Of a stretch of DNA of 64,000 bases, positions 1 through 64,000 are shown piece after piece (the stretch's first letter is position 1; every line of letters begins with the position of its first letter). The notes under the pieces were generated by a model. The model made no database searches. It was not told the origin of the DNA and was given only the letters and a program-made list of their open reading frames with translations. Made by a program: the position numbers and the translations under genes. Origin of the DNA: Megalonaias nervosa (taxonomy: Eukaryota > Mollusca > Bivalvia > Unionida > Unionidae); assembly GCA_016617855.1 (NCBI GenBank), contig JAECUM010001903.1, forward strand, positions 1-64,000. Direction: 5' to 3'.

Positions 1-52
<52 letters not shown>
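1..52. repeat. (TA)n microsatellite
   Basis: A perfect TA dinucleotide run opens the window. Confidence 0.97.
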
Positions 53-55
<3 letters not shown>

Positions 56-1349
56 CTATCTCTCTATTTGAAGATCAAAAGAGTGCGATACGGGTAAAAC
101 TAAAGAAGTGTCTAATAGCAAGGTCAAAAACAAAGGTTCAGCAACTCATAGATCACAACGTCATATTAATGTCAGGAATGGAAATACAGAGGCCTCGATA
201 ATGCTTCCAGCCGAATGCAGAGAATTACCACATGTGTTACGTGTATATACAGTTCTCTCACCCTGGTTTGAGAGAGTTCTTTAAACATGCCGTCAGTTTT
301 GCATTCCTCTTGAATTACTAGGACTATTTGCATTTAATTTCATATATTCTGGCATGTATGGTGGGGTATAAATGTTTTTATTATTAGTCGATTAGTAGCG
401 CATAGGCACGAGACAGACGAAACATGAGCAGTAGTAAATACTCTTTTAACCACACCGCGCATCACAAGTTTGTTAAGTGGCGGAGCACAGGGTCTGGGAA
501 ACAGCAGTTTAGTCCTCCCTGCTTAATATTATACTAAGTTCCAGAACATCAAGGAGTTTTCGCTGGATGTGGAATCCAACATTCATAACTTAGTGCGAGA
601 AGGGTCGAGTGCCTTGTCATTCCAAGCCATATTACTTGATCGTTTAGGCACGAGCATGATTTAAATTTGGTATCGGATTCAAATCATATGAACAACTTTG
701 TCACTCTCGTTGACCAGTTGGTGAATATTATAAAGCATGCATAAATAAGTCGAAACAAGAAAGACACGTGGCTGCACAAGCACAGGCAGACACAGAAAAA
801 CGATAAAATAGAAATAAATGAAACAATAACCAGGTTTTATGATATTTCAGTTTCTGAGTCTGATAAAATAAAAAATAAATAAATAAAAAGAACAAGCCTT
901 CTACATAATTTCTCAATTAGAAAGAAGGTTTACCTTTACCTTAATATAAACATGCCTACTATGTCATAACTAAAACCAAATGCACGGCAGCATGGAATAT
1001 TTGTACCAAGTCGTACGCAAATGGCAGACATGAAGTAGTGAGACCTATATTTGTAATTAATCCACCACCGGTAGCCGCTACTACTGCAGGATCATCAGCA
1101 GCAACAACAACAACAGAAATAGCAAGTAGAAATAAAGCAACGGAAAAACCAAAAACATTTTACATGTGAACATAATGTCCGAATACCATATGGTGCAGGA
1201 AAAGAGAACATCCTTGCGGAATTAGACAAGCATGAACAAAACCGTCGTCGTCGTCTTGCATCGTGCTTTCACTACTGAAGCGACTATGTTCGTGCAAAAA
1301 CACAGCAATCGCAAGTACCCGAATTAAAATTTCAAAAACATATTGGCCA
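53..1349. other. AT-rich stretch with no recognisable gene
   Basis: No ORF longer than about 70 codons and no recognised motif is seen. Short CAA/CAG-rich runs occur near 1,090-1,130. It may be the decayed flank of the relic element that starts near 1,350, but no terminal repeat could be identified here. Confidence 0.5.
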
Positions 1350-4129
1350 GTTGGAAAATCACATGGCAATTACCCCACCCACATACACACCTTGCAAAGA
1401 CGCTCAACAAATATTGACAAAAATAATTCCTAAAATCATAGCTTTGTTACAGAACTTTGGTCAAGCTGGGTTTAATTCAGACAGTGATCTTAGCTCTGAT
1501 CTGTTTGTGCCGCTTTGTCGTGACAAATATGGATTTAAAACTGCTACTCCTTAAATTCACAGTGTGCCCATTTATTCTGAACATTAAGGATATCAGCGCC
1601 GTCAATGCTGACATTGACAGAGGCATTGAAAAGATTCTCGAAATGCTGGAGAAATACACCGAGGTAGGAACGGGATGGACTTTCGAAAGATGGGCGAAAG
1701 TTGAGGTTCATCTCTTACCATATCAGCCGTTATGTGGATCCAGTTACCTAGCAATACCAACTGTAACCCCGAGGTAGGTTACAAACGTGAAACACTTTGA
1801 CAACAGATGTTGTGAATTGGCAGTTTTGTTGGCTTTGTATCCGATCATTGATAACCAAGACTTGCCAAGAGAATACAAACAACACCTGAGTGATCTCAGC
1901 TTTGAAGATATTGAATTTCCCTTTCATGTTACTAAAACTACACTGAACAAACTCGATACACTTAACCCAAGTATCGCTGTTAATATGTTCATTAACGACA
2001 AAAGACTTTTATCCACTAGTACTGTGACCCCATGGACAACACGAACAAACCAAGACTGAATTGTTGCTGCAAAGTGAAACGAAAACATCAGAAGTTTGAT
2101 ATCACACTACTTATATATAATGAATCTTGCTTGGATATATCAAGAACGAACTAAAGTAATATCAATGCAACCGTTGCATAAATGTATTTAACAACACGGA
2201 ACTGCTACTGCAGTGACTTTTACTGCAGTGGTATTAGTGCAAAACCACTGCGCACAATCATGTCAGAGCCTGGAAAAACACTGTCAAATTTACTGCAGTA
2301 CAATGAAAGATTAAAGTTCCATATATCATCTACGTGGAGTTTAAGTGTAAGAATGTTTATGAAATAATGTATGCTTTTACAAACGCGCCAAGCTATGATA
2401 ACGAAGACACACGAGCGCCTGATATGGATCGAATTGTGCAAATCGTTGAACAATTCCATGCTGGGTTTGCTATGTAGCTGTTCAATGTTATGGAAAAACA
2501 GATTAGCCACTTTTTTGTATCATGCCCAGGGTACTCCAGACACAGCAAGCATAGTTATGATAGATTATAGCATTTGTGATTTTTCTGCAGCCACTCACCG
2601 CTGGATTTGTGAAAAAGCAGTCACTGAAGCGCAAACAGTACTTCCGCCGATAAAGAGCAAAGCCCTGGTTCCAAAGTTCGTGATCGCTGTCACGTCACTT
2701 GTGCGTACATAGGTGACACACGCAACACATGTAAGTTGCAGTTTAAAATTTACTCCAACAAAACAAAAATCCAAGTGGGGCTTCAAAACTTGGGTTGGTT
2801 TGATGGACACTTAATATTGCAGTCGATGTGGAATTGCTCACTGACCTTGATCAGCATCTGCTTATCGAGCAGTTACTTCGTGGCGGAATATCAATGTCGT
2901 CAATATACGCTCATGCCAACAACGCCGGACGGGTATGATATTGCTGACCTCAACAGTTATATCATGTATGTAGGCGAGAAAAACCTTATTGTGGGCAATG
3001 CTGAAACCACTTCCATTTGATGGATTTTAGTGGAATGACCCTGCAAACACTGATCTACAAAAACATGTGTACTATATAAACGGTGGCTTCGGATACGTCT
3101 TTCAAATTGGCCTGGAATCGGGTATACTATTTATATGACTTACACAGCAATTATCCGCTGGCCTCAGAAGAGCAGTCGGTCCCCGAATATGGTTGTCCCC
3201 GTATCAGTGCGTCGATGAGTCGGGACGCAAACACACTAAATGCATCAAACTCGTACCAAATTTTGGGATCAAGCATATGCATGTACTGCATGTACTATAT
3301 CTGCAGCTGTTCTTGTGAATGGGTATGAGCGTAACCAAAATCTATCGAGTTCTTGGATTTTGCCAGCAAGCATGCATGGCCCCGAATATTCAATTGAATA
3401 CAGACCTACTCACAAAGGCCACCAATGACTTTTAATGCCACTTTTGTAAACTAATGTACAGTGCTGAGTTTAAGAAAACTATGAATAAACTGCTTAAAAG
3501 AATCCAATTTAATCTTATCTGTGATAGTGAGCAAGACAAACATCGAAAGCTCTTTGCTGATGCAGCCATTGAATCTAGAAAATCTTTGATGGTGGACTTA
3601 TTGCCGTTCATAGCAAATTTAAACTAAAGTTGAAAAAACCAGTATATATATATAAATTTGATCGTCTTGTGCCGGACTTGCTGAAGTTGCTCATGAAAGT
3701 ATTTTACTATGGCAATATCACAAATTTTAATCAAGATAGGGTACACCTACACCGATTAGCTGTTGGTGCATATCACCATCGATGATATGTTCGCGGACAT
3801 GTCATATGAATATTTGCTCAACTAATTTGATGCCAACGAGTAACCGAAAGAACATCTGATGTTTTTGTAAATCCCATAGAATGTTTGTTGGCAAGTTCAA
3901 AGACGTATGCTCTGGGAAACTAATCGAGGAATGTGTGGGACTGTGGCCCGACATGTTCACTATTGTGGCTGGACGACAAACCATTAGAGAGGATAGAAGT
4001 GTTCCAAATGCTATTGTAGAAAAAGATCTCAAACATGAACTGTACCAATGCACTAAAGTGACTTTGCACCCGCTTGACACTAAGCATGACGCCTTGGGTC
4101 ATCTTACAGTTGCGGATGATGAATCGTAA
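1350..4129 (+). pseudogene. Polinton-type DNA polymerase B relic (element 3)
   Basis: Scattered frames on the plus strand align in order along the PolB at 56,146-59,481. About 1,600-1,740 matches the N-terminal region ending in the GSSY motif (here YQPLCGSSYLAIP). 1,787-2,000 matches the block with NRCCELAVLLALYP and LSFEDIEFPF. 2,820-3,020 matches the RGGIS block and the palm region (LNSYIMYVG, then PLPFDGF). 3,120-3,180 matches DLHSNYPLASE. 3,881-4,000 matches VGKFKDVCSGKLIEECVGL. Many stops and frameshifts make it non-functional. It converges on the integrase relic on the other strand, as replication and integrase genes do in type-2 elements. Identification rests on collinear internal homology. 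It is much older than the other copies. Confidence 0.8.
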
Positions 4130-4146
4130 AGCAATTCATTAACGTG

Positions 4147-5158
4147 CTAACATATGTCCTGGTGGCAGTTCCATATTTGCTGTAACAACTTGCAATTCAT
4201 AACGCACAAATGTTCGATTGGGATATTTTTGTTCGCTACTTGATGATAGTCCCAATCGATAAAGTGTTTGTTGTCATAGAGTATCAGTCCGTTCCAAAAT
4301 CGTAAACACATCTGCGGACCATGCTGTGTCAGTGGCAACGAAGTTACTGTCCGCCTTCTAACTCTCTTGGTCCATACATATACCCAACAATCATGTCTCA
4401 GAGCGGTTGTAACGGTGCTGACTGTGAAATCATTTTAACCGTAACAGTGACAGCCATTTGCTGAATCGCACTGACTGGTTTTAATGATGTCGTGCGGATG
4501 ACTTTGCTGTTCAATGCTGCTATGACTAATGGAAGTCGTGTAACCCATTCCCAAGTCCACTACGACACCAGAAATCGTTCTTCTGCGTACGGATGACCGA
4601 ATATCCATTCTGCAAGAGTCCGATTAAATCGTTCCACAATAGCTTGGTTACGATTAATATTGACAGAAATTCTTTACCAGGATCCACTTGTGATAATCGG
4701 GCCAAGGTAGTGGACACTTGCAGAATATTTTGATGTCAGTGGCTCCGTTTTTTTGTATCGGCTGTCCACATCATTAATTTTGAGCACGTACTTGTATATG
4801 CATAATGTACCTTGTCGATCACGGACACGATCATAGGGAAGAAACAACAAGTCAACTTGATGGCCCCTATTAGGTGTTTGGTAATGAGGCAACCACGTGA
4901 AAGCTTTCTTGCTACTGGTAAATAAATTTGCAACAGCGATTGTTTAGCTAATAATGCTAGGGCAATCCCATGAGTGACGTTAGCTGCACTGACTACCTGT
5001 CCCACGGCTGCTTCACCTCTCCAATACCCACGCATACTGTAGTACAATTTGGATAATGTCTGGCCTTTTGTATCAACTGTGTGTTCATATAGGTAAAATT
5101 TACTTTTAATGAGTGGACGTTTGTCCACGGGAGGCTCATTGTCCATCACCAAATGCAA
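4147..5158 (-). pseudogene. Polinton integrase relic (element 3)
   Basis: Read on the minus strand, the fragments follow the type-2 integrase at 25,477-26,457. They are an N-terminal SMRGYWRGEAAVGQVV segment with QIYLP, then VDLLFLPYD, then DVDSRYKKTEPL around the first catalytic Asp, QVDPGKEFLS around the second Asp, and RNQAIVERFNRTLAE with the catalytic Glu. A C-terminal piece ends near YELQVV and ELPP. At least four frame changes break it. The DDE-type core assigns it to the rve family. It lies directly downstream of a PLA2 relic, the same order as in element 2A. Confidence 0.85.
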
Positions 5159-5164
5159 TCTTGG

Positions 5165-5425
5165 CTTTCATACCTCCTTCAACTACCCATAAGGAGATTA
5201 GTTCTCCCAATGTTGGACTAATAACATTCAAGTCATGAATAAGTTAGATGTCGGAACGCTGACGTTCATGGATATCATTGGATGCTTTATAAGAAAGTTC
5301 ATTCTTGTGACACGTAGCATCGACACGTTTGATAGGTACTTCAGGAAGATGTACCTTTTACCCACATATTTACTCCATGGCGCCCTTGGTAATTTTGGTA
5401 TCAACACTGTCGTCGATATTTTCTG
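5165..5425 (-). pseudogene. PLA2-domain capsid protein relic (element 3)
   Basis: The minus-strand reading gives PKLPRAPWSKYVGKR and later PIKRVDATCHKNELSYKAS followed by a HERQRSDI stretch. These match, in order, the LPGTPWAKY and INKIDEACHVHDVAYKS segments of the PLA2 protein at 25,080-25,460. The calcium-loop segment between them is missing, and the catalytic HD pair reads KN. It is therefore a dead relic, recognised by homology and by its position before the integrase. Confidence 0.7.
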
Positions 5426-5439
5426 CTTTCCTGATGAAT

Positions 5440-5550
5440 ATTAACTTCTTTGCTCCACCTGGAACACAAGCCACAGTAATCGCTGATAGTCCATTACGTG
5501 TTTGAACTCGAGGTGGATTTGGCAGGACATCTCACATAATATGAAGACAT
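5440..5550 (-). pseudogene. Short zinc-ribbon protein relic (element 3)
   Basis: From the ATG at 5,550 the minus strand reads MSSYYVRCPAKS, resembling the MDLYCVRCRAST start of the small zinc-ribbon gene at 24,989-25,087. The first Cys is replaced by Tyr and a stop follows after 18 codons. A later frame contains NGLSAITVAC. It sits just upstream of the PLA2 relic, the same order as in element 2A. Confidence 0.55.
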
Positions 5551-5559
5551 GATTATGCT

Positions 5560-7710
5560 ACGCAGCAAATAAAATAAATTCGCATTTGACTTTGGTGAGG
5601 GCCAAGTCTTGAACAAATTCGAGGAGTGTTCCTTGATTACCTATTCTTCACAAGCAAAACCTAAACCGTTCAAGCATGGTGATGGAACCATATTTCTAAA
5701 CTCAGTTCGTGCACTAAACATTGGCGGTGCTGGATCCCGGGAAAATGCAACTGTTGTTGAATATGGTTGTACGGTGGTTAACCTGGGATCAGTTGTTCTA
5801 AATCGAAACAAACTGGCTGTGCGCACTGACAACGATGGTATCAAAGACAGCAGCGTGTTAACTGCGTTCATCCAATATTATCTTGATGCAGCCGATGGTG
5901 GAATGAAACAGCATTTTGCTTAGGTGCCCTCACCAGCACTAGTAGTAACTTTCTGGAGTCAGATTCATGGAATATTAATTAGATAAAGGGAGGAAAAATC
6001 TGGTGAAGCAGTCTTATGAAGTCTTCTACTTGTTCTAGCTTCTTGTATTGCAAATGGTTTTGACTGACCTAAACGTCAGGTGCACGTGTCCGGATGATAT
6101 TTGTTTATAATAACTGTAACTGACGGTTGACCTCTTAGTAAATTATAAGCCATATCTTGATCATGAGTGTGCACCACAAATATCATGAGCTACCAGGCCG
6201 GAGAGTGCTACTATACATTCTTACACAGTTGCATTACCAACATCATTTGTTGTCGGAGATAAAATTTCAATTTGAAAGATTCAACATTTACCGTAACGGG
6301 AACTTAACCTTTTTTGGCGTTTCTGATTAAGATTGGGTTTTATCATTGTTATATACATAATGGAATTGACCACAGTGATGTGTTTGAGGAATTGACCGAC
6401 AGGGTGTTGGACCAACTGGCATCGGATGTTAACATTAGTAAGAAGTTTGCTCCACTTCTGGTGAAATATCGGTGTTAAAGTGGTGTTAATAAACCATCGT
6501 ATGATTTGTCAAATCTTTTTATTCAGGGTCACATAGAATAAACTGCTGTTTAAATTCACCTAATTTAGGACAACCAATTCAAGGTGGGCTTGGAATCATC
6601 GCACGTGCACGAGAGAATGTTCAAGCGTTAATTGAAGCAGAGATGCAAAAACGCCTTGGGATTGTTTTTACAACTGCGAAGTGGAAATCACCGATGTATT
6701 CACCCCAGTTACGTTCACCATCAATTATTTGATCGATTATCTATGCACTTGTTAGGGTGATAATTACTACTCAGAAACGATCGTTAGATGCAAAACGTTC
6801 TGGCTCGGTGAGTTCGGTGTGTTTGTGAATGAGAGAGTTTTAGACCAACTGAACGTGCATTTGCCAGAAATTTAATTGCAGAGGCAGAGTTTTGTTCATA
6901 ACTGTACGACTACTGTGATAGTAAAAGAGCATGACTGGTTAGAAGTGCTTGTGCGTATCGCGCCTGCGCGTGATGGTCAGACCGGACAAGGCCTGTCTGT
7001 CGTGCAATTGAAATAAGCAATTATATTGTGAATAGAAGAGCTGTGATGGATGTGAAAATGCAGTCCAAGTGGAACAACAGTTGTCAAACGAAATCACGAA
7101 GAGAACCACGCTGATCGTGAAATATAAACGCGCATGTTTGGTCGTAGATGCTATTTGCGGCCTGCTGAGGCAATGACTATTGGTTTTGGTTTGATTCGAA
7201 TCACAACAACCTCAACCTTTGCAGGTGCAACAAATGGTGTTACGTTAGGAGCTTTATCGATAGTAAGAGGTGTCTCTGGTGATGCTAGCAAATTAATTTC
7301 GATGCGACTACATTCGCGTCTATTCCGAATCGCTTTCAGTTGCCCAGAGCAGTCACTGTATGATCAGTAAACTACTATGTAGCATTCGAAGGTAAAATAG
7401 TCAATGCGAATGAGTTTAAGACTGTGCTTGCAGAAACGGAAAATTACAGACAGCCACGAGCACAAATAAGAAACAGTGGTTAGTTACACCACGTTAATGT
7501 CGAACAAAAACAATCTTCACGCACAAGAATGGATTATCAATCAAAGCAGTAGCTGCCATTGTGTGTTGCCTTGGTATTATGGATCGGTACCGAATCCACT
7601 AGTATCACCGAGTGCATTGGTGGCAGAGGCTGGTGTTTTTCCTCTTTTTTGGAAACCCTTTGTGGCACTTCCATCTCTACCCCCAGGGGCTGCAACCTAT
7701 TTTACATAAC
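5560..7710. other. Unassigned coding-like relic next to element 3
   Basis: Several short frames look protein-like: a 104-codon plus-strand ORF at 5,609-5,923, a frame near 6,375-6,480 containing HSDVFEELTDRVLDQLA, and ORFs at 7,134-7,370 and 7,476-7,709. In element 2A the ATPase lies divergently at this position, but no Walker motif is visible here. I cannot assign a function. Relics of structural genes of element 3 are possible. Confidence 0.35.
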
Positions 7711-8009
7711 GTGCCACTCTTGTCCAAATTAATTACAAAATGAACGAGAGCGTGCAACCAGTAAGAGAGTAACACTGTTAAAATCGAAATCGTTGGCTAC
7801 CCTTCGCGTACACAAAAAAACTCTTGACGTCCCACCTTAACAATGACACAGAATACAAATAGACTATACATGTACATGGACGTTGAAAGTGTTACTTGTC
7901 TTGAATAAGGGTACATCTTATTGTTCAGAATGCTAACAGCAAAACTGGTAAGAACGAATTTCTCCGTTTGCAATATTTTGATGAGTTAAAAGGCGGATGC
8001 ATACACCAA

Positions 8010-8290
8010 TCTGATGTAGATATGACTTGTTTATTATTGGCTGGTTCAGAAATGGCTTCATTTTTATGGGGCTGGTGTAGACATGAATACATTTTTATGG
8101 GGCTGGTGTATTTACGATTTGTTTTAAATGGGGCTGGTGTAGATATGACTTGTTTCTTATGAGTCTGCTACAAATATAACCTGCATCTTATGGGGGTAGT
8201 GTAGACATGGCGTATTTCTTACGGGGGTGGTGGTGTTGAAATGACGTGTTTCTTACATGGATGTTGTACGTAAGACTTGTTTCTTATAGA
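8010..8290. repeat. Degenerate minisatellite, about 33-bp unit
   Basis: About eight imperfect tandem units are built around ATGGGGCTGGTGTAGACATG, with drifting spacing. No coding or CRISPR context is seen. Confidence 0.8.
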
Positions 8291-9459
8291 ACTAAATACT
8301 CCTCAGTACACATAAAAGCTGTTACGACTCTATGGTCTCAAACTAAACAACAGAAAAAAGAAAACCAATACGTTTAGTAAAATTCAGCAAAATAATTTAT
8401 TTCTTTGAATACAAAGTTAAAACGTTAAAAGGAACTTTTACAGTATCGTGCATTAAATCTCAAATAGTCCTAAAATTTTATCAAAAGACCAAACATATAC
8501 AGTGTTCGGCATGAATTTTTCTATTGAATGTGCTGATGTATCAACAGTCATGACGTATAATATTGATATTATCCATAATGTCTTTGAATGAATTTACAAT
8601 AATCCCCAAGGAATGGTTAGTCCAAAAGTCAATGAGCATTATGTAATTCCAATTTTAGAATTTAATTATGTGACAGTCAAGTCTAGGTTTTTGAACTAAA
8701 ACCCATGTAAACAACCTATTTATAGCTTAGTAACAAGTCGAAGAATGACAAAAAAAAAATAAATAAAAAAAAAATAAACTATATCCCCAACCATTAACAA
8801 AGGTCACACATAAAATAAATTAAATATTACATAAATAGGAATATTACACATCGCTATTTAAAATTAAAAAAGGTTCAAATACATCCTAATTGCCCTTTTA
8901 TATTTAAATATTTCTTATGTTTGGCGCCGTTTGTAATTCTTGCATGAAGTAGTTGCCACAGAGATGGCCCACACGTATTTCGCGTGTGTATCGAGCAACC
9001 TAGAACTGTTTCCCTTTGTTGGCACAATAATTTGGATAATGGACGATCTACCATTAACCCCGATTATTAGACAGAAGGATTTGAATGTATCTCGAAAAAT
9101 ACATTTTAAAAGCTCATCATGTATCACAAATACTCAGCATTTATACACACGTTTCCGGCATGTAACGTGGATAAATAACGTTTGAATATGTTTGGAAAAG
9201 TGCCATATTAAAAATAAGTACACTCAAGTAATGTGGGAAATATTTACTTCATTAGCAAACATTATTTTCTACTCTTTATGTAGTCAAATGCTAGTTTCAT
9301 TCCATTAATACGGTCATTGCACTTATGCACATTTTGTAAGGTAGAAAACAACTCAATATTTCATTTCCAAGCAGAAACGCACGGTATATCAAAGAACCAC
9401 ACAAATAATTGAACAAAATAATTTGAAACCGATTTTATTTCAAACCGTATTAATGATAG
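8291..9459. other. Non-coding AT-rich DNA
   Basis: Nothing beyond A-rich runs (for example 8,750-8,780) and short chance ORFs is seen. Confidence 0.6.
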
Positions 9460-9716
9460 TAGCCTTCTACATTGACTTCGAGGTAAAGGCAGTAGCTTGC
9501 GACGTTGGCTTCGAGTAAAGGCAGTAACTTGCAATGATGGCTTCTAGCTTAGGGCAATAGTTTGCTATGGTGGCGTCGACTTGAGGACATTAGCTTGTTA
9601 CATTGGCTTAGTGTTAAAGACAATAGCTTGCTATGTTAGCGTCGAGTTAAGGGTATTAGTTTATTAAGTTGAATTCGAGTAAAGGGCAATAGTTTGCTAC
9701 ATTGGCTTCCAAACTT
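9460..9716. repeat. Degenerate minisatellite, about 36-bp unit
   Basis: About seven imperfect units contain GGCTTCGAG, then AAAGGCAGTAGCTTGC, with related spacing. The repeat is embedded in host-like DNA. Confidence 0.8.
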
Positions 9717-10063
9717 TGGATTTTATTACTGACAAATATTCGATCGCCTTGTTCAATGGCAACGAGTGCGTTAGATGAAGGTTTTATAAAACCTGTTCCA
9801 TCTCAAGCCGTTGAAGTTTTACAATATTTGTTAAATGTAGACACATACAACTGTTTCATACTGTTAAATTCCGTAGCACGCATCGAAGATTTCCGATCAA
9901 TTGCTATAGGTATTTGTCATACCTGGTGAAATAGAGGTTCAGATTTAATGTGTCAGACTCATAAGTATTTGAGGCGCACGCTCGAATTCGGTCTAGACGT
10001 ACCCATGGCGAGTCTCTTTACAAAGCACTTTAGTCCACTGCATAGGGCTTTAAAGGTCATCCA

Positions 10064-10320
10064 GGGGGCCTCGAGTGGCCGAGTGGTATAAAGCGCTCTC
10101 CGTTACGGATCACTGCTATCTCACCACTGCGTGGGTTTGAGTCTCGGATTCGACCAATGTGGGTATGTGAGAAAGCTTGCCAGTAGCTTCTCGTGGGTCG
10201 GTGGTTCTTTCCGGGGTTTTCCCGGGTTCTTCCTCCACCATTAATACTGGCCGCCATGTATAGCCTATCGTGTGCTGAAAAATGGCGTTAAAACCTCACA
10301 ATAACAACAACAATAACAAC
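10064..10320 (+). mobile_element. tRNA-derived SINE (MetaSINE-like) with 12-bp TSD
   Basis: The head contains a pol III A box (TGGCCGAGTGG, near 10,076) and a B-box-like GGGTTTGAGTCTCG (10,134 on), as in a tRNA-Ser-like gene. The body has CTTCCTCCACCATTAATACT and TGGCCGCCATG, a central block I know from mollusc SINEs of the MetaSINE type. The tail is AACAACAATAAC repeats. It is flanked by the direct repeat AAAGGTCATCCA at 10,052-10,063 and 10,321-10,332, so it was a genuine retroposition. A 66-codon minus-strand ORF inside it is chance. Confidence 0.88.
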
Positions 10321-10332
10321 AAAGGTCATCCA

Positions 10333-12934
10333 TGTGCTGATATGCCGTTAGATAACAATCTGTCTGCATGATACTGTACACGATTTATTGTTGTTTGCTT
10401 ATAAAATATTGTGCCACATAATCTATTGCAGAGAAACCTATATGCACATTGCATCCATTATGTTTATCGCTACTCAGGTGGAGAATGAAATGGTGTTTAT
10501 ACTTAGTGACTAATTTGCAGATGCATTCTATTAAATTTATTACAAATTTTTCACACAAAATATCAATTAATTCATTCAGTGTTAAATAATGAAGTAAACC
10601 GACACACATGCAAAGTGAAGAGTACACACACACATATAAATATATATTTGAGTGTATTTCTTTTTTAGGTCCAGTTTTCTGGTAGTCTGCCTGGTAATCA
10701 GCAGAGACGGGTTGTGGATAAAAGAATCAACAACAGCAGCAGCAGCAACAACAATAGAAACACGAACCAAAACAACAACACAAGTCCATTTATGATTGCA
10801 ACACTTTAATTCTTAGAACTTTCGGGTTCCTTGCAAATGCATGTGTGATGTTTGCATTTTGAGTGTTGTATTAACTGAACGTCACATCACAGGGTTTTGT
10901 GTGAGTTCTTAATGGAAGCTTCATGTTTCAAACACAGAATAAGTGCCATGTGATCAATGGCAGGAGAAGGCATGTGTGAGAAAATAGTAATGTTATGAGG
11001 CGGCATTTTTCAGTACTATCCAAATCCGTTTAATCGTGTGATATTCGTACACGTTGTAGTGGTTAGAAAGTAATTTAAAGCAAATACATTAAGACACGAA
11101 CACTTATCATGGCTGCATTGACACGGATGACGTTACCCATACTTATCACGCTTTAAATGGAGATTTATCACGTACAAGTAAAACAGATGCACATAAAGAT
11201 TTTGCACAATCGGAAGTCTTGACTCCTTTCCAAACCACAAAGAGAATTATCAAGGGGTAACGTAATCTTTCTTTAACATAACCAAGGCTTAGATTGAGAA
11301 CATCAGCAGAATGAATATTAATTTGCATGTTAAACTTGGTTTAGATATTTTCCCTGGATGCATTAAGCTCAAAGACTAATTTCAGGAAGTGTCCTGGAAT
11401 ATTTGAACCCAAAAGTAATAAATTTCCAGCTTTCCTATAGCATTTAAAGCTATCACTCTAATTTGTGGAGAAGGAAGATAATATATTCAGTTATATTATT
11501 TGACAATAATTGATTATCTTGAGGTAATTGAGAAACAGTGTTTGTGGTTTGAAAGCAAATCTAGGTTACACCCTCTCCAAAGTAATTGGTTGGTCCCTTA
11601 GCAGTTGTATGTTTTCCATACCTGTATCATTTCATTATATTTCTTTACTTTGATTTAAATTGCCATTATTGTTTTTGAACTAGTAAAATAAACTTCCTCC
11701 TGGCTGATGTCAAAGTTTCTTCGTTGCTATGGAGTTTATGAGAAACCAAATTAAATACAATATGTCCCATTGAAAATTTCTTGAAGTTTGACAACATCAA
11801 TTAAGTGGTTTTGAAAATGTGAAATTTATATTTCTCGCCTGGTTGTCATTAGACAAATATGTACTCATCTGTTTGTTGAATAAATATTTCATCCAACACT
11901 TTGATAAAAATGGTACTAGTGTATTTATTTGGGGGTGGGTGGGCGGGGGGAGATGTGAAAACATCTATTTTCTACAAGGTTGCTATAGAATTTCTAATGG
12001 TTGCTATGGAGGTTATCAAAACTAGATCTTGTCAAATACTCTTCGAATGTGTTGCCAGATATGACTATAGTTTTAGATGTCAAAGTGTATTTTCGATCTG
12101 ATTGTTATGGGAATTAAAATTGGCATTATATAGCCTAAGTTTCCATTGCATTTGTAAGGACTGTACTAAACCGGGTCATCTCAATGAATGGAACATTTTT
12201 GGTACCTTGAGACACGTGTATCTTAACGTGTTCCAAATTATGTTTATAATGTCTATCATTTCCCATGATCATATACCTGTGTACATGAAGGTTGCATATA
12301 TTCAATATGTTAAAACTAGTTTGATCAACATCATTCGCAAGTATCATGTACAGAGTGTTTGTGATACTAATTCTACATTTTAAATCGTTATCTAAATTAA
12401 TTATTGAAACTGAAAAATGCACAATGTTTTGTTCAGTTGTAATGAAATATGCAATCTAGGAACTACATAAAGGTATTCACATTTAATGTGAAATAATACC
12501 ATTTTCCTGATAGTTGGTCAACCTTGTTTTGAATATGTTCATGAATTGTGCGTAATAACCTTCTGAGAGTTATACAAGAATAAAACCATTTGAGAAATGT
12601 GTATTTTCAACGTGTTCTATAGTATGTTTGCAATGCATGTCATGCCCCTTGCTCAGATATCATCGTACATGGAGATTACATATATTCAATATATCAAAAT
12701 TAGTTTCATCAGATTTCTTCATAATTATAATGTACATACTAGTACTAATATATTGTCTATATTGTAAATCGTTTTCTTTCACATTTTTGAGTTCTTTGGT
12801 TCTTAAAAGTGTCATTATGGTGTCGACAGGGTGTCATGACAACACGATGCTTCTACCTGTCTCTCTACTCAGTTTTGTCTCTTTCCAAAATGTTCTTCAC
12901 ACGAAAGATTCAAAGAAGTGTTACAGTATAATCA
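10333..12934. other. Non-coding host-like DNA
   Basis: CA/TA-rich and CAA/CAG-rich short repeats occur near 10,630-10,780. The ORFs are short, overlap on both strands and show no recognised motif. No gene is supported. Confidence 0.6.
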
Positions 12935-13170
12935 GATATCCGTAACTAGACTTGATAAACTCACATACCCATAACAGGACAATGATGAATTCAGATGCTA
13001 TTAAATGGACTGTGTCAAATTCATATACCCATAGCCGGACCACAATAAACTCACATTTGTATAATTGGACAATGATTAACTCAGATAATCTTAAATGAAC
13101 CATGAAGAACTCATATACCCATATCATTACCACGATGAACACATACACCCAAACATAATGAACTCACACA
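12935..13170. repeat. Degenerate tandem repeat, about 36-bp unit
   Basis: About six imperfect units resemble AACTCACATACCCATAAC followed by GGACAATGATG. The opposite-strand ORF at 12,921-13,148 is periodic only because of this repeat. Confidence 0.85.
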
Positions 13171-16100
13171 TAATTTTCCATAAGAGGCCCTTTGGAATCT
13201 CTTGATCACTATTATTATCGTTATAGAATTTACATATTTGAGGAAAACTGAACGTTTCTATAAGATCATAGCAGCTAAACACCAACAGTTTATAAGAAAC
13301 AAAATTTTATACAGTTACAATCGTAAAGATTAACAAGAATACTCAGGATCTATTGTGAAAATGCTCTTGAATTATAATTTGAGAGACCGCAAATAAGCTG
13401 TAAGGTCTGACCCAAGGAAGCGATGTATTATTGTGGTTTCAATTAAACACTCTTGAAGTTGAATATTTCATGGTTTTATTTTATGTCGGACTATGTGTGT
13501 CGTCACACATTTTTAATGCAGAAAGGAGAGCGCCAGCTAGAAACAAATTATGCGTTCCATAAAATGCAAAAGCATTTGTACAGAAGTAAAGTATATACAG
13601 CTTAGAAAGATGCCTCGAAAATAGGGAAATGTGGACAATAAAAACCAAGAAAGTTATATAGGTTTGTAAAGACAACTTTTCTTTTTCTTTACGAGGTAAA
13701 AAAGTAAGTTTACATAACTACGTCTTCCAATGCTCTTTCTCTTTATATACGCAACAGGTATATTAACTTCCCCAGAAGAGTAACTGGAGTTTTCTTGTAA
13801 GTGTACTTTCGATTGATTATAATTCTCAGACAAAGTTGTGATCTCTTGGGTCTCTTTCATTTTCACATATTAAAGCAGAATGAATGTATATTTTTATGTA
13901 AATGGGTGTTCTGTAGAACGTGTACTGCAGTCAAACGAAACTTCAATTCAAATCTTTCAAAGGAAAGACCAGAAGCTAAGCGATGTCAAACGTTTTGTGT
14001 CGCAACATAACATGAAATAAGTGTTGGCAGAGGTTCGCTCAACTGATTGTGAAGGTCAAATTTAAAGTCTCAATTCTGAAGACCAGGCAGATAATGCAGC
14101 TGAGTTCATTGCATATTTATTTGAGACTGCTCTTGGCGATTATAAATGACATTATACAGATTAAGACGTTTGCCAATATCCATCTTACAGTACAGAATGA
14201 AATAGACTTTTATGATCGAGTATAGTGCACCTGCAGAATTAACTCTGTTTACAAAATATTGGTCTAAATTCTTTACGTCCAGCTAACAAATGATACGTTT
14301 TACAGGATGGCTGGAGAAACCAATCTTCATAAGACGCAATTTTCACGACCATCTGACAGATGAAACATGTAAAGTATTATCAATGGATTCTCTCCCCCCC
14401 CCAAAAAAAAGAACTATTGTCAAGATCAAAAACGATTATAATTAGACATGCTTACCATGTGCCGTTGTGGTGGCTCGAGAAAAACTATACAGCCGAATCT
14501 GGACAGTGATGGAAAAGAATTAAATAATTGGATAGAGTTAAACAAAAGGAGAACTGTAACTGACTTTTAAACCACCAGAAATTTCGAAAGGGCCCGTATT
14601 CGAAGTTAGTAAAGAGCATTCATTTAAAAATGTGCGGGTCCTTCGTTGAGCATTAAAAGCGTAGATTCAGGTCGATTCACTAAAATCATTTCCATGCTAT
14701 TAGTAGGTTCACCTGAATTGTTTTATACGATTATTGTTAAGACAAATGCGACAGTGGAGTTTTCTATTGCGGTCAACATATTCATCGTGGAGAAAGATGT
14801 TTGTGCTTCTTTTGTTTCTAAACCTTGCATTTCTCAAGGACAAGAGATGCCTTACATGCTAAGGAACATTTGTAATTTCAAGTCTGTTACTAGTGATAGA
14901 AAGGCGAGCCAGCCCAAGCCTGTTAGGAGCGACACAACAATGCTTAAGAATTATTGACAGTGTGTCCCGCATGTGCATATCATATTCGTATCAGTATACG
15001 ATTGGGCATATCATATTCGTATCAATGACAAAAAGTCATATGTTTGACTATGAACAAAATAACTTCCATTCTGTGAGTAAGTCTCCGAGTCCGATCATCA
15101 AATTAATTTTAAAAACTATGAACTTGTTTACCTTTTGCATTACGACAAGAAAATGAAATGCAAACGAAATTTGACCATTGTGTGGATTTTCGACGTTGAA
15201 TGAAATTCACATTTCTCACCTTTGTGTAGCTCATTCCGGCTATAATAAGTGCATCGTTTGAGTCTCAATTTTATCATTTTCGGAATTGATGTGTTGTGCG
15301 ATTCAATGGAAGTGAAAATATATTGAGTTCACATAATTTTTATATTTATTGCTGATATCCTTGCAAGAACTGTCATAAGAACACCAAATACAATGCGCAC
15401 AGGTTTTCAACATTCTATAGACAATCTTATGAAATATTGTACAGGACAGGAAATTGCTTTTCTAAATAACCATCACAAACGTAGCCAGATCATCTGCTCA
15501 AAAACGGAAGAAGTATGTATTAAAGCTTATATAAATTATTTGGTTATACTTTTGAATAAAATGCCTCTAACACTTGCACCAGCAGAAATGGTTAAATGCG
15601 ATTTTCCACGTTTTATCAGCCCTAACATAAATCAACAGCTAAGCATTTGCATATATTTGTTTACTATGACCCGGACGGTATGAGAAGGTAACACCGAAAC
15701 GCTTTCTACGCCTTGTACTTAATGAACTCTTATATACATTGTGTTATATACATTGTGTTTTGATGAAGAAGAAATTTTTGAATTTCGTCTATCTTGTTGT
15801 GGGCATCATATAGCATAGTTGTGGAAAACGTCAATATTTATTTTGAATCATGGTGCTAGCTATCCAATTAAGGAAGCTTCTACTATCATCAAAACATGGC
15901 AATTAGTGTACCGACAGAAGTTATTCTTGAAAATATACAGTCATTTTGTAAAAGGCTCAGGATTATTTATTTCAGGAATGCCCCACCTACTATCCACAAG
16001 GACACCTGCGCCATCCTTTCTCAGATTTGACAATGGAACGACGACATAGTATAAATGTAAATGATAGCAAGAGGTAGAAAGGGTGGAATCACAAGTACGA

Positions 16101-16863
16101 GCCACATTTAAACGCAGATCCAGAATTTCGACACATCAACGAATGGTACGATTCTTGTGGTGGTCATTGAACCATAGAATCGACGTTTTATTTTTTTATT
16201 TTTTTTAATTTTTTTTTGAAAACGAACTAATCAGTACCATAGTCTTGCCTCAGGAAACTGACGCATCTCATGGATAACAACGGTAATACACTGATGTGTG
16301 TTTTTCTTACCATTCGCTGTGTCTATATGATCGTTTCATCACCGGTCATACTGAAATTTGGATTAATGAAACGAAACCGGATGTTTCCTGCATGCTATAA
16401 ATGGGTTGAAAGGGTAATCAATGTGAATCTTGTTGTCCTGATGGCCAAGAACGCGCTCTAACAGTAACTTGGATGCGTGTCGAATTGGTTCATATTCTCA
16501 GTCGTTAACATAGCGTTAAATTAAAAACAAATATACTTTCTTATCATAGGTCTCATTTCCAGGGATTTTGTACAAATTTCTGAAATTGAAACAGGAAGCA
16601 AGCGGCTATCTTACTTAGTTTCACGTTCTAGAGACAAAATGTCAGTAAACACAACGGAATTGATCCCTAAAATTCATCACATTGGAACGCGTAGAAAAAA
16701 GAAGGAGGAAAGAAGATCGTTTGCTAAAATAATGATCATGTGTTAGAAAAGCAGCTGAACATTCAATATTGCAAATGACGAACATTCTGTAAAGCAAAGT
16801 CACTACTTTCAATTTTACGGCGAGAAAAAAGGACTCATTACACAAATGGAAATCATGAGGGAG
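13171..16863. other. Non-coding host-like DNA
   Basis: Only short ORFs without recognised motifs are seen. There is a local direct repeat (CATATCATATTCGTATCA, near 14,976-15,030) and a T-rich run at 16,190-16,220. No gene or RNA is supported. Confidence 0.6.
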
Positions 16864-16868
16864 AATAT
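16864..16868. other. Target-site duplication of element 1A, left copy
   Basis: AATAT lies immediately before the terminal AGTAGTAG and is repeated at 49,350-49,354 immediately after the terminal CTACTACT. Confidence 0.75.
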
Positions 16869-16952
16869 AGTAGTAGACTAAGGTGATGATCCTAAACCAG
16901 AAAAGGATTCTAGACCAGAGACCCCATCCCCCACCCCAATTTGGAGAGAGGG
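16869..16952 (+). repeat. Left TIR of element 1A
   Basis: About 84 bp are the inverted complement of 49,266-49,349. The first 60 or so bases differ at only three or four positions, and similarity then fades. The shared blocks include GATGATCCTAAACCA and TTCTAGACCAGAGACCCCAT. Confidence 0.85.
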
Positions 16953-17194
16953 GATTTGTAGGAGATAGGATATCCTAGTTTAGAAAACTTTTTTGATTAA
17001 ATAATGAAATGTCTTATTACAGTAGCGTCGGGTTTAATCTAACAAACAGATTCTTTTTTTTAAAAAATTGGGCATATATACTATAGATCGAAGAATTTAG
17101 ATATCGAATAGACAAAAAAAAAATAAAAATAAATAAACAGCAGGATGACGATCGGTCTACCATTCCACGAAGTCTGTCAGAAAAGCCTCATGAG

Positions 17195-17440
17195 GTCCTA
17201 AGAGTCCCTTTTAGACATACCCCCAGGCGAATTTCTGAATATACGAGACGAAACTTTAGAGACTCAGAGGGCTGTCTATTTTACATGTAGGCCTTTTTTT
17301 GTGGCCCACGGAACTCTTCATTTTGGTTAAGACATACCCCCCGGTGAAATCCTAAATATCCGAAACGAAACTTTAGGAACTCAGGGGGCTGTCTATTTCA
17401 AGGCCTTTGTTGTGGCCTATAGGCACCCAATGAGGTGCAC
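17195..17440. repeat. Direct duplication, about 125-bp unit, two copies
   Basis: Two adjacent copies share AGACATACCCCC, then GACGAAACTTTAG in copy one (AACGAAACTTTAG in copy two), then GGGCTGTCTATTT and GGCCTTT. The copies lie at about 17,205-17,315 and 17,328-17,440. Confidence 0.8.
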
Positions 17441-17624
17441 CTAATGAGGTTTGTTTTAGTCTAGCGATGTTTTTTCGGAATGGCCCTTGTATAGGGTACC
17501 CCTTTAGTGAGGTCAGAAGGTCACGAGCTCACATCATCCTGCTGTTTATTTTTGGACGGCACAGACGGCACAAACACAACACAAACTTATCCTAAGGGAC
17601 GGTACAAACAAACGGGGAAGCCTT

Positions 17625-17880
17625 ATCGATGTCCAACCAATTTTGTACACTCTCCCCATAATCAACCTCGAGGAGTGCAAAAATACACCCACCCGTGGTG
17701 TATAGTGGGGAGAGTGTATTTCTTCTGTTGGATTTCGAGGGTTTCTCCGGACTCCCCCAATTATCTTAAGAAAAATGGTAATCCAGATCCTACCCACCGA
17801 CATGTGCCTGTTACGGAAACCGAACCACAGACCTTCAGTACGAGAATCCAACATTCCTGCACTGAGCCATAACACTCGGT
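17625..17880 (-). mobile_element. tRNA-derived SINE, minus orientation
   Basis: Read on the minus strand, a tRNA-like head has A box TGGCTCAGTGC and B-box-like GTGGTTCGGTTTC. The body ends in TGTACAAAATTGGTTGGAC. The same body, with a tRNA-Leu-like head, occurs at 31,795-32,065 inside element 2A. The long ORFs on both strands here are chance products of this repeat. Confidence 0.7.
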
Positions 17881-18406
17881 TACATGTATATGTTCAAAAA
17901 ATTATTATATACTTACCGTTACCTGATTTTGAATAGCATTTCATTTTCTGATTTTGGAAAATTGGATCGCGAAATCTGAAATCTTACATATTTAAAATAT
18001 ATTACCGTCTATTTGTACAGAAAAACGAAGCTTTAACACAGCGGCTGTGTATATTATAAGCAGAGACACTGCAGTCTGAAAGATCGATAGTAGGTTTTTA
18101 CCAAGCCTTATACATAATGTGAAGATTCCGAGCATCCAAGTGGAAATCAATACAGAACACTGTTTCAGTACGGCCTTAGATTCTAAGGTTTTAAAATTAC
18201 CAATTGATTTTCATTGAAACAGCACTTTATAGGCAGACAGACAAAACGAACTCACTATTACGTCTGGAAATCACTTGACAGATTTCTACAGTGCTGTAAT
18301 TTACAACAGCGCTTTATTACAGACTGTTAATAAAACGTAATTTTCCGAGAGTATCTGACATATTTTTCAAAATTATTTGGTATACATTTTATCTTATTAT
18401 TTAGTT

Positions 18407-19988
18407 TTAGTTTAGATTTAATTTCCTCGTTGCCAAAGGTTTTACAATGATATGACTGTCATAGCCGCGAAAGTTATGTAAAACGACAGGTATAAAGTTT
18501 GGTGCATGAAATTTTAAATTACAATTATTATGAGCCGCTCCACGATACTGGCCGGTCAGATGACAATGATCGCGCACTTTATCTTGGACTCCGTTGGAGT
18601 CTACTAACAACTTTTCGCAGATATGACAATCAACTGCTTCGTTATATTCAAGTTGTTGTTAGGATGTTATTTTCATTGGAGCTGTTTTAAATAATCTGTT
18701 AGAAATGTTATTAACCTCATCTATAAGATGTTTTAGTAACCATACGGCCGGACTTTCAGTTTCACTATCTTTACATCTATATAACTTAGCCAGACATGAA
18801 AACTTATCGTCGACGCAACAAACTACTTTATAAGCTACTCCGCAAGGAGTATGTTGTTGTATTTTTCTTGTACTCGATTTATTAGGATTATTTTCAGCGC
18901 CAGCCACTGGAACGAGTAGACACTCAAAATCAGCATAAATAACGAAAGGTATAATTAGCTTATGGTCATAACTTTAAAATTTTATGACTTTTTCTTTTTC
19001 GCTTGGCATAGTTATTCTTTGAACATTAGCGCAGTATTAGAGATGTTCCTGTAGTTTCCCATTCTTAGAAAAACCCTGCAAACATCTGTAACATAAATAT
19101 GTCTTATTTTTATTTTTATTATACTGTCCTTCAACTAAGCCGTTAAAGTTTTTTACCCAAACGTAATGTCCTTTATAAAATAATAAATTTATTGTCTTTT
19201 GTGTAGCAGTCTCTGAAATATATCTTGGATAAACATTTTCTCTCTCATCTAGTCCGAAAACATTTACTGAAATATGGTTTTATTTTTCAAACTTTGGTAT
19301 CTGATTTTCTGCCACTGGAAAAGTTATCCCGTTAAAATTTAGCTCTTCTTTGTATGGCAAATACTTTTTTCAATTCTATCACTGTGGTCACTCTGAGGAT
19401 GTCTCTCAGACAAAATTGCCCAACGAAAACATTCGTTATCATTATTTTTAACATTTATACAACATTTTTTGTTTTTAATTTTTTGAGAGAGATCAACGTG
19501 AGAACTACCTCGCAGTATGTTATATTTTGCTGTTTGAATTAATACTTCCTTTATCATTTCAAATTTCCAACCTGACCCAGATGAAGTAAGTTGCTCCAAT
19601 TTTTTTTATTTATTTCTTGGTGTATTTCAGCGGCGACTGTGGCAATATTTGTTCCAGTTAATATGTTTCGTGATTTAGCTGTTAGATATGGTTCTGAAAT
19701 TTCGCTGTCGAAACTTGTATTTTCAAAAATAATATCAAATATATCTTTGTCGATTACATGTCATTTTGATAAAATCATATGACACTGTACTATTAGTTTG
19801 ATACTTTTGTGAGCTGTACGTTCTTGAGCTATAACTGGTTGTAAAAGATGAAATAAATTTGTGGAGTCAAAATTTACTAAAACATTTTGATTATCAAATT
19901 TGTAACTGTTATCGTATCCGGAAAATGCTGTAGCAATTTTTTCTGCTTTGATAATACTCTTTTTAGCAATATCTCGCAATTTTAACAT
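18407..19988 (-). pseudogene. Truncated DNA polymerase B (element 1A)
   Basis: Minus-strand fragments match the N-terminal third of the PolB at 56,146-59,481. The start reads MLKLRDIAKKSIIK. The middle contains the KKCCINVKN and CFRWAILS blocks, and the last part carries DHCHLTGQYRGAAHNNC and VVLHNFRGYDSHIIV, an endonuclease-VII-like zinc motif followed by exonuclease-region motif II. The sequence ends abruptly after this, so the rest of the exonuclease region and the whole palm are deleted. Several frameshifts are also present. It is divergent from the HNH gene at 20,079. Confidence 0.88.
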
Positions 19989-20027
19989 TATATATAGTAT
20001 ATTTTATATTTAATTAAAATTTATTTA

Positions 20028-20065
20028 TTTTTGAATTAGAGATATGAAATCCCTATATATGTCAG
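20028..20065 (+). promoter_or_regulatory. Conserved AT-rich leader box upstream of HNH gene
   Basis: AATTAGAGATATGAAATCCC here parallels AATTAGAGATATAAAA, which occurs twice before the HNH ORF of element 1B (59,559 on and 59,694 on). It lies in the short divergent gap between PolB and the HNH gene and is TATA-like, so a promoter role is inferred. Confidence 0.45.
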
Positions 20066-20078
20066 AATTCTGAGATAC

Positions 20079-20891
20079 ATGAGATTGACAGCAACCGAGC
20101 AAGAAACTTATCATGTCCACCCAAAGTACAACTTATATGCAGGTAATGCACTTGGTTCAGTAATTTGTATAAAATCTAAAAAATCTGTAGGAATATCAAC
20201 GCCGGCTGGAACTAAAATCTCAGTCAATGATGATGACACAGATACAACCGAAATATTTAGAAAAAATTGTATTTATACTTTGTTCTGCGATGAACTTCCA
20301 GCTGGACAAAGAGTCTATAGAGTAAATAATTCTACCAGCGATGACAATATTGAGAATTCAGCTTTACAAAATGAGTATCAGCTTCACCCAGTATTTGATC
20401 TATACGAAGCTAATGACAAAGGAATTATTCGAAGAAGAAAAACTAAAAAAGTATTAGGAAAATTGAATAAAGAAGGTTATTTACAGGTAAATATTAGAGG
20501 AGCAAAAACAGACTTTATTAATTATAAATCGCATAGGTTTGTTTATGAAACATTTAACGGCGCAATACCTAATGGTTTAGTTATCGATCACATCAACAGC
20601 ATTAAATCTGACAATCGCATTGAAAATTTAGATTTAGTTTCACAACAAGAAAATACCAGAAGAGGATTTAATTCTGATGGATCTAATTTTAAATATCCAA
20701 AATCAATTGCTTCAATAAATCTAGAAACTAATGAAGAAATAAAATTTAAGTCAATGAAAGCTGCTGGAAAATATCATAAAAATGATCCACGACGAGTAAA
20801 AGATGTTGCAGATGGGGCAAAAAATCGGCAAGGCCATTGCCAACATTTGACACATTTAGTTTCAGATATGATGATTAACTATATTTCTTAA
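20079..20891 (+). CDS. HNH endonuclease with NUMOD1-like C-terminus (element 1A)
   Basis: An intact 270-codon ORF. Residues about 145-190 hold an HNH_3-type site (SHRFVYETFNG, then NGLVIDHINS, KSDNRIENL and QQEN) as in phage and homing endonucleases. A C-terminal segment with IKFKSMKAAGKYHK resembles NUMOD1 DNA-binding modules. Residues about 70-110 (IYTLFCDELPAGQRVYRVNN, then DDNIENSALQNE) look like a degenerate second HNH unit whose His is lost. An orthologue at 59,587-60,536 occupies the same place between PolB and integrase. The function would be site-specific DNA cleavage. It could be a freestanding homing nuclease riding the element or a replication factor. Confidence 0.85.
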   Translation: MRLTATEQETYHVHPKYNLYAGNALGSVICIKSKKSVGISTPAGTKISVNDDDTDTTEIFRKNCIYTLFCDELPAGQRVYRVNNSTSDDNIENSALQNEYQLHPVFDLYEANDKGIIRRRKTKKVLGKLNKEGYLQVNIRGAKTDFINYKSHRFVYETFNGAIPNGLVIDHINSIKSDNRIENLDLVSQQENTRRGFNSDGSNFKYPKSIASINLETNEEIKFKSMKAAGKYHKNDPRRVKDVADGAKNRQGHCQHLTHLVSDMMINYIS

Positions 20892-20975
20892 TTCAGTTTT
20901 AGTTAAGCAATTATGGCAAAGCATCAAAATATCACCACGGTGAAAGTTTAATGTTATAAATGCACTATCATTAAG

Positions 20976-21105
20976 TTAATTGTTTTCAGCATAAGCACTA
21001 TAGCCAGACAAACATTTTTTAAAATGCCTCGGCTAATTCTCTGTAATTTAATATATTAACTTTATGATGATATTTTACATGAGGGGATTTTGTTTCGCTG
21101 GCCAT
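20976..21105 (-). pseudogene. Small conserved ORF, frameshifted (element 1A)
   Basis: From ATG 21,105 the frame reads with KSPHVKYHHKVNILNYRELA and then hits a stop. After a one-base shift it continues with KKCLSGYSAYAE. The counterpart at 60,626-60,760 in element 1B is open. The pair shows a conserved 45-codon gene of unknown function. Confidence 0.6.
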
Positions 21106-21139
21106 TATTATTATTAATTAGATAAAAATATGTTTTAAT

Positions 21140-21600
21140 ATGAATTTAATGAAACGACTTGCTGATATATACGCATGCGACAACATCGCCAACGGCACAA
21201 TCGCAGGAGATTTTATCTCTACCGATATAGACAAATCTGCTGGTTATTCTGAAGATGATATTTTGTACAACAATGACGACGAAGATGACAGCAAGCTGTC
21301 GCTGACAGAAAAAAATTACAGCAGGCCGACAATTGGACGATATAATGTTAAATATCATATCGCTAAAAAAATGATAAAATTTAATTTTACTGTTGCTGAA
21401 CAAACCTTTGGCAGCTTATCAAACCTTTTCTTGGTGTCAAAATAATTGGCCATCAAAGAAATATAAAATATGATTTTATTTTTGTTAAAACATTTATTTG
21501 ATGCCAGTTGATAATACAATAAGATTATATTTAATTTCGTCATGTAAAACTATCAAATGTAAATCTGTACTTGTAAGATACGAACAAATTTATAATAACA
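21140..21600 (+). pseudogene. Acidic unknown protein, broken (element 1A)
   Basis: An ORF of 101 codons matches the N-terminal half of the 202-codon ORF at 60,797-61,405. It shares the start MNLMKRLADIY, an acidic SEDDILYNNDDEDD segment, and NYSRPTIGRYNVKYH with IKFNFTVAEQ. Downstream similarity (KYDFIFVK) continues in another frame with stops. The function is not recognised. It is convergent with the integrase gene. Confidence 0.65.
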
Positions 21601-22440
21601 TTATTGTATGGACTGAGTTGGCACCCAGCTATTACATTTATCACTATATCCTCTCCATTTAACTAAACTTTTATTGCCGCGCTTTCTAATAACTTTTTCA
21701 ATAACAAATACATCTTGGGAAGTTTTCTGAAGTTCTTGTTCATAAAAACTACCAGTTGTAGGCTCACCTAATAAATCTTTTAACGAGTATGTTACAGGTA
21801 TTGTCAAAAGTACTTTATCAACAGCAAATACTTCTTCACTCCAGTTTGGAGTAAATCCTTTCTCAAATGTTTTTCTCGTCAGAGAAATTCTAACTTTATC
21901 ACCCACTTTAAATTTATGTCGGCGGTACATGTTTTCATTTGCTAATATTGGATTTTTAACTGCGTCATTTGGCGACATTTTGGTTGTTCGGTGTTTCGTG
22001 TTATTGTATTCGTGAACAATGTTCTGTAAATTGTCAATATATTTATTTGTATATTTAGCTTTCAAATACTTATGAATTTTTCCGTTTAGCGTGCGAATAA
22101 ATCGCTCGACGACAACGCTTTTACCTTCATTTGCAGTGACATATTTTTTGATGCTATTCTGGAGCAAAAACTGCTCGAACTTTTAATATTAAAATTCTGC
22201 TCCTTGATCAATCCAGACTCTATTTGGTTTTCTTTCTGTAGTTGTTATTATTTGTTTTAACGCATCAATTATTGATGTTCCTGTCGTATCTGAAACTGGA
22301 ACATTAAAAGCATATTTACTAAAAACATCCACAACGTTAAACAAGTATTTCTTGTTATCGTTAAACTGAGCAAGATTTGACACATCAACTAAATCTATCG
22401 CCCAGATATCATCGACGGCATTTGCGACAACCTTACATAG
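21601..22440 (-). pseudogene. Polinton integrase with chromodomain, broken (element 1A)
   Basis: An rve-type DDE integrase on the minus strand. The first Asp is in WAIDLVDVS, the second in WIDQGAEF, and the Glu in SVVVERFIRTLN. The C-terminus has FVIEKVIRKRGNKSLVKWRG, a chromodomain typical of Polinton and chromoviral integrases. Stops after GAEF (near 22,180-22,190) split it into 188- and 64-codon pieces. The upstream end abuts the PLA2 gene without its own plausible start, suggesting an original PLA2-integrase fusion. Element 1B carries a more complete copy. Confidence 0.9.
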
Positions 22441-22454
22441 CCGAAACTTTTTTT

Positions 22455-22980
22455 TTAAGGTTTGTGTAATTCAGCTGCAAGATCATCATACAAATGTCCG
22501 AGACGAGGTTTTCCAAGCCCGAGTTTATATTTTGCTCCAATAAAACCCTGCACCAACTTTCTATCAACACGTTCTCGTAGCTTGTGAAGCAGGCCGCTTG
22601 CAGGTTTCATATCACGAAGTTCGTCCAACATTACTTTATCGCAGTCTGATTTTGAGTTCTCTACACGAACGTTATCAGGTCGTTCTATATCACGATAACA
22701 AATATCGTGACGCATTGCTATTGCATCAACTTGATTGTAAGGCTCTTGTCCTGGCAGCGGATTATCGTTTTCATCTAGTTGTTTATCCAGCGGATTATAA
22801 GGTCCAGTATAGTTATGGCCTGGTAATGTCCAACCTCCTTTTGGTTTTGATAATTTGCCAATTAATTTATATATATCTATACCTGTTCCAATTATTTCTC
22901 TGTTGTTGCATTGTTGACAGTATGTAACAATTTTATTTTGCTCAAGACATAAATCTGTCACAATCACACTTGCATCTCAT
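22455..22980 (-). pseudogene. PLA2-domain (VP1-like) protein (element 1A)
   Basis: A parvovirus-VP1-like phospholipase A2 fold. The calcium-loop-like LPGHNYTGPYNPLD is followed by QVDAIAMRHDICYRD with the catalytic His-Asp pair, and by a CDKVMLDEL helix. In capsid viruses such domains breach endosomal membranes. The true start is probably ATG 22,980 (MRCKCDCD, a Cys cluster), but one base is lost, so the open frame begins at 22,967. The 3' end reaches LAAELHKP and stops at a poly-A run where the integrase frame begins. Confidence 0.88.
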
Positions 22981-23025
22981 TATATGTTTTCAGATTTATA
23001 ATAATATATATTTTCAGATTTATTT

Positions 23026-23228
23026 TCAGTCGTCTACTAAAATAACGTCAGGGCAACCAGCTTCCCACAATGGTACTGTTGGCGTTGGAGTTGTCTTCAA
23101 AAACATACTTTTTCTTTTTCCACAAATTGCGCAAAGACTTTCAGCATCGTCCTGTTGTTCTTTGTTTTTTCTGTTGTTTCATTTATATTTTCTGTTTTAG
23201 TTTTATATTTGAGACTATATGTTGACAT
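23026..23228 (-). pseudogene. Short zinc-ribbon protein, broken (element 1A)
   Basis: Homologous to the intact ORF at 62,765-62,959. The first Cys pair is mutated (MSTYSLKYK instead of MSTYCLRC), and a frameshift separates it from the second pair (CAICGKRKSMF). It resembles the small two-Cys-pair (DUF5679-like) proteins commonly seen in Polintons, by my recollection of that family. Confidence 0.7.
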
Positions 23229-23274
23229 TGTTATATTTGTAAGTTTAGATAAAATTACTAGTAATTTTGCAAGT

Positions 23275-23734
23275 TTAGATAAAATTAATTGCAATCTCAT
23301 CATTGGCGTGAGAAGGATGCTTGTCAAATTGCAAAAGAAATTTAAAAAAATTGTTATCCGATCTCCTGACGTTGTCAGGGGATTTGGACACATGTTTTAT
23401 AAACATCACGCAATAATATCCACAAGCAGTAGTTCCAACTGGTTGAATTTGATTAGACGAATAATTTGTTATTTTATGTTTTCGAGACATGTATTTTCTT
23501 ATTGCGTCGCTCGGTGGAAGTCCAAATGAGTCAAAATAATTTTTATTATAAACAGCTACCCAATGCGTGCCAGATCCGTCATTGAAATCTTGTATATTTA
23601 TCACATAGGATCCAACACATGGCAAAGTAATCGCCGCAAGTTCATCTTTGGAATAAACTCCGTGGAAATTGTTTTACTTGTTTTAGCTTATCAAGTATAT
23701 CAAAGTTACTTAACGCAGCCGCAGGAGATTTCAT
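23275..23734 (-). pseudogene. Adenain-like cysteine protease, frameshifted (element 1A)
   Basis: The catalytic triad region is visible: GSGTHWVAVYN (His), NYFDSFGLPPS (Asp), and TTACGYYCVMF (Cys), with QIQP before the Cys as the oxyanion Gln. This is the adenovirus/Polinton maturation protease family, which cleaves capsid precursors. A probable start at 23,734 gives MKSPAAALSNFDILDKLKQV, and a one-base shift near 23,670 interrupts it. The C-terminal 116 codons are open. Confidence 0.88.
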
Positions 23735-23739
23735 CTCCG

Positions 23740-23899
23740 TGTGCCCGGCAATGTTAGTCCTCGTCCTATTCCCAGTAGATTTAGAGTAGACTTCCAGCTA
23801 CTCCCGCCAGCAACTGTCCTATAAATCCGCCTTTGTTTGTTCGCCGCGATTGCGTCTTTTTTTCGTTGTCTTTCTTTTTGCTGTTTTTCGTCGTGGCAT
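23740..23899 (-). pseudogene. Small basic pX-like core protein, frameshifted (element 1A)
   Basis: ATG 23,899 begins MPRRKTAKRKTTKKRRNRG, then the frame shifts into GGFIGQLLAGVAGSLL and again into LLGIGRGLTLPG. The basic tail followed by a Gly-rich hydrophobic stretch resembles adenovirus pX/mu-like DNA-condensing peptides. The same gene in 1B lies at 63,409-63,585. Too short and broken for an ordinary ORF scan. Confidence 0.65.
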
Positions 23900-23921
23900 T
23901 ATATTTATCGTCCACATAAAA

Positions 23922-24024
23922 TTAAACTGAAACGTTAAACTGAAAAGTTAAACTGAAAAGCTAAACTGAAAAGTTAGACTGAAAGTTAAACTGGAAGTTA
24001 AACTGAAAAGTTAAACTGAAAATT
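23922..24024. repeat. Tandem repeat, 12-14-bp unit
   Basis: About eight units of TTAAACTGAAAAG lie just outside the left end of element 2A. They lie in the 1A intergenic gap between the pX-like and minor-capsid genes. Confidence 0.9.
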
Positions 24025-24032
24025 TCTTTATA

Positions 24033-24037
24033 CCACC
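24033..24037. other. Target-site duplication of element 2A, left copy
   Basis: CCACC abuts the left terminus AGCAGCA and is repeated at 40,543-40,547 right after the terminal TGCTGCT. Confidence 0.8.
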
Positions 24038-24307
24038 AGCAGCACGCAGGGTGAACAGACCACTTGTCTGAATCGTCATTTGTCTAAAACATAACTGTTC
24101 CTACGTAGGCTGAAAAAACAATGTCAATAACTCTAAACCATAGCCTCTAACCGAGATTATTTCCATATAGTTAAAAGCGAATAATAAATCGTTTGGGTTA
24201 GTTATTTTTGTTATTTTATTTTTTACTTTTTGTTTTTATTTTATAGTGCGTTTAGTTTACTCGCCGGGTCACTCAATTTTTGTCGTTCACCCTGCCTGCT
24301 GCTATAA
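24038..24307 (+). repeat. Left TIR of element 2A (270 bp)
   Basis: Position p pairs with 64,580-p in the right TIR over 270 bp, with few mismatches and no net gaps. The TIR itself starts with AGCAGCACGCAGGGTGAAC and ends with its near-complement GTTCACCCTGCCTGCTGCT (24,285-24,303), so each TIR is also a self-inverted unit. It contains AT-rich runs and TTTGGGTTAGTTATTTTTG. Confidence 0.95.
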
Positions 24308-24976
24308 TTAACCAAAAATTTTATCCAGACCTATACGATATCTGGATCTTGGGTCATGTAAATTTATTGTAATAAATCCAAACGGAACAGCTTGTGCTTT
24401 TGAAAAGAAGTTTTTAAATTTAATCATATCCATATCCCCTGAACACCAAGTATAATAAATATTCTGTAAAGTATAATTATCTACTCCATTAAACACGACT
24501 AAAATATTGCAGTTGTCTCTGATCACTTTAGGTATTTGTGTATATCGTTGTGTAACATAAATCACGTCAGTATTTTTATGTCTGCCTCGAGAAAATATTC
24601 TAGCTGGATTTGATTGTCTGTCCAGCATAACGTCATCGTACACCACTAAATTATTAATAAATCCATCTAGGTCATCTACAGATGGGGCTTCATCAATATC
24701 GGTAATAAAGTCAACAACATCATTATCGTCTTCATTCAGCAATTTTGCATTTTCATTAAAATCTTTAAGTACTTCGTAACACTGTTGATCATCTACAGAT
24801 GGCGCTACCAAATATAATCTATCCCACTTCAGCCATATCATTATTAGATTAAGCAATAATTGTGTTTTGCCTGATCCAGATGGGCTTATTATAATCATTC
24901 TAATATAATTTGGTAACTCTGGATGGTGTTTAACTGGTTTCTGTTTTTGTGTCGCAGAAAAGTCAATTATATCCAT
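24308..24976 (-). CDS. FtsK/A32-like genome-packaging ATPase (element 2A)
   Basis: An open 222-codon ORF. Walker A is SPSGSGKTQLLLNL at about residues 31-44, and Walker B is NNLVVYDDVMLD near residue 110. RHKNTDVIYVTQRYTQIP provides the downstream sensor-like motif. It belongs to the packaging ATPase family shared by Polintons, adintoviruses and nucleocytoplasmic large DNA viruses, which pumps DNA into capsids. The usual GPSGSGKT begins with Ser here (Gly in copy 2B), a small deviation. It starts about 12 bp from the divergent zinc-ribbon gene and ends at the TIR edge. Confidence 0.92.
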   Translation of the reverse strand: MDIIDFSATQKQKPVKHHPELPNYIRMIIISPSGSGKTQLLLNLIMIWLKWDRLYLVAPSVDDQQCYEVLKDFNENAKLLNEDDNDVVDFITDIDEAPSVDDLDGFINNLVVYDDVMLDRQSNPARIFSRGRHKNTDVIYVTQRYTQIPKVIRDNCNILVVFNGVDNYTLQNIYYTWCSGDMDMIKFKNFFSKAQAVPFGFITINLHDPRSRYRIGLDKIFG

Positions 24977-24988
24977 ATAATAAATAAC

Positions 24989-25087
24989 ATGGATTTATAT
25001 TGCGTTCGATGTAGAGCATCTACACCCACTGCTGAATTAACAACGATAACAGCGAAGAATAAACGACGTGCTTGTCTCCATGACTAA
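24989..25087 (+). CDS. 32-residue zinc-ribbon-type protein (element 2A)
   Basis: The ORF starts MDLYCVRCRAST, with a CxxC knuckle, and ends RRACLHD. Only one full Cys pair is present, so it may be shortened relative to the 64-residue type-1 homologue. It is conserved at 50,814-50,900 in 2B and as a relic in element 3, always just before PLA2. It overlaps the PLA2 start by 8 bp. Confidence 0.6.
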   Translation: MDLYCVRCRASTPTAELTTITAKNKRRACLHD

Positions 25088-25460
25088 GTCAGGAACAAAG
25101 ACAGGTGGAGATATTGCCGCTTCATTAGGGAAATTACCAGGAACTCCATGGGCTAAATACCTCGGTGAGAAACATCTTCCTGGATATAATTATTGTGGTC
25201 CTGGAACTCGACTTGATATCCGACTTGATGATCAAGATCAACCAAGACCAGGAGAGCATCCAATAAATAAGATTGATGAAGCATGTCATGTTCATGACGT
25301 TGCGTATAAAAGTAAAGATTTACAAAAAAGGCATCTCGCAGATGTAAAATTGATTCATGCGTTAAATTCTATACCTAATAAATCTGTCAGAGAAAAACTC
25401 GCTAGTTTTCTAGTAAAAACTGCCATGAAAGGTAAAATAATGTTAGGGGCTGGTAATTAA
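25080..25460 (+). CDS. PLA2-domain (VP1-like) protein (element 2A)
   Basis: An open ORF of 126 codons from ATG 25,080. LPGYNYCGPGTRLD is the calcium loop, IDEACHVHDVAYKS holds the catalytic His-Asp, and LADVKLIHAL is the following helix. These are features of the parvovirus VP1/phospholipase A2 domain used for endosome escape. The tail KGKIMLGAGN ends 16 bp before the integrase ATG, so the two are probably co-transcribed. An upstream in-frame GTG at 25,068 is possible but overlaps the previous gene more. Confidence 0.9.
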   Translation: MTKSGTKTGGDIAASLGKLPGTPWAKYLGEKHLPGYNYCGPGTRLDIRLDDQDQPRPGEHPINKIDEACHVHDVAYKSKDLQKRHLADVKLIHALNSIPNKSVREKLASFLVKTAMKGKIMLGAGN

Positions 25461-25476
25461 TTATATAACTATTATA

Positions 25477-26457
25477 ATGGAATCCATTTATTATAGCCCA
25501 AGAGGATATTGGAGAGGTAGAGCAGCGATTAGTAAACTTGCTGAAGCAGCAAAAGTCTCACGTTCTGTTGCTGCAGCGTGGTTAGCACGACAGGCAATAT
25601 GGCAAATTTATCTACCATCACCTAAAAAAATTCAGTACGCACATTTTGATGTCAGCACCCCTAATGAAGTTCATCAAGCAGATATTTTATTTTTACCACA
25701 TGACACCATTAAAATTAGTAGACGTTAATCACGCACGTACAAATACGCATTGACTGTCGTTGACGTTGCAAGTAGATATAAAGAAGCTCAACCATTATCA
25801 ACAAAAACAGCATCTGAAGTTGCATCTGCGTTTGAGCGAATTTATCAACGTGGTGGTCTACGATGGCCACAATTATTACAAGTTGATCCTGGCAAAGAAT
25901 TTCTTGGTGCAGTATTATCGTTGATGAATAAACATAACGTTAAAATCAGACGAGGACATACTGAAATTCATCGTGATCAGGCAATCGTTGAACGACTTAA
26001 TCGAACACTTGCTGAGCGGTTATTTGGATACCAATATGCAAAGGAAATATCTACTGACTTTAAGTCCGGTGAGAGATCTCGTGAATGGGTTGCAAGGTTA
26101 CCAAGTGTGATAGCTGCGTTAAATAACGAAATTACTCGTTCAACTTCCATGAAACCTTCTAATGCGATTACAAAAAAATATATGCCAATACAACGCCGTG
26201 AATCTTTCTCTCAACCAGTATTAGGTAATGTAACTGTATGATATTTATATGAACCTGGTGAACTTGAAGGTGGTAAAAAAAGAGCAACTCGTCCTATCTG
26301 GAGTGTGACTACACATACAATTTCTAGCGTGGTTAGATCCACGGGTAGACCTGCAATCTACAGACTGGATTCTACTGCTCCTCAACGTGGATTTGTGCGT
26401 GAACAATTACAAGTAATTCCTAAAGACACACAATTACCACCACATACAATTACATAA
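25477..26457 (+). pseudogene. Polinton integrase with two in-frame stops (element 2A)
   Basis: A single 327-codon frame is broken only by TAA at 25,726-25,728 (Gln in copy 2B) and TGA at 26,239-26,241 (Arg in 2B). The N-terminus has SPRGYWRGRAAISKL. The catalytic residues lie in LTVVDVASRYKE (Asp), LLQVDPGKEF (Asp) and DQAIVERLNRTLAE (Glu). The C-terminal domain carries PIWSVTTH and RPAIYRLDS and no chromodomain, unlike the type-1 integrase. It would insert the element into DNA. It is convergent with the Pol-like/helicase gene. Confidence 0.92.
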
Positions 26458-29400
26458 CCAGAACCTCTACGTCGATTACATTCAAGTCAGGTCAGCATCA
26501 CATTATCACGTGTATGACCAAGATCACTATTAATTCTGTCTACGGTAAATTGTCTTGGATTATTATTCGAATATTGCCACAACATATTACAGTTACAGCT
26601 TGCACAATGATTATTCTGTCGTTGTTTTAGTGTTATAATAAATTCAGTATCAATATCAAAGTCACGATTATTTTTTTTGTCACATTGCTTATAACTAGAT
26701 AGTTTTTTTCTTATTACGTCATTACTAACAGTTTGATCATTATTTTCTGTAAAATTCATAATAACCCTATGTAGTTGATATATTCTTCTAACTCGAGAAA
26801 CTGCGAGATAAACTAAATTTGACCATTCGATCCGATCATCTATAATCCAGATATTTGTATCAGAAATAGTTAATCCCTGTGACGAATGAATCGTTATAGC
26901 GTATCCTAACGTCCACGGTGATTTATTCATACTCAGTGCATTCTCAACAACATTAATATCGACTAAAATAATATCATTCAAGACAAGATTCTGTATTCCA
27001 CCACCAGGAATTTCAGCTTCAATATTCTGTCGTCGAGTATCTGCTCGGCGATAACATAATGGTACAGGTAGATCTGAAAACTTTTCTTTATGTAACAGAA
27101 ATAATTTCTCCTGTAGTTCATCACGAACTATCTTTCTACTTGCAACTATTAAATCAGCGGGATTCCATAAACTCAGAAAATCATTCATTGTAGTCTCTGG
27201 AATTACTCCTCGCATTATTTCACATTGTATTTTATCTGTCTGTAGTCTGATTAATCTTTTAAGTTCTTTCAGCGGTTCATCAATAGCTCTTTGGTCATCA
27301 TTTATTTCTTCATAATAATCTACGTTATTCTTCAGCCATTCATGTGGAGACTGTCCAATAAAGGGTGGTGGTTGACCATGATCACCACACATTATTACAG
27401 CAGTATTCTTTGTCAATAACCAATCAAGAAATGTTTTTAATATTTCTAACGACACCGTGTCTACCTCGTCCCATATAATATATTTAGGTATATATTTCTC
27501 GCCCATTCGTTCAGGAGTCCATGTGTCTCCACACCATCTAAAGAAACTATGATATGTACATGATTTTACTCCTCGTTCTTTTATTTCCATGGCTAATTTA
27601 TGTGTCGGTGTCAAAACAATTATATCTGAATTATTATTCATGAATAATTTAATCACACGTGTTGTTTTGCCTGAACCACCGCATCCGTTAAGATAAACAG
27701 TTTTATGTCTAGCCACAGGATGATATACAGATGGTGCTGATGACTTTGATGCTTGATTATTATTTTTGTAATATATTTCCTTAATTTCAACGTCGGCAGA
27801 TTCAGAATAACTAAGTATATTTTCTTATTTTGTTCTCCATGATCCCCATTCACCATTACCACGTAGCGGTTTTAACAAATCTGTGTAATTTTTATTTATG
27901 TAGAACGAATCTGTAGCAACTCTGACAGCGTAACAAGAAAATCTGTTTATCATAGACAGTAGATTTATCGAAACATATGCCAACATCGATGATCTTAAAT
28001 GAGCAAAATTGCGGTGAGTCACCATCAAGATAGCTCACAATTGTACCTAGTTTGGTTCCGTCTGATAAATAAGCATTACATCGGCTTATAAATGTGTTTT
28101 TCGTCGTTGTATCAGCGATTATAAACTCGAGTTCAGCATCGTCCATAATCAATCTTGTACAGTGTCTTTTATGATCATATGCTCCTCCTTGAGTAAATTT
28201 ACCAATTATCTTTCTACCAAGATCTTTTGCAAGTTTCTCATTATGCTCATGTCTGCATTTACGTATATTATTAGTAATTTTAATAATGTCATCTTCATTA
28301 AGATCAGGAAATTCTTTCCTGGCATCATCAAAATTAAATCTATTTGGTTCTGGTAACCAAACTTGCTTTTGTAACCGATACGATATAATTGCTTCACTCA
28401 CCTTCAATAATGTTAAAATTCCTACATCAAGCATATATCGCAATAGTATTGGAACCAAACATTTTTCTAAAAAATGTCTTCCAAACTAAGCATAAGTAAT
28501 CGGATGGAGATTTTCTGCAAACTCAAATGATTCTACATGAGCAAATCCGGTTAAACCAAAATCTGGTAAATGTCCGTTTATCGCAACTCTGGTCATCTCA
28601 TGGGATGGATGTCCAAATCTCTTAAAGTATTGAGAACATTCTCCGTATCCAAGAAAACTCCCAGGATAACATGCTACAATATCAATTGAGATAACGTCAT
28701 TATACTTATATTTAGTATTCCACAATCCTCCGTGTCCATAGTCTACACAGCTTTTATGGATATCTTCAAGAAATTCCGATCGTGTTGGTTTACATAAATT
28801 GAGCAAAGTGAGCAGCAACTGATGGAACTGTAAAACAATTATTTAAGAATTCTCCAACCTTGGTATCGCCTGAAGTATATTTTAATGCTAGTTTTTTCAT
28901 TTCCTCGTGTACGGTAAATATCACCATTAGGCCGTATAAACTGACCATAATAATCATATTCTGAACTTTGAAATAACCAAACAGATACAGGATCGTTTTA
29001 AGGATATTTTTGATTTATCAAAAATATGACCATCATAAAATTTAACCGTTCTGTCTAGTGGAAATATTGTTACAGCATTAATCCATGCATGTGCATTATG
29101 ATCAATGATATCTATCGAAGCTCCTCTTGATTCATATTTCGATTTATATAAAATCTCTCCGGTTAACGTCTTCACTGTTATTGGAAATTTTAATAGCTTT
29201 CCCAACTCAGCAACATCTTTAATAGATGCTCCAGTATCTTTAACTGATTCTGCCCACGTATTTATTTTTTACGTCGTAAATCTGTTAAACCATTACCAGG
29301 TATCGCATTTATGAATGTTCTGTAACTCGTTCAGCTACACAGTTTATTCTTGACTCTGACAGTCTCATCGGTTTGAGATCCCCAACGTCAGGTTTATTAT

Positions 29401-29872
29401 TCAGCGGATATATTGCATATACAACCGCAGTAACGGGATATGTACGTTCATAATACGGTTTATCAACACCGGTCAATATTCCTGGTTTGGAATTTTTGTC
29501 TAATAAAACAATATTATTTCCCGATTGCACTCGTACTGGATCACGCTTGTCACGAATAATCCAAGTATCATCGTCTGTCCTTACAATAAATTTTATCAAA
29601 ATAAAATATTTTTGATCATCAAGGTGATTAATAATTGCTTTTCCTCGTTTGTGATTCATTATAGTATCGACAATATTTCCGATTCTGAATGTTGACCATA
29701 CATGAGCAGCACCACTATTACGAAATTCCTTCTTTGCTTCACGGATACGTTCGGTTATATCCTCATTTGTTAAAGCTATATCTTGCATCAAAGTACTAAA
29801 TTTATATTCTGATAGTCTGTCAAGATCAAATCTAGGTCTATAAGGTTCAACTTTGGATAATTTATTATCCAT
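26440..29872 (-). pseudogene. Divergent PolB-like region fused to SF1 helicase and HNH (element 2A)
   Basis: A minus-strand gene of about 1,140 codons in several frames. N-terminal part: YGHGGLWNTKYKYND, then a motif-A-like DIVACYPGSFLG, a motif-B-like GRKIIGKFTQGG and a motif-C-like VRVATDSFYI. C-terminal part: SF1 helicase with Walker A NGCGGSGKTTRVIKLF, YIIWDEVDT, MCGDHGQPPPF and ITIHSSQGLTI. The end is an HNH-like zinc site (CASCNCNML, then FTVDRINSDLGHTRDNVML) cut by a TGA at 26,485-26,487. It takes the place of PolB. Frameshifts cluster between 27,830 and 29,310. The polymerase assignment is tentative (about 0.7); the helicase is firm. Confidence 0.8.
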
Positions 29873-29916
29873 TATAATTAAGACAAATATTTAAATTAAA
29901 TTTTAGTATATATATA

Positions 29917-30237
29917 ATGATTGAAACAAAGAATAAATGTATTTGGCTCAAAATTGGATATACTTCTCCTTGTAACAAAGCATGCGTGAATGAATTCTGC
30001 TACTACCATATGCAAAGCGTTAAAAATGGGAGTCTGGGACCAAAACCGTGTGTGCAATGTGGTGTTGGAGTCAGAGGAAAAACTCAGTTATGTGTAAAAT
30101 GCGGCGGTAAAAAATATAGAGAATTAAAACGATATTATGACAAAAAAGATAATATTTTGACATCGTCAGGTAAATCTCCTATAAAAACCGTAGAAGATTA
30201 TCTGGACAGATTTGAAAACAATGATTTAAACAAATAA
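29917..30237 (+). CDS. Cys-rich zinc-binding protein (element 2A)
   Basis: An intact 106-codon ORF. Cys spacing suggests two zinc sites: an N-terminal C-C-C-C-H cluster (CNKACVNEFCYYHM) and a ribbon CVQCG...CVKCGGKKYRE. The C-terminal third is charged. I do not recognise a named family. It is divergent from the Pol-like gene by 44 bp with a TATATATATAA run before the ATG, and may be a small regulator or DNA-binding protein. Confidence 0.65.
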   Translation: MIETKNKCIWLKIGYTSPCNKACVNEFCYYHMQSVKNGSLGPKPCVQCGVGVRGKTQLCVKCGGKKYRELKRYYDKKDNILTSSGKSPIKTVEDYLDRFENNDLNK

Positions 30238-30252
30238 TATTATATATATAAA

Positions 30253-30753
30253 TGGAGCAAAACGAATTTGTGACACATCTAGTATGTACAAATTACGAAG
30301 CATTCCGAGATGGTGTAATCAGACACTGTCGATTAAAAAAGACCAGTTGGTAATCTTGATAAATTTGGTTATCTCAAATTCCGTGCTGGGAAAAATAAAT
30401 GTTATTTCTCACATATATTCATATTCGAATGTTTTCATGGAGTCGTTAAAAATGGACTTGTAGTTGATCACATTGATGGAGATCCCAAAAATAATCATTT
30501 ATTTAACCTGCAAACTATCACACAGAGTCAGAAGTCTGCACGTGGAAATACAGGAAGGTGTAAAAAGTTTGCAAGAAGATCTATTAAATCCGTAAATACA
30601 GAAACAGGCCAAGAAATAACTTTTCCATCAATAAATGCAGTTGCAAAACATTTTGGCACACATCCACAATCGGTACAATTTGTCGTAAATAAAACATACA
30701 AATCTGCATATTCAATAAAATATGATCAGTCGATAATATTTGAATATTTTTAA
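30253..30753 (+). pseudogene. HNH endonuclease, frameshifted (element 2A)
   Basis: The ORF begins MEQNEFVTHLVCTNYEAF and stops after 33 codons. A one-base shift restores a frame with HIFIFECFHG, NGLVVDHIDGDPKNNH and QTITQSQKS (the HNH_3 site), and a NUMOD1-like ITFPSINAVAKHFG. It is a single-module version of the type-1 HNH proteins, lacking their degenerate first unit. It starts 15 bp after the Cys-rich gene. Confidence 0.8.
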
Positions 30754-30813
30754 CTCTGTACTCTTAATAAATAAATATTGTTTTTAATACTGTATATAGT
30801 TTGACTCTGTCAA

Positions 30814-31212
30814 TTATTTCCAATCAATCATGACACCTTCACTCTCAGTGTCATTGACAGAATCAAATAACATAATTTTTCTTAGTTGCATTACACGATT
30901 GTCCACAATCTCCTTTTTCTCGTATTCAAGAGACAATTCAGTTCTTATTTTTTCGATTGAACGTGCAAGAGGCGCAAACAGTTTTACCTGTTTGCCATTT
31001 ACCATTGCCAAGGATTCTAACATAGACTGATAAATTGATTTCACGAATCTATGATTAGAAGGTAATGTGTATTTATTTTAAAATTTTCGTTGTTTTAATA
31101 TTTCAAAATCGCATAATATTTTCTCAGGATCGAGATTATCAGAGAGATTTATTTCGTCATGTTTTAATTTTTTAATAGCGGAGATAATAGCATTAATATT
31201 TTCTTGGTTCAT
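30814..31212 (-). pseudogene. Unknown 133-codon protein with one internal stop (element 2A)
   Basis: From ATG 31,212 (MNQENINAIISAIKKL) one frame runs to 30,814 with a single TAA near 31,080 after QRKF. The distal part contains MLESLAMVNGKQVKLFAPLA. The protein is helical-looking and charged. No family is recognised. It faces the non-coding gap on one side and the HNH gene convergently on the other. Confidence 0.55.
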
Positions 31213-31354
31213 TATATAATAATTATTTCTTTAAAATAATAATCAGTTTTGAATAATTCTAAATCATATTATAAAAATTGTAGTCCCCATAACCCTATGT
31301 GAACCCCTAGATTGTCAAACAACATTCTAGCAGGCTCAGAAGGTCAGAGAGGAC

Positions 31355-31720
31355 TGTTTTTTGATTATGATTATATACATATGATTATGATTATATACAT
31401 ATGATTATGATTATATACATATGATTGTATGATCTTGATTATATATACATATGATTTTGATTCTATTTTTGCAGACGGCACAAACACATAATTGTATGAT
31501 CATGATTATATATACATATGATTTTGATTCTATTTTTTGCAGACGGCGCAAACATATAATTGTATGATTGTATGATTATGATTATATACATATGATTATG
31601 ACGGCACAAAACACAGAATCCTAATTACAGTAGCGTATTTACAGCAATTATATTTACAGTAGCGTATTTACAGCAATTATATTTACAGTAGCGTATTTAC
31701 AGTAACGTATTTACATATAT
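31355..31720. repeat. Cluster of tandem repeats
   Basis: Four 19-20-bp units of GATTATGATTATATACATAT (31,363-31,440) are followed by two longer units containing GCAGACGGCACAAACA. Then come three 29-bp units of AGTAGCGTATTTACAGCAAT (31,620-31,710). No coding function is seen. Confidence 0.9.
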
Positions 31721-31794
31721 TTAGATATTTACAGGGAGGCACAAACACATAAATGTATGATTCTATGAATATGAATATATACAAATGGTGATGA

Positions 31795-32065
31795 CGGGGG
31801 AATCGTGTCTACGTCCAACAGATTTTGTACACTCTCCCCCCATGCAAACCCCGGGGAGTGCAAAAGTTCACCCACCATATGGTTACATGGTGGGAAAGCT
31901 GTATTATATTTCTGTTGGGTTTCGTACCCCCAATTATGAATAGCAACCGTCGCCGAATGCAAGATAATATATCTTTAGCATTTTTGGAGACTCGAACACA
32001 CAGAGAATCTTCAGAACTTTGATCTACGTCCAAACGCCTTAACACCTCGGCCACCGCTCTCTTAT
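31795..32065 (-). mobile_element. tRNA-Leu-like SINE inside element 2A
   Basis: Read on the minus strand, it has A box GGTGGCCGAGGTGTTAAG and B-box-like TGTTCGAGTCTCC, then a body with AATTGGGGGTACG and GGGGTTTGCATGGGGG and an end at TCTGTTGGACGTAG. The body matches the SINE at 17,625-17,880, so two copies of one family sit in the two nested elements. Confidence 0.75.
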
Positions 32066-32507
32066 GAATATACAGTTAAATTTAAGCATATAAACTATTT
32101 GCACTGTCTCACATGTGATTACTCTGGACTTGTATTTACTAATAGAATAAAATCAGTTATTGTAGAACTGTAGCGTGAATTTACTTCAATTTTTCAAACA
32201 TAATTCATAAAATAATCGCATATTACATTTTCTGTATGAGTTATCGTTCGTTAGGTCAAAATACATGTGTTAGAGCTAAAAATAACTCTGATTTGTATCA
32301 ACGCACTTGCATATAAACCGACGTGAATTTAAGGTTATCAGAGTCAAAAGATGCATCAATATCCCTCTCTGTTACAAATTGCTGCTTCACTAACAACTAA
32401 TTGCTTACAGAGAACAAAGAAATCACTAAATAATTAACCAAAACAAGATATATTCGTTGTCTATAAATCAAACGTAGAAGTAAGGGAGATAATCGTTTAA
32501 TTTGCTC

Positions 32508-32570
<63 letters not shown>

Positions 32571-32900
32571 GAGTTATCTCGCTTCATTATATGTACAATT
32601 GCTTTAATCATAGGAATTGATTATTATTCAGATTTTAATGATTTTGATTAGAAAAAAAAGAAATTTATGACCATTTCATTAACAATAGTACCATTTAGCC
32701 CATCAGATAAAGAAATATGTAACTATTTCATTAATCAGAGTACCTATTTACCGTTCAGAAAAAGAAATTTCTAACTATTTCATGAATCAGAGTATATATT
32801 TACCCATCAGATTATGAAAAATCAGTAAAAAAAATATATTATTTCAGAATCAGATTATTTTTTTCCCCTGATTATATCAGGAAATATTTACTCGGACGTT
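32066..32900. other. Non-coding part of element 2A with (GA)n
   Basis: No gene is recognised. A perfect AG run occupies 32,511-32,568. Between 32,690 and 32,870, three imperfect direct repeats share AAGAAATTT and AACTATTTCAT with spacing near 60 bp. Confidence 0.7.
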
Positions 32901-34373
32901 CTACGAGCGTACATATAGATTAATATGCAGTAATTCCTCTCTTAAATCCAAAATGTATCCTGTCTGGTCAGTACGTTTGAAATTTATTCTTGACAATAAT
33001 GGATTATGTACACGTAGATAAACTGGATTAATTGGCTCAGATACAATTAACCACCCTGGAGGCACTTGAGGACTAAATGAATATAATATATACCCTTGTT
33101 GAGCTTGAGTGGATTTTTCAAGATCTACTTGATAGCTGTCATCAATTACGTCGCATACTAAATTGACTGCGATCGTTGATGTTATATTAACAATACCAGG
33201 TGAGATATGGCGGCCTCCACCATGTGGATCATTATTATATTTAAGAATGGTTGGTGGCGGGATTAATTTTTTCCATGAGTTACATATTCTTTTAAAATGT
33301 TCATCAATAAGATCATTAACTGATTTCTTTAGCTCTTCAGAGTTAAATCCAGGAATTACAAACTTTGGCCGCTGTTCTTCTGTAATTTTATAAAATTTAA
33401 GAAATACTGTTTTAAATAAACGTTTATAACTTACACGCTGAATAGGACCATCTTCATTAACCATGTAAGTATTAAGAAATCTATCTGCTGGTGCGTTTAA
33501 TGTTTTTTCTCTGTCAACTATAGCCTTATTTACATATTCTAAGTCTGATGCAACTTGATTCAAATGTATTGTTTCAATTATTTGATTTTTTAAGTCATCG
33601 TCATAAACAGTGTTGATGCTGAAAAATAAATTTCTTAGATCATTCAGTACTCGTTCATGTTTAGATTTAATTGGTCTTGATTTTGAGTTAATTTCTTCAA
33701 CGTTAATTGTTGATATTCTTGTTGTACCTTTACCCGGAACGAAATCTATAAAATGATTATAATTTTTATAACCACGATAAGCACCCGGACTCTCTATATA
33801 TGGATAAGTTTTTCGATATTCTGGAAGTTTTATAAATTTTTCAACATTTATAACGAAATCAGATCGTTTTGGTGCAGGTGGTCCTTGATAAACTGGTTCA
33901 AATTCAGGCCATCCTAACACTGATCTAATCGAACTTTGATAAATATCTACAGAATAATCAGGGGAATTTATTTCAATCACCGCTGATAATGTTGGTTCGT
34001 AAACAGTAATTGCTATCATTAATTCTTTTCCTGTAATAGATTTAATTCTACGTTGAAACTCATCATTAATCTGTTCTATTTGATAACTGCCCGTTGGAAT
34101 AGCAACAACTTGCCAATCAGGAGTTCCATCAGGCTTATTCTTATTAGCGAATACCAGCGAATTATTTGGCTGTATTCCACCAAATGGATTTGATCTAATA
34201 TTTGGCCAGCTATAATAAGCTCGCAATTGTGCTAGGGCTATTTCCTTTGCTGGAATTGCGGTTGGAAAGTTAACGTTAAACTCAGGATTGGTCGAACTTA
34301 ATGAGATCATCGTAGTTTTTGACGGGGTTGTATTAACGACGATCTGCTGAAGTAGATCTCTTGAGTCAGTCAT
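32901..34373 (-). CDS. Penton (single jelly-roll) protein with large insertion (element 2A)
   Basis: An intact 490-codon ORF. The C-terminal block (VNLVCDVIDDS, YILYSFSPQVPPGWLI, and INFKRTDQTGYILDLREE) matches the type-1 penton at 42,905-43,655 and the general Polinton penton pattern. The N-terminal part (LSSTNPEFNVNFP, IALAQLRAYYSWPNI) corresponds to the start of that family. Between about residues 170 and 385 lies some 215 residues absent from the type-1 protein. Pentons cap the capsid vertices and carry the fibre. It overlaps the upstream membrane-protein gene by 8 bp. Confidence 0.82.
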   Translation of the reverse strand: MTDSRDLLQQIVVNTTPSKTTMISLSSTNPEFNVNFPTAIPAKEIALAQLRAYYSWPNIRSNPFGGIQPNNSLVFANKNKPDGTPDWQVVAIPTGSYQIEQINDEFQRRIKSITGKELMIAITVYEPTLSAVIEINSPDYSVDIYQSSIRSVLGWPEFEPVYQGPPAPKRSDFVINVEKFIKLPEYRKTYPYIESPGAYRGYKNYNHFIDFVPGKGTTRISTINVEEINSKSRPIKSKHERVLNDLRNLFFSINTVYDDDLKNQIIETIHLNQVASDLEYVNKAIVDREKTLNAPADRFLNTYMVNEDGPIQRVSYKRLFKTVFLKFYKITEEQRPKFVIPGFNSEELKKSVNDLIDEHFKRICNSWKKLIPPPTILKYNNDPHGGGRHISPGIVNITSTIAVNLVCDVIDDSYQVDLEKSTQAQQGYILYSFSPQVPPGWLIVSEPINPVYLRVHNPLLSRINFKRTDQTGYILDLREELLHINLYVRS

Positions 34374-34887
34374 TATTATTATTGTTATTATTTAATTCGC
34401 CTTGGTTATTGGGAGTGACTTTGTCTCTAAATGCTTCATCGTAGGTTTTCATTATCGTTGCGAACTCCTCATCAGATATTTTACCATCACTGAGGTAGAA
34501 CGAAATATTGGACGATAATGTAGAATAGGCTGTTGTTGCTGTATGTAATTTTATTATATACTCGTGTAATTTAGTATTTGTACATGCGAATATCTTTTTA
34601 GCTATAATACTAAGAATACCTGCGATAGTCGTTGAAGTTGAAACGATAATTGTTACAACTGCAGGCGCCGTCATTGTTATTGTTGATAATAATAATCCGA
34701 CCCCAGCAACAATAGCGGAAACTGAGTAAACAATTATATCAATGACAACCATACGTCTGCGATATTTTTTTACTTTTACTGTATAATCGTCGATTATATT
34801 TTTTAATTCAGTCTGACATTTACACACTTGATTATATCTGTGACGCTGAACGTCGATGTAGGACTGAGGTCCTTGGTTTTGATCCAT
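34366..34887 (-). CDS. Two-pass membrane protein (element 2A)
   Basis: An intact 173-codon ORF. Two hydrophobic segments (VVIDIIVYSVSAIVAGVGLL and APAVVTIIVSTSTTIAGILS) lie at about residues 47-66 and 73-92. A C-terminal LSDGKISDEEFATIM resembles an EF-hand-like turn seen in other Polinton membrane proteins, and the tail is Asn-rich. A possible virion membrane protein. A broken counterpart in element 1A lies near 48,500-48,920. Confidence 0.7.
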   Translation of the reverse strand: MDQNQGPQSYIDVQRHRYNQVCKCQTELKNIIDDYTVKVKKYRRRMVVIDIIVYSVSAIVAGVGLLLSTITMTAPAVVTIIVSTSTTIAGILSIIAKKIFACTNTKLHEYIIKLHTATTAYSTLSSNISFYLSDGKISDEEFATIMKTYDEAFRDKVTPNNQGELNNNNNNND

Positions 34888-34911
34888 TATACAATGACGT
34901 TAAGTAATTAA

Positions 34912-35979
34912 TTAAGGAGTTTCAGCTACGAATTCCAGATACCACCAGTAACGTCTCGGAGGCATTTCCGTTGATATCAGCGTAAATATTTCTTTAATGT
35001 TTTTATTTAGCATCACCAGTAGAGGATTATGATATACATTCGGTGATGATGAAGTGGCAGCAGTAATTTCTAAACCACGCATAGACAGTCTGTATAAACC
35101 AGTTACTTCTGCGGTATGTTCGAGAGTGTTATTTTGTGGTGTCCATGTTGATGATCCGGACGCTACTGTATGCACGATATTGTTAATTTGTCCGTGTGGA
35201 ATTTTAATCAGATTAGTTTTTTGGACAATATTAGGTATTCCACTGACAATATCATTGAGTTTCATGTTAACGTCGGCTAGTTTTATGTCAACGGTGGGTT
35301 GTTCCCCCAAAAATTCTTTAATGGTTTTGTTTATATTTCTACGAAAATTTAAGAACGTTTCTACATGTCTAGAAAAAGTATTATTGAGTGTAGTCATTTC
35401 GTCATTGATTGTTTTTAGTGAAGTTGTCATAGGAATTTCCTTATCATCGACGTATTTCTTCGTTGCAGCATCAAAATCAGATTCTGGTGTTCTAAGATTA
35501 TTAATACCATTATTATTCATGTTGAGAAATGCACGCATTATACCGCCGTTGACTAATACGTACTTAGATTCTTGATCGTCGACATATTTCTTTGTTGCAG
35601 CGCCTGTATCTGCGGCTGGGTTTCCAAGGTCTATAGTTTTATTTCGGTTCATGATAATGTGACCCGTGAATGAATCACCAGCTTTCTTAATATAATCGTT
35701 GACTGACGTACCGGAATCTTGTATTTTACCCTGATCAGTAAAAGTAACGATATTATCAACAACCACATTAGGAATTCGTATAAGTACATATGGCAGTTGT
35801 ATATTACTAGTTTTTAATCGTCCTTCTTTATACTGAAAAACAACTACTTCATTTTGATCAACACTGGTTATGTTTAATAAATTATCTATCTCATTTCTAA
35901 GTTGATCGAGAGTTGCGTATTTAGATAAATCAACCTTCTTTGGATCTCTACTAGAGGATCTTCCATAAATATCCACCAT
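34912..35979 (-). CDS. Trimeric fibre-like protein (element 2A)
   Basis: An intact 355-codon ORF. The shaft contains repeats of the phage tail-fibre type: KKAGDSFTGHIIMN, GAATKKYVDDQ, GIMRAFLNMNNNGINNL and DAATKKYVDDK (residues about 90-180), followed by a coiled-coil-like region. The C-terminus (GLYRLSMRGLEI and onward) looks like a beta-sandwich head of the C1q/TNF kind, by pattern only. It is likely the receptor-binding spike on the penton. It is expressed with penton and membrane protein (24-bp gap). Confidence 0.78.
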   Translation of the reverse strand: MVDIYGRSSSRDPKKVDLSKYATLDQLRNEIDNLLNITSVDQNEVVVFQYKEGRLKTSNIQLPYVLIRIPNVVVDNIVTFTDQGKIQDSGTSVNDYIKKAGDSFTGHIIMNRNKTIDLGNPAADTGAATKKYVDDQESKYVLVNGGIMRAFLNMNNNGINNLRTPESDFDAATKKYVDDKEIPMTTSLKTINDEMTTLNNTFSRHVETFLNFRRNINKTIKEFLGEQPTVDIKLADVNMKLNDIVSGIPNIVQKTNLIKIPHGQINNIVHTVASGSSTWTPQNNTLEHTAEVTGLYRLSMRGLEITAATSSSPNVYHNPLLVMLNKNIKEIFTLISTEMPPRRYWWYLEFVAETP

Positions 35980-35985
35980 TATTAT

Positions 35986-36424
35986 TTATTGACATCTGTT
36001 TAAATGAGACAACGTGGTATATTCATGCACAATTTTGTGAGGTGGTTCTGTTGATTTTGATACAGCATCAAGTACGTTAAATACTTCTCGACCACATATT
36101 GGTGGATCCGTTAATGTTTGTGTTGGTAACGTTGAATACCAGATTGGAATACTTTGCATGCTGCTAACATAATGCAGAAATTCTTTTGGTGGTGCTAGTC
36201 CATATGAATCAAAATAAATAATTCCACGTGGATCAATTACATATCCAACCCAGTGTGTGCCTGGTCCAGAGTTTTTGTCGAGATTAATAATACCTGATTC
36301 AATATTGTTTGTTTTTTTGGTAATTGATCACGCATAAAAACACCTCTGAAATTTTTTTTTTTAATTTTTTAGCGGCATCGAGTAAATCAAAATTGGACAT
36401 AGGCGATAACAGTAAACTGTCCAT
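35986..36424 (-). pseudogene. Adenain-like cysteine protease, frameshifted (element 2A)
   Basis: ATG 36,424 starts MDSLLLSPMSNFDLLDAAKK. A poly-A run shifts the frame, after which FRGVFMRDQLP, SGPGTHWVGYV (His), IIYFDSYGLAPPKEFL (Asp), TLPTQTLTD (Gln) and PPICGREVFN (Cys) follow in two frames. The active-site set is complete, so only the frame is damaged. It overlaps the end of the minor-capsid ORF in another frame. Confidence 0.82.
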
Positions 36425-36981
36425 GGTAATCTCAGGCCCTTTCCGTACCATGAATGTGGGGTCCCTGGCAATCTTAGACCGCCACCGTAGGCTGGGCCTG
36501 ATAATCTTAGACGGCCCGGCTGTGGCACGTTTGGTGGTCTTAGACGTCTTCCGTGTTGTTTTGCCAGTGATCGTTTTTTTAAGCTTTCTGTGTGCATGAT
36601 TCCCTGACCCGTTGCTTTCTTTAATGCCATTCCAGCAGCAGTTCCAACAGCGCCTAATGCAGCTGCTTTTGCAACAGCTGGGGCTGCAGCGGCTATTAAT
36701 GCTGGTATAGCTGCAAGAAGTGGAAATATACCACCCGTCTTAGCGATATCTTTAATGGCACCCGCAGAAAGATTAAGTTTTATACCTTTATTTGATTTTT
36801 TGGCTTCATTGAAGTTTCTGAACTGATGCTCGGTCAACGACAATTTATTTGCACCGCTCATCTGTTCTTTCTTTAGCGATATTTTTATTCCACAGTTATT
36901 TTTTGATGCTGATTGTAGCCTTTTGATCTGACCAGGAGTCAGACTAACACTAACGTGATTATATGACATTATAATATTCAT
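36361..36981 (-). CDS. Minor capsid / membrane-active protein (element 2A)
   Basis: A 206-codon ORF. The N-terminal half has paired motifs (SVSLTPGQIKRLQSAS and LSLTEHQFRNFNEAKK) each followed by a GIK(I/L) strand. Then come KTGGIFPLLAAIPALIAAAA, an amphipathic/hydrophobic helix, and a C-terminal run of G-RLRL/GLRLP repeats. The same layout is found in the type-1 proteins at 40,558-40,927 and 63,609-64,000. Its role as a pVI-like cement or membrane-active protein is inferred. The last 20 residues may be out of the true frame. Confidence 0.72.
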   Translation of the reverse strand: MNIIMSYNHVSVSLTPGQIKRLQSASKNNCGIKISLKKEQMSGANKLSLTEHQFRNFNEAKKSNKGIKLNLSAGAIKDIAKTGGIFPLLAAIPALIAAAAPAVAKAAALGAVGTAAGMALKKATGQGIMHTESLKKRSLAKQHGRRLRPPNVPQPGRLRLSGPAYGGGLRLPGTPHSWYGKGLRLPWTVYCYRLCPILIYSMPLKN

Positions 36982-36992
36982 AAACGATCTAA

Positions 36993-38372
36993 TTACATGT
37001 TTTCTACTGGAGCATCAACAACTCTCATTCGTCCACCAAGTAACATTGATTTATCGCTGAGTATAACAGCGATTGCTCTGTAATTGGCAACAACTCCAAT
37101 ATCTCTATTAACATGAGCTCGAAAATGTATATCGACTACAGATTGTCTGGTTAAATCTAAATGTTCAAGCGAAAAGTAATAAATTGGATATAAGGTTGTA
37201 AAATCTAACTGTGATATTTGTAAACCAGTATCAACATTTTGATCAGGTCCCATGAACGTCATTAATCGATGATGTGCACTTGCTACATGATTTTGATCGA
37301 AATTCAACAATATATCCTCGGATGGTTCTTGATGTCCATTTATCCTTAAAGAAACTTCAGAAACACCAAGTTTGTCAAATATCATAATACTTTCATCTTG
37401 ATCGTTTACTCGTGCAACATTTTGAAGCGCAATAAATATATGTCTTAGTGCAGAAACACCTTGCTGTGACGCTATTTACCATGTAAATAAACCATTATTA
37501 TTACTCTGGATAGCATTTGTGGTCGTTGTCAACCATGATAACATTGATTTACCACCTTGACTCATAAAAGATAGTAACCGATCTTCTTCAGATATTGTTG
37601 GAGTCATCACCGGCATCCACAATGAAAGCTTCGTAAGAATTACTCTACCAGCATCAACTGCACCAGGTCGCCAGATTGCATCATTATCAGTGGCTTTTCG
37701 CACAAGTACAACTGTGTGCTGAGCTCCAAAAATGACTTTTCTGACATTTCTGCAAAATCCAAAAATATGTGACAGTGGAATTGAACATGAAAATGCTCTT
37801 CTATCACCTTTTAACATTGATTTACGTACTGCAAATCCTAAGTTAAAATTTGCATTCATTGATATTACTGCGGGAGTTTCTGCGTCTCCTGCGGCATTTC
37901 TTACATTACCAATAGTTACGTTTCTACTTTCTGGAAAATCAGTTGTATCCTTCGCAAACATCATTGATGGGCCAGCCAATCTTGAATAATCGTCGCTGTA
38001 TCTTGCTAAAACCAATATTGTTGTAGCAACATCAACGTCGTTCTGAATAGATTCAATATTTTTTCCGTCAATCATGTACGTAGCACTGTCAAATAACGCC
38101 ATAATACCATTATTAACAAAACGAACAATAACATTAGCTCCATATGCTACTGGTAATGCAGGATTAGCGATATTTAAAATTTCACCTTCTACCTCAATAA
38201 ATGCCTCAGCGGGTAAGAAATATCTGCTTGTATCATGAACTTGCAGTTCATTTCGTTCACGCTGATCTGGAATTCGTGCATCATAAGAATAATATTGACA
38301 ATCACACACAGACTCATCTTTGAGTACTGGTGCATCCATGTCGAATGCGGGGTCAGATATGCGCTTGAACAT
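36993..38372 (-). pseudogene. Major capsid protein, one in-frame stop (element 2A)
   Basis: One 460-codon frame runs from 38,372 to 36,993 with a single TAA at 37,476-37,478, where the type-1 MCP has Arg (YTWRI). Shared blocks with the type-1 MCP are FLPAEAFIEVEGEI, SIPLSHIFGFCRNVRKVIFG and LSLWMPVMTPT. The C-terminal domain has LDFTTLYPIYYFSLE. Length and synteny fit the double jelly-roll MCP of Polintons. It lies upstream of the minor-capsid gene with an 11-bp gap. Confidence 0.88.
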
Positions 38373-38442
38373 CTTTATTATATTTGCTATCGTCTAAAAC
38401 GAAGACCACTTCCTGCTATCAGACTAGCGGTTATATTTTTTG

Positions 38443-38834
38443 TTATTTTTCTGACGTTGGTACACTAGCCAACGCTGCTAGTTTTTGATTCGCAGCTTGA
38501 TTTATTATTTTACTGACATTTGCAGGCATTACTTCAGTACTGGGTAAATCTACTGGTTGAGGTTTTCGTCGTATCAATCGTGCTAGTCTATCCTTGATCG
38601 CTGAGAATGTTTTACTAGCAACATTACCAACAGCACTAATACCTTTTTCACGAACAACATCAATAGCTTTCATTCCCAGTTGTTTGCAATCGGTATTGCT
38701 TTTGGGGCTATCCTTCTAAATAGACCCTGAACAACATCACCTAGTCCATCTCCGTAGGTTGTTTTGTATACTGGTAATCGTGAGTTTATTACCCTGACCA
38801 TGGTTGGTCCACGTTGAGTACTATGTACGATCAT
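38443..38834 (-). pseudogene. pVI-like minor virion protein, frameshifted (element 2A)
   Basis: ATG 38,834 starts MIVHSTQRGPTMVRVINS and continues VYKTTYGDGLGDVVQGLFRR. After IANN the frame shifts into MKAIDVVREKGISAVGNVAS and RLARLIRRKPQ. The G-D-G-x-G-D plus FRRI(A)P pattern and downstream alternating Ala/Val helix resemble small virion proteins of Polintons and adomaviruses. It has a paralogue immediately upstream. Confidence 0.65.
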
Positions 38835-38853
38835 TTTATCATAGTAATTTTAT

Positions 38854-39063
38854 TTAATTATATACTAATCGATATGTTAATTCCGCTAATCTATCGCTGA
38901 TTACCAAAAATAATTTACTAATAGCATTAATAACCCTTATTCCAAATAGTTTTGCAATAGGTATTACTTTTTTCGGGGATATTATTCTCAATAAACACTG
39001 AACAACATCACCTATTTTATCTCCGCATGTCGCTTTATATACCTGTTGATCTATAGTTCTCAT
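38854..39063 (-). CDS. Paralogue of the pVI-like protein (element 2A)
   Basis: A 69-codon ORF with VYKATCGDKIGDVVQCLLRI and IPIAKLFGIRVINAISKLF, and SDRLAELTYR. It matches the neighbouring gene over its whole length (YGDGLGDVVQGLFRR, IPIAN, KDRLARLIRR). A tandem gene duplication with the second copy shortened at the C-terminus is the simplest reading. Confidence 0.6.
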   Translation of the reverse strand: MRTIDQQVYKATCGDKIGDVVQCLLRIISPKKVIPIAKLFGIRVINAISKLFLVISDRLAELTYRLVYN

Positions 39064-39098
39064 AGTACGTCTATATTGATTAATATTTAATTACGTAC

Positions 39099-40233
39099 TC
39101 AATCACTGTAATAATCGTCGGAACTTTCATTAATGAGAGACCGATACACATCAATATCCATGATACCGCCTGTAAATAATCGTTTACAAATATCAGCTGC
39201 TTCATTAATTATTTCTGGAGAGTTATTACCAGCTCGTTTTCCTCCAATGAGTATTTCTAATCGATCAGCATCGGCAAGGACGTTATTAGGACATGGAGTA
39301 ACGAGACCACTTCCTTGAATAGTAAGACCGTGTCCAGATGAGCTGCTAGAAGAGACGTCTGACGGCCAATATTCTCCTTCTTCTTCCTCACCTACTGTTT
39401 GGACTGGTTGTCGTTGTTTTTGTGGTTTTGGAGATTGTGGCAATTGCTGTGGTAGTGATGGTAATAGTTGTGGCAATTGTTGTTGTGGTGGTGGTGATAC
39501 TTGTTGTGGTAGTGGTGGTAGCAGTAGTGATAGTGGTAATTTAAGTCGTGGTTGTTTTTGTGGTTTTGGAGATTGTGGCAATTGCTGTGGTAGTGGTGAT
39601 ACTTGTTGTGCAATATAGTTATCTATCTTATTTTTATAATTTTCGAATTTAATTAATGTTATTGTGTATGCGATATATCCATTTGCGCCAAGTATCCTCA
39701 TTTACGGGATCATCAGCGAATTCAGATTTTAAAAATTGTTTTCGATTATAATAACCTCTCGCAGCAATCTCAATTAATTTTAAATCTTCGGCTTTTCTAA
39801 TAAAATCAATAGCTTCTTCGGTAAACTTATCGACCAGATTAACCCTGGCTCTTGCTTCTGATTCTTTTTCTGGTTCCGGTATATGATCTTTTATATCACC
39901 TATTTCAGCACGAGCTTGGTCAATACCTTCAAGTATTTCTTGCATTGGTTGAGCAGCAGCTATTTCAGCTGGAAGTTCTTGTAGAATCTTCTTTGTTTTT
40001 TTAGTTCTTTCTGCTATTTTTCCAGTTGCTTCAGCGGTTTTCTCTAACGTAGGAAGAAGACCTTTAGTGGTTTCTGTGATAGGTTTAAATAATTGTTTTG
40101 TATCCTCTTCAAATTCAACTTGAGATTCCTGACGTGATTGTAATTGTTGCTTGACAGAATCACGAACAGGTAAATATTTTTTAATTGCCTCTAATCGCTC
40201 TCGAGCTAATTTAGCTGAATGTGGTTCTCCAAT
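39099..40233 (-). pseudogene. Coiled-coil / Pro-Gln-rich virion-associated protein (element 2A)
   Basis: Starts where family members have ATG but here ATT (40,231-40,233: IGEPHSAKLARERLEAI). Helical charged segments follow (KKILQELPAEIAAAQPMQEI), then YYNRKQFLKSEFADDP. A frameshift near 39,650-39,700 leads to a low-complexity PQQLPQSPKPQKQ region, an acidic GEEEEGEYWPSD stretch, and a conserved C-terminus RLEILIGGKRAGNNSPEI. The same C-terminus ends the type-1 gene at 43,752-45,252. The function is unknown; it is located among the structural genes. Confidence 0.7.
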
Positions 40234-40272
40234 ATTTATTATTGATAATATTATTTATACTGGATGTTTAAT

Positions 40273-40542
40273 TTATAGCAGCAGGCAGGGTGAACGACAA
40301 AAATTGAGTGACCCGGCGAGTAAACTAAACGCACTATAAAATAAAAACAAAAAGTAAAAAATAAAATAACAAAAATAACTAACCCAAACGATTTATTATT
40401 CGTTTTTAACTATATGGAAATAATCTCGGTTAGAGGCTTTGGTTTAGAGTTATTGACATTGTTTGTTCAGCCTACGTAGGAACAGTTATGTTTTAGACAA
40501 ATGACGATTCAGACAAGTGGTCTGTTCACCCTGCCTGCTGCT
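40273..40542 (-). repeat. Right TIR of element 2A (270 bp)
   Basis: Inverted complement of 24,038-24,307. The outer end is GTTCACCCTGCCTGCTGCT (40,524-40,542). The inner end, AGCAGCAGGCAGGGTGAAC (40,277-40,295), is complementary to the outer end. Confidence 0.95.
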
Positions 40543-40547
40543 CCACC
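40543..40547. other. Target-site duplication of element 2A, right copy
   Basis: CCACC, identical to 24,033-24,037. Confidence 0.8.
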
Positions 40548-40557
40548 GCCGCTGGCG

Positions 40558-40927
40558 AGTCAATCGCCTGAGACCGCTTTTTTCGTTGCGCCAGATACTG
40601 AGCCAGAAGCTGCTGCTAATCCTAATGTACCTAACACCGGTAAAATTTTAGGTATTAACGTTCTGGCCATTACAGATAGTGCCGGACCAAAGAAACCGCC
40701 GTGTTTTGCCATTGCTGTTACTTGTGTGGTACTTAAATTTAAAACAAAAGGGTTGCCGCAGTTATACTTATTTACTTGTTTTTTGGTTAACATTAATTTT
40801 GTTAAAGTACCCGCGACTTTACTGCTGTCGACTTTTAATGAAACCTGCCTCTGCTTTGCAACAGCAGCTGCTAATTTTTTAACTTGACCGTAGTCAAATA
40901 TATATCTTGTACAATATATTTTGTCAT
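40558..40927 (-). pseudogene. Minor capsid protein, frameshifted (element 1A)
   Basis: ATG 40,927 gives MTKYIVQDIYLT, then one base is missing and the frame continues GQVKKLAAAVAKQRQVSL, KQVNKYNCGNPFVLNL and AKHGGFFGPALSVMA. It ends at TGA after KKAVSGD, 11 bp from the 2A duplication. The counterpart at 63,609-64,000 continues a little further, so element 2A landed just beyond this C-terminus. Confidence 0.78.
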
Positions 40928-40973
40928 CTTATATTAAAGTTCTAGATTAAACTTGCAAAATTACCTGTAATTT

Positions 40974-42487
40974 TTAAACTTGTACTGACATTTTATCTCC
41001 AACAGAATCAATTGTTATAGATCTGTCGCTGATCACTAACGCGTACACATACAACTGTGCTACTGGAACTGCTTCCAGTGTCCAGGTAATTTCAATATCA
41101 GCTGTTGAGTCGAAAGCTTGCTCGCTATGTTTGCTAACATCAAAATAAAATGTTGGATAAAGTGTACGAAACTCCTCTGTTGATATCTGAGATCCATCTC
41201 CGACGATTTGATATTTTTGCACTGCGTCGAGCAGGTACATGTAAGGTCTAGTAATGTTTTTATTAGCCTCATCTGCAAAATTACATTCTATCTTTCGTTC
41301 TGGATATTGCTTTGAATTTATTCTAGCATATATTCGTCTAACATCAACATTATCAAATATTGCATTATTTTGTTGTTGGTTACCACGTCGCGCTTGCCGC
41401 TGAAATGTAACAAATAATTGTCGCGGCAGTTGTTCACTTGATGTTGTTGTAATTCGCCATGTGTAGTCGGTAGTATTTGGAACTGCTGTTTGATATATTT
41501 TATGTTGCTGAAAATAAATTCTGTTTGTATGTTTTTGCAGCATATCATTTAATTCTGCCATTTTAGTGATTGATGGAGTTATTCGTGGCATCCACAGTGC
41601 AAGTCTGTGTATGATAAACTGTACATCAGCGCCGCCATCTCGAAATAAACAATCATTTTGCTCTGCTCGATCTAAAATGAGTGTATGTTTAACTCCACGA
41701 AATACTTTATTATAGTCCCTGCAAAAGCCGAAAATCATACTTAATGGCAGCATCATTGTAATTTGACGTGATCCTGCTGCAAGTTCTTTTCTCCTAGCAA
41801 AACCTTCATTGTCCCGTTAACTAAATCTAACATTGCAACGCCGTCTGCAGCTGCTCCTGGTGGTGTTATACTAAGATTATTACAAGCAGCAGTAAGCGAG
41901 ACTCTTGTAGCATTTGCATCAGCTGCTGCGGCTGATGCGGCTATACCTAGCGCGGCTGCATTAACAATAAGAAAAGTTCTTACAATTGCAGCATCTGCAG
42001 CAGCATCAGCACCGTGTACTAAAACACTTTTCGAGAAAAGTTCGGTCGATTCAGCTGCACCAGTGCCAGTATCCTTAAACCACATCCTATTAGTTGCAGT
42101 CGATCTGGAGTAATCGTCAGAAAACGAAATAGTATTTAAGATTGTACTTGAAACTTGTAGGTGACTTGAAATATCTTCGACAGTTTGATTAGCTAGCTGA
42201 TATCTGGCACTTTTAAATAAACACCAGCCATCATTTATAAGAGCTACTTCTGCGTTGGCCGCAATTGCGACACCTGGATTAGCTACTGTCATAATCTGGC
42301 CGCGAACTTCCAATATTGCTTTGTGAGGTAAAAGAAATACATCCTCATTTCGAGTATTAAATGTTCTAACACCAGCTTTATTTGGCTCATTAGAATTTTC
42401 GTCGAGATACTCAATATACTCGAATTCTGTTACAGTGTCATCGATGTCATAAGTTTCTGCTAAATCGAGATAATTTTTAACAGACAT
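40974..42487 (-). pseudogene. Major capsid protein, frameshifted (element 1A)
   Basis: The N-terminal 244 codons (42,487-41,753) and C-terminal 260 codons (41,756-40,974) overlap by 4 bp at a frameshift, giving a protein of about 500 residues. Blocks shared with the type-2 MCP are LLPHKAILEVRGQIM, LPLSMIFGFCRDYNKVFRG, LALWMPRITPS and FRTLYPTFYFDVS. An Ala-rich loop (residues about 165-205) is extra in this copy. It is the double jelly-roll shell protein by family and synteny. Confidence 0.87.
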
Positions 42488-42608
42488 TTTTTATTTATTA
42501 GATTTTATAAAATTACAGTGACTATGTCACTGCGGCGCTGTTACTTTAGATATTAATTTTTGTATAATCTGTTCGCCTTTTTACGATAAAAGTTTATTTT
42601 TGTTGTTA

Positions 42609-42873
42609 TCATTGCTCGTTGAGTTTCTTTTGTTGAGCGATTTCTGATATAATTTGTTTGATTGTCTGTGCGCCTTTACTTTTATCAGCTATTGTTTGTC
42701 CTGCTGCAGTTCCAGCAGCAGATGCAGCTCCAGCTGCAAAAGCTTTTGACGCGTCAAGTGTAATTGGGGCAACTTTATGCGCTATTCCCGGAACATTTTC
42801 AATAATTTTAGTAAATATATTTCCCAAAAATCCGCCAACAATTTTTCTTCTATAAAATGTTTTTTTGTTTCAT
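42609..42873 (-). pseudogene. Small pVI-like virion protein, frameshifted (element 1A)
   Basis: The plausible frame reads KIVGGFLGNIFTKIIENVPG, then an Ala/Gly-rich helix (FAAGAASAAGTAAGQ) and a Lys/Gln-rich end. The ATG at 42,873 is in another frame after one shift near 42,850. Its location upstream of the MCP gene parallels the pVI-like genes of element 2A. Confidence 0.55.
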
Positions 42874-42904
42874 TATATCTGAGGTTGCATACTTTTATTG
42901 CGAA

Positions 42905-43655
42905 TCACGAAGTGATCGCGCGTAAGTGTAAATAATAAGTAATAACCTCGTTATTCAGATCCAGCTGTCGTCCAGATTGATCTGTCAACTGCATATTTAT
43001 TGCTGTTATTTGATTTTCAACATTTAGCGGATAATAAATAACTTGCAGTGGACTAATTTGCATGAGCGATCCCGGTGGAACGTCTGGTGAAAAACTATAT
43101 ATTGTCTGTCCTTTACTTCCTCGAGCTGAGTAGATCCAGTTGCAATAGAACAATTTATTAATATCGTGTTTACGTCAGTTATATTTACTGGCAGTTCACC
43201 GTCAAATGTAATAGTGTCTCCTACTGAAGCAACATAATTTTCGTGATAAAATCCTATCAGTGGTGCGATACTTGTTGGCGATATAAAGTCGACTATCATA
43301 TTTCTTAATGTTATCCTAGCTCGTAACGTGCTATAATTTGGTGTCAGCTCAAAATTGTCAGCGATGCCGCCCGCCGTTGTTATAAGTTCTTTTATTGTTT
43401 TATTTAGATCAGTGAGATTATAAGCTCCTTGTGGAATTTAAATGTTGTCTGCGGGGTTCTCACATCTGGAGTAAATGAAACTTCATCATTCACCCCAGTT
43501 TTTACGTTGGTCATGGAATGCCAGCACGTGCAGGAAATTAGTCCAAATTCATACTGTTTTTCAGGATCCAGTTGTATTGGCGGAATATAATTTACTGAAA
43601 ATATTGCGCTATCTTTCGCGTCTGTACTAGAGTCAAGTAATAATGTTGTTGACAT
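42905..43655 (-). pseudogene. Penton (single jelly-roll) protein, frameshifted (element 1A)
   Basis: Three overlapping frames cover about 250 residues. Start: MSTTLLLDSSTDAKD, with YEFGLISCTCWHS. Middle: RNMIVDFISPTSIAPLIGFY. End: GQTIYSFSPDVPPGSL, YYPLNVENQITAINM and LNNEVITYYLHLR. The last block is diagnostic of Polinton pentons and also matches the type-2 penton. Frameshifts lie near 43,430 and 43,150. Confidence 0.82.
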
Positions 43656-43751
43656 TTATATTCTTTTATTTTATAAAATTAACATTTACAAAATTAACAT
43701 TTATATCAAGTCGCGGTGTAAAGTTTCGTATAAGTCAGATGTTAATAAATT

Positions 43752-45252
43752 TTATGATCTTAAATGATCATGTATATCAATAATTTCATTGTCAATTTCA
43801 GCGCCAACATTCCCAGCTTCTTTTGATGATATCAACAGCATTAATCTGCCAATCATTTCGACTGCTGATGTATATATTGTAACTCCGCTTCCAGTTATTT
43901 TACCTGTGCGAATATTCTCATTAAGTTCAAATTCATTATAAAATGTTGCATATTCGGATTTTCCAGATCTAATGTTTTTTGCAGTATTTAAAATAGATTC
44001 AGCAATAATAGCATTTCTAATTTGTAAATATATTTTTCTAAGGTCTTTTCCTTCAGCGTTGTCAATTTTTGTATAAGCTTCCTGTTGCTTTAATAGTATC
44101 TAACAATCCAGTAAAATAAATATAGTCATCTAATGACCAGTCTGAAATATTATCAACATTTTTTTAAATTCTTAAATCTTTTAAAAAAAATTATCATATT
44201 CATATTTTGGTATTTTACTTTTTACCATTTCTTTTATTGTCTTTTTACTCATTTCCTTTGGCGTTAAAGGTTTTATGCCCGCTGGTATCTCAGCTTTTCA
44301 GTCTCTTCTTTTAATATCTGACCTTCAGCTAACAATTTTTTAGCATAATCTATTCTTTTCTCATCTAAATATTTTGCTTCAGTAGCTATACTACTAAGGC
44401 TAGAATCAATATGTTGTTGTTTGTTAAATAATTTTATGTTCCTGATAACGTCTATATAAAGAACAGCAATAATTGAATGTCGATAAAATCTAATACTTTC
44501 ACTGAATCTTTCATCTGATATTAAAACACGAGCACGGTTTGCACTTTCTTCCATTATTTCTGTTAATTTTCTTATATTTTCATCAGTGTTAAAATCCTTA
44601 TTATGAATATGATATAATCTAAAATTTTTAAATCCATGTTCTTTGTCAAAAGCATCATATTCATAATCCTTTATTTTATCATCCTTTTTTTAATTCTTCA
44701 GAAAATCTTTCTCTTTTCTCTCTTATTGCAGCTTCTCTTGCAGCATCTTCTTCGTACCAGCTCTTTTCTTTTGGTTCTTCAAATTTGTTTTCTATATCTT
44801 CTAACTTTCTTCTAATCGGTCCAACTGTTAAACTTGCTAATTTTCGTTCAAGATCAAGTGGATGATTTGTAAGCCGATCTTTTTCAGCTTGTCTATCAAC
44901 AGGATTAAGAATATGTGCTGAAAGTTCTTCAGCTAATCTTCTTCTGTCTTCATCAGATCTAGCAACAATATTTGCGGCAGCTGCTTCGTGTTGTTCTTTA
45001 ACAATTCCAACCAAACTTTTTTCCTGTATTCGCTTAAGTTCTTCTGGAGACATTGTTTGCACTTCCGGTAGTTTTCCAAGTAGAGCCCCAGTAACTGGCT
45101 TTAAAACTGTAGGTGCTGCTTCTGCGGCAACTATCTGTCCACGTCGTGCTTGCTGCACGTTTTGCTTAAATGGTGCTTGAGACTGAGCAAGTTTTTTTTA
45201 GATCTTCTATATGTTTTCTGTGTTTTGCTAGTTTATCCGTTTTATTATGCAT
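43752..45252 (-). pseudogene. Coiled-coil virion-associated protein, frameshifted (element 1A)
   Basis: ATG 45,252 gives MHNKTDKLAKHRKHIEDLKK, then a poly-A shift leads to the 159-codon frame with LGKLPEVQTMSPEELKRIQE and heavily charged helices, a second piece at 44,273-44,554, and a C-terminal frame containing RTGKITGSGVTIYTS and GRLMLLISSKEAGNVGAEI. That C-terminus matches GGKRAGNNSPEI of the type-2 gene at 39,099-40,233. At least three breaks. Function unknown. Confidence 0.7.
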
Positions 45253-45299
45253 ACATTTTATAAAAATTTAAGAGATAAAAGACTATCGAAATCAAAAAC

Positions 45300-46005
45300 T
45301 TACTGCAGATAATTTTCAATACAACAGCGAAACATTTTAGTTGGATTATGTGTTAATTTATCAAACAAGAAAAAGTTATATTTATCCGCTGTTGCCTTGT
45401 GGTAAAGTTCGATAAATTTATCTTTTGTTACGTCACCGCACTGCTCGTTCGTGACATTTCTAACATCAACGTTGTCCAGTCCCGGAAATAATATAAAACA
45501 ACCAGTATTTCGTCGTATAAATCTGTCAACATTATAAAAACCTTGGGCTAAATAAACAGAATTACATTTCTTATTACGTGATAGTGAAAAATATGATTTT
45601 ATTTTGTTAATTTCTTCATTATTTAGCGGAATATCGTCAAAAACTACTATCTTATGTTCGGGCGAATCAAGTTAATTAACTGGAACAAGTTCTTCTGGCT
45701 GTTTGATAATAAAAAAAATCCTCACCAGCATCAAGATCATCACGAAGGTTGTTATTATATTCGTTAAGTAGCTCGTACTTATCTTGTTGTGGATTAATTA
45801 TGTAAATATAAACGCGATCGTAATTAAAATTATCGCCCAGCAGTAAATTCATAAGCAAATTTGTTTTTCCTGACCCTGTGCGACCAACAATAAGATAATG
45901 ACAATCTGGAAGTTCATTGTTATGTTTATGTTTCACCAACCGCTCTGTATCAAAATTTAATATCGACGATTTTGCCATTGTTGTTATACAAAAATTGTCA
46001 GACAA
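45300..46005 (-). pseudogene. FtsK/A32-like packaging ATPase, frameshifted (element 1A)
   Basis: The N-terminal 109 codons carry Walker A (IVGRTGSGKTNLLMNLLLG). After a shift in a poly-T run near 45,710, the frame continues with HKIVVFDDIPLN (Walker B), CNSVYLAQGFYNVDRFIRRN and a C-terminus ending ENYLQ. It is distant from the type-2 ATPase, with a different Walker A context. It is divergent from the fibre gene, with only about 9 bp between starts. Confidence 0.88.
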
Positions 46006-46014
46006 TAAATAAAT

Positions 46015-47270
46015 AATGAACCATTATACAAAATTTGGAACAACATTAGGAGATTCGTCGGCTGCAAGTACAATAACAAAGGCCAATATTGATTTATCAG
46101 GTTACCTAAATAAAACTGGCGACACAATGACAGGAAATCTATGTAAAATCAACAAGTACTAGGTTTAGAAACAGATTATCCGCCAATAAATGTTGTTAAT
46201 ACTCAAGCTGTTAGTTATGCACAACTAAAATCCGTCGATAATAATAAACTAGATAAGTCTGGTGGAACTTTAGCCGTAACTTAGATATGTCAGGAAAAAA
46301 AAATAAATTTGGAGACTGGGTATCCACCAGCAAACTTAAATCAAACACAAGCTGTAAGTTATTTACAGTTGAATTATGTGGATAATAACAAGCTTAATAA
46401 AACCGGTGGAACAGTTACAGGTATTACAAACATATCAGGTCGAGGAGTGTTAGGTTTAGAAACTGTATATCCGCCAGCAAATGTTGATAACACACAAGCT
46501 GTATGTTATGCACAACTAAAATCTGTTGATAATAAACTTAACAAAGCCGGTGACACAATGGCAGGTAACCTATGTCAAATTAAAAAATAACTGGATTACC
46601 AACCTCGCCACCAGCGTCCGACTCGGACGCTATTAGTTATGCTCAATGAAAAGGAGCGCTAAGCCCGTATTTAAGACAATCCGGCGGAGCAATGACAGGC
46701 AATCTAAACATGAGAGACAAAAAAATAACAACAACATATGTTCCAGTTAACCATAATGATCTGACAAAATAAAGCATATGTTGATAGTGTATCTGTGGTG
46801 GTACAAAACGAACTAAAAACAATGTTGGGTATATTCCAACACATTTTAAAGCAACTGACAATCGAGTTGGGTTTGAGGTAAGAGCATCAGCATATCATCC
46901 TGAAAATTATCCTTATTACGCTTTCTCTGATAGACACGAGTGGACGACCAACGGAGAAGTTGAAAACTTCTGGATTATAATTAAATGTCCTACTGCAGTT
47001 GCTATTTGGTAATTTCATTTGCGGGGCAGATTAAACTCTAGTGTTGGTCGAGTTTATAATTGACAATTGGAAGGATCAAACGATGATATCGACTGGACAA
47101 CATTATATAGTGCAGCAAATACGTGTATTACAACAACACAATATTTTACGATTCCGACAGAAAATATTATCAATAAGTACTTATATTTTCGAGTTAATGT
47201 TTTTGCTGCTGAACATCCATTTCCAGGGCTGACAGCGTTTCAAATATATACACTTGTTGAACAAATTTAA
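46015..47270 (+). pseudogene. Phage-tail-like fibre with discoidin-like head (element 1A)
   Basis: ATG 46,015 gives MNHYTKFGTTLGDSS. The shaft is four to five repeats of roughly 37 residues built from GLET-YPPANV, NTQAVSYAQLKSVDN and KLNKTGDTMTGNL (46,100-46,780), broken by frameshifts. The head contains HEWTTNGEVENFWIIIKCP, LEGSNDDIDWTTLY and YLYFRVNVFA, a pattern typical of galactose-binding (F5/8C, discoidin) domains in tail fibres. A host-glycan-binding spike is inferred. Confidence 0.78.
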
Positions 47271-47287
47271 TCGAGTGCTATAAAATA

Positions 47288-47980
47288 ATGTCGGAAACAC
47301 CAGTTATAACTGTTGCGAGAGAATCTTATGAAAATATTTTTAACCCGAGGATAGATGTTGGAGATGATTCACTAGCAACACGTGCGATAAATACCAATTC
47401 CAATGATAAACTCTCCAATGTCAGAAGAAGAAAAAAATTTTGTTCGTGTTATGTATATGCGGGGACCACAACTAAAAGAAGCAATAGAAAATTTTGAAGC
47501 GATAAAAAGATACTGCTATCCTGATGATTGTCTAGAAGAACGTAAACAAGTTGAAATTCTGCTGATAAAAAAGATATTGCTCGAGCGTGATTTTGGAAAT
47601 TTTGATTTGATAATAAAATCAAACTCAATAAAAACACGAGCTTACGGTGAAAGAGAAGATGAAACAAATCGAGTAAACGATAGCTATGATTATCTCGACA
47701 GACTATCGGAATCTATAATAATAATAGGAATAAAAGAAACAGAAAGTTATACAATAGTTTTTTAAAACGAGAAATTTTTAAGTATCTCGGTATGTACTAC
47801 CACGACAAAGAAACCCTAATTAAAATTGTTACTATAACACCAGACACAGTTAATTATTAAAGCATACTCAAATTCAATTTTGCCAATGATGCGAAAAAAA
47901 AGACCCAGACTTTTATCCGATTATTGTTGACAGATCTCTAAAGATAATAAAACTTTTTGATGATGAAATTAGTAATTAAT
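47288..47980 (+). pseudogene. Unknown protein downstream of fibre, frameshifted (element 1A)
   Basis: The start is MSETPVITVARESYENIFNP. The second frame at 47,403-47,765 includes MSEEEKNFVRVMYMRGPQLK and a helical charged segment, and weak continuation (KKDPDFYPIIVDRSL) runs to about 47,980. No family is recognised. It is co-oriented with the fibre, 17 bp after its stop. Confidence 0.5.
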
Positions 47981-48511
47981 ATTGAGCGAGAAAAGGTTTT
48001 TAGAGAAGTCGATCAAACATGTTTGGTAGCAAAGCCTGATGCTTATTACGATATAGATGAAGCAGATGATATTCCATTTCCATCAATCCAACGCTCTAGA
48101 CAATTATCATTACGAAATAATTACAATGAAGTTGAGAAAATGTTCACAAAACAATATGAAAAATTGTGGCTTAGAATAAATTTTGTTACTGGTTTTAACA
48201 TTATTGGACTAAAATCACTCACAAAATTAATGCTAGCAAATTTCGTGGTCGCATATGCAATTATCAGACAACATCTTGTTCTCAAAAATTTCACGTTAGA
48301 TCAGATAAGCTTGGTATTAGGATATATTGATGAAACAGAAAAAGATTACATTAATCTGGTGAATGAAACAGATTTGTACGAACGTGAAGCAGAAAACGAG
48401 TTTGATTCCTATAGCTGGTTAAAGAAAAATGATGTATTAACAGATGAACAATATAATGATGCTTCGTCAGATGTTTATGACAAGTATAGAAATTCCAAAA
48501 CAAGATGTTGA
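47957..48511 (+). CDS. Unknown 184-residue protein (element 1A)
   Basis: An open ORF with RSRQLSLRNNYNEVEKMF, KNFTLDQISLVLGYIDETEK and a Glu/Tyr/Asp-rich C-terminus (DEQYNDASSDVYDKY). It is probably the second part of the preceding gene or a distinct structural protein. No motif is recognised. Confidence 0.5.
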   Translation: MMMKLVINIEREKVFREVDQTCLVAKPDAYYDIDEADDIPFPSIQRSRQLSLRNNYNEVEKMFTKQYEKLWLRINFVTGFNIIGLKSLTKLMLANFVVAYAIIRQHLVLKNFTLDQISLVLGYIDETEKDYINLVNETDLYEREAENEFDSYSWLKKNDVLTDEQYNDASSDVYDKYRNSKTRC

Positions 48512-48920
48512 CGCACTAGTACAATATTATAAATTTTATCATAAAATTCCTTTGGTGTGTAAAAGAATGTTATAAATACTACCGTAGAATACTTCGAGTA
48601 ATATCATATTTGCCATTGTTAATGACTAGCTCTGGTATAATCTCAAGTGAAGCATTATTAAATCCGTTTTTGTTAATAATATCTGGCGTCGGTGTCTCGC
48701 TTTCAACAGCATGTAAAAAAATTGAACCCAAACTTGAAACAAAACAAAAAAATTCTTGTAAAACAGCAAGTATCGCCTACACAAAATTACTTGATCAGAT
48801 ACGATCTTACTTGGGAGGTGTAAAATATGACATGGACGATTTAATGCGCTAGTTTCGTATTATTGACAGTATGTTAACGGATATCCTATCAATGAGAGTC
48901 AGCAGGTATGAAAAAGATTA
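48500..48920 (+). pseudogene. Membrane protein relic (element 1A)
   Basis: The 80-codon ORF at 48,610-48,852 has a hydrophobic segment (LLNPFLLIISGVGVSLSTAC) followed by KIEPKLE and a helical region with YTKLLDQIRSYLG. The arrangement parallels the second half of the two-pass membrane protein at 34,366-34,887. Frame breaks on both sides. Confidence 0.5.
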
Positions 48921-49026
48921 TCATAAGATATGGTTATAGATTAGATCATTATCAAATAAAACATCAACCATGTTGTCAATAAATGTCATTGGATCATCTG
49001 CCTAACCTACTATTCTCATATCATTT

Positions 49027-49200
49027 TCAGTTACGAATAACCATACTGATCCATATTTTGGTGATATATGGTGACCAACTTTTTTTAATACAGTCGCTTA
49101 TTATTTTAGGTTTTATACCTGTATAGGTTGAGGCTGCCTTAATCGAATTAAATCTCTTACAAAATTTGTTTGTGAGATCAGATCCAACATGTCGGATTGA
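49027..49200 (-). pseudogene. NUMOD1-like fragment of a homing endonuclease (element 1A end)
   Basis: The minus-strand frame reads CHSIRHVGSDLTNKF, then FNSIKAASTYTGIKPKIISD and SDCIKKSW, the signature of NUMOD1/IENR1 DNA-binding repeats found at the C-terminus of HNH nucleases. No HNH core remains nearby. It is located between the last type-1 gene and the right TIR. Confidence 0.5.
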
Positions 49201-49265
49201 ATGACAAAAGAACATATTATATAATATTTCATTGTTTAATATGAAAAAATCTAGAGGTCCGGGAA

Positions 49266-49349
49266 ACCTCTTTCCAATTTCGGGAAGGGGATGGGGTCTC
49301 TGGTCTAGAATCCTCTTTTGGTTTAGGATCATCATCTTAGTCTACTACT
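49266..49349 (-). repeat. Right TIR of element 1A
   Basis: Inverted complement of 16,869-16,952, ending CTACTACT at 49,349. It is followed by AATAT. Confidence 0.85.
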
Positions 49350-49354
49350 AATAT
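49350..49354. other. Target-site duplication of element 1A, right copy
   Basis: AATAT, identical to 16,864-16,868. Confidence 0.75.
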
Positions 49355-49883
49355 GATCTTGATGAAGCAAGAATAAATCCTGGTATGTTCCACTTGAATA
49401 GTTTGACAATGAAATCATTGCTGCTTATATGACAGCCATTGCCTGTTTAAAGGTGTATTTCATCTTGCAATCTTTGGAGACCGAGTCCTTTATAAAGACA
49501 CCGATTGTTGCACGTTACAGCGATCACCAAGACTCAATCACTAACTAATCAGAGAGGAAATTTAAGAACTTTGTCCAACGAACTTTTCGAAAAGACTATT
49601 TTGATTGATTTTAAGCAGTGGAGGATCTAACAATTACAGTTACCAGTACCAAGACAAGAAAGGGTAACCTTATACCAAATGTTAATTTCCAGGACTCACT
49701 CTCAAATAAAGTTCAAGTCAAATGGTAAACTTATGATAGAAAGACCATAAAATCAGATCAAGATCAAAACGTTCGTTTAAAAAACACGAATTAGCACACT
49801 TTTTTTACTTGGGTCAGATCATGAACTCTTTATCATCAACGAATGCAACTTTACAATCACAACATACGGAGGGAATTACAGGA
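49355..49883. other. Spacer between elements 1A and 2B
   Basis: No ORF or repeat is recognised in these 529 bp. This is either host DNA or an older decayed element. Confidence 0.5.
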
Positions 49884-50132
49884 AGCAGCAGGGAGGGTGA
49901 ACCCTACAAAATGGGATTCGAGCAAACATATTTAAAACAAAGATTTCACACAAAAAAGATTTAAAAAAGAGTGAATAATGTCAAACTGAACCCTCTAACT
50001 TTCCGTGATGAAAAATCACCGGGGTTAGTTCTCGCTGTTACTTCACTGTTGACTTCGTGTTTATAAAATTTTGTGAGTGATCGCTTATGTAATCGTGCAC
50101 GCAATTTTTGTTAGCCCACCCTCCCTGCTGCT
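49884..50132 (+). repeat. Left terminal repeat of element 2B
   Basis: A 249-bp block that begins AGCAGCAGGGAGGGTGAAC and ends with the near-complementary CACCCTCCCTGCTGCT, the same self-inverted layout as the 2A TIR. The interior has diverged from 2A except near the inner end (CAATTTTTGT). The partner TIR lies outside the window. Confidence 0.8.
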
Positions 50133-50139
50133 GTGGTTT

Positions 50140-50801
50140 TTATCCAAATATTGTATCAAGTCCGTTACGATATCTTGACCTCGGATCATGCAAATTTATT
50201 GTTATAAAACCAAACGGAGTAGCTTGTGCTTTTGAAAAAAAGTATTTGAACTTAATCATGTCCCCTGAACACCAAGTATAATAAATATTTTGCAGCGTAT
50301 GATTATCAGCTCCGTTAAACACAACTAAAATATTGCAGTTATCATCTGATTACTTTAGGTATTTGTGTATAACGCTGTGTAACATAAATCACGTCTATAT
50401 TTTTATGTCTACCTCGAGAAAATATCCTAGCTGGATTTGATTGTTTGTCAAGCATGACATCATCGAATACTACAAGATTGTTAATACCACCATCAAGATC
50501 ATCTTTAAATGGCGCTTCATCAATATCAGTAATAAAGTCAATAACGTCACTGTCTTCATTTAACAATTTTGCATTTTCATTAAAATCCTTGAGTACTTCA
50601 TAGCATCGCTGATCATCTACAGATGGAGCTACTAAATATAATTTATCCCACTTCAGCCATCTCATTATCAGATTAAGCAATAATTGTGTTTTACCTGATC
50701 CAGATGGACCTATGATGATCATCCTGATAGAATTCGGTAGCTCTGGGTGATGCTTTACTGGCTCTTGTTTTTTCGTGTCGCAGAAAGTCAATTATATCCA
50801 T
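50140..50801 (-). pseudogene. Packaging ATPase, frameshifted (element 2B)
   Basis: Close homologue of the 2A ATPase. Walker A GPSGSGKTQLLLNL and Walker B NNLVVFDDVMLD are intact. Frameshifts occur near the start (DTKKQEPVKHH follows a shift from the true ATG at 50,801) and near 50,340. Confidence 0.9.
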
Positions 50802-50813
50802 ATAACTTATATT

Positions 50814-50900
50814 ATGAATTTATATTGTGTTCGATGCCGTGCAGCCACGCCAACGATCGGATTAACAAAAATAACAACAAAAAATAAAAAAGCGCACTGA
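50814..50900 (+). CDS. 28-residue zinc-ribbon-type protein (element 2B)
   Basis: An open ORF with MNLYCVRCRAATPT, homologous to 24,989-25,087 but with a shorter Lys-rich end. It retains one CxxC pair. Whether it still makes a protein is unclear. Confidence 0.5.
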   Translation: MNLYCVRCRAATPTIGLTKITTKNKKAH

Positions 50901-50959
50901 CAGGTAAATCCTAAAAGTGTGGTACAAAAAAATACAAATTTATTTCTAACAAATACAAA

Positions 50960-51318
50960 GTCGGCGGTGACGCTACTACAGCGTTGGGAAAATTACCAGG
51001 ATTACCGTGGGCGAAATATCCCGGAGAAAAACATGTACCGGGCTATAATTATTGTGGACCAGAAACTCGTTTAGATATTCGTCTTGACAATCAAGATCAA
51101 CCGCGACCTGGAGAATATCCCGTAAACAAGATTGATCAAGCGTGTTACGTTCATGATATCGCTTATTGAAGTAAAGATTTACAACAGCGACATCTCGCCG
51201 ATATCAAATTAATTCATGCCATAAATAATATAAAAGATAAATCGTTTCGAGAAATATTAGCTGCTTTTCTGGTAAAAGCTGTATGAAAGGCAAAATTATG
51301 TTAGGGGCTGGGTAATTA
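50960..51318 (+). pseudogene. PLA2-domain protein, broken (element 2B)
   Basis: Retains LPGLPWAKYPGEKH, the calcium loop PGYNYCGPETRLD and the IDQACYVHDIAY His-Asp site. TGA follows directly after AY. Beyond it KDLQQRHLADIKLIHAI continues, and a later shift ends in LCAGLGN-like sequence. No good start codon remains. Confidence 0.82.
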
Positions 51319-51336
51319 ATTATATGATTATTATAA

Positions 51337-52304
51337 TATAGTCCATTTATTATTCCCCGAGAGGATATTGGAAGGGCAAAGCAGCGATTAGTAAACTCGC
51401 TGAAACTACAAAGGTTTCACGTGCTGTTGCTGCAGCGTGGTTAGCACGACAAGCAATATGGCAAATTTATCTACCACCACCTAAAAAAAATTCAGTATGC
51501 ACATTTTGATGTCAGCGTTCCCAATGAAGTTCATCAAGCAGATATTTTATTTTTACCACATGATACTATTAAAACTGGTAGATGTCAATCACGCACATAC
51601 AAATACGCACTAACTGTCGTTGATGTTGCAAGTAGATATAAAGAAGCAGAACCACTGTCAACAAAGACAGCAACTGAGGTTGCATCTGCGTTTGAGCGAA
51701 TTTATCAACGTGGTGGTCAACGATGGCCACGGTTGGTACAGGTTGATCCTGGCAAAGAATGTCTTGGTGCAGTATCATCGTTGATGAAAAAACATAATGT
51801 CAAAATCAGACGAGAACACACCAAAATTCATCGTAATCAGGCAATCGTTGAAAGATTTAATCGAACACTTGCTGAGCGGTTATTTGGATACCAGTATGTG
51901 AAGGAAATAATTTATACAGATACAAGATCTCGCGAATGGGTTGCAAGATTACCAAGTGTGACAGCTGCGTTAAATAATGAAATTACTCGTGCAACTTCTA
52001 TGAAACCTTCTAATGCAATCATAAAAAATATATACCAATACAACGTGAATCTTCCTCTCAACCAGTATTAGGTAATGTGACTGTAAGGTATTTATATGAA
52101 CCTGGTGATCTTGAAGGTGGTAAAAAAAGACCAACTGATCCTATCTGGAGTGTGACCACACATAAAATTTCTAGCGTGATAAGATCCACTGGTAGACCTG
52201 CAATCTACAGACTGGATTCTACTGCTCCTCAGCGTGGATTTGTACGTGAACAATTACAAATAATTCCTAAAGACACACAATTACCACCGCGTTCACTTTT
52301 GTAA
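51337..52304 (+). pseudogene. Polinton integrase, broken (element 2B)
   Basis: The ATG and second codon of 2A have become ATA-TAG here. An extra A in the poly-A run near 51,490 shifts the frame, and another shift occurs near 52,030. The catalytic blocks are still legible: VVDVASRYKEAEPL, VQVDPGKECLG and NQAIVERFNRTLAE, and the C-terminal PIWSVTTHKISSV. It aligns with the 2A integrase throughout. Confidence 0.9.
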
Positions 52305-52319
52305 ATTGGAACCCCGACG

Positions 52320-55300
52320 TCGATTGCATTCAAGACAGGTCAGCATCACATTTATCACGTGCATGACCAAGATCACTATTAATTCTATCCACGGTAAATT
52401 GTTTTGGATTATTACTCGAATATGCCCATAGCATATTACAGTTACAACTTGCACAATGATTATTCTGTCGTTGTTTAAGCGTTATAATATATTCAACATC
52501 AATATCAAAATCACGATTATTTTTTTGTCACATTACTTATAACCAAATAGTTTTTTTCTTATTATGCTAATAACTTCAGTGTCACTGATAGTTTGATTAT
52601 TATTTTCTGTGGTGTCTATGATAACTCTGTGTAGCTGAGATATTCTCCTGACTCTAGATACTGCTAGGTAGACTAAATTTGACCACTCGATTCTGTCATC
52701 GACAATCCAGATATTTGTATCAGTAATAGTTAGTCCTTGTGACGAGTGGATCGTTATAGCATATCCTAGCTTCCACGGTGAGTTATTCATGTTCAACGCG
52801 CTCTCAACAACATCAACATCAACCAAAACAATATCATTCAGCACAAGATTTTGTTTTTCATTTGTTCCTGGAATTTCAACTTCAATATTCTGTCGTCGAG
52901 TATCTGCTGGGCGATAAAAAAATGGTACAGGTAACGTTGGAAATCTTTCCTTGTGACGCAGGAATAATTTTTCTTGTAATTCATCAGGAACTATTTTTCT
53001 ACTTGCAACTATCAAATCATTTGGTCTGCACAAATTCCAAAAATCATTTACAGGAGTTTCCGGAATTATTTCACGCATTATCTCACATTGTATTCTATCT
53101 GGCTGTAGTCTGACTAATCTTTAAATTCTTGTAGAGATTCATCAATAGCTCTATGATCATCATTTATTTCTTCATAATAATCCACAAACGATTTTAACCA
53201 CTCGTGCGGAGATTGACCGACGAAAGGTGGTGGTTGACTATGATCGCCGCACATAATTATCGCAGCATTTTTTGTCAATAACCAATCAAGAAATATTTTT
53301 AATGTTTCTAACGAGACTGTACAAATCTCATCCCAGATGATGATTTTGGGAATATATTTCTCACCCATTCGCTCAGGTGTCCACGTATCTCCACACCATC
53401 TGAAGAAACTATGATATGTACATGATTTTACTCCTCGTTGTTTTATTTGTCTTGCTAGTCTGTGTGTAGGTGTCAGCACAATCATATCAACGGAGTTTGA
53501 AGAACTCTGCCGAAATAATTCAATCGCACGTGTTGTTTTACCAGATCCTCCAGGGCCACTAAGATAAATAGGTTTATGTCTAGCCACGGGATCAAATACA
53601 GATGGCAACGTTGATGCTGGTATTTGATTCTCGTCGCCGTAGTATGGCTTCGCGATATCAACGTCGGCCGATTCAGAATAATCGAGTATACTTTCTTGTT
53701 TTATTCGCCACGATCCCCATTCGCTGCTACCGAGTAACGGTTTTACCAAATCGAAATATTTTTTATCCACATAAAATGAATCCATAGCAACTCTAACAGC
53801 GTAACAAGGAAATCTATTTATCATCGATAATAAATTTATAGAAACGTAAGCGAGCATAGAAGATCTCAAGTGAGTAAATCGCGGTGACTCACCGTCGATA
53901 TAACTCACGACTGTACCTAGTTTGGTTCCATCTGACAAATAAGCATTGCTTCTGCTTATAAATGTTCCTTTGTTCGTTGCATCAATAATTATAAAATCTA
54001 ACTCAGCATCATCCATGATCAATCTTGTACAATGCCGTTTATGATCATACGAACCACCTTGAGTAAATTTAACAATTATTTTCCTACCGAGATCTTTTGC
54101 AACTTTATTTTCATAATCGATCGTATCCCAATCTGTTAACGGCGAATGTTGTTTTTGTTGTGGTAGCCAAACTTGTTTCTGCGAATGATATGATATAATA
54201 GCTTCACTTACGCTCAACGACACTAAAATTCCAGCACCAAGCATGTATCGTAATAGCACCGTTGGAACCCAATGTTTATCTGAGAAATGTCTACCAAACC
54301 ACGCATAAACGATCGGATGAAGATTATTACACAAGCAAATCCAGTTAAATCAAAATCAGGTAATAGTCCATTTATCGCAACTCTCGTCATTTCGTGTATG
54401 GGATGTCCGAATCTTTTGAAATATTCAGAACACTCTCCGTATCCAAGAAAACTTCCAGGATATAACTTTACGATGATCGTATTTGGTATTCCATAATCCG
54501 CCATGCCCATATTCGACACAACTACGTTGAACATCTTCAAGAAATTCTGATCGTGTCGGCGACCATGAATTTTTCTTTTGAGCAAAGTGAGCCGCAACTG
54601 ATGGAACTGTAAAACAATTATTTAGTAATTGTTCAACTTCGACGTTGTCAGGATTATATTTCAGTTCAAGATTTTTCATTTCTTCATGGAGAGATTCTCC
54701 ACGGTAAATATCTCCGTTAGGTTTTACAAATTGATCGTAATATGCGGATTCTGAACTCTGAAATAACCAAACAGACACAGGGTCGCTCTTACTGATATCA
54801 CCGATAGCATCGAATATATAATCGTCATAAAATCTGACTGTCCCATCTCGTGGAAATATTGTTACAGCATCAGTCCATGCATGTGCATTATGATCAATGA
54901 TTGTTATTGGAGCTCCATTGTTTGTATATTTCTGTTTGAACAAAATCTCTCCGGTCAGTGTTTTTACTGTTATTGGAAATTTTAATTTCTTTTCTAGCTT
55001 AGCAACGTCACTGATAGATGCTTCGATATCTCTAACTGTTTCTGCCCACTCGTTTATTTTTGTGCGTCTTATATCTGTTAAATCGTTTCCCCGTACTGCT
55101 TTTGAGAAATGTTCCATGACACGCTCAGCTACACAATTTATTCTTGAAATTTTCATTGGTTTGAGATTATCAACGCTGGGTTTATTATTTAGCGGATATA
55201 TTGCATATATAACTGCCGTGACAGGATATTCTCGTTCATAATATGGTTTATCAATACCGGTAAGCACACCTGGTTTTGATTGTTTATTTAATGTAACAGT

Positions 55301-55397
55301 ATTATTTCCAGTATGAAGTCGTACAGGTTCGTGTTTGTCACGAATAATCCAAGTATCATCGTCTGTCTGAACAATAAATTTTACTAGAATAATGTAT
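52320..55397 (-). pseudogene. PolB-like region, SF1 helicase and HNH fusion, 5'-truncated (element 2B)
   Basis: Large open pieces (280, 406 and 181 codons) confirm the fusion seen in 2A. The 406-codon ORF runs through the motif-B-like GRKIIVKFTQGG, motif-C-like VRVAMDSFYV, Walker A GPGGSGKTTRAIELF, IIIWDEICT and MCGDHSQPPPF without a break, so polymerase-like and helicase parts share one frame. ITIHSSQGLTI and the HNH-like VDRINSDLGH follow after breaks. The 5' end is removed by element 1B at 55,397. Confidence 0.85.
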
Positions 55398-55625
55398 AGT
55401 AGTACGGTAATAGGCTGGTTCTAGCTCCAGACCCTCTCCACCCTCCAAACAAATATAAATTACCCCATCAGAGACCCTAAAAAAATCCCACCCCAAAACG
55501 ACTTTTCCAAAATCAGTAGGCTGGTTCTAGCTCAAATATAATCTAAGACTTTTACTCACCCTCCAAATAAATCTTGGAGACCCTCAAATAAAAATATAAA
55601 TTACATCTGGGAGCCCTACCAGCCT
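55398..55625. repeat. Left terminal repeat region of element 1B
   Basis: Contains two copies of AGGCTGGTTCTAGCTC (55,413 and 55,522) and two CACCCTCCAAA blocks with AAATATAAATTA, so an internal near-tandem repeat of about 110 bp. TTCTAG and CCAGA...CCC echo the 1A TIR. Confidence 0.7.
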
Positions 55626-55651
55626 TCCCAAACGACTAACCTCTACCTACT

Positions 55652-56114
55652 TCAAACCTCATCACCAATTATCAATGTTTCTACCGTTGATATTAGAAAT
55701 ATTTCATCATCACGATAATAGAGACTAAACTTTACTTTGCCGCTCACACAGCGACGACATTCGAACAAATCTTTTATTTGCGGTTTGTTAAGATGATATT
55801 TTTTTGTCGATAAAATATACTTTTGACCGATCGAGATCGATGGTAAGTTTAGTATATTTTTGTTGACAGATCGGATCATGAAAGTTTTTAAATTCCGCTG
55901 ATAACTTCTGGCTCAATTGTTCAAGGTAATTGAAATGCTCGCTGTCATCAGATCTGATAAGCGAAAGTTTTAGCTTGTCACCAGCAACATTATTGCCGCT
56001 GAAACATATACCTGATGTTTCATTATTAATTTCAACTGTCAACTGTTTGCCGTCCGTCATTAGATATTTGATCTTGCTATTGTAGCTATTTGTGACTGTC
56101 AAATTTTCAAACAT
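55652..56114 (-). pseudogene. Unknown protein downstream of PolB, frameshifted (element 1B)
   Basis: ATG 56,114 starts MFENLTVTNSYNSKIKYLM. After YFIDKK a poly-A shift leads to YHLNKPQIKDLFECRRC and FSLYYRDDEIFLIST. About 154 residues, beta-rich. A small DNA-binding role is conceivable, but no family is recognised. It starts 31 bp beyond the PolB stop and is absent from 1A. Confidence 0.5.
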
Positions 56115-56145
56115 TATGTCTAAAGTTTACACAAAATTTCATACC

Positions 56146-59100
56146 TTAGTCATCGAATATAATATCGAGTATAGATCTATCATCAAAACAATAACCAAGT
56201 GCAAATGTATCTACTCCATTTTCACAATAACGTTTGTCATAAAAAATTACTCAATCCGCGTTTGATAATGACATCTGTTTCGAGGTTATGATGATTTGTT
56301 CGAATAGCCATTGCTCTTATAAAACTAACGCCGCCGTCAAGCGCGTACTTATAATCATCAAATTTCATAAACTTTTTAACAAAATCGCGAGGCAGACCTT
56401 TTGCCATTTTCGTTATTTTATTATTATCTAGCAATACGGCATACATTTTACTGCGCAATCCGATAAAGTATTTGATGATGCTCGAGTTCATTTCATCTTT
56501 AAACTTACCAATAACTTTTTTATTTGTGTCGCCATGAAATTTAGTGTTACGAGGGTAATCGGAAAGATCAAACAGATGTCGATTATCGTATATGTCCTGA
56601 TAGACGTCCTCACATTCGATTTCATACACGAGCGAGTAGGTATCAATAAACAATAGCCTACTTGACAGCCACTGATTTTTAACAAAATTATAATGAAAAT
56701 CGTACATGAGCCACTTCGATAAATCTAACACGGAAGCTCCAACGTAAATTGGTTTATTTAGTTTTAGATTTGTTTTTCTTCTTTGTATCGCGACAAGATT
56801 TTCATTAAAAATTTTCATACTAACAAAATCATCGTCTGAGACAAGATTATTTCTGCGATTGACATCATTAACTAGCTCAATATTTACTCGTTTTCTAATA
56901 TTGCCCATCGTCTTACCAAAAACGGAATTGTTCATAAGCTTAAAGAAGTTTTTTTTCAAAATCAGTTTTCGCTACAGCTCTTCTCGAAGTGTTCGAGTTA
57001 ATATAACCTTTCATCCACGGCGACTGATTAAACTTTAAAACTCTATGAACTTTCCTCAACACAAGACGAGCATCTACTGCTTGTTTTAAAACTTTGTAAT
57101 GCAAAACGTTATTTTTCTTATCAAGTAAATTTGGTATTAGTTTTTTTACTATAGAATTTTGTCTTTGTGATGCTGTCGCTTGTTGTTCTTGAGATAACAA
57201 ACTATAATCTACTATCATTGATTCTGCGCAAAAAACCTTAAAAATTTTAAACCTTTTGATTCTGCGCAAAAAGGATAATCGTTATGTAAATTGTGTAGCG
57301 AAATAGGATAATCGAGATCAACTTCAACGAAATGCGAAACATCGTCAGGTATCTTTTTTTCTGTCTCCGATAGAAATTGTTCAGATGTGATCCAACGAAA
57401 TCCACCATAAGGCATTGGTTCTGTCATAGAATAACCGTACAAATTATTATAGTCTAGATAAATTATATACTTCGAAGGAAGCTTAGGGTTATACTCTTTC
57501 AAGTATTTGTTGTTTGCTTCAGCATATTTCTTTGTTATAAGACTAATACCGCCTCGAATACCTTTTTCGATAAAACTGAACATATCAACGTCAGTCAGTA
57601 ATTCTAACTTCACTTTACTAAATTTTAACAGAGCGTCCCATGACAACCCGGGAGCAGAATAATACCAACAAGGATCTAGTCCATAATTATTATAGCTCAC
57701 TTTTCGAAAACTTTCAAAAACTTCTGCTAACAATAACACGTCGGTTTTCAAATATAAATCATGATAATCGCCAAACGTCTTGCTATCAAATTCTTTCCAA
57801 ATATCTTGTGCGTAATTATACTCGCTATCAGTTATATTTTCATCTTTAAGTTGCGAATAAAATTTATCCTTATCAGGTAGAGAAGTTTCATCAAATTTAC
57901 TCCAATCATCGAGATACTCGTACGAAAATACTCCTTTTTTGGTCAGCAGATTAAATTTATCTCCAAAACAGTCTCGTAGGTTATCAAACTCGCAACAACC
58001 TTTCACTAGCTCATCCAGTGATGCTGCCATAAACTGTAGGCTGTCAATAAAACGCAACTTACCTAGCGTAACCGACATATACTTTTCAAAATTATTTGGT
58101 ATGCACTTGTTTACGTTATTAAGTTTTAAACGAGATATTATGTTGGGATCACCAAAAGCTTCTACGATAATATGGCTATCATATCCTCGGAAGTTGTGAA
58201 GAACAACTGGAATAAAATCCGGAGCATGAAATTTTAAATCACACTTATCATGGGCCGCTCCACGATACTGTCCGGTCAAATGGCAATGGTCACATACCTT
58301 TTTATTATCAGGCGGGTCAAAAGCTTTTTCACAAATATGACAAAATTCCGCTTGCTCGTGATCAGATTCTTGTTGATATGTCAGTTTTATCATTGGAGTT
58401 ATTCTTTTTAAACGATTAAATATATTATCAACTTCACTAATTAACTGCTTGAGAAGCCAAACAGCCGGATTATTACCACGATATAATTTGATTGGTTTAT
58501 ATAATCTCGAATAAAAACTATTTTCTTTGGACGGCATTGTTATTCGTTGTACGTCACTACAGTACTGCAAATGCTTGTGTAATGTTTCATTGTCATTACA
58601 ATCGTGCAAGCAGCGACAACAAAAGAACGTTTTTTATTTCGTTTATTATACTGTCTGCCAACTAGTCCATTAAAGTGTTTGATCCAAACGTAATGATTCT
58701 TATAAAACAGCAAGTTTATTGTCGATTGTGAAGCTTTTTCTGAAATATATCTCGGATAGACGTTTTCTTTTTCATCTAGTCCGAAAACGTTTATTGAAAC
58801 ATTATTTTGCTTTTCAAACTTTGGTATTTGATTTTCTGCAACTGGAAAGTCGATGCCGTTAAAATTTAATTTTAATACGTGATTAATACACTTGTCAACA
58901 CGATCAGCATTTTTTTCTGCTGGAAATAGCGCAGAAAGAATAGCCCATTGAAAACATCTGTTATCGACGTTCTTTACGTTTATACAACATTTTTTATGTT
59001 TTATTTTTTGTGGCAGGTCAATATACGAACTACCGCGTAATACGTTGTATTTTATTGTGTGAAATATAATTTCCTTGATCATTTCAAACTTCCAACTAGA

Positions 59101-59481
59101 ACCCAATTTGGTAAATTCTTCTATCTTTTTCCAAATTTCCTGGTGTATTTCATCAGCTAGTGACAAAAGATCAGTCCCAAGCAAAACACGCCTTTTTGCG
59201 TTGATGTAAGGGTTTGCGATTTCTTTATCATTCGATCCCTCTGTCAAAAGTAGCTTTGAAAATATAACGTGATATTGCACTAATATTCTTAGACCCTTAT
59301 GTTTTTCAAGTTCACGTTTTACAGTTGGCTCTAGCAAATGATAGAGATTTGTTGCGGTGAAATTTACCAGTACGATTTGTTTATCGAACCGATAACTGTT
59401 GTCGAATCCTGTAAAGGCAGTCGCTATTTTTTCAGGTTCTCCCATAAGACTCTTCTTGGCTATATCTCGCAATTTCAACAT
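56146..59481 (-). pseudogene. Protein-primed-type DNA polymerase B (element 1B)
   Basis: About 1,110 residues in five frame segments, a normal Polinton PolB length. Order: N-terminal CFQWAILSALFP block; zinc motif CHICEKAF with DHCHLTGQYRGAAHDKC; exonuclease VVLHNFRGYDSHIIV and YLKTDVLLLAEVFESF; palm A YIIYLDYNNLYGYSM; palm B FFKLMNNSVFGKTMGN; palm C LLFIDTYSLVYEI. Motif C normally reads DTDS; here the second Asp is Tyr, which should abolish catalysis. The C-terminus lies beyond one more shift near 56,238. It replicates the element; divergent from HNH. Confidence 0.93.
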
Positions 59482-59557
59482 GCTATATAATAGTGTAATA
59501 TTATATATCTAATTGATTATTCGATCGATAACTCACCGCGCGCCAAGGTGAACAATC

Positions 59558-59825
59558 AATTAGAGATATAAAACGCTTATAGTATAATGACACAAAATCT
59601 GACAAGCGCAAACGAGCAAGAAGCATATCATGTTCATCCGAAGTATAACCTATTCGCTGGAAATGCATTAGGTTGCACGCCAGCTGAACAAACAATTAGA
59701 GATATAAAAAATCCTTATAATACAATGACACAAAATCTGACAAGCGCAAACGAGCAAGAGTATTATTACGTTCACCCCAAGTATAACCTATACTCTGGAA
59801 ATGCATTAGGTTCGGTTATTAACAT
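59558..59825 (+). repeat. Tandem duplication of HNH leader and 5' coding region
   Basis: Two copies, about 135 bp apart, each contain AATTAGAGATATAAAA, ATGACACAAAATCTGACAAG and the following CATCC/CACCC-AAGTATAACCTAT coding stretch. The duplication gives the 1B HNH ORF a repeated N-terminus (MTQNLTSANEQE twice) not seen in 1A. Confidence 0.85.
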
Positions 59826-60536
59826 AAAATCTAAAAAATCTATTGGTGAAGCAACGCCAGCAGGGTATAAGATTAGCGTAAAGGGAGATAATGCTGAGAG
59901 AACTGAAATGTTTCGAAAAGATTTTATTTATACTTTGTTCTGCGATGATATTCCAGAAGGACAACGAGTATATAGAGTAAATAATTCGATTACTGATGAC
60001 AATATTGAAAATTTAGCTTTACAAGATGAGTATCAACGCCACCTAATATTTAATCTTAACGAGGTAAATGATAAGGGAATTATTCGAAGAAGAAAAGCTA
60101 AAAAGTTCTTGGTATTATGAATAATATGGGGTATCTCATGGTAACTGTCAGAAGAACACTAGCCGGTAAAGTTAATTATCTTAGCCATCGTTTTGTTTAC
60201 GAGACGTTTAACGGACCTATACCTAATGGTTTGGTTATTAATCACATCAATAACGTAAAAACTGATAATCGACTGGAAAGTTTAGAACTAGTTACCCAGC
60301 AGGAAAATGTGAAAAAAGGACTAGGTGGTGATGGTAACAATTTTAGACGTCCAGCAAAACCTGTTTTTTCATTTGATCTCGAAATAGATAAGAAAATCAA
60401 ATTTCCTTCAATCTCATCTGCTGCTCAATACTACAAGATAAATCCCAGGGCAGTAAAATTTGTTGCTGATAGAATAATAAGATCAGCTTTTTCAAGCAAA
60501 TATAATGCTTGGATTATCTTTAGATATATTTGCTAG
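59587..60536 (+). pseudogene. HNH endonuclease, one frameshift (element 1B)
   Basis: ORF 59,587-60,120 and ORF 60,117-60,536 overlap; an extra base in the run before KKFLVL splits them. The first holds the duplicated N-terminus and the degenerate HNH-like unit (GQRVYRVNN). The second holds LSHRFVYETFNG, NGLVINHINNVKTDNR and a NUMOD1-like IKFPSISSAAQYYK. Orthologous to 20,079-20,891. Confidence 0.82.
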
Positions 60537-60625
60537 CTCCTTTCTGGTCAAGCAATTGTTGGCAAATGCTATAATCAAATTATTGCGCTATCGTTAAGTT
60601 TATTTATTTTTTTCTGCCTCTGTTA

Positions 60626-60760
60626 TTAGAATTGCCTTGCGTAATAATAAGAATTATACCCTAACAGACATTTTCTCACTGCTTCGGCTAGTTCCTTGTA
60701 GTTTAATATATTAACTTTTTGTTGATATTTTACCTCAGGAGATTTCATCTCTGTAGTCAT
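60626..60760 (-). CDS. Conserved 44-residue protein (element 1B)
   Basis: Open ORF MTTEMKSPEVKYQQKVNILN, then YKELAEAVRKCLLGYNS and a stop. The broken counterpart at 20,976-21,105 preserves KSPxVKYxxKVNILNYxELAEA, so selection on protein sequence is likely. Function unknown. Confidence 0.6.
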   Translation of the reverse strand: MTTEMKSPEVKYQQKVNILNYKELAEAVRKCLLGYNSYYYARQF

Positions 60761-60764
60761 CTTA

Positions 60765-60797
60765 AAACAATAAATTAGATAAAAGTATATTATAATA
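60765..60797 (+). promoter_or_regulatory. TATA-like leader before acidic ORF
   Basis: AAATTAGATAAAAGTATATT here and TAATTAGATAAAAATATG before the 1A copy (21,115-21,134) share ATTAGATAAAA, resembling the HNH leader box ATTAGAGATATAAAA. A shared promoter motif is inferred. Confidence 0.4.
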
Positions 60798-61405
60798 TGG
60801 ATTTGATGAAAAGACTTGCTGATATATATTCGGAAGATACAATCGCAAGAGATTTCATCTCTAGTGATACAATCGCCAGCGACAAAGTCGCCAACGATAA
60901 AGTCGCAGACAATATTACAATCACTAACGACAATTTAATCACCGACAGCAAAGTCGTCGACAATACAAAAGCAAGTGATAAGATCACTAACAACAATTTT
61001 ACAGCAGGAGATTTAGACAAATTTGCTAGCTGTAGCGAAGATGATATTTTATTTAATAATGACGATGAAGATGACAACAGCAACACCGTCGTTGACAGAA
61101 AAAATTACAGCAGACCGACAACTGGACGATATAATGTTAAGTATCACATTCCTAAAAAAACAATAAAATTTAATTTTACTGTTGCAGAACAACAAATATT
61201 TTGGCAGCTTATCAAACCTTTTTTAAATCTAAAAATTCCAGGCCGACAAAAAAATATAAAATTCGATTTTATATTTGTCAAGATTTTTAACTTAATGACG
61301 ATCTCTGACGATCGCAGACAATATCTAATATCATTATGTAAACCAGTAAAATGTAAATCTATCAAACGTAAGTACGAGGAAATCTACAGAAACATTATTT
61401 CATAA
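60797..61405 (+). CDS. Acidic unknown protein (element 1B)
   Basis: An intact 202-codon ORF. The N-terminal half has degenerate repeats of the SDKVANDKVADN type and an acidic EDDILFNNDDEDD patch. The C-terminal half is basic/hydrophobic (NVKYHIPKKTIKFNFTV, FWQLIKPFLNLKIPGRQ, IKRKYEEIYRNIIS). Half-conserved in 1A. No family is recognised. It ends 11 bp inside the convergent integrase ORF. Confidence 0.68.
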   Translation: MDLMKRLADIYSEDTIARDFISSDTIASDKVANDKVADNITITNDNLITDSKVVDNTKASDKITNNNFTAGDLDKFASCSEDDILFNNDDEDDNSNTVVDRKNYSRPTTGRYNVKYHIPKKTIKFNFTVAEQQIFWQLIKPFLNLKIPGRQKNIKFDFIFVKIFNLMTISDDRRQYLISLCKPVKCKSIKRKYEEIYRNIIS

Positions 61406-62300
61406 TTTGCTTGGTTGGGATCCAACTATTAAATTTATCGCTATACCCGCGCCACTTAACTAAACTTTTATTGCCTTTTTTCCTAATAACTTTTTCGATA
61501 ACGAAAACATCTTGTTCAGTTTTCTGAAGTTCCTGCTCGTAAAAACTGCCAGTTATAGGTTCATCTAATAAATCTTTTAACGAGTATGTTACAGGTATTG
61601 TTAAAAGTACTTTATCAACGACAAATACTTCTTCGCTCCAGTTTGGAGTAAATCCTTTTTCAAATGTTTTTTTCGTCAGAGAAATTCTAACTCGATCACC
61701 CACTTTAAATTTATGTCTGCGATACATGTTTTCATTTGCTAATATCGAATTTTTAATTGCATCATTTGGCGACATTTTAGTGGTTCGATGTTTCGTGTTA
61801 TTATATTCGTCAACTATCTGCGGAAGATCATCAATATACCTGTTTGTGTTTTTAGCTGTCATATGTTTATGTATTTTTTCGTTTAGCCTGCGATTAAATA
61901 GCTCGACGACAACGCTTTTACCCTCGTTCCCTGTAACATACTTTTTGATATTATTTTGGAGCAAAAACTGCTCGAACTTTTTATTGAAAAACTCCGCTCC
62001 ATGATCGGTCCAGATTCTGTTCGGTTTTCTTTCAGTACTTGTTATTATTTGTTTTAACGCCTCAGTTATCGACGATCCTGTTTTATCCGAAACAGGTACA
62101 CTAAAAGCATATTTACTAAAAATATCTATAACGTTGAACAAGTATTTCTTATTATCATTAAACTGAGCTAGATTTGACACATCAACTAAATCTATCGCCC
62201 AGATATCATCAACGGCATTTTCAACAACTTTACGTCGCGTAAACTTTTCTTTTAGGTTTCTGTAGTTCAGCTGCAAGATCATCGTATAATTCTTTCCCAA
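61395..62300 (-). CDS. Polinton integrase with chromodomain (element 1B)
   Basis: An open 301-codon ORF. Asp in WAIDLVDVS, Asp in WTDHGAEFF and Glu in SVVVELFNRRLNE form the DDE core. Then come HKFKVGDRVRISLTKKTFEK (SH3-like) and FVIEKVIRKKGNKSLVKWRG (chromodomain). The first 20 residues lie in the PLA2 gene's tail in another frame, so the apparent start is probably an artefact of a frameshift in a PLA2-integrase fusion. No N-terminal HHCC zinc finger is present. Confidence 0.9.
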   Translation of the reverse strand: MGKNYTMILQLNYRNLKEKFTRRKVVENAVDDIWAIDLVDVSNLAQFNDNKKYLFNVIDIFSKYAFSVPVSDKTGSSITEALKQIITSTERKPNRIWTDHGAEFFNKKFEQFLLQNNIKKYVTGNEGKSVVVELFNRRLNEKIHKHMTAKNTNRYIDDLPQIVDEYNNTKHRTTKMSPNDAIKNSILANENMYRRHKFKVGDRVRISLTKKTFEKGFTPNWSEEVFVVDKVLLTIPVTYSLKDLLDEPITGSFYEQELQKTEQDVFVIEKVIRKKGNKSLVKWRGYSDKFNSWIPTKQIMK

Positions 62301-62727
62301 GTCCTAATTTATATTTTGCTCCAATAAAACCCTGCACCAGCCTTCTATCAAAACGTTCTCGCATATTTGTCGGTTCCATATCGCGAAGTTCGTCTAACAT
62401 TACTTTATCACAACCAGCCTTATCTTGCTCGTTATCACGATAACATATATCATGACGCATCGCTATTGCATCAACTTGATTGTAAGGCTCTTGTCCTGGC
62501 AGCGGATTATCATTTTCATCTAGTTGTTTATCAAGAGGATTATAAGGTCAAGTATACCTATGACCTGGCAATGTCCAACCGCCTTTTGGTTTTGGTAATT
62601 TGCCAATAATTTTGTGAATGTCAATTCCGCTGCCAATTACCTCACGACGATTGCATGATTTACAGTACGTGACGATTTTATCTTGTTCGATACAAAGATC
62701 TTTATCACAATCGCAATTGCACTTCAT
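62230..62727 (-). pseudogene. PLA2-domain protein with one nonsense codon (element 1B)
   Basis: ATG 62,727 opens a Cys cluster (MKCNCDCDKDLC, then CKSCNRRE). The calcium loop LPGHRYT is followed by TGA where 1A has Gly, then PYNPLDKQ, AIAMRHDICYRDNEQ and CDKVMLDELRDM. The catalytic His-Asp is intact. The tail LAAELQKPKRK runs into the integrase start region. Confidence 0.87.
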
Positions 62728-62764
62728 TTTATTTTATTTTGTTTCATAAAAAAATTGTTATCGA

Positions 62765-62959
62765 TTAATCATCGATCAGGATAACTTTATCCACACCAGA
62801 TCCTAACGTCTCAGCTACTTGTTTTTTCAGAAACATACTTTTCTTTCTACCACACACAACACAAATACTTTTTAACATTATTCTATTATTTTTTGTTTTT
62901 TCCGTCGTCTCATTTTTATTTTCTGTTTTAGTTCTACATCTGAGACAGTATGTTGACAT
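62765..62959 (-). CDS. Short zinc-ribbon protein (element 1B)
   Basis: An intact 64-codon ORF with two CxxC pairs (MSTYCLRC and CVVCGRKKSMF), and a C-terminal VDKVILIDD. Likely a structural zinc ribbon of the DUF5679-like kind. It begins a few bases after the protease stop. Confidence 0.7.
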   Translation of the reverse strand: MSTYCLRCRTKTENKNETTEKTKNNRIMLKSICVVCGRKKSMFLKKQVAETLGSGVDKVILIDD

Positions 62960-62997
62960 TATATATTTATAAGTTTAGATAAAATTAATTGCAAGCT

Positions 62998-63430
62998 TTA
63001 GATGGCTTTACAAAAATTAACTGCAATCTCATCGTTTGCGTGAGAAGGCTGCTTGTCAAACTGTAAAATAAACTTTAAAAAATTAGGATCTTTTGACATT
63101 TGTTTTATAAACATAATACAATAATAACCACAAGCTGATGTTCCAATCGGCTGTAGTTGATTAGACGAATAATTTATTTTTTAAATTTTTAAAAATATAT
63201 ATTTTTATAAGGTCGCTCGGAGGAAGTCCGAACGAATCAAAATAAATATTATCGCAGACAGCAACCCAGTGAGTGCCTGAGCCATCGTTAAAGTTTTCTA
63301 TATTTACAATGCACGAACCACCTGCTGGTACGTCATTGAGTTCGTCTTTAGAAAATACTCCGCGAAATCCGACAACGTCATTCAATTTTTCAATGATATC
63401 AAAATTGCTCAATAGCGTCTGGTACCTGGT
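62998..63430 (-). pseudogene. Adenain-like protease, frameshifted (element 1B)
   Basis: LLSNFDIIEKLNDVVGFRGV, GSGTHWVAVCD (His) and IYFDSFGLPPSD (Asp) are in one frame. An AT-rich expansion near 63,175-63,205 shifts the frame before NQLQP (Gln) and SACGYYCIMF (Cys). Orthologous to 23,275-23,734. Confidence 0.87.
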
Positions 63431-63585
63431 AGAGTCATTCCACGTCCGATTCCTAGTAGGTTTGGAAGAAGACTTCCCGCTAATCCCGCTAGTAGTGGAG
63501 CTATTGGAATAAATCCTCCTTGTTTTGTTCAATTGCGTTTTGTTGTTTTCTTTTTTCTCGACGATTTTGTTTTTCGTTGTGGCAT
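63409..63585 (-). pseudogene. Small basic pX-like core protein with one nonsense codon (element 1B)
   Basis: A 58-residue frame from ATG 63,585: MPQRKTKSSRKKKTTKRN, then TGA, then KQGGFIPIAPLLAGLAGSLL and LLGIGRGMTLPGTRRY. A strongly basic tail plus glycine-rich hydrophobic segment suggests a DNA-condensing virion peptide. It overlaps the protease ORF in another frame. Confidence 0.65.
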
Positions 63586-63608
63586 TTATTTTTTATTGTT
63601 ACATAAAA

Positions 63609-64000
63609 CTAACGATAGATTTGTTTGATTCTACGACCTTCAACTGCTTTTTTCGTTGCGCCAGATACCGCCCCTGACGCAGCTGCTAGTCCAAGTGTAT
63701 CAGGTACTGGCAACATTTTTGGTAGTATTGAGCTAGCTAATACGGATAGTGCTGGTCCAAAAAATCCACCTTGTTTTGACATTGCTGTTACTTGCGAAAC
63801 AGATAGTTTAAGAACAAAGGGTTTTCCTTTATCGAGTTTAACGATTTGTTGTTGTCTTAGCATTAATTTAACCGCTGTTTTATTTGAAGTCCCGGCGACT
63901 TCTGTCGTTGGGGATATCATTAAAGAAACAGAACGGCGTTTAGCAACAGCTGCTGATAATTTTTCAACTTGACCGGATGTTAGGTATATTTCTCTGGTTA
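63609..64000 (-). CDS. Minor capsid / membrane-active protein, cut by window end (element 1B)
   Basis: An open frame from the window edge (REIYLTSGQVEKLSAAVAKR) through RQQQIVKLDKGKPFVLKL and MSKQGGFFGPALSVLASSIL to KKAVEGRRIKQIYR. The paired beta motifs and following hydrophobic Gly/Ala stretch match the 1A and 2A minor capsid proteins. The start lies outside the window. Confidence 0.75.
   Translation of the reverse strand, partial: TREIYLTSGQVEKLSAAVAKRRSVSLMISPTTEVAGTSNKTAVKLMLRQQQIVKLDKGKPFVLKLSVSQVTAMSKQGGFFGPALSVLASSILPKMLPVPDTLGLAAASGAVSGATKKAVEGRRIKQIYR

What the first reader, a model, noticed from the sequence alone, without database searches (positions are those of the whole stretch)
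26440..29872. Divergent PolB-like region, SF1 helicase and HNH nuclease apparently in one gene
Type-2 elements have no conventional PolB. In its place is a gene with motif-like DIVACYPGS, GRKIIGKFTQGG and (A/M)-D-S, followed in the same 406-codon frame of 2B (53,114-54,334) by SF1 Walker and GDHxQPPP motifs and finally an HNH-like zinc site. Presence in two independent copies argues against chimeric assembly. I know of no described Polinton replication protein with this layout.
Basis: partly seen in the sequence, partly recalled or inferred. Interest (0 to 1): 0.87.

Follow-up and report, generated by a model that had tools for sequence, protein, structure and literature searches.

The report
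Polymerase-helicase-nuclease fusion in mussel Polintons
Virus-like elements in a freshwater mussel genome carry one long replication gene that joins a polymerase-like part, a DNA-unwinding motor and a DNA-cutting domain; this fusion is already known from viruses of single-celled organisms, but I found no report of it in an animal.

Summary
The observation largely holds. Both window copies are frame-broken, but elsewhere in the same genome the gene is one open frame: 1149 aa (L009), 1161 aa (L085), and L084 open from about residue 28 on. Order: N-terminal region, vOTU-like Cys/His pair, family-B palm motifs A, B and C with no room for an exonuclease, RecD/Dda-type SF1 helicase, HNH. Constraint is even: dN/dS 0.20 overall, palm 0.16, helicase 0.16. 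Scored matches in the genome: 101 for palm-helicase, 150 for HNH, both lower bounds. Element 24038-40542 has 99%-complementary TIRs, a 5-bp flanking repeat, integrase, ATPase, PLA2, a double-jelly-roll protein and no conventional PolB match.

The layout is not new in kind: it is that of 'Tlr1-like helicases' (pPolB-S1H fusions) of polinton-like viruses and transpovirons, some ending in HNH (PMC11071308). The expected exonuclease is absent. New, as far as my searches reach, is the animal host: mitochondrial gene order matches freshwater mussels. Weak point: palm and vOTU rest on motifs, spacing and order; profile comparisons were not significant and both AlphaFold jobs failed.

The parts
24038..24307 (.). 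left terminal inverted repeat of element 2A (270 nt)
   Evidence: arms 24038-24307 / 40273-40542, 99% complementary
40273..40542 (.). right terminal inverted repeat of element 2A
   Evidence: CCACC directly outside both ends (24033-24037 and 40543-40547), a likely 5-bp target-site duplication
26385..29890 (-). copy 2A of the fused replication gene, frame-broken
   Evidence: tblastn with naturally open copies L009 and L085
29312..29890 (-). 2A N-terminal frame (193 aa), ends shortly after the vOTU-like Cys helix
28957..29268 (-). 2A frame with vOTU-like His (IIDHNAHAW)
28489..28842 (-). 2A frame with GGLW and palm motif A (DIVACYPGS)
27895..28485 (-). 2A frame with palm motif B-like GRKIIGKFTQGG
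27828..28034 (-). 2A frame with palm motif C (ATDS)
26490..27824 (-). 2A frame (445 aa) with SF1 helicase and HNH domain together
   Evidence: AAA_19 7.7e-13; PHROG 325 2.5e-18; PHROG 3322 1.8e-7
52232..55420 (-). copy 2B of the same gene, frame-broken
54428..55420 (-). 2B frame (331 aa): N-terminal region and vOTU-like Cys/His pair
53117..54349 (-). 2B frame (411 aa): palm motifs B and C, Walker A, GDHSQPPP
52536..53120 (-). 2B frame: C-terminal helicase half (UvrD_C_2 0.016, below cut-off)
52333..52527 (-). 2B frame: HNH domain, out of frame with the helicase in this copy
24308..24994 (-). packaging ATPase of element 2A
   Evidence: its homologue in L009 hits Pox_A32 1.2e-13; this copy itself not scanned
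25050..25460 (+). phospholipase A2-like protein
   Evidence: homologue in L009 hits PF08398 1.1e-12; this copy itself not scanned
25447..26457 (+). RVE integrase, convergent with the fused gene
   Evidence: (rve 2.3e-6 in 25729-26241, below the curated cut-off)
30337..30753 (+). free-standing HNH_3 homing-endonuclease-like ORF
   Evidence: PF13392 3.5e-11
37476..38372 (-). double-jelly-roll capsid-like protein of element 2A
   Evidence: PF21738 3.5e-9, over cut-off

Best explanation
It is the replication gene of a polinton-like provirus: a single protein of about 1150 aa of the Tlr1-like (pPolB-S1H) layout, made of an N-terminal region (perhaps a priming domain), a vOTU-like cysteine protease, an exonuclease-less protein-primed family-B palm, a RecD/Dda-type SF1 helicase and a C-terminal HNH nuclease. 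Proposed working: the N-terminal region primes synthesis at the terminal inverted repeats and is cut free by the vOTU; the palm extends the strand while the fused helicase opens the duplex; HNH nicks or cuts DNA. Shown: one gene, domain order, helicase and HNH family matches, conserved motif residues, purifying selection in every part. Inferred: palm and vOTU folds, priming, cleavage, polymerase activity and what HNH cuts.
Confidence: 0.78

Rival explanations
1. The palm is there but catalytically dead. It serves as a scaffold or DNA-binding part, the protein works as a helicase-nuclease, and synthesis is done by host polymerases.
For: Motif C lacks the first of the two metal-binding Asp residues in the 7 rows of the alignment that cover it, in both window copies and in L084 and L085; the 2016 view of this family was an inactivated polymerase, later revised (title seen).
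Against: Motif A Asp (15 of 15) and the second Asp of motif C (16 of 16) are kept in the copies read, and the palm is as constrained as the helicase. PMC11071308 notes active polymerases lacking the same Asp.
Confidence: 0.13
2. The region before Walker A is an unrelated fold; the PolB-like motifs are coincidence, and the gene is a helicase-HNH with a novel N-terminal half.
For: No significant profile match to pPolB, no relevant Pfam hit, failed models.
Against: Motif triple in order in 4 of 100,000 shuffles (post hoc); phi29 block 3 of 1000; the whole order vOTU-palm-S1H-HNH equals a published family; no conventional PolB match elsewhere in the element.
Confidence: 0.08
3. Chimeric assembly, or separate genes that run together only in damaged copies.
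For: Both window copies are broken, and an A-rich run at the helicase-HNH junction differs from L009 by a frame-shifting amount in 7 of 15 copies compared; 93 of 149 HNH frames are 130 aa or shorter (lengths).
Against: Full-length single frames L009 and L085, and a nearly full one in L084, on three contigs and in two clades about 77-78% identical; 101 scored places with palm and helicase collinear.
Confidence: 0.01

Closest known systems
Tlr1-like helicases (pPolB-S1H fusions) of polinton-like viruses and transpovirons (PMC11071308)
   Same: Order vOTU, exo-less palm with motif C missing its first Asp, C-terminal SF1 helicase, then a C-terminal GIY-YIG or HNH nuclease; in the Tlr1 element also combined with an RVE integrase.
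   Different: Here in a freshwater mussel; the hosts named for this fusion in the passages I read are ciliate and algal viruses and giant-virus-associated transpovirons. No sequence relative turned up in seven scans of viral contigs. The fold of the N-terminal domain is unknown.
Conventional Polinton/Maverick pPolB (fragment in the same window, 56237-59508)
   Same: Replication gene of elements with RVE integrase and capsid-type genes; similar vOTU Cys-His spacing.
   Different: The conventional protein has an exonuclease region and no helicase; type 2 has no room for the exonuclease and carries S1H and HNH.
OmPLV helicase SF1-pPolB of Oxyrrhis marina (PMC12721341)
   Same: SF1 helicase fused to pPolB in a polinton-like virus.
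   Different: Reverse order (helicase first), complete exonuclease, about 1500 aa; no HNH end mentioned in the passages read.
Cryptophyte PLV helicases with nuclease domains (PMC12220804)
   Same: SF1 helicase fused to GIY-YIG, and helicase domains fused to HNH homing endonucleases.
   Different: HNH there is N-terminal to the helicase; here it is C-terminal.

Membership tests
Tlr1-like helicase (pPolB-S1H) | palm motifs A, B and C, first Asp of motif C missing | tested here: met
   DMVACYP 414-420, KIIGKF 552-557, ATDS 650-653 in L009; conservation
Tlr1-like helicase (pPolB-S1H) | palm fold with TPR1 and TPR2 | tested here: inconclusive
   AlphaFold of a window piece failed, pLDDT 32.8; hhalign and HMM not significant
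Tlr1-like helicase (pPolB-S1H) | no exonuclease domain | tested here: met
   147 residues from vOTU-type His267 to D414, against about 414 codons in the conventional pPolB (positions); judged from length, not from a fold
Tlr1-like helicase (pPolB-S1H) | vOTU with Cys and His next to the palm | tested here: inconclusive
   Cys183 16 of 16 copies; His267 (HAW) in 7 of 7 rows of A1 that cover it; fold not shown, pLDDT 36.6
Tlr1-like helicase (pPolB-S1H) | SF1 helicase C-terminal to the palm in the same protein | tested here: met
Tlr1-like helicase (pPolB-S1H) | C-terminal GIY-YIG or HNH nuclease (in some members) | tested here: met
   PHROG 1035 2.6e-9 at residues 1072-1145; Pfam HNH below cut-off
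Tlr1-like helicase (pPolB-S1H) | helicase or palm groups with known members in a tree | not tested
   no named member sequence was held; protein database off; viral-contig scans with pieces of this element or its motifs found no relative (checked in 45, 92, 93)
canonical Polinton/Maverick | RVE integrase, DJR capsid protein, packaging ATPase, TIRs and target duplication | tested here: met
   rve score is below Pfam's cut-off, the ATPase was scanned in the L009 homologue, and the duplication is 5 bp (6 bp is usual, recalled)
canonical Polinton/Maverick | pPolB with exonuclease | tested here: not met
   no conventional pPolB match in 24038-40542
OmPLV-type SF1-pPolB | helicase N-terminal to a complete pPolB | tested here: not met
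   helicase lies after motif C

The most novel reading that the evidence does not exclude
Polinton-like proviruses of an animal replicate with an exonuclease-less protein-primed polymerase-helicase, and the A-rich run joining helicase and HNH is a programmed slippage site, so that the element makes the enzyme both with and without its nuclease. The run differs from L009 by a frame-shifting amount in 7 of 15 copies compared; in two of these (L010, L011) the gene is open up to that point.
Probability: 0.08. Interest if true: 0.65.

Novelty: new member of a known kind. Interest (0 to 1): 0.45.

Why it matters
If right, pPolB-S1H replication proteins, described from protist viruses and giant-virus plasmids, also occur in animal elements, side by side with conventional Polintons in one genome. 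That bears on whether polinton-like viruses and animal Polintons share hosts and exchange modules, and it offers a large set of copies in two clades for testing whether the Asp-less palm is an active polymerase. It may also help explain virus-like insertions that seem to lack a polymerase but carry a helicase fused to an unknown domain, as noted for protists in PMC10120064 (passage).

Tried and rejected
Palm homology by profile: hhalign against own pPolBs and against phi29, PRD1, Cp-1 and own pPolB with column shuffles, HMM with shuffles, Smith-Waterman, free alignment: only the phi29 block was above noise, and only motif C fell into register. AlphaFold of window pieces (results 86, 88) unusable, so no fold search was run. 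Relatives in viral contigs: seven scans (41 was made with the conventional polymerase) and one of genome contigs; the only loci returned were chance matches. Chimera and separate genes rejected. Exonuclease expectation rejected. At the helicase-HNH junction, slippage, mutation and assembly error could not be told apart; of the two other seven-A runs of L009 one was shifted in 3 and one in 1 of 15 copies.

Full report
What is in the window. On the minus strand between about 29890 and 26385 lies a frame-broken gene (copy 2A), and a second, collinear copy (2B) lies at about 55420-52232. In 2A the separate open frames carry, in order, an N-terminal region with a Cys helix, IIDHNAHAW, DIVACYPGS, GRKIIGKFTQGG, ATDS, and then one 445-aa frame with Walker A, GDHGQPPP and an HNH site. 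In 2B one 411-aa frame carries KIIVKF, AMDS, Walker A and GDHSQPPP; its HNH lies in a different frame and its motif A is damaged. The finding's statement that HNH is in 2B's 406-codon frame is therefore wrong, while its statement about order is right.

One gene. The genome (2.19 Gb, 54,709 contigs) gave 101 scored matches to the 2B frame, the query's own place included, at 87% identity or more; 49 of the 101 have no stop inside, by my count of the listing. It gave 150 scored matches to the HNH piece. Both lists are capped, so these are lower bounds; 2A itself is absent from the first. Of the 149 HNH matches other than the query's own, 6 lie in frames of 900 aa or more, 27 in 300-899, 23 in 131-299 and 93 in 130 aa or less (lengths, binned). 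I read five of those six. L009 (1149 aa) and L085 (1161 aa from its first Met) span everything; L084 is open from about residue 28 to the end; the long frames of L086 and L087 start inside the protein. L009 is closer to 2B; L085 is closer to 2A; L084 and L085 are 78% and 77% identical to L009.

Domains. In L009 numbering: vOTU-like Cys183 and His267; motif A 414-420 preceded by GGLW; motif B-like KIIGKF 552-557; motif C ATDS 650-653; Walker A from 727; GDHGQPPP from 827; HNH with two CxxC pairs, D1119, H1127 and N1131. The helicase matches PHROG exonuclease V (5.4e-13) and Dda-like (7e-12) families, and the C-terminus matches endonuclease VII/HNH families (2.6e-9). A profile of the family finds 5ftb and 5fhd in the PDB at 1.3e-5 and 3.2e-5, named TPR domain protein and ATP-dependent DNA helicase (recalled to be bacterial Pif1), and entries named PIF1 at 0.064 or worse. 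Pfam's own HNH model stays below its cut-off.

Selection. Over 105 pairs of 15 copies, dN/dS is 0.20 overall, 0.18 N-terminal, 0.27 vOTU region, 0.25 linker, 0.16 palm, 0.16 helicase and, over 78 pairs, 0.27 HNH (2A left out of this set). 2A against 2B gives 0.19 over 914 codons, and the open pair L009-L085 gives 0.18. In one pair the HNH ratio was above 1 (2B-L009, 1 synonymous and 6 other changes over 63 codons). The palm has been under much the same constraint as the helicase.

The element. Arms 24038-24307 and 40273-40542 are 99% complementary and flanked by CCACC on both sides, five bases where six are usual for Polintons (recalled). Inside are a packaging ATPase, PLA2, RVE integrase, the fused gene, a free-standing HNH_3 ORF and a double-jelly-roll protein, and no conventional pPolB match. 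A conventional Polinton lies at 55.8-64 kb of the window, with remnants of others elsewhere, and a Pfam PolB search of the genome scored 75 candidates, many in open frames of 1366-1369 aa (not counted).

Host. COX1 sits twice in contig C2306 (30,567 bases), 16,026 bases apart. Translated with the invertebrate code (genes other than COX1 recognised from recall of their proteins; rRNAs and atp8 not identified), the order is cox1-cox2-nad3-nad2-(gap)-cob-nad5-nad1-nad6-nad4-nad4L-(gap)-atp6-cox3. It agrees with the order PMC3866145 gives for most unionoids, with rRNAs and atp8 falling in the gaps (passages read). The host is most likely a freshwater mussel.

What is known. PMC11071308 (passages, section 10 and figure legends read) describes Tlr1-like helicases of PLVs and transpovirons as pPolB-S1H fusions with vOTU, an exo-less palm with altered motif C, S1H, and C-terminal GIY-YIG or HNH. 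PMC12721341 (abstract and passages) describes the reverse fusion in a dinoflagellate. PMC12220804 (passages) describes helicase-nuclease fusions in cryptophyte PLVs. Krupovic 2016 (Virus Evolution) was not held; only its title was seen. I saw no report of this fusion in an animal in the listings of eight paper searches or the passages read. Those listings show at most 25 papers each from openly licensed PMC papers only. A legend of PMC3671162 names Hydra among the species of two trees, one of them of this helicase, and I could not tell which. So absence from print is not proven.

Mechanism. Most likely the protein primes at the element's ends through its N-terminal region, frees itself by vOTU cleavage, copies the DNA with the palm and unwinds with the fused helicase. 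HNH may be a resident homing nuclease or may process replication products. All activities are inferred, the priming and cleavage steps by analogy with PMC11071308.

Noticed in passing
genome loci L002-L015, 2A, 2B; residue about 1073 in L009 numbering: An A-rich run between helicase and HNH varies in length and differs from L009 by a frame-shifting amount in 7 of 15 copies, including two open up to that point (L010, L011); the two other seven-A runs are shifted in 3 and 1 of 15. Mutation hotspot, assembly error or programmed slippage.
   Followed up: partly
window 56237-59508: Conventional Polinton pPolB fragment with an endonuclease VII-like domain (in 57215-58633, Pfam 8.2e-5, just below cut-off) and motif C apparently reading DTYS in place of DTDS.
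   Followed up: partly
genome, loci L017-L024: Another polymerase family (PF03175, about 1367 aa) with 75 scored candidates, many in open frames of the same length: perhaps recently active conventional elements.
   Followed up: no
window 15486-16875 and 49464-49793: Remnants of that polymerase family, beside a pair of 84-nt inverted repeats (16868-16951 / 49267-49350).
   Followed up: no
window 40974-41756: A double-jelly-roll protein (PF21738 2.2e-22) just outside the TIRs of element 2A, so belonging to another, nested or neighbouring element.
   Followed up: no
window 34912-35979: ORF with PHROG matches to phage head decoration (2.9e-8) and tail fibre proteins (8.4e-8); possibly a fibre-like protein of element 2A, though repetitive composition may cause the match.
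   Followed up: no
window 39407-39610: Short G/T-rich direct repeats, 6 overlapping copies of a 66-nt family, within ORF 39099-39701.
   Followed up: no
G000 contig C2306: COX1 occurs twice, 16,026 bases apart, in a 30,567-base contig: a mitochondrial genome of about 16.0 kb present nearly twice; gene order as in freshwater mussels.
   Followed up: yes
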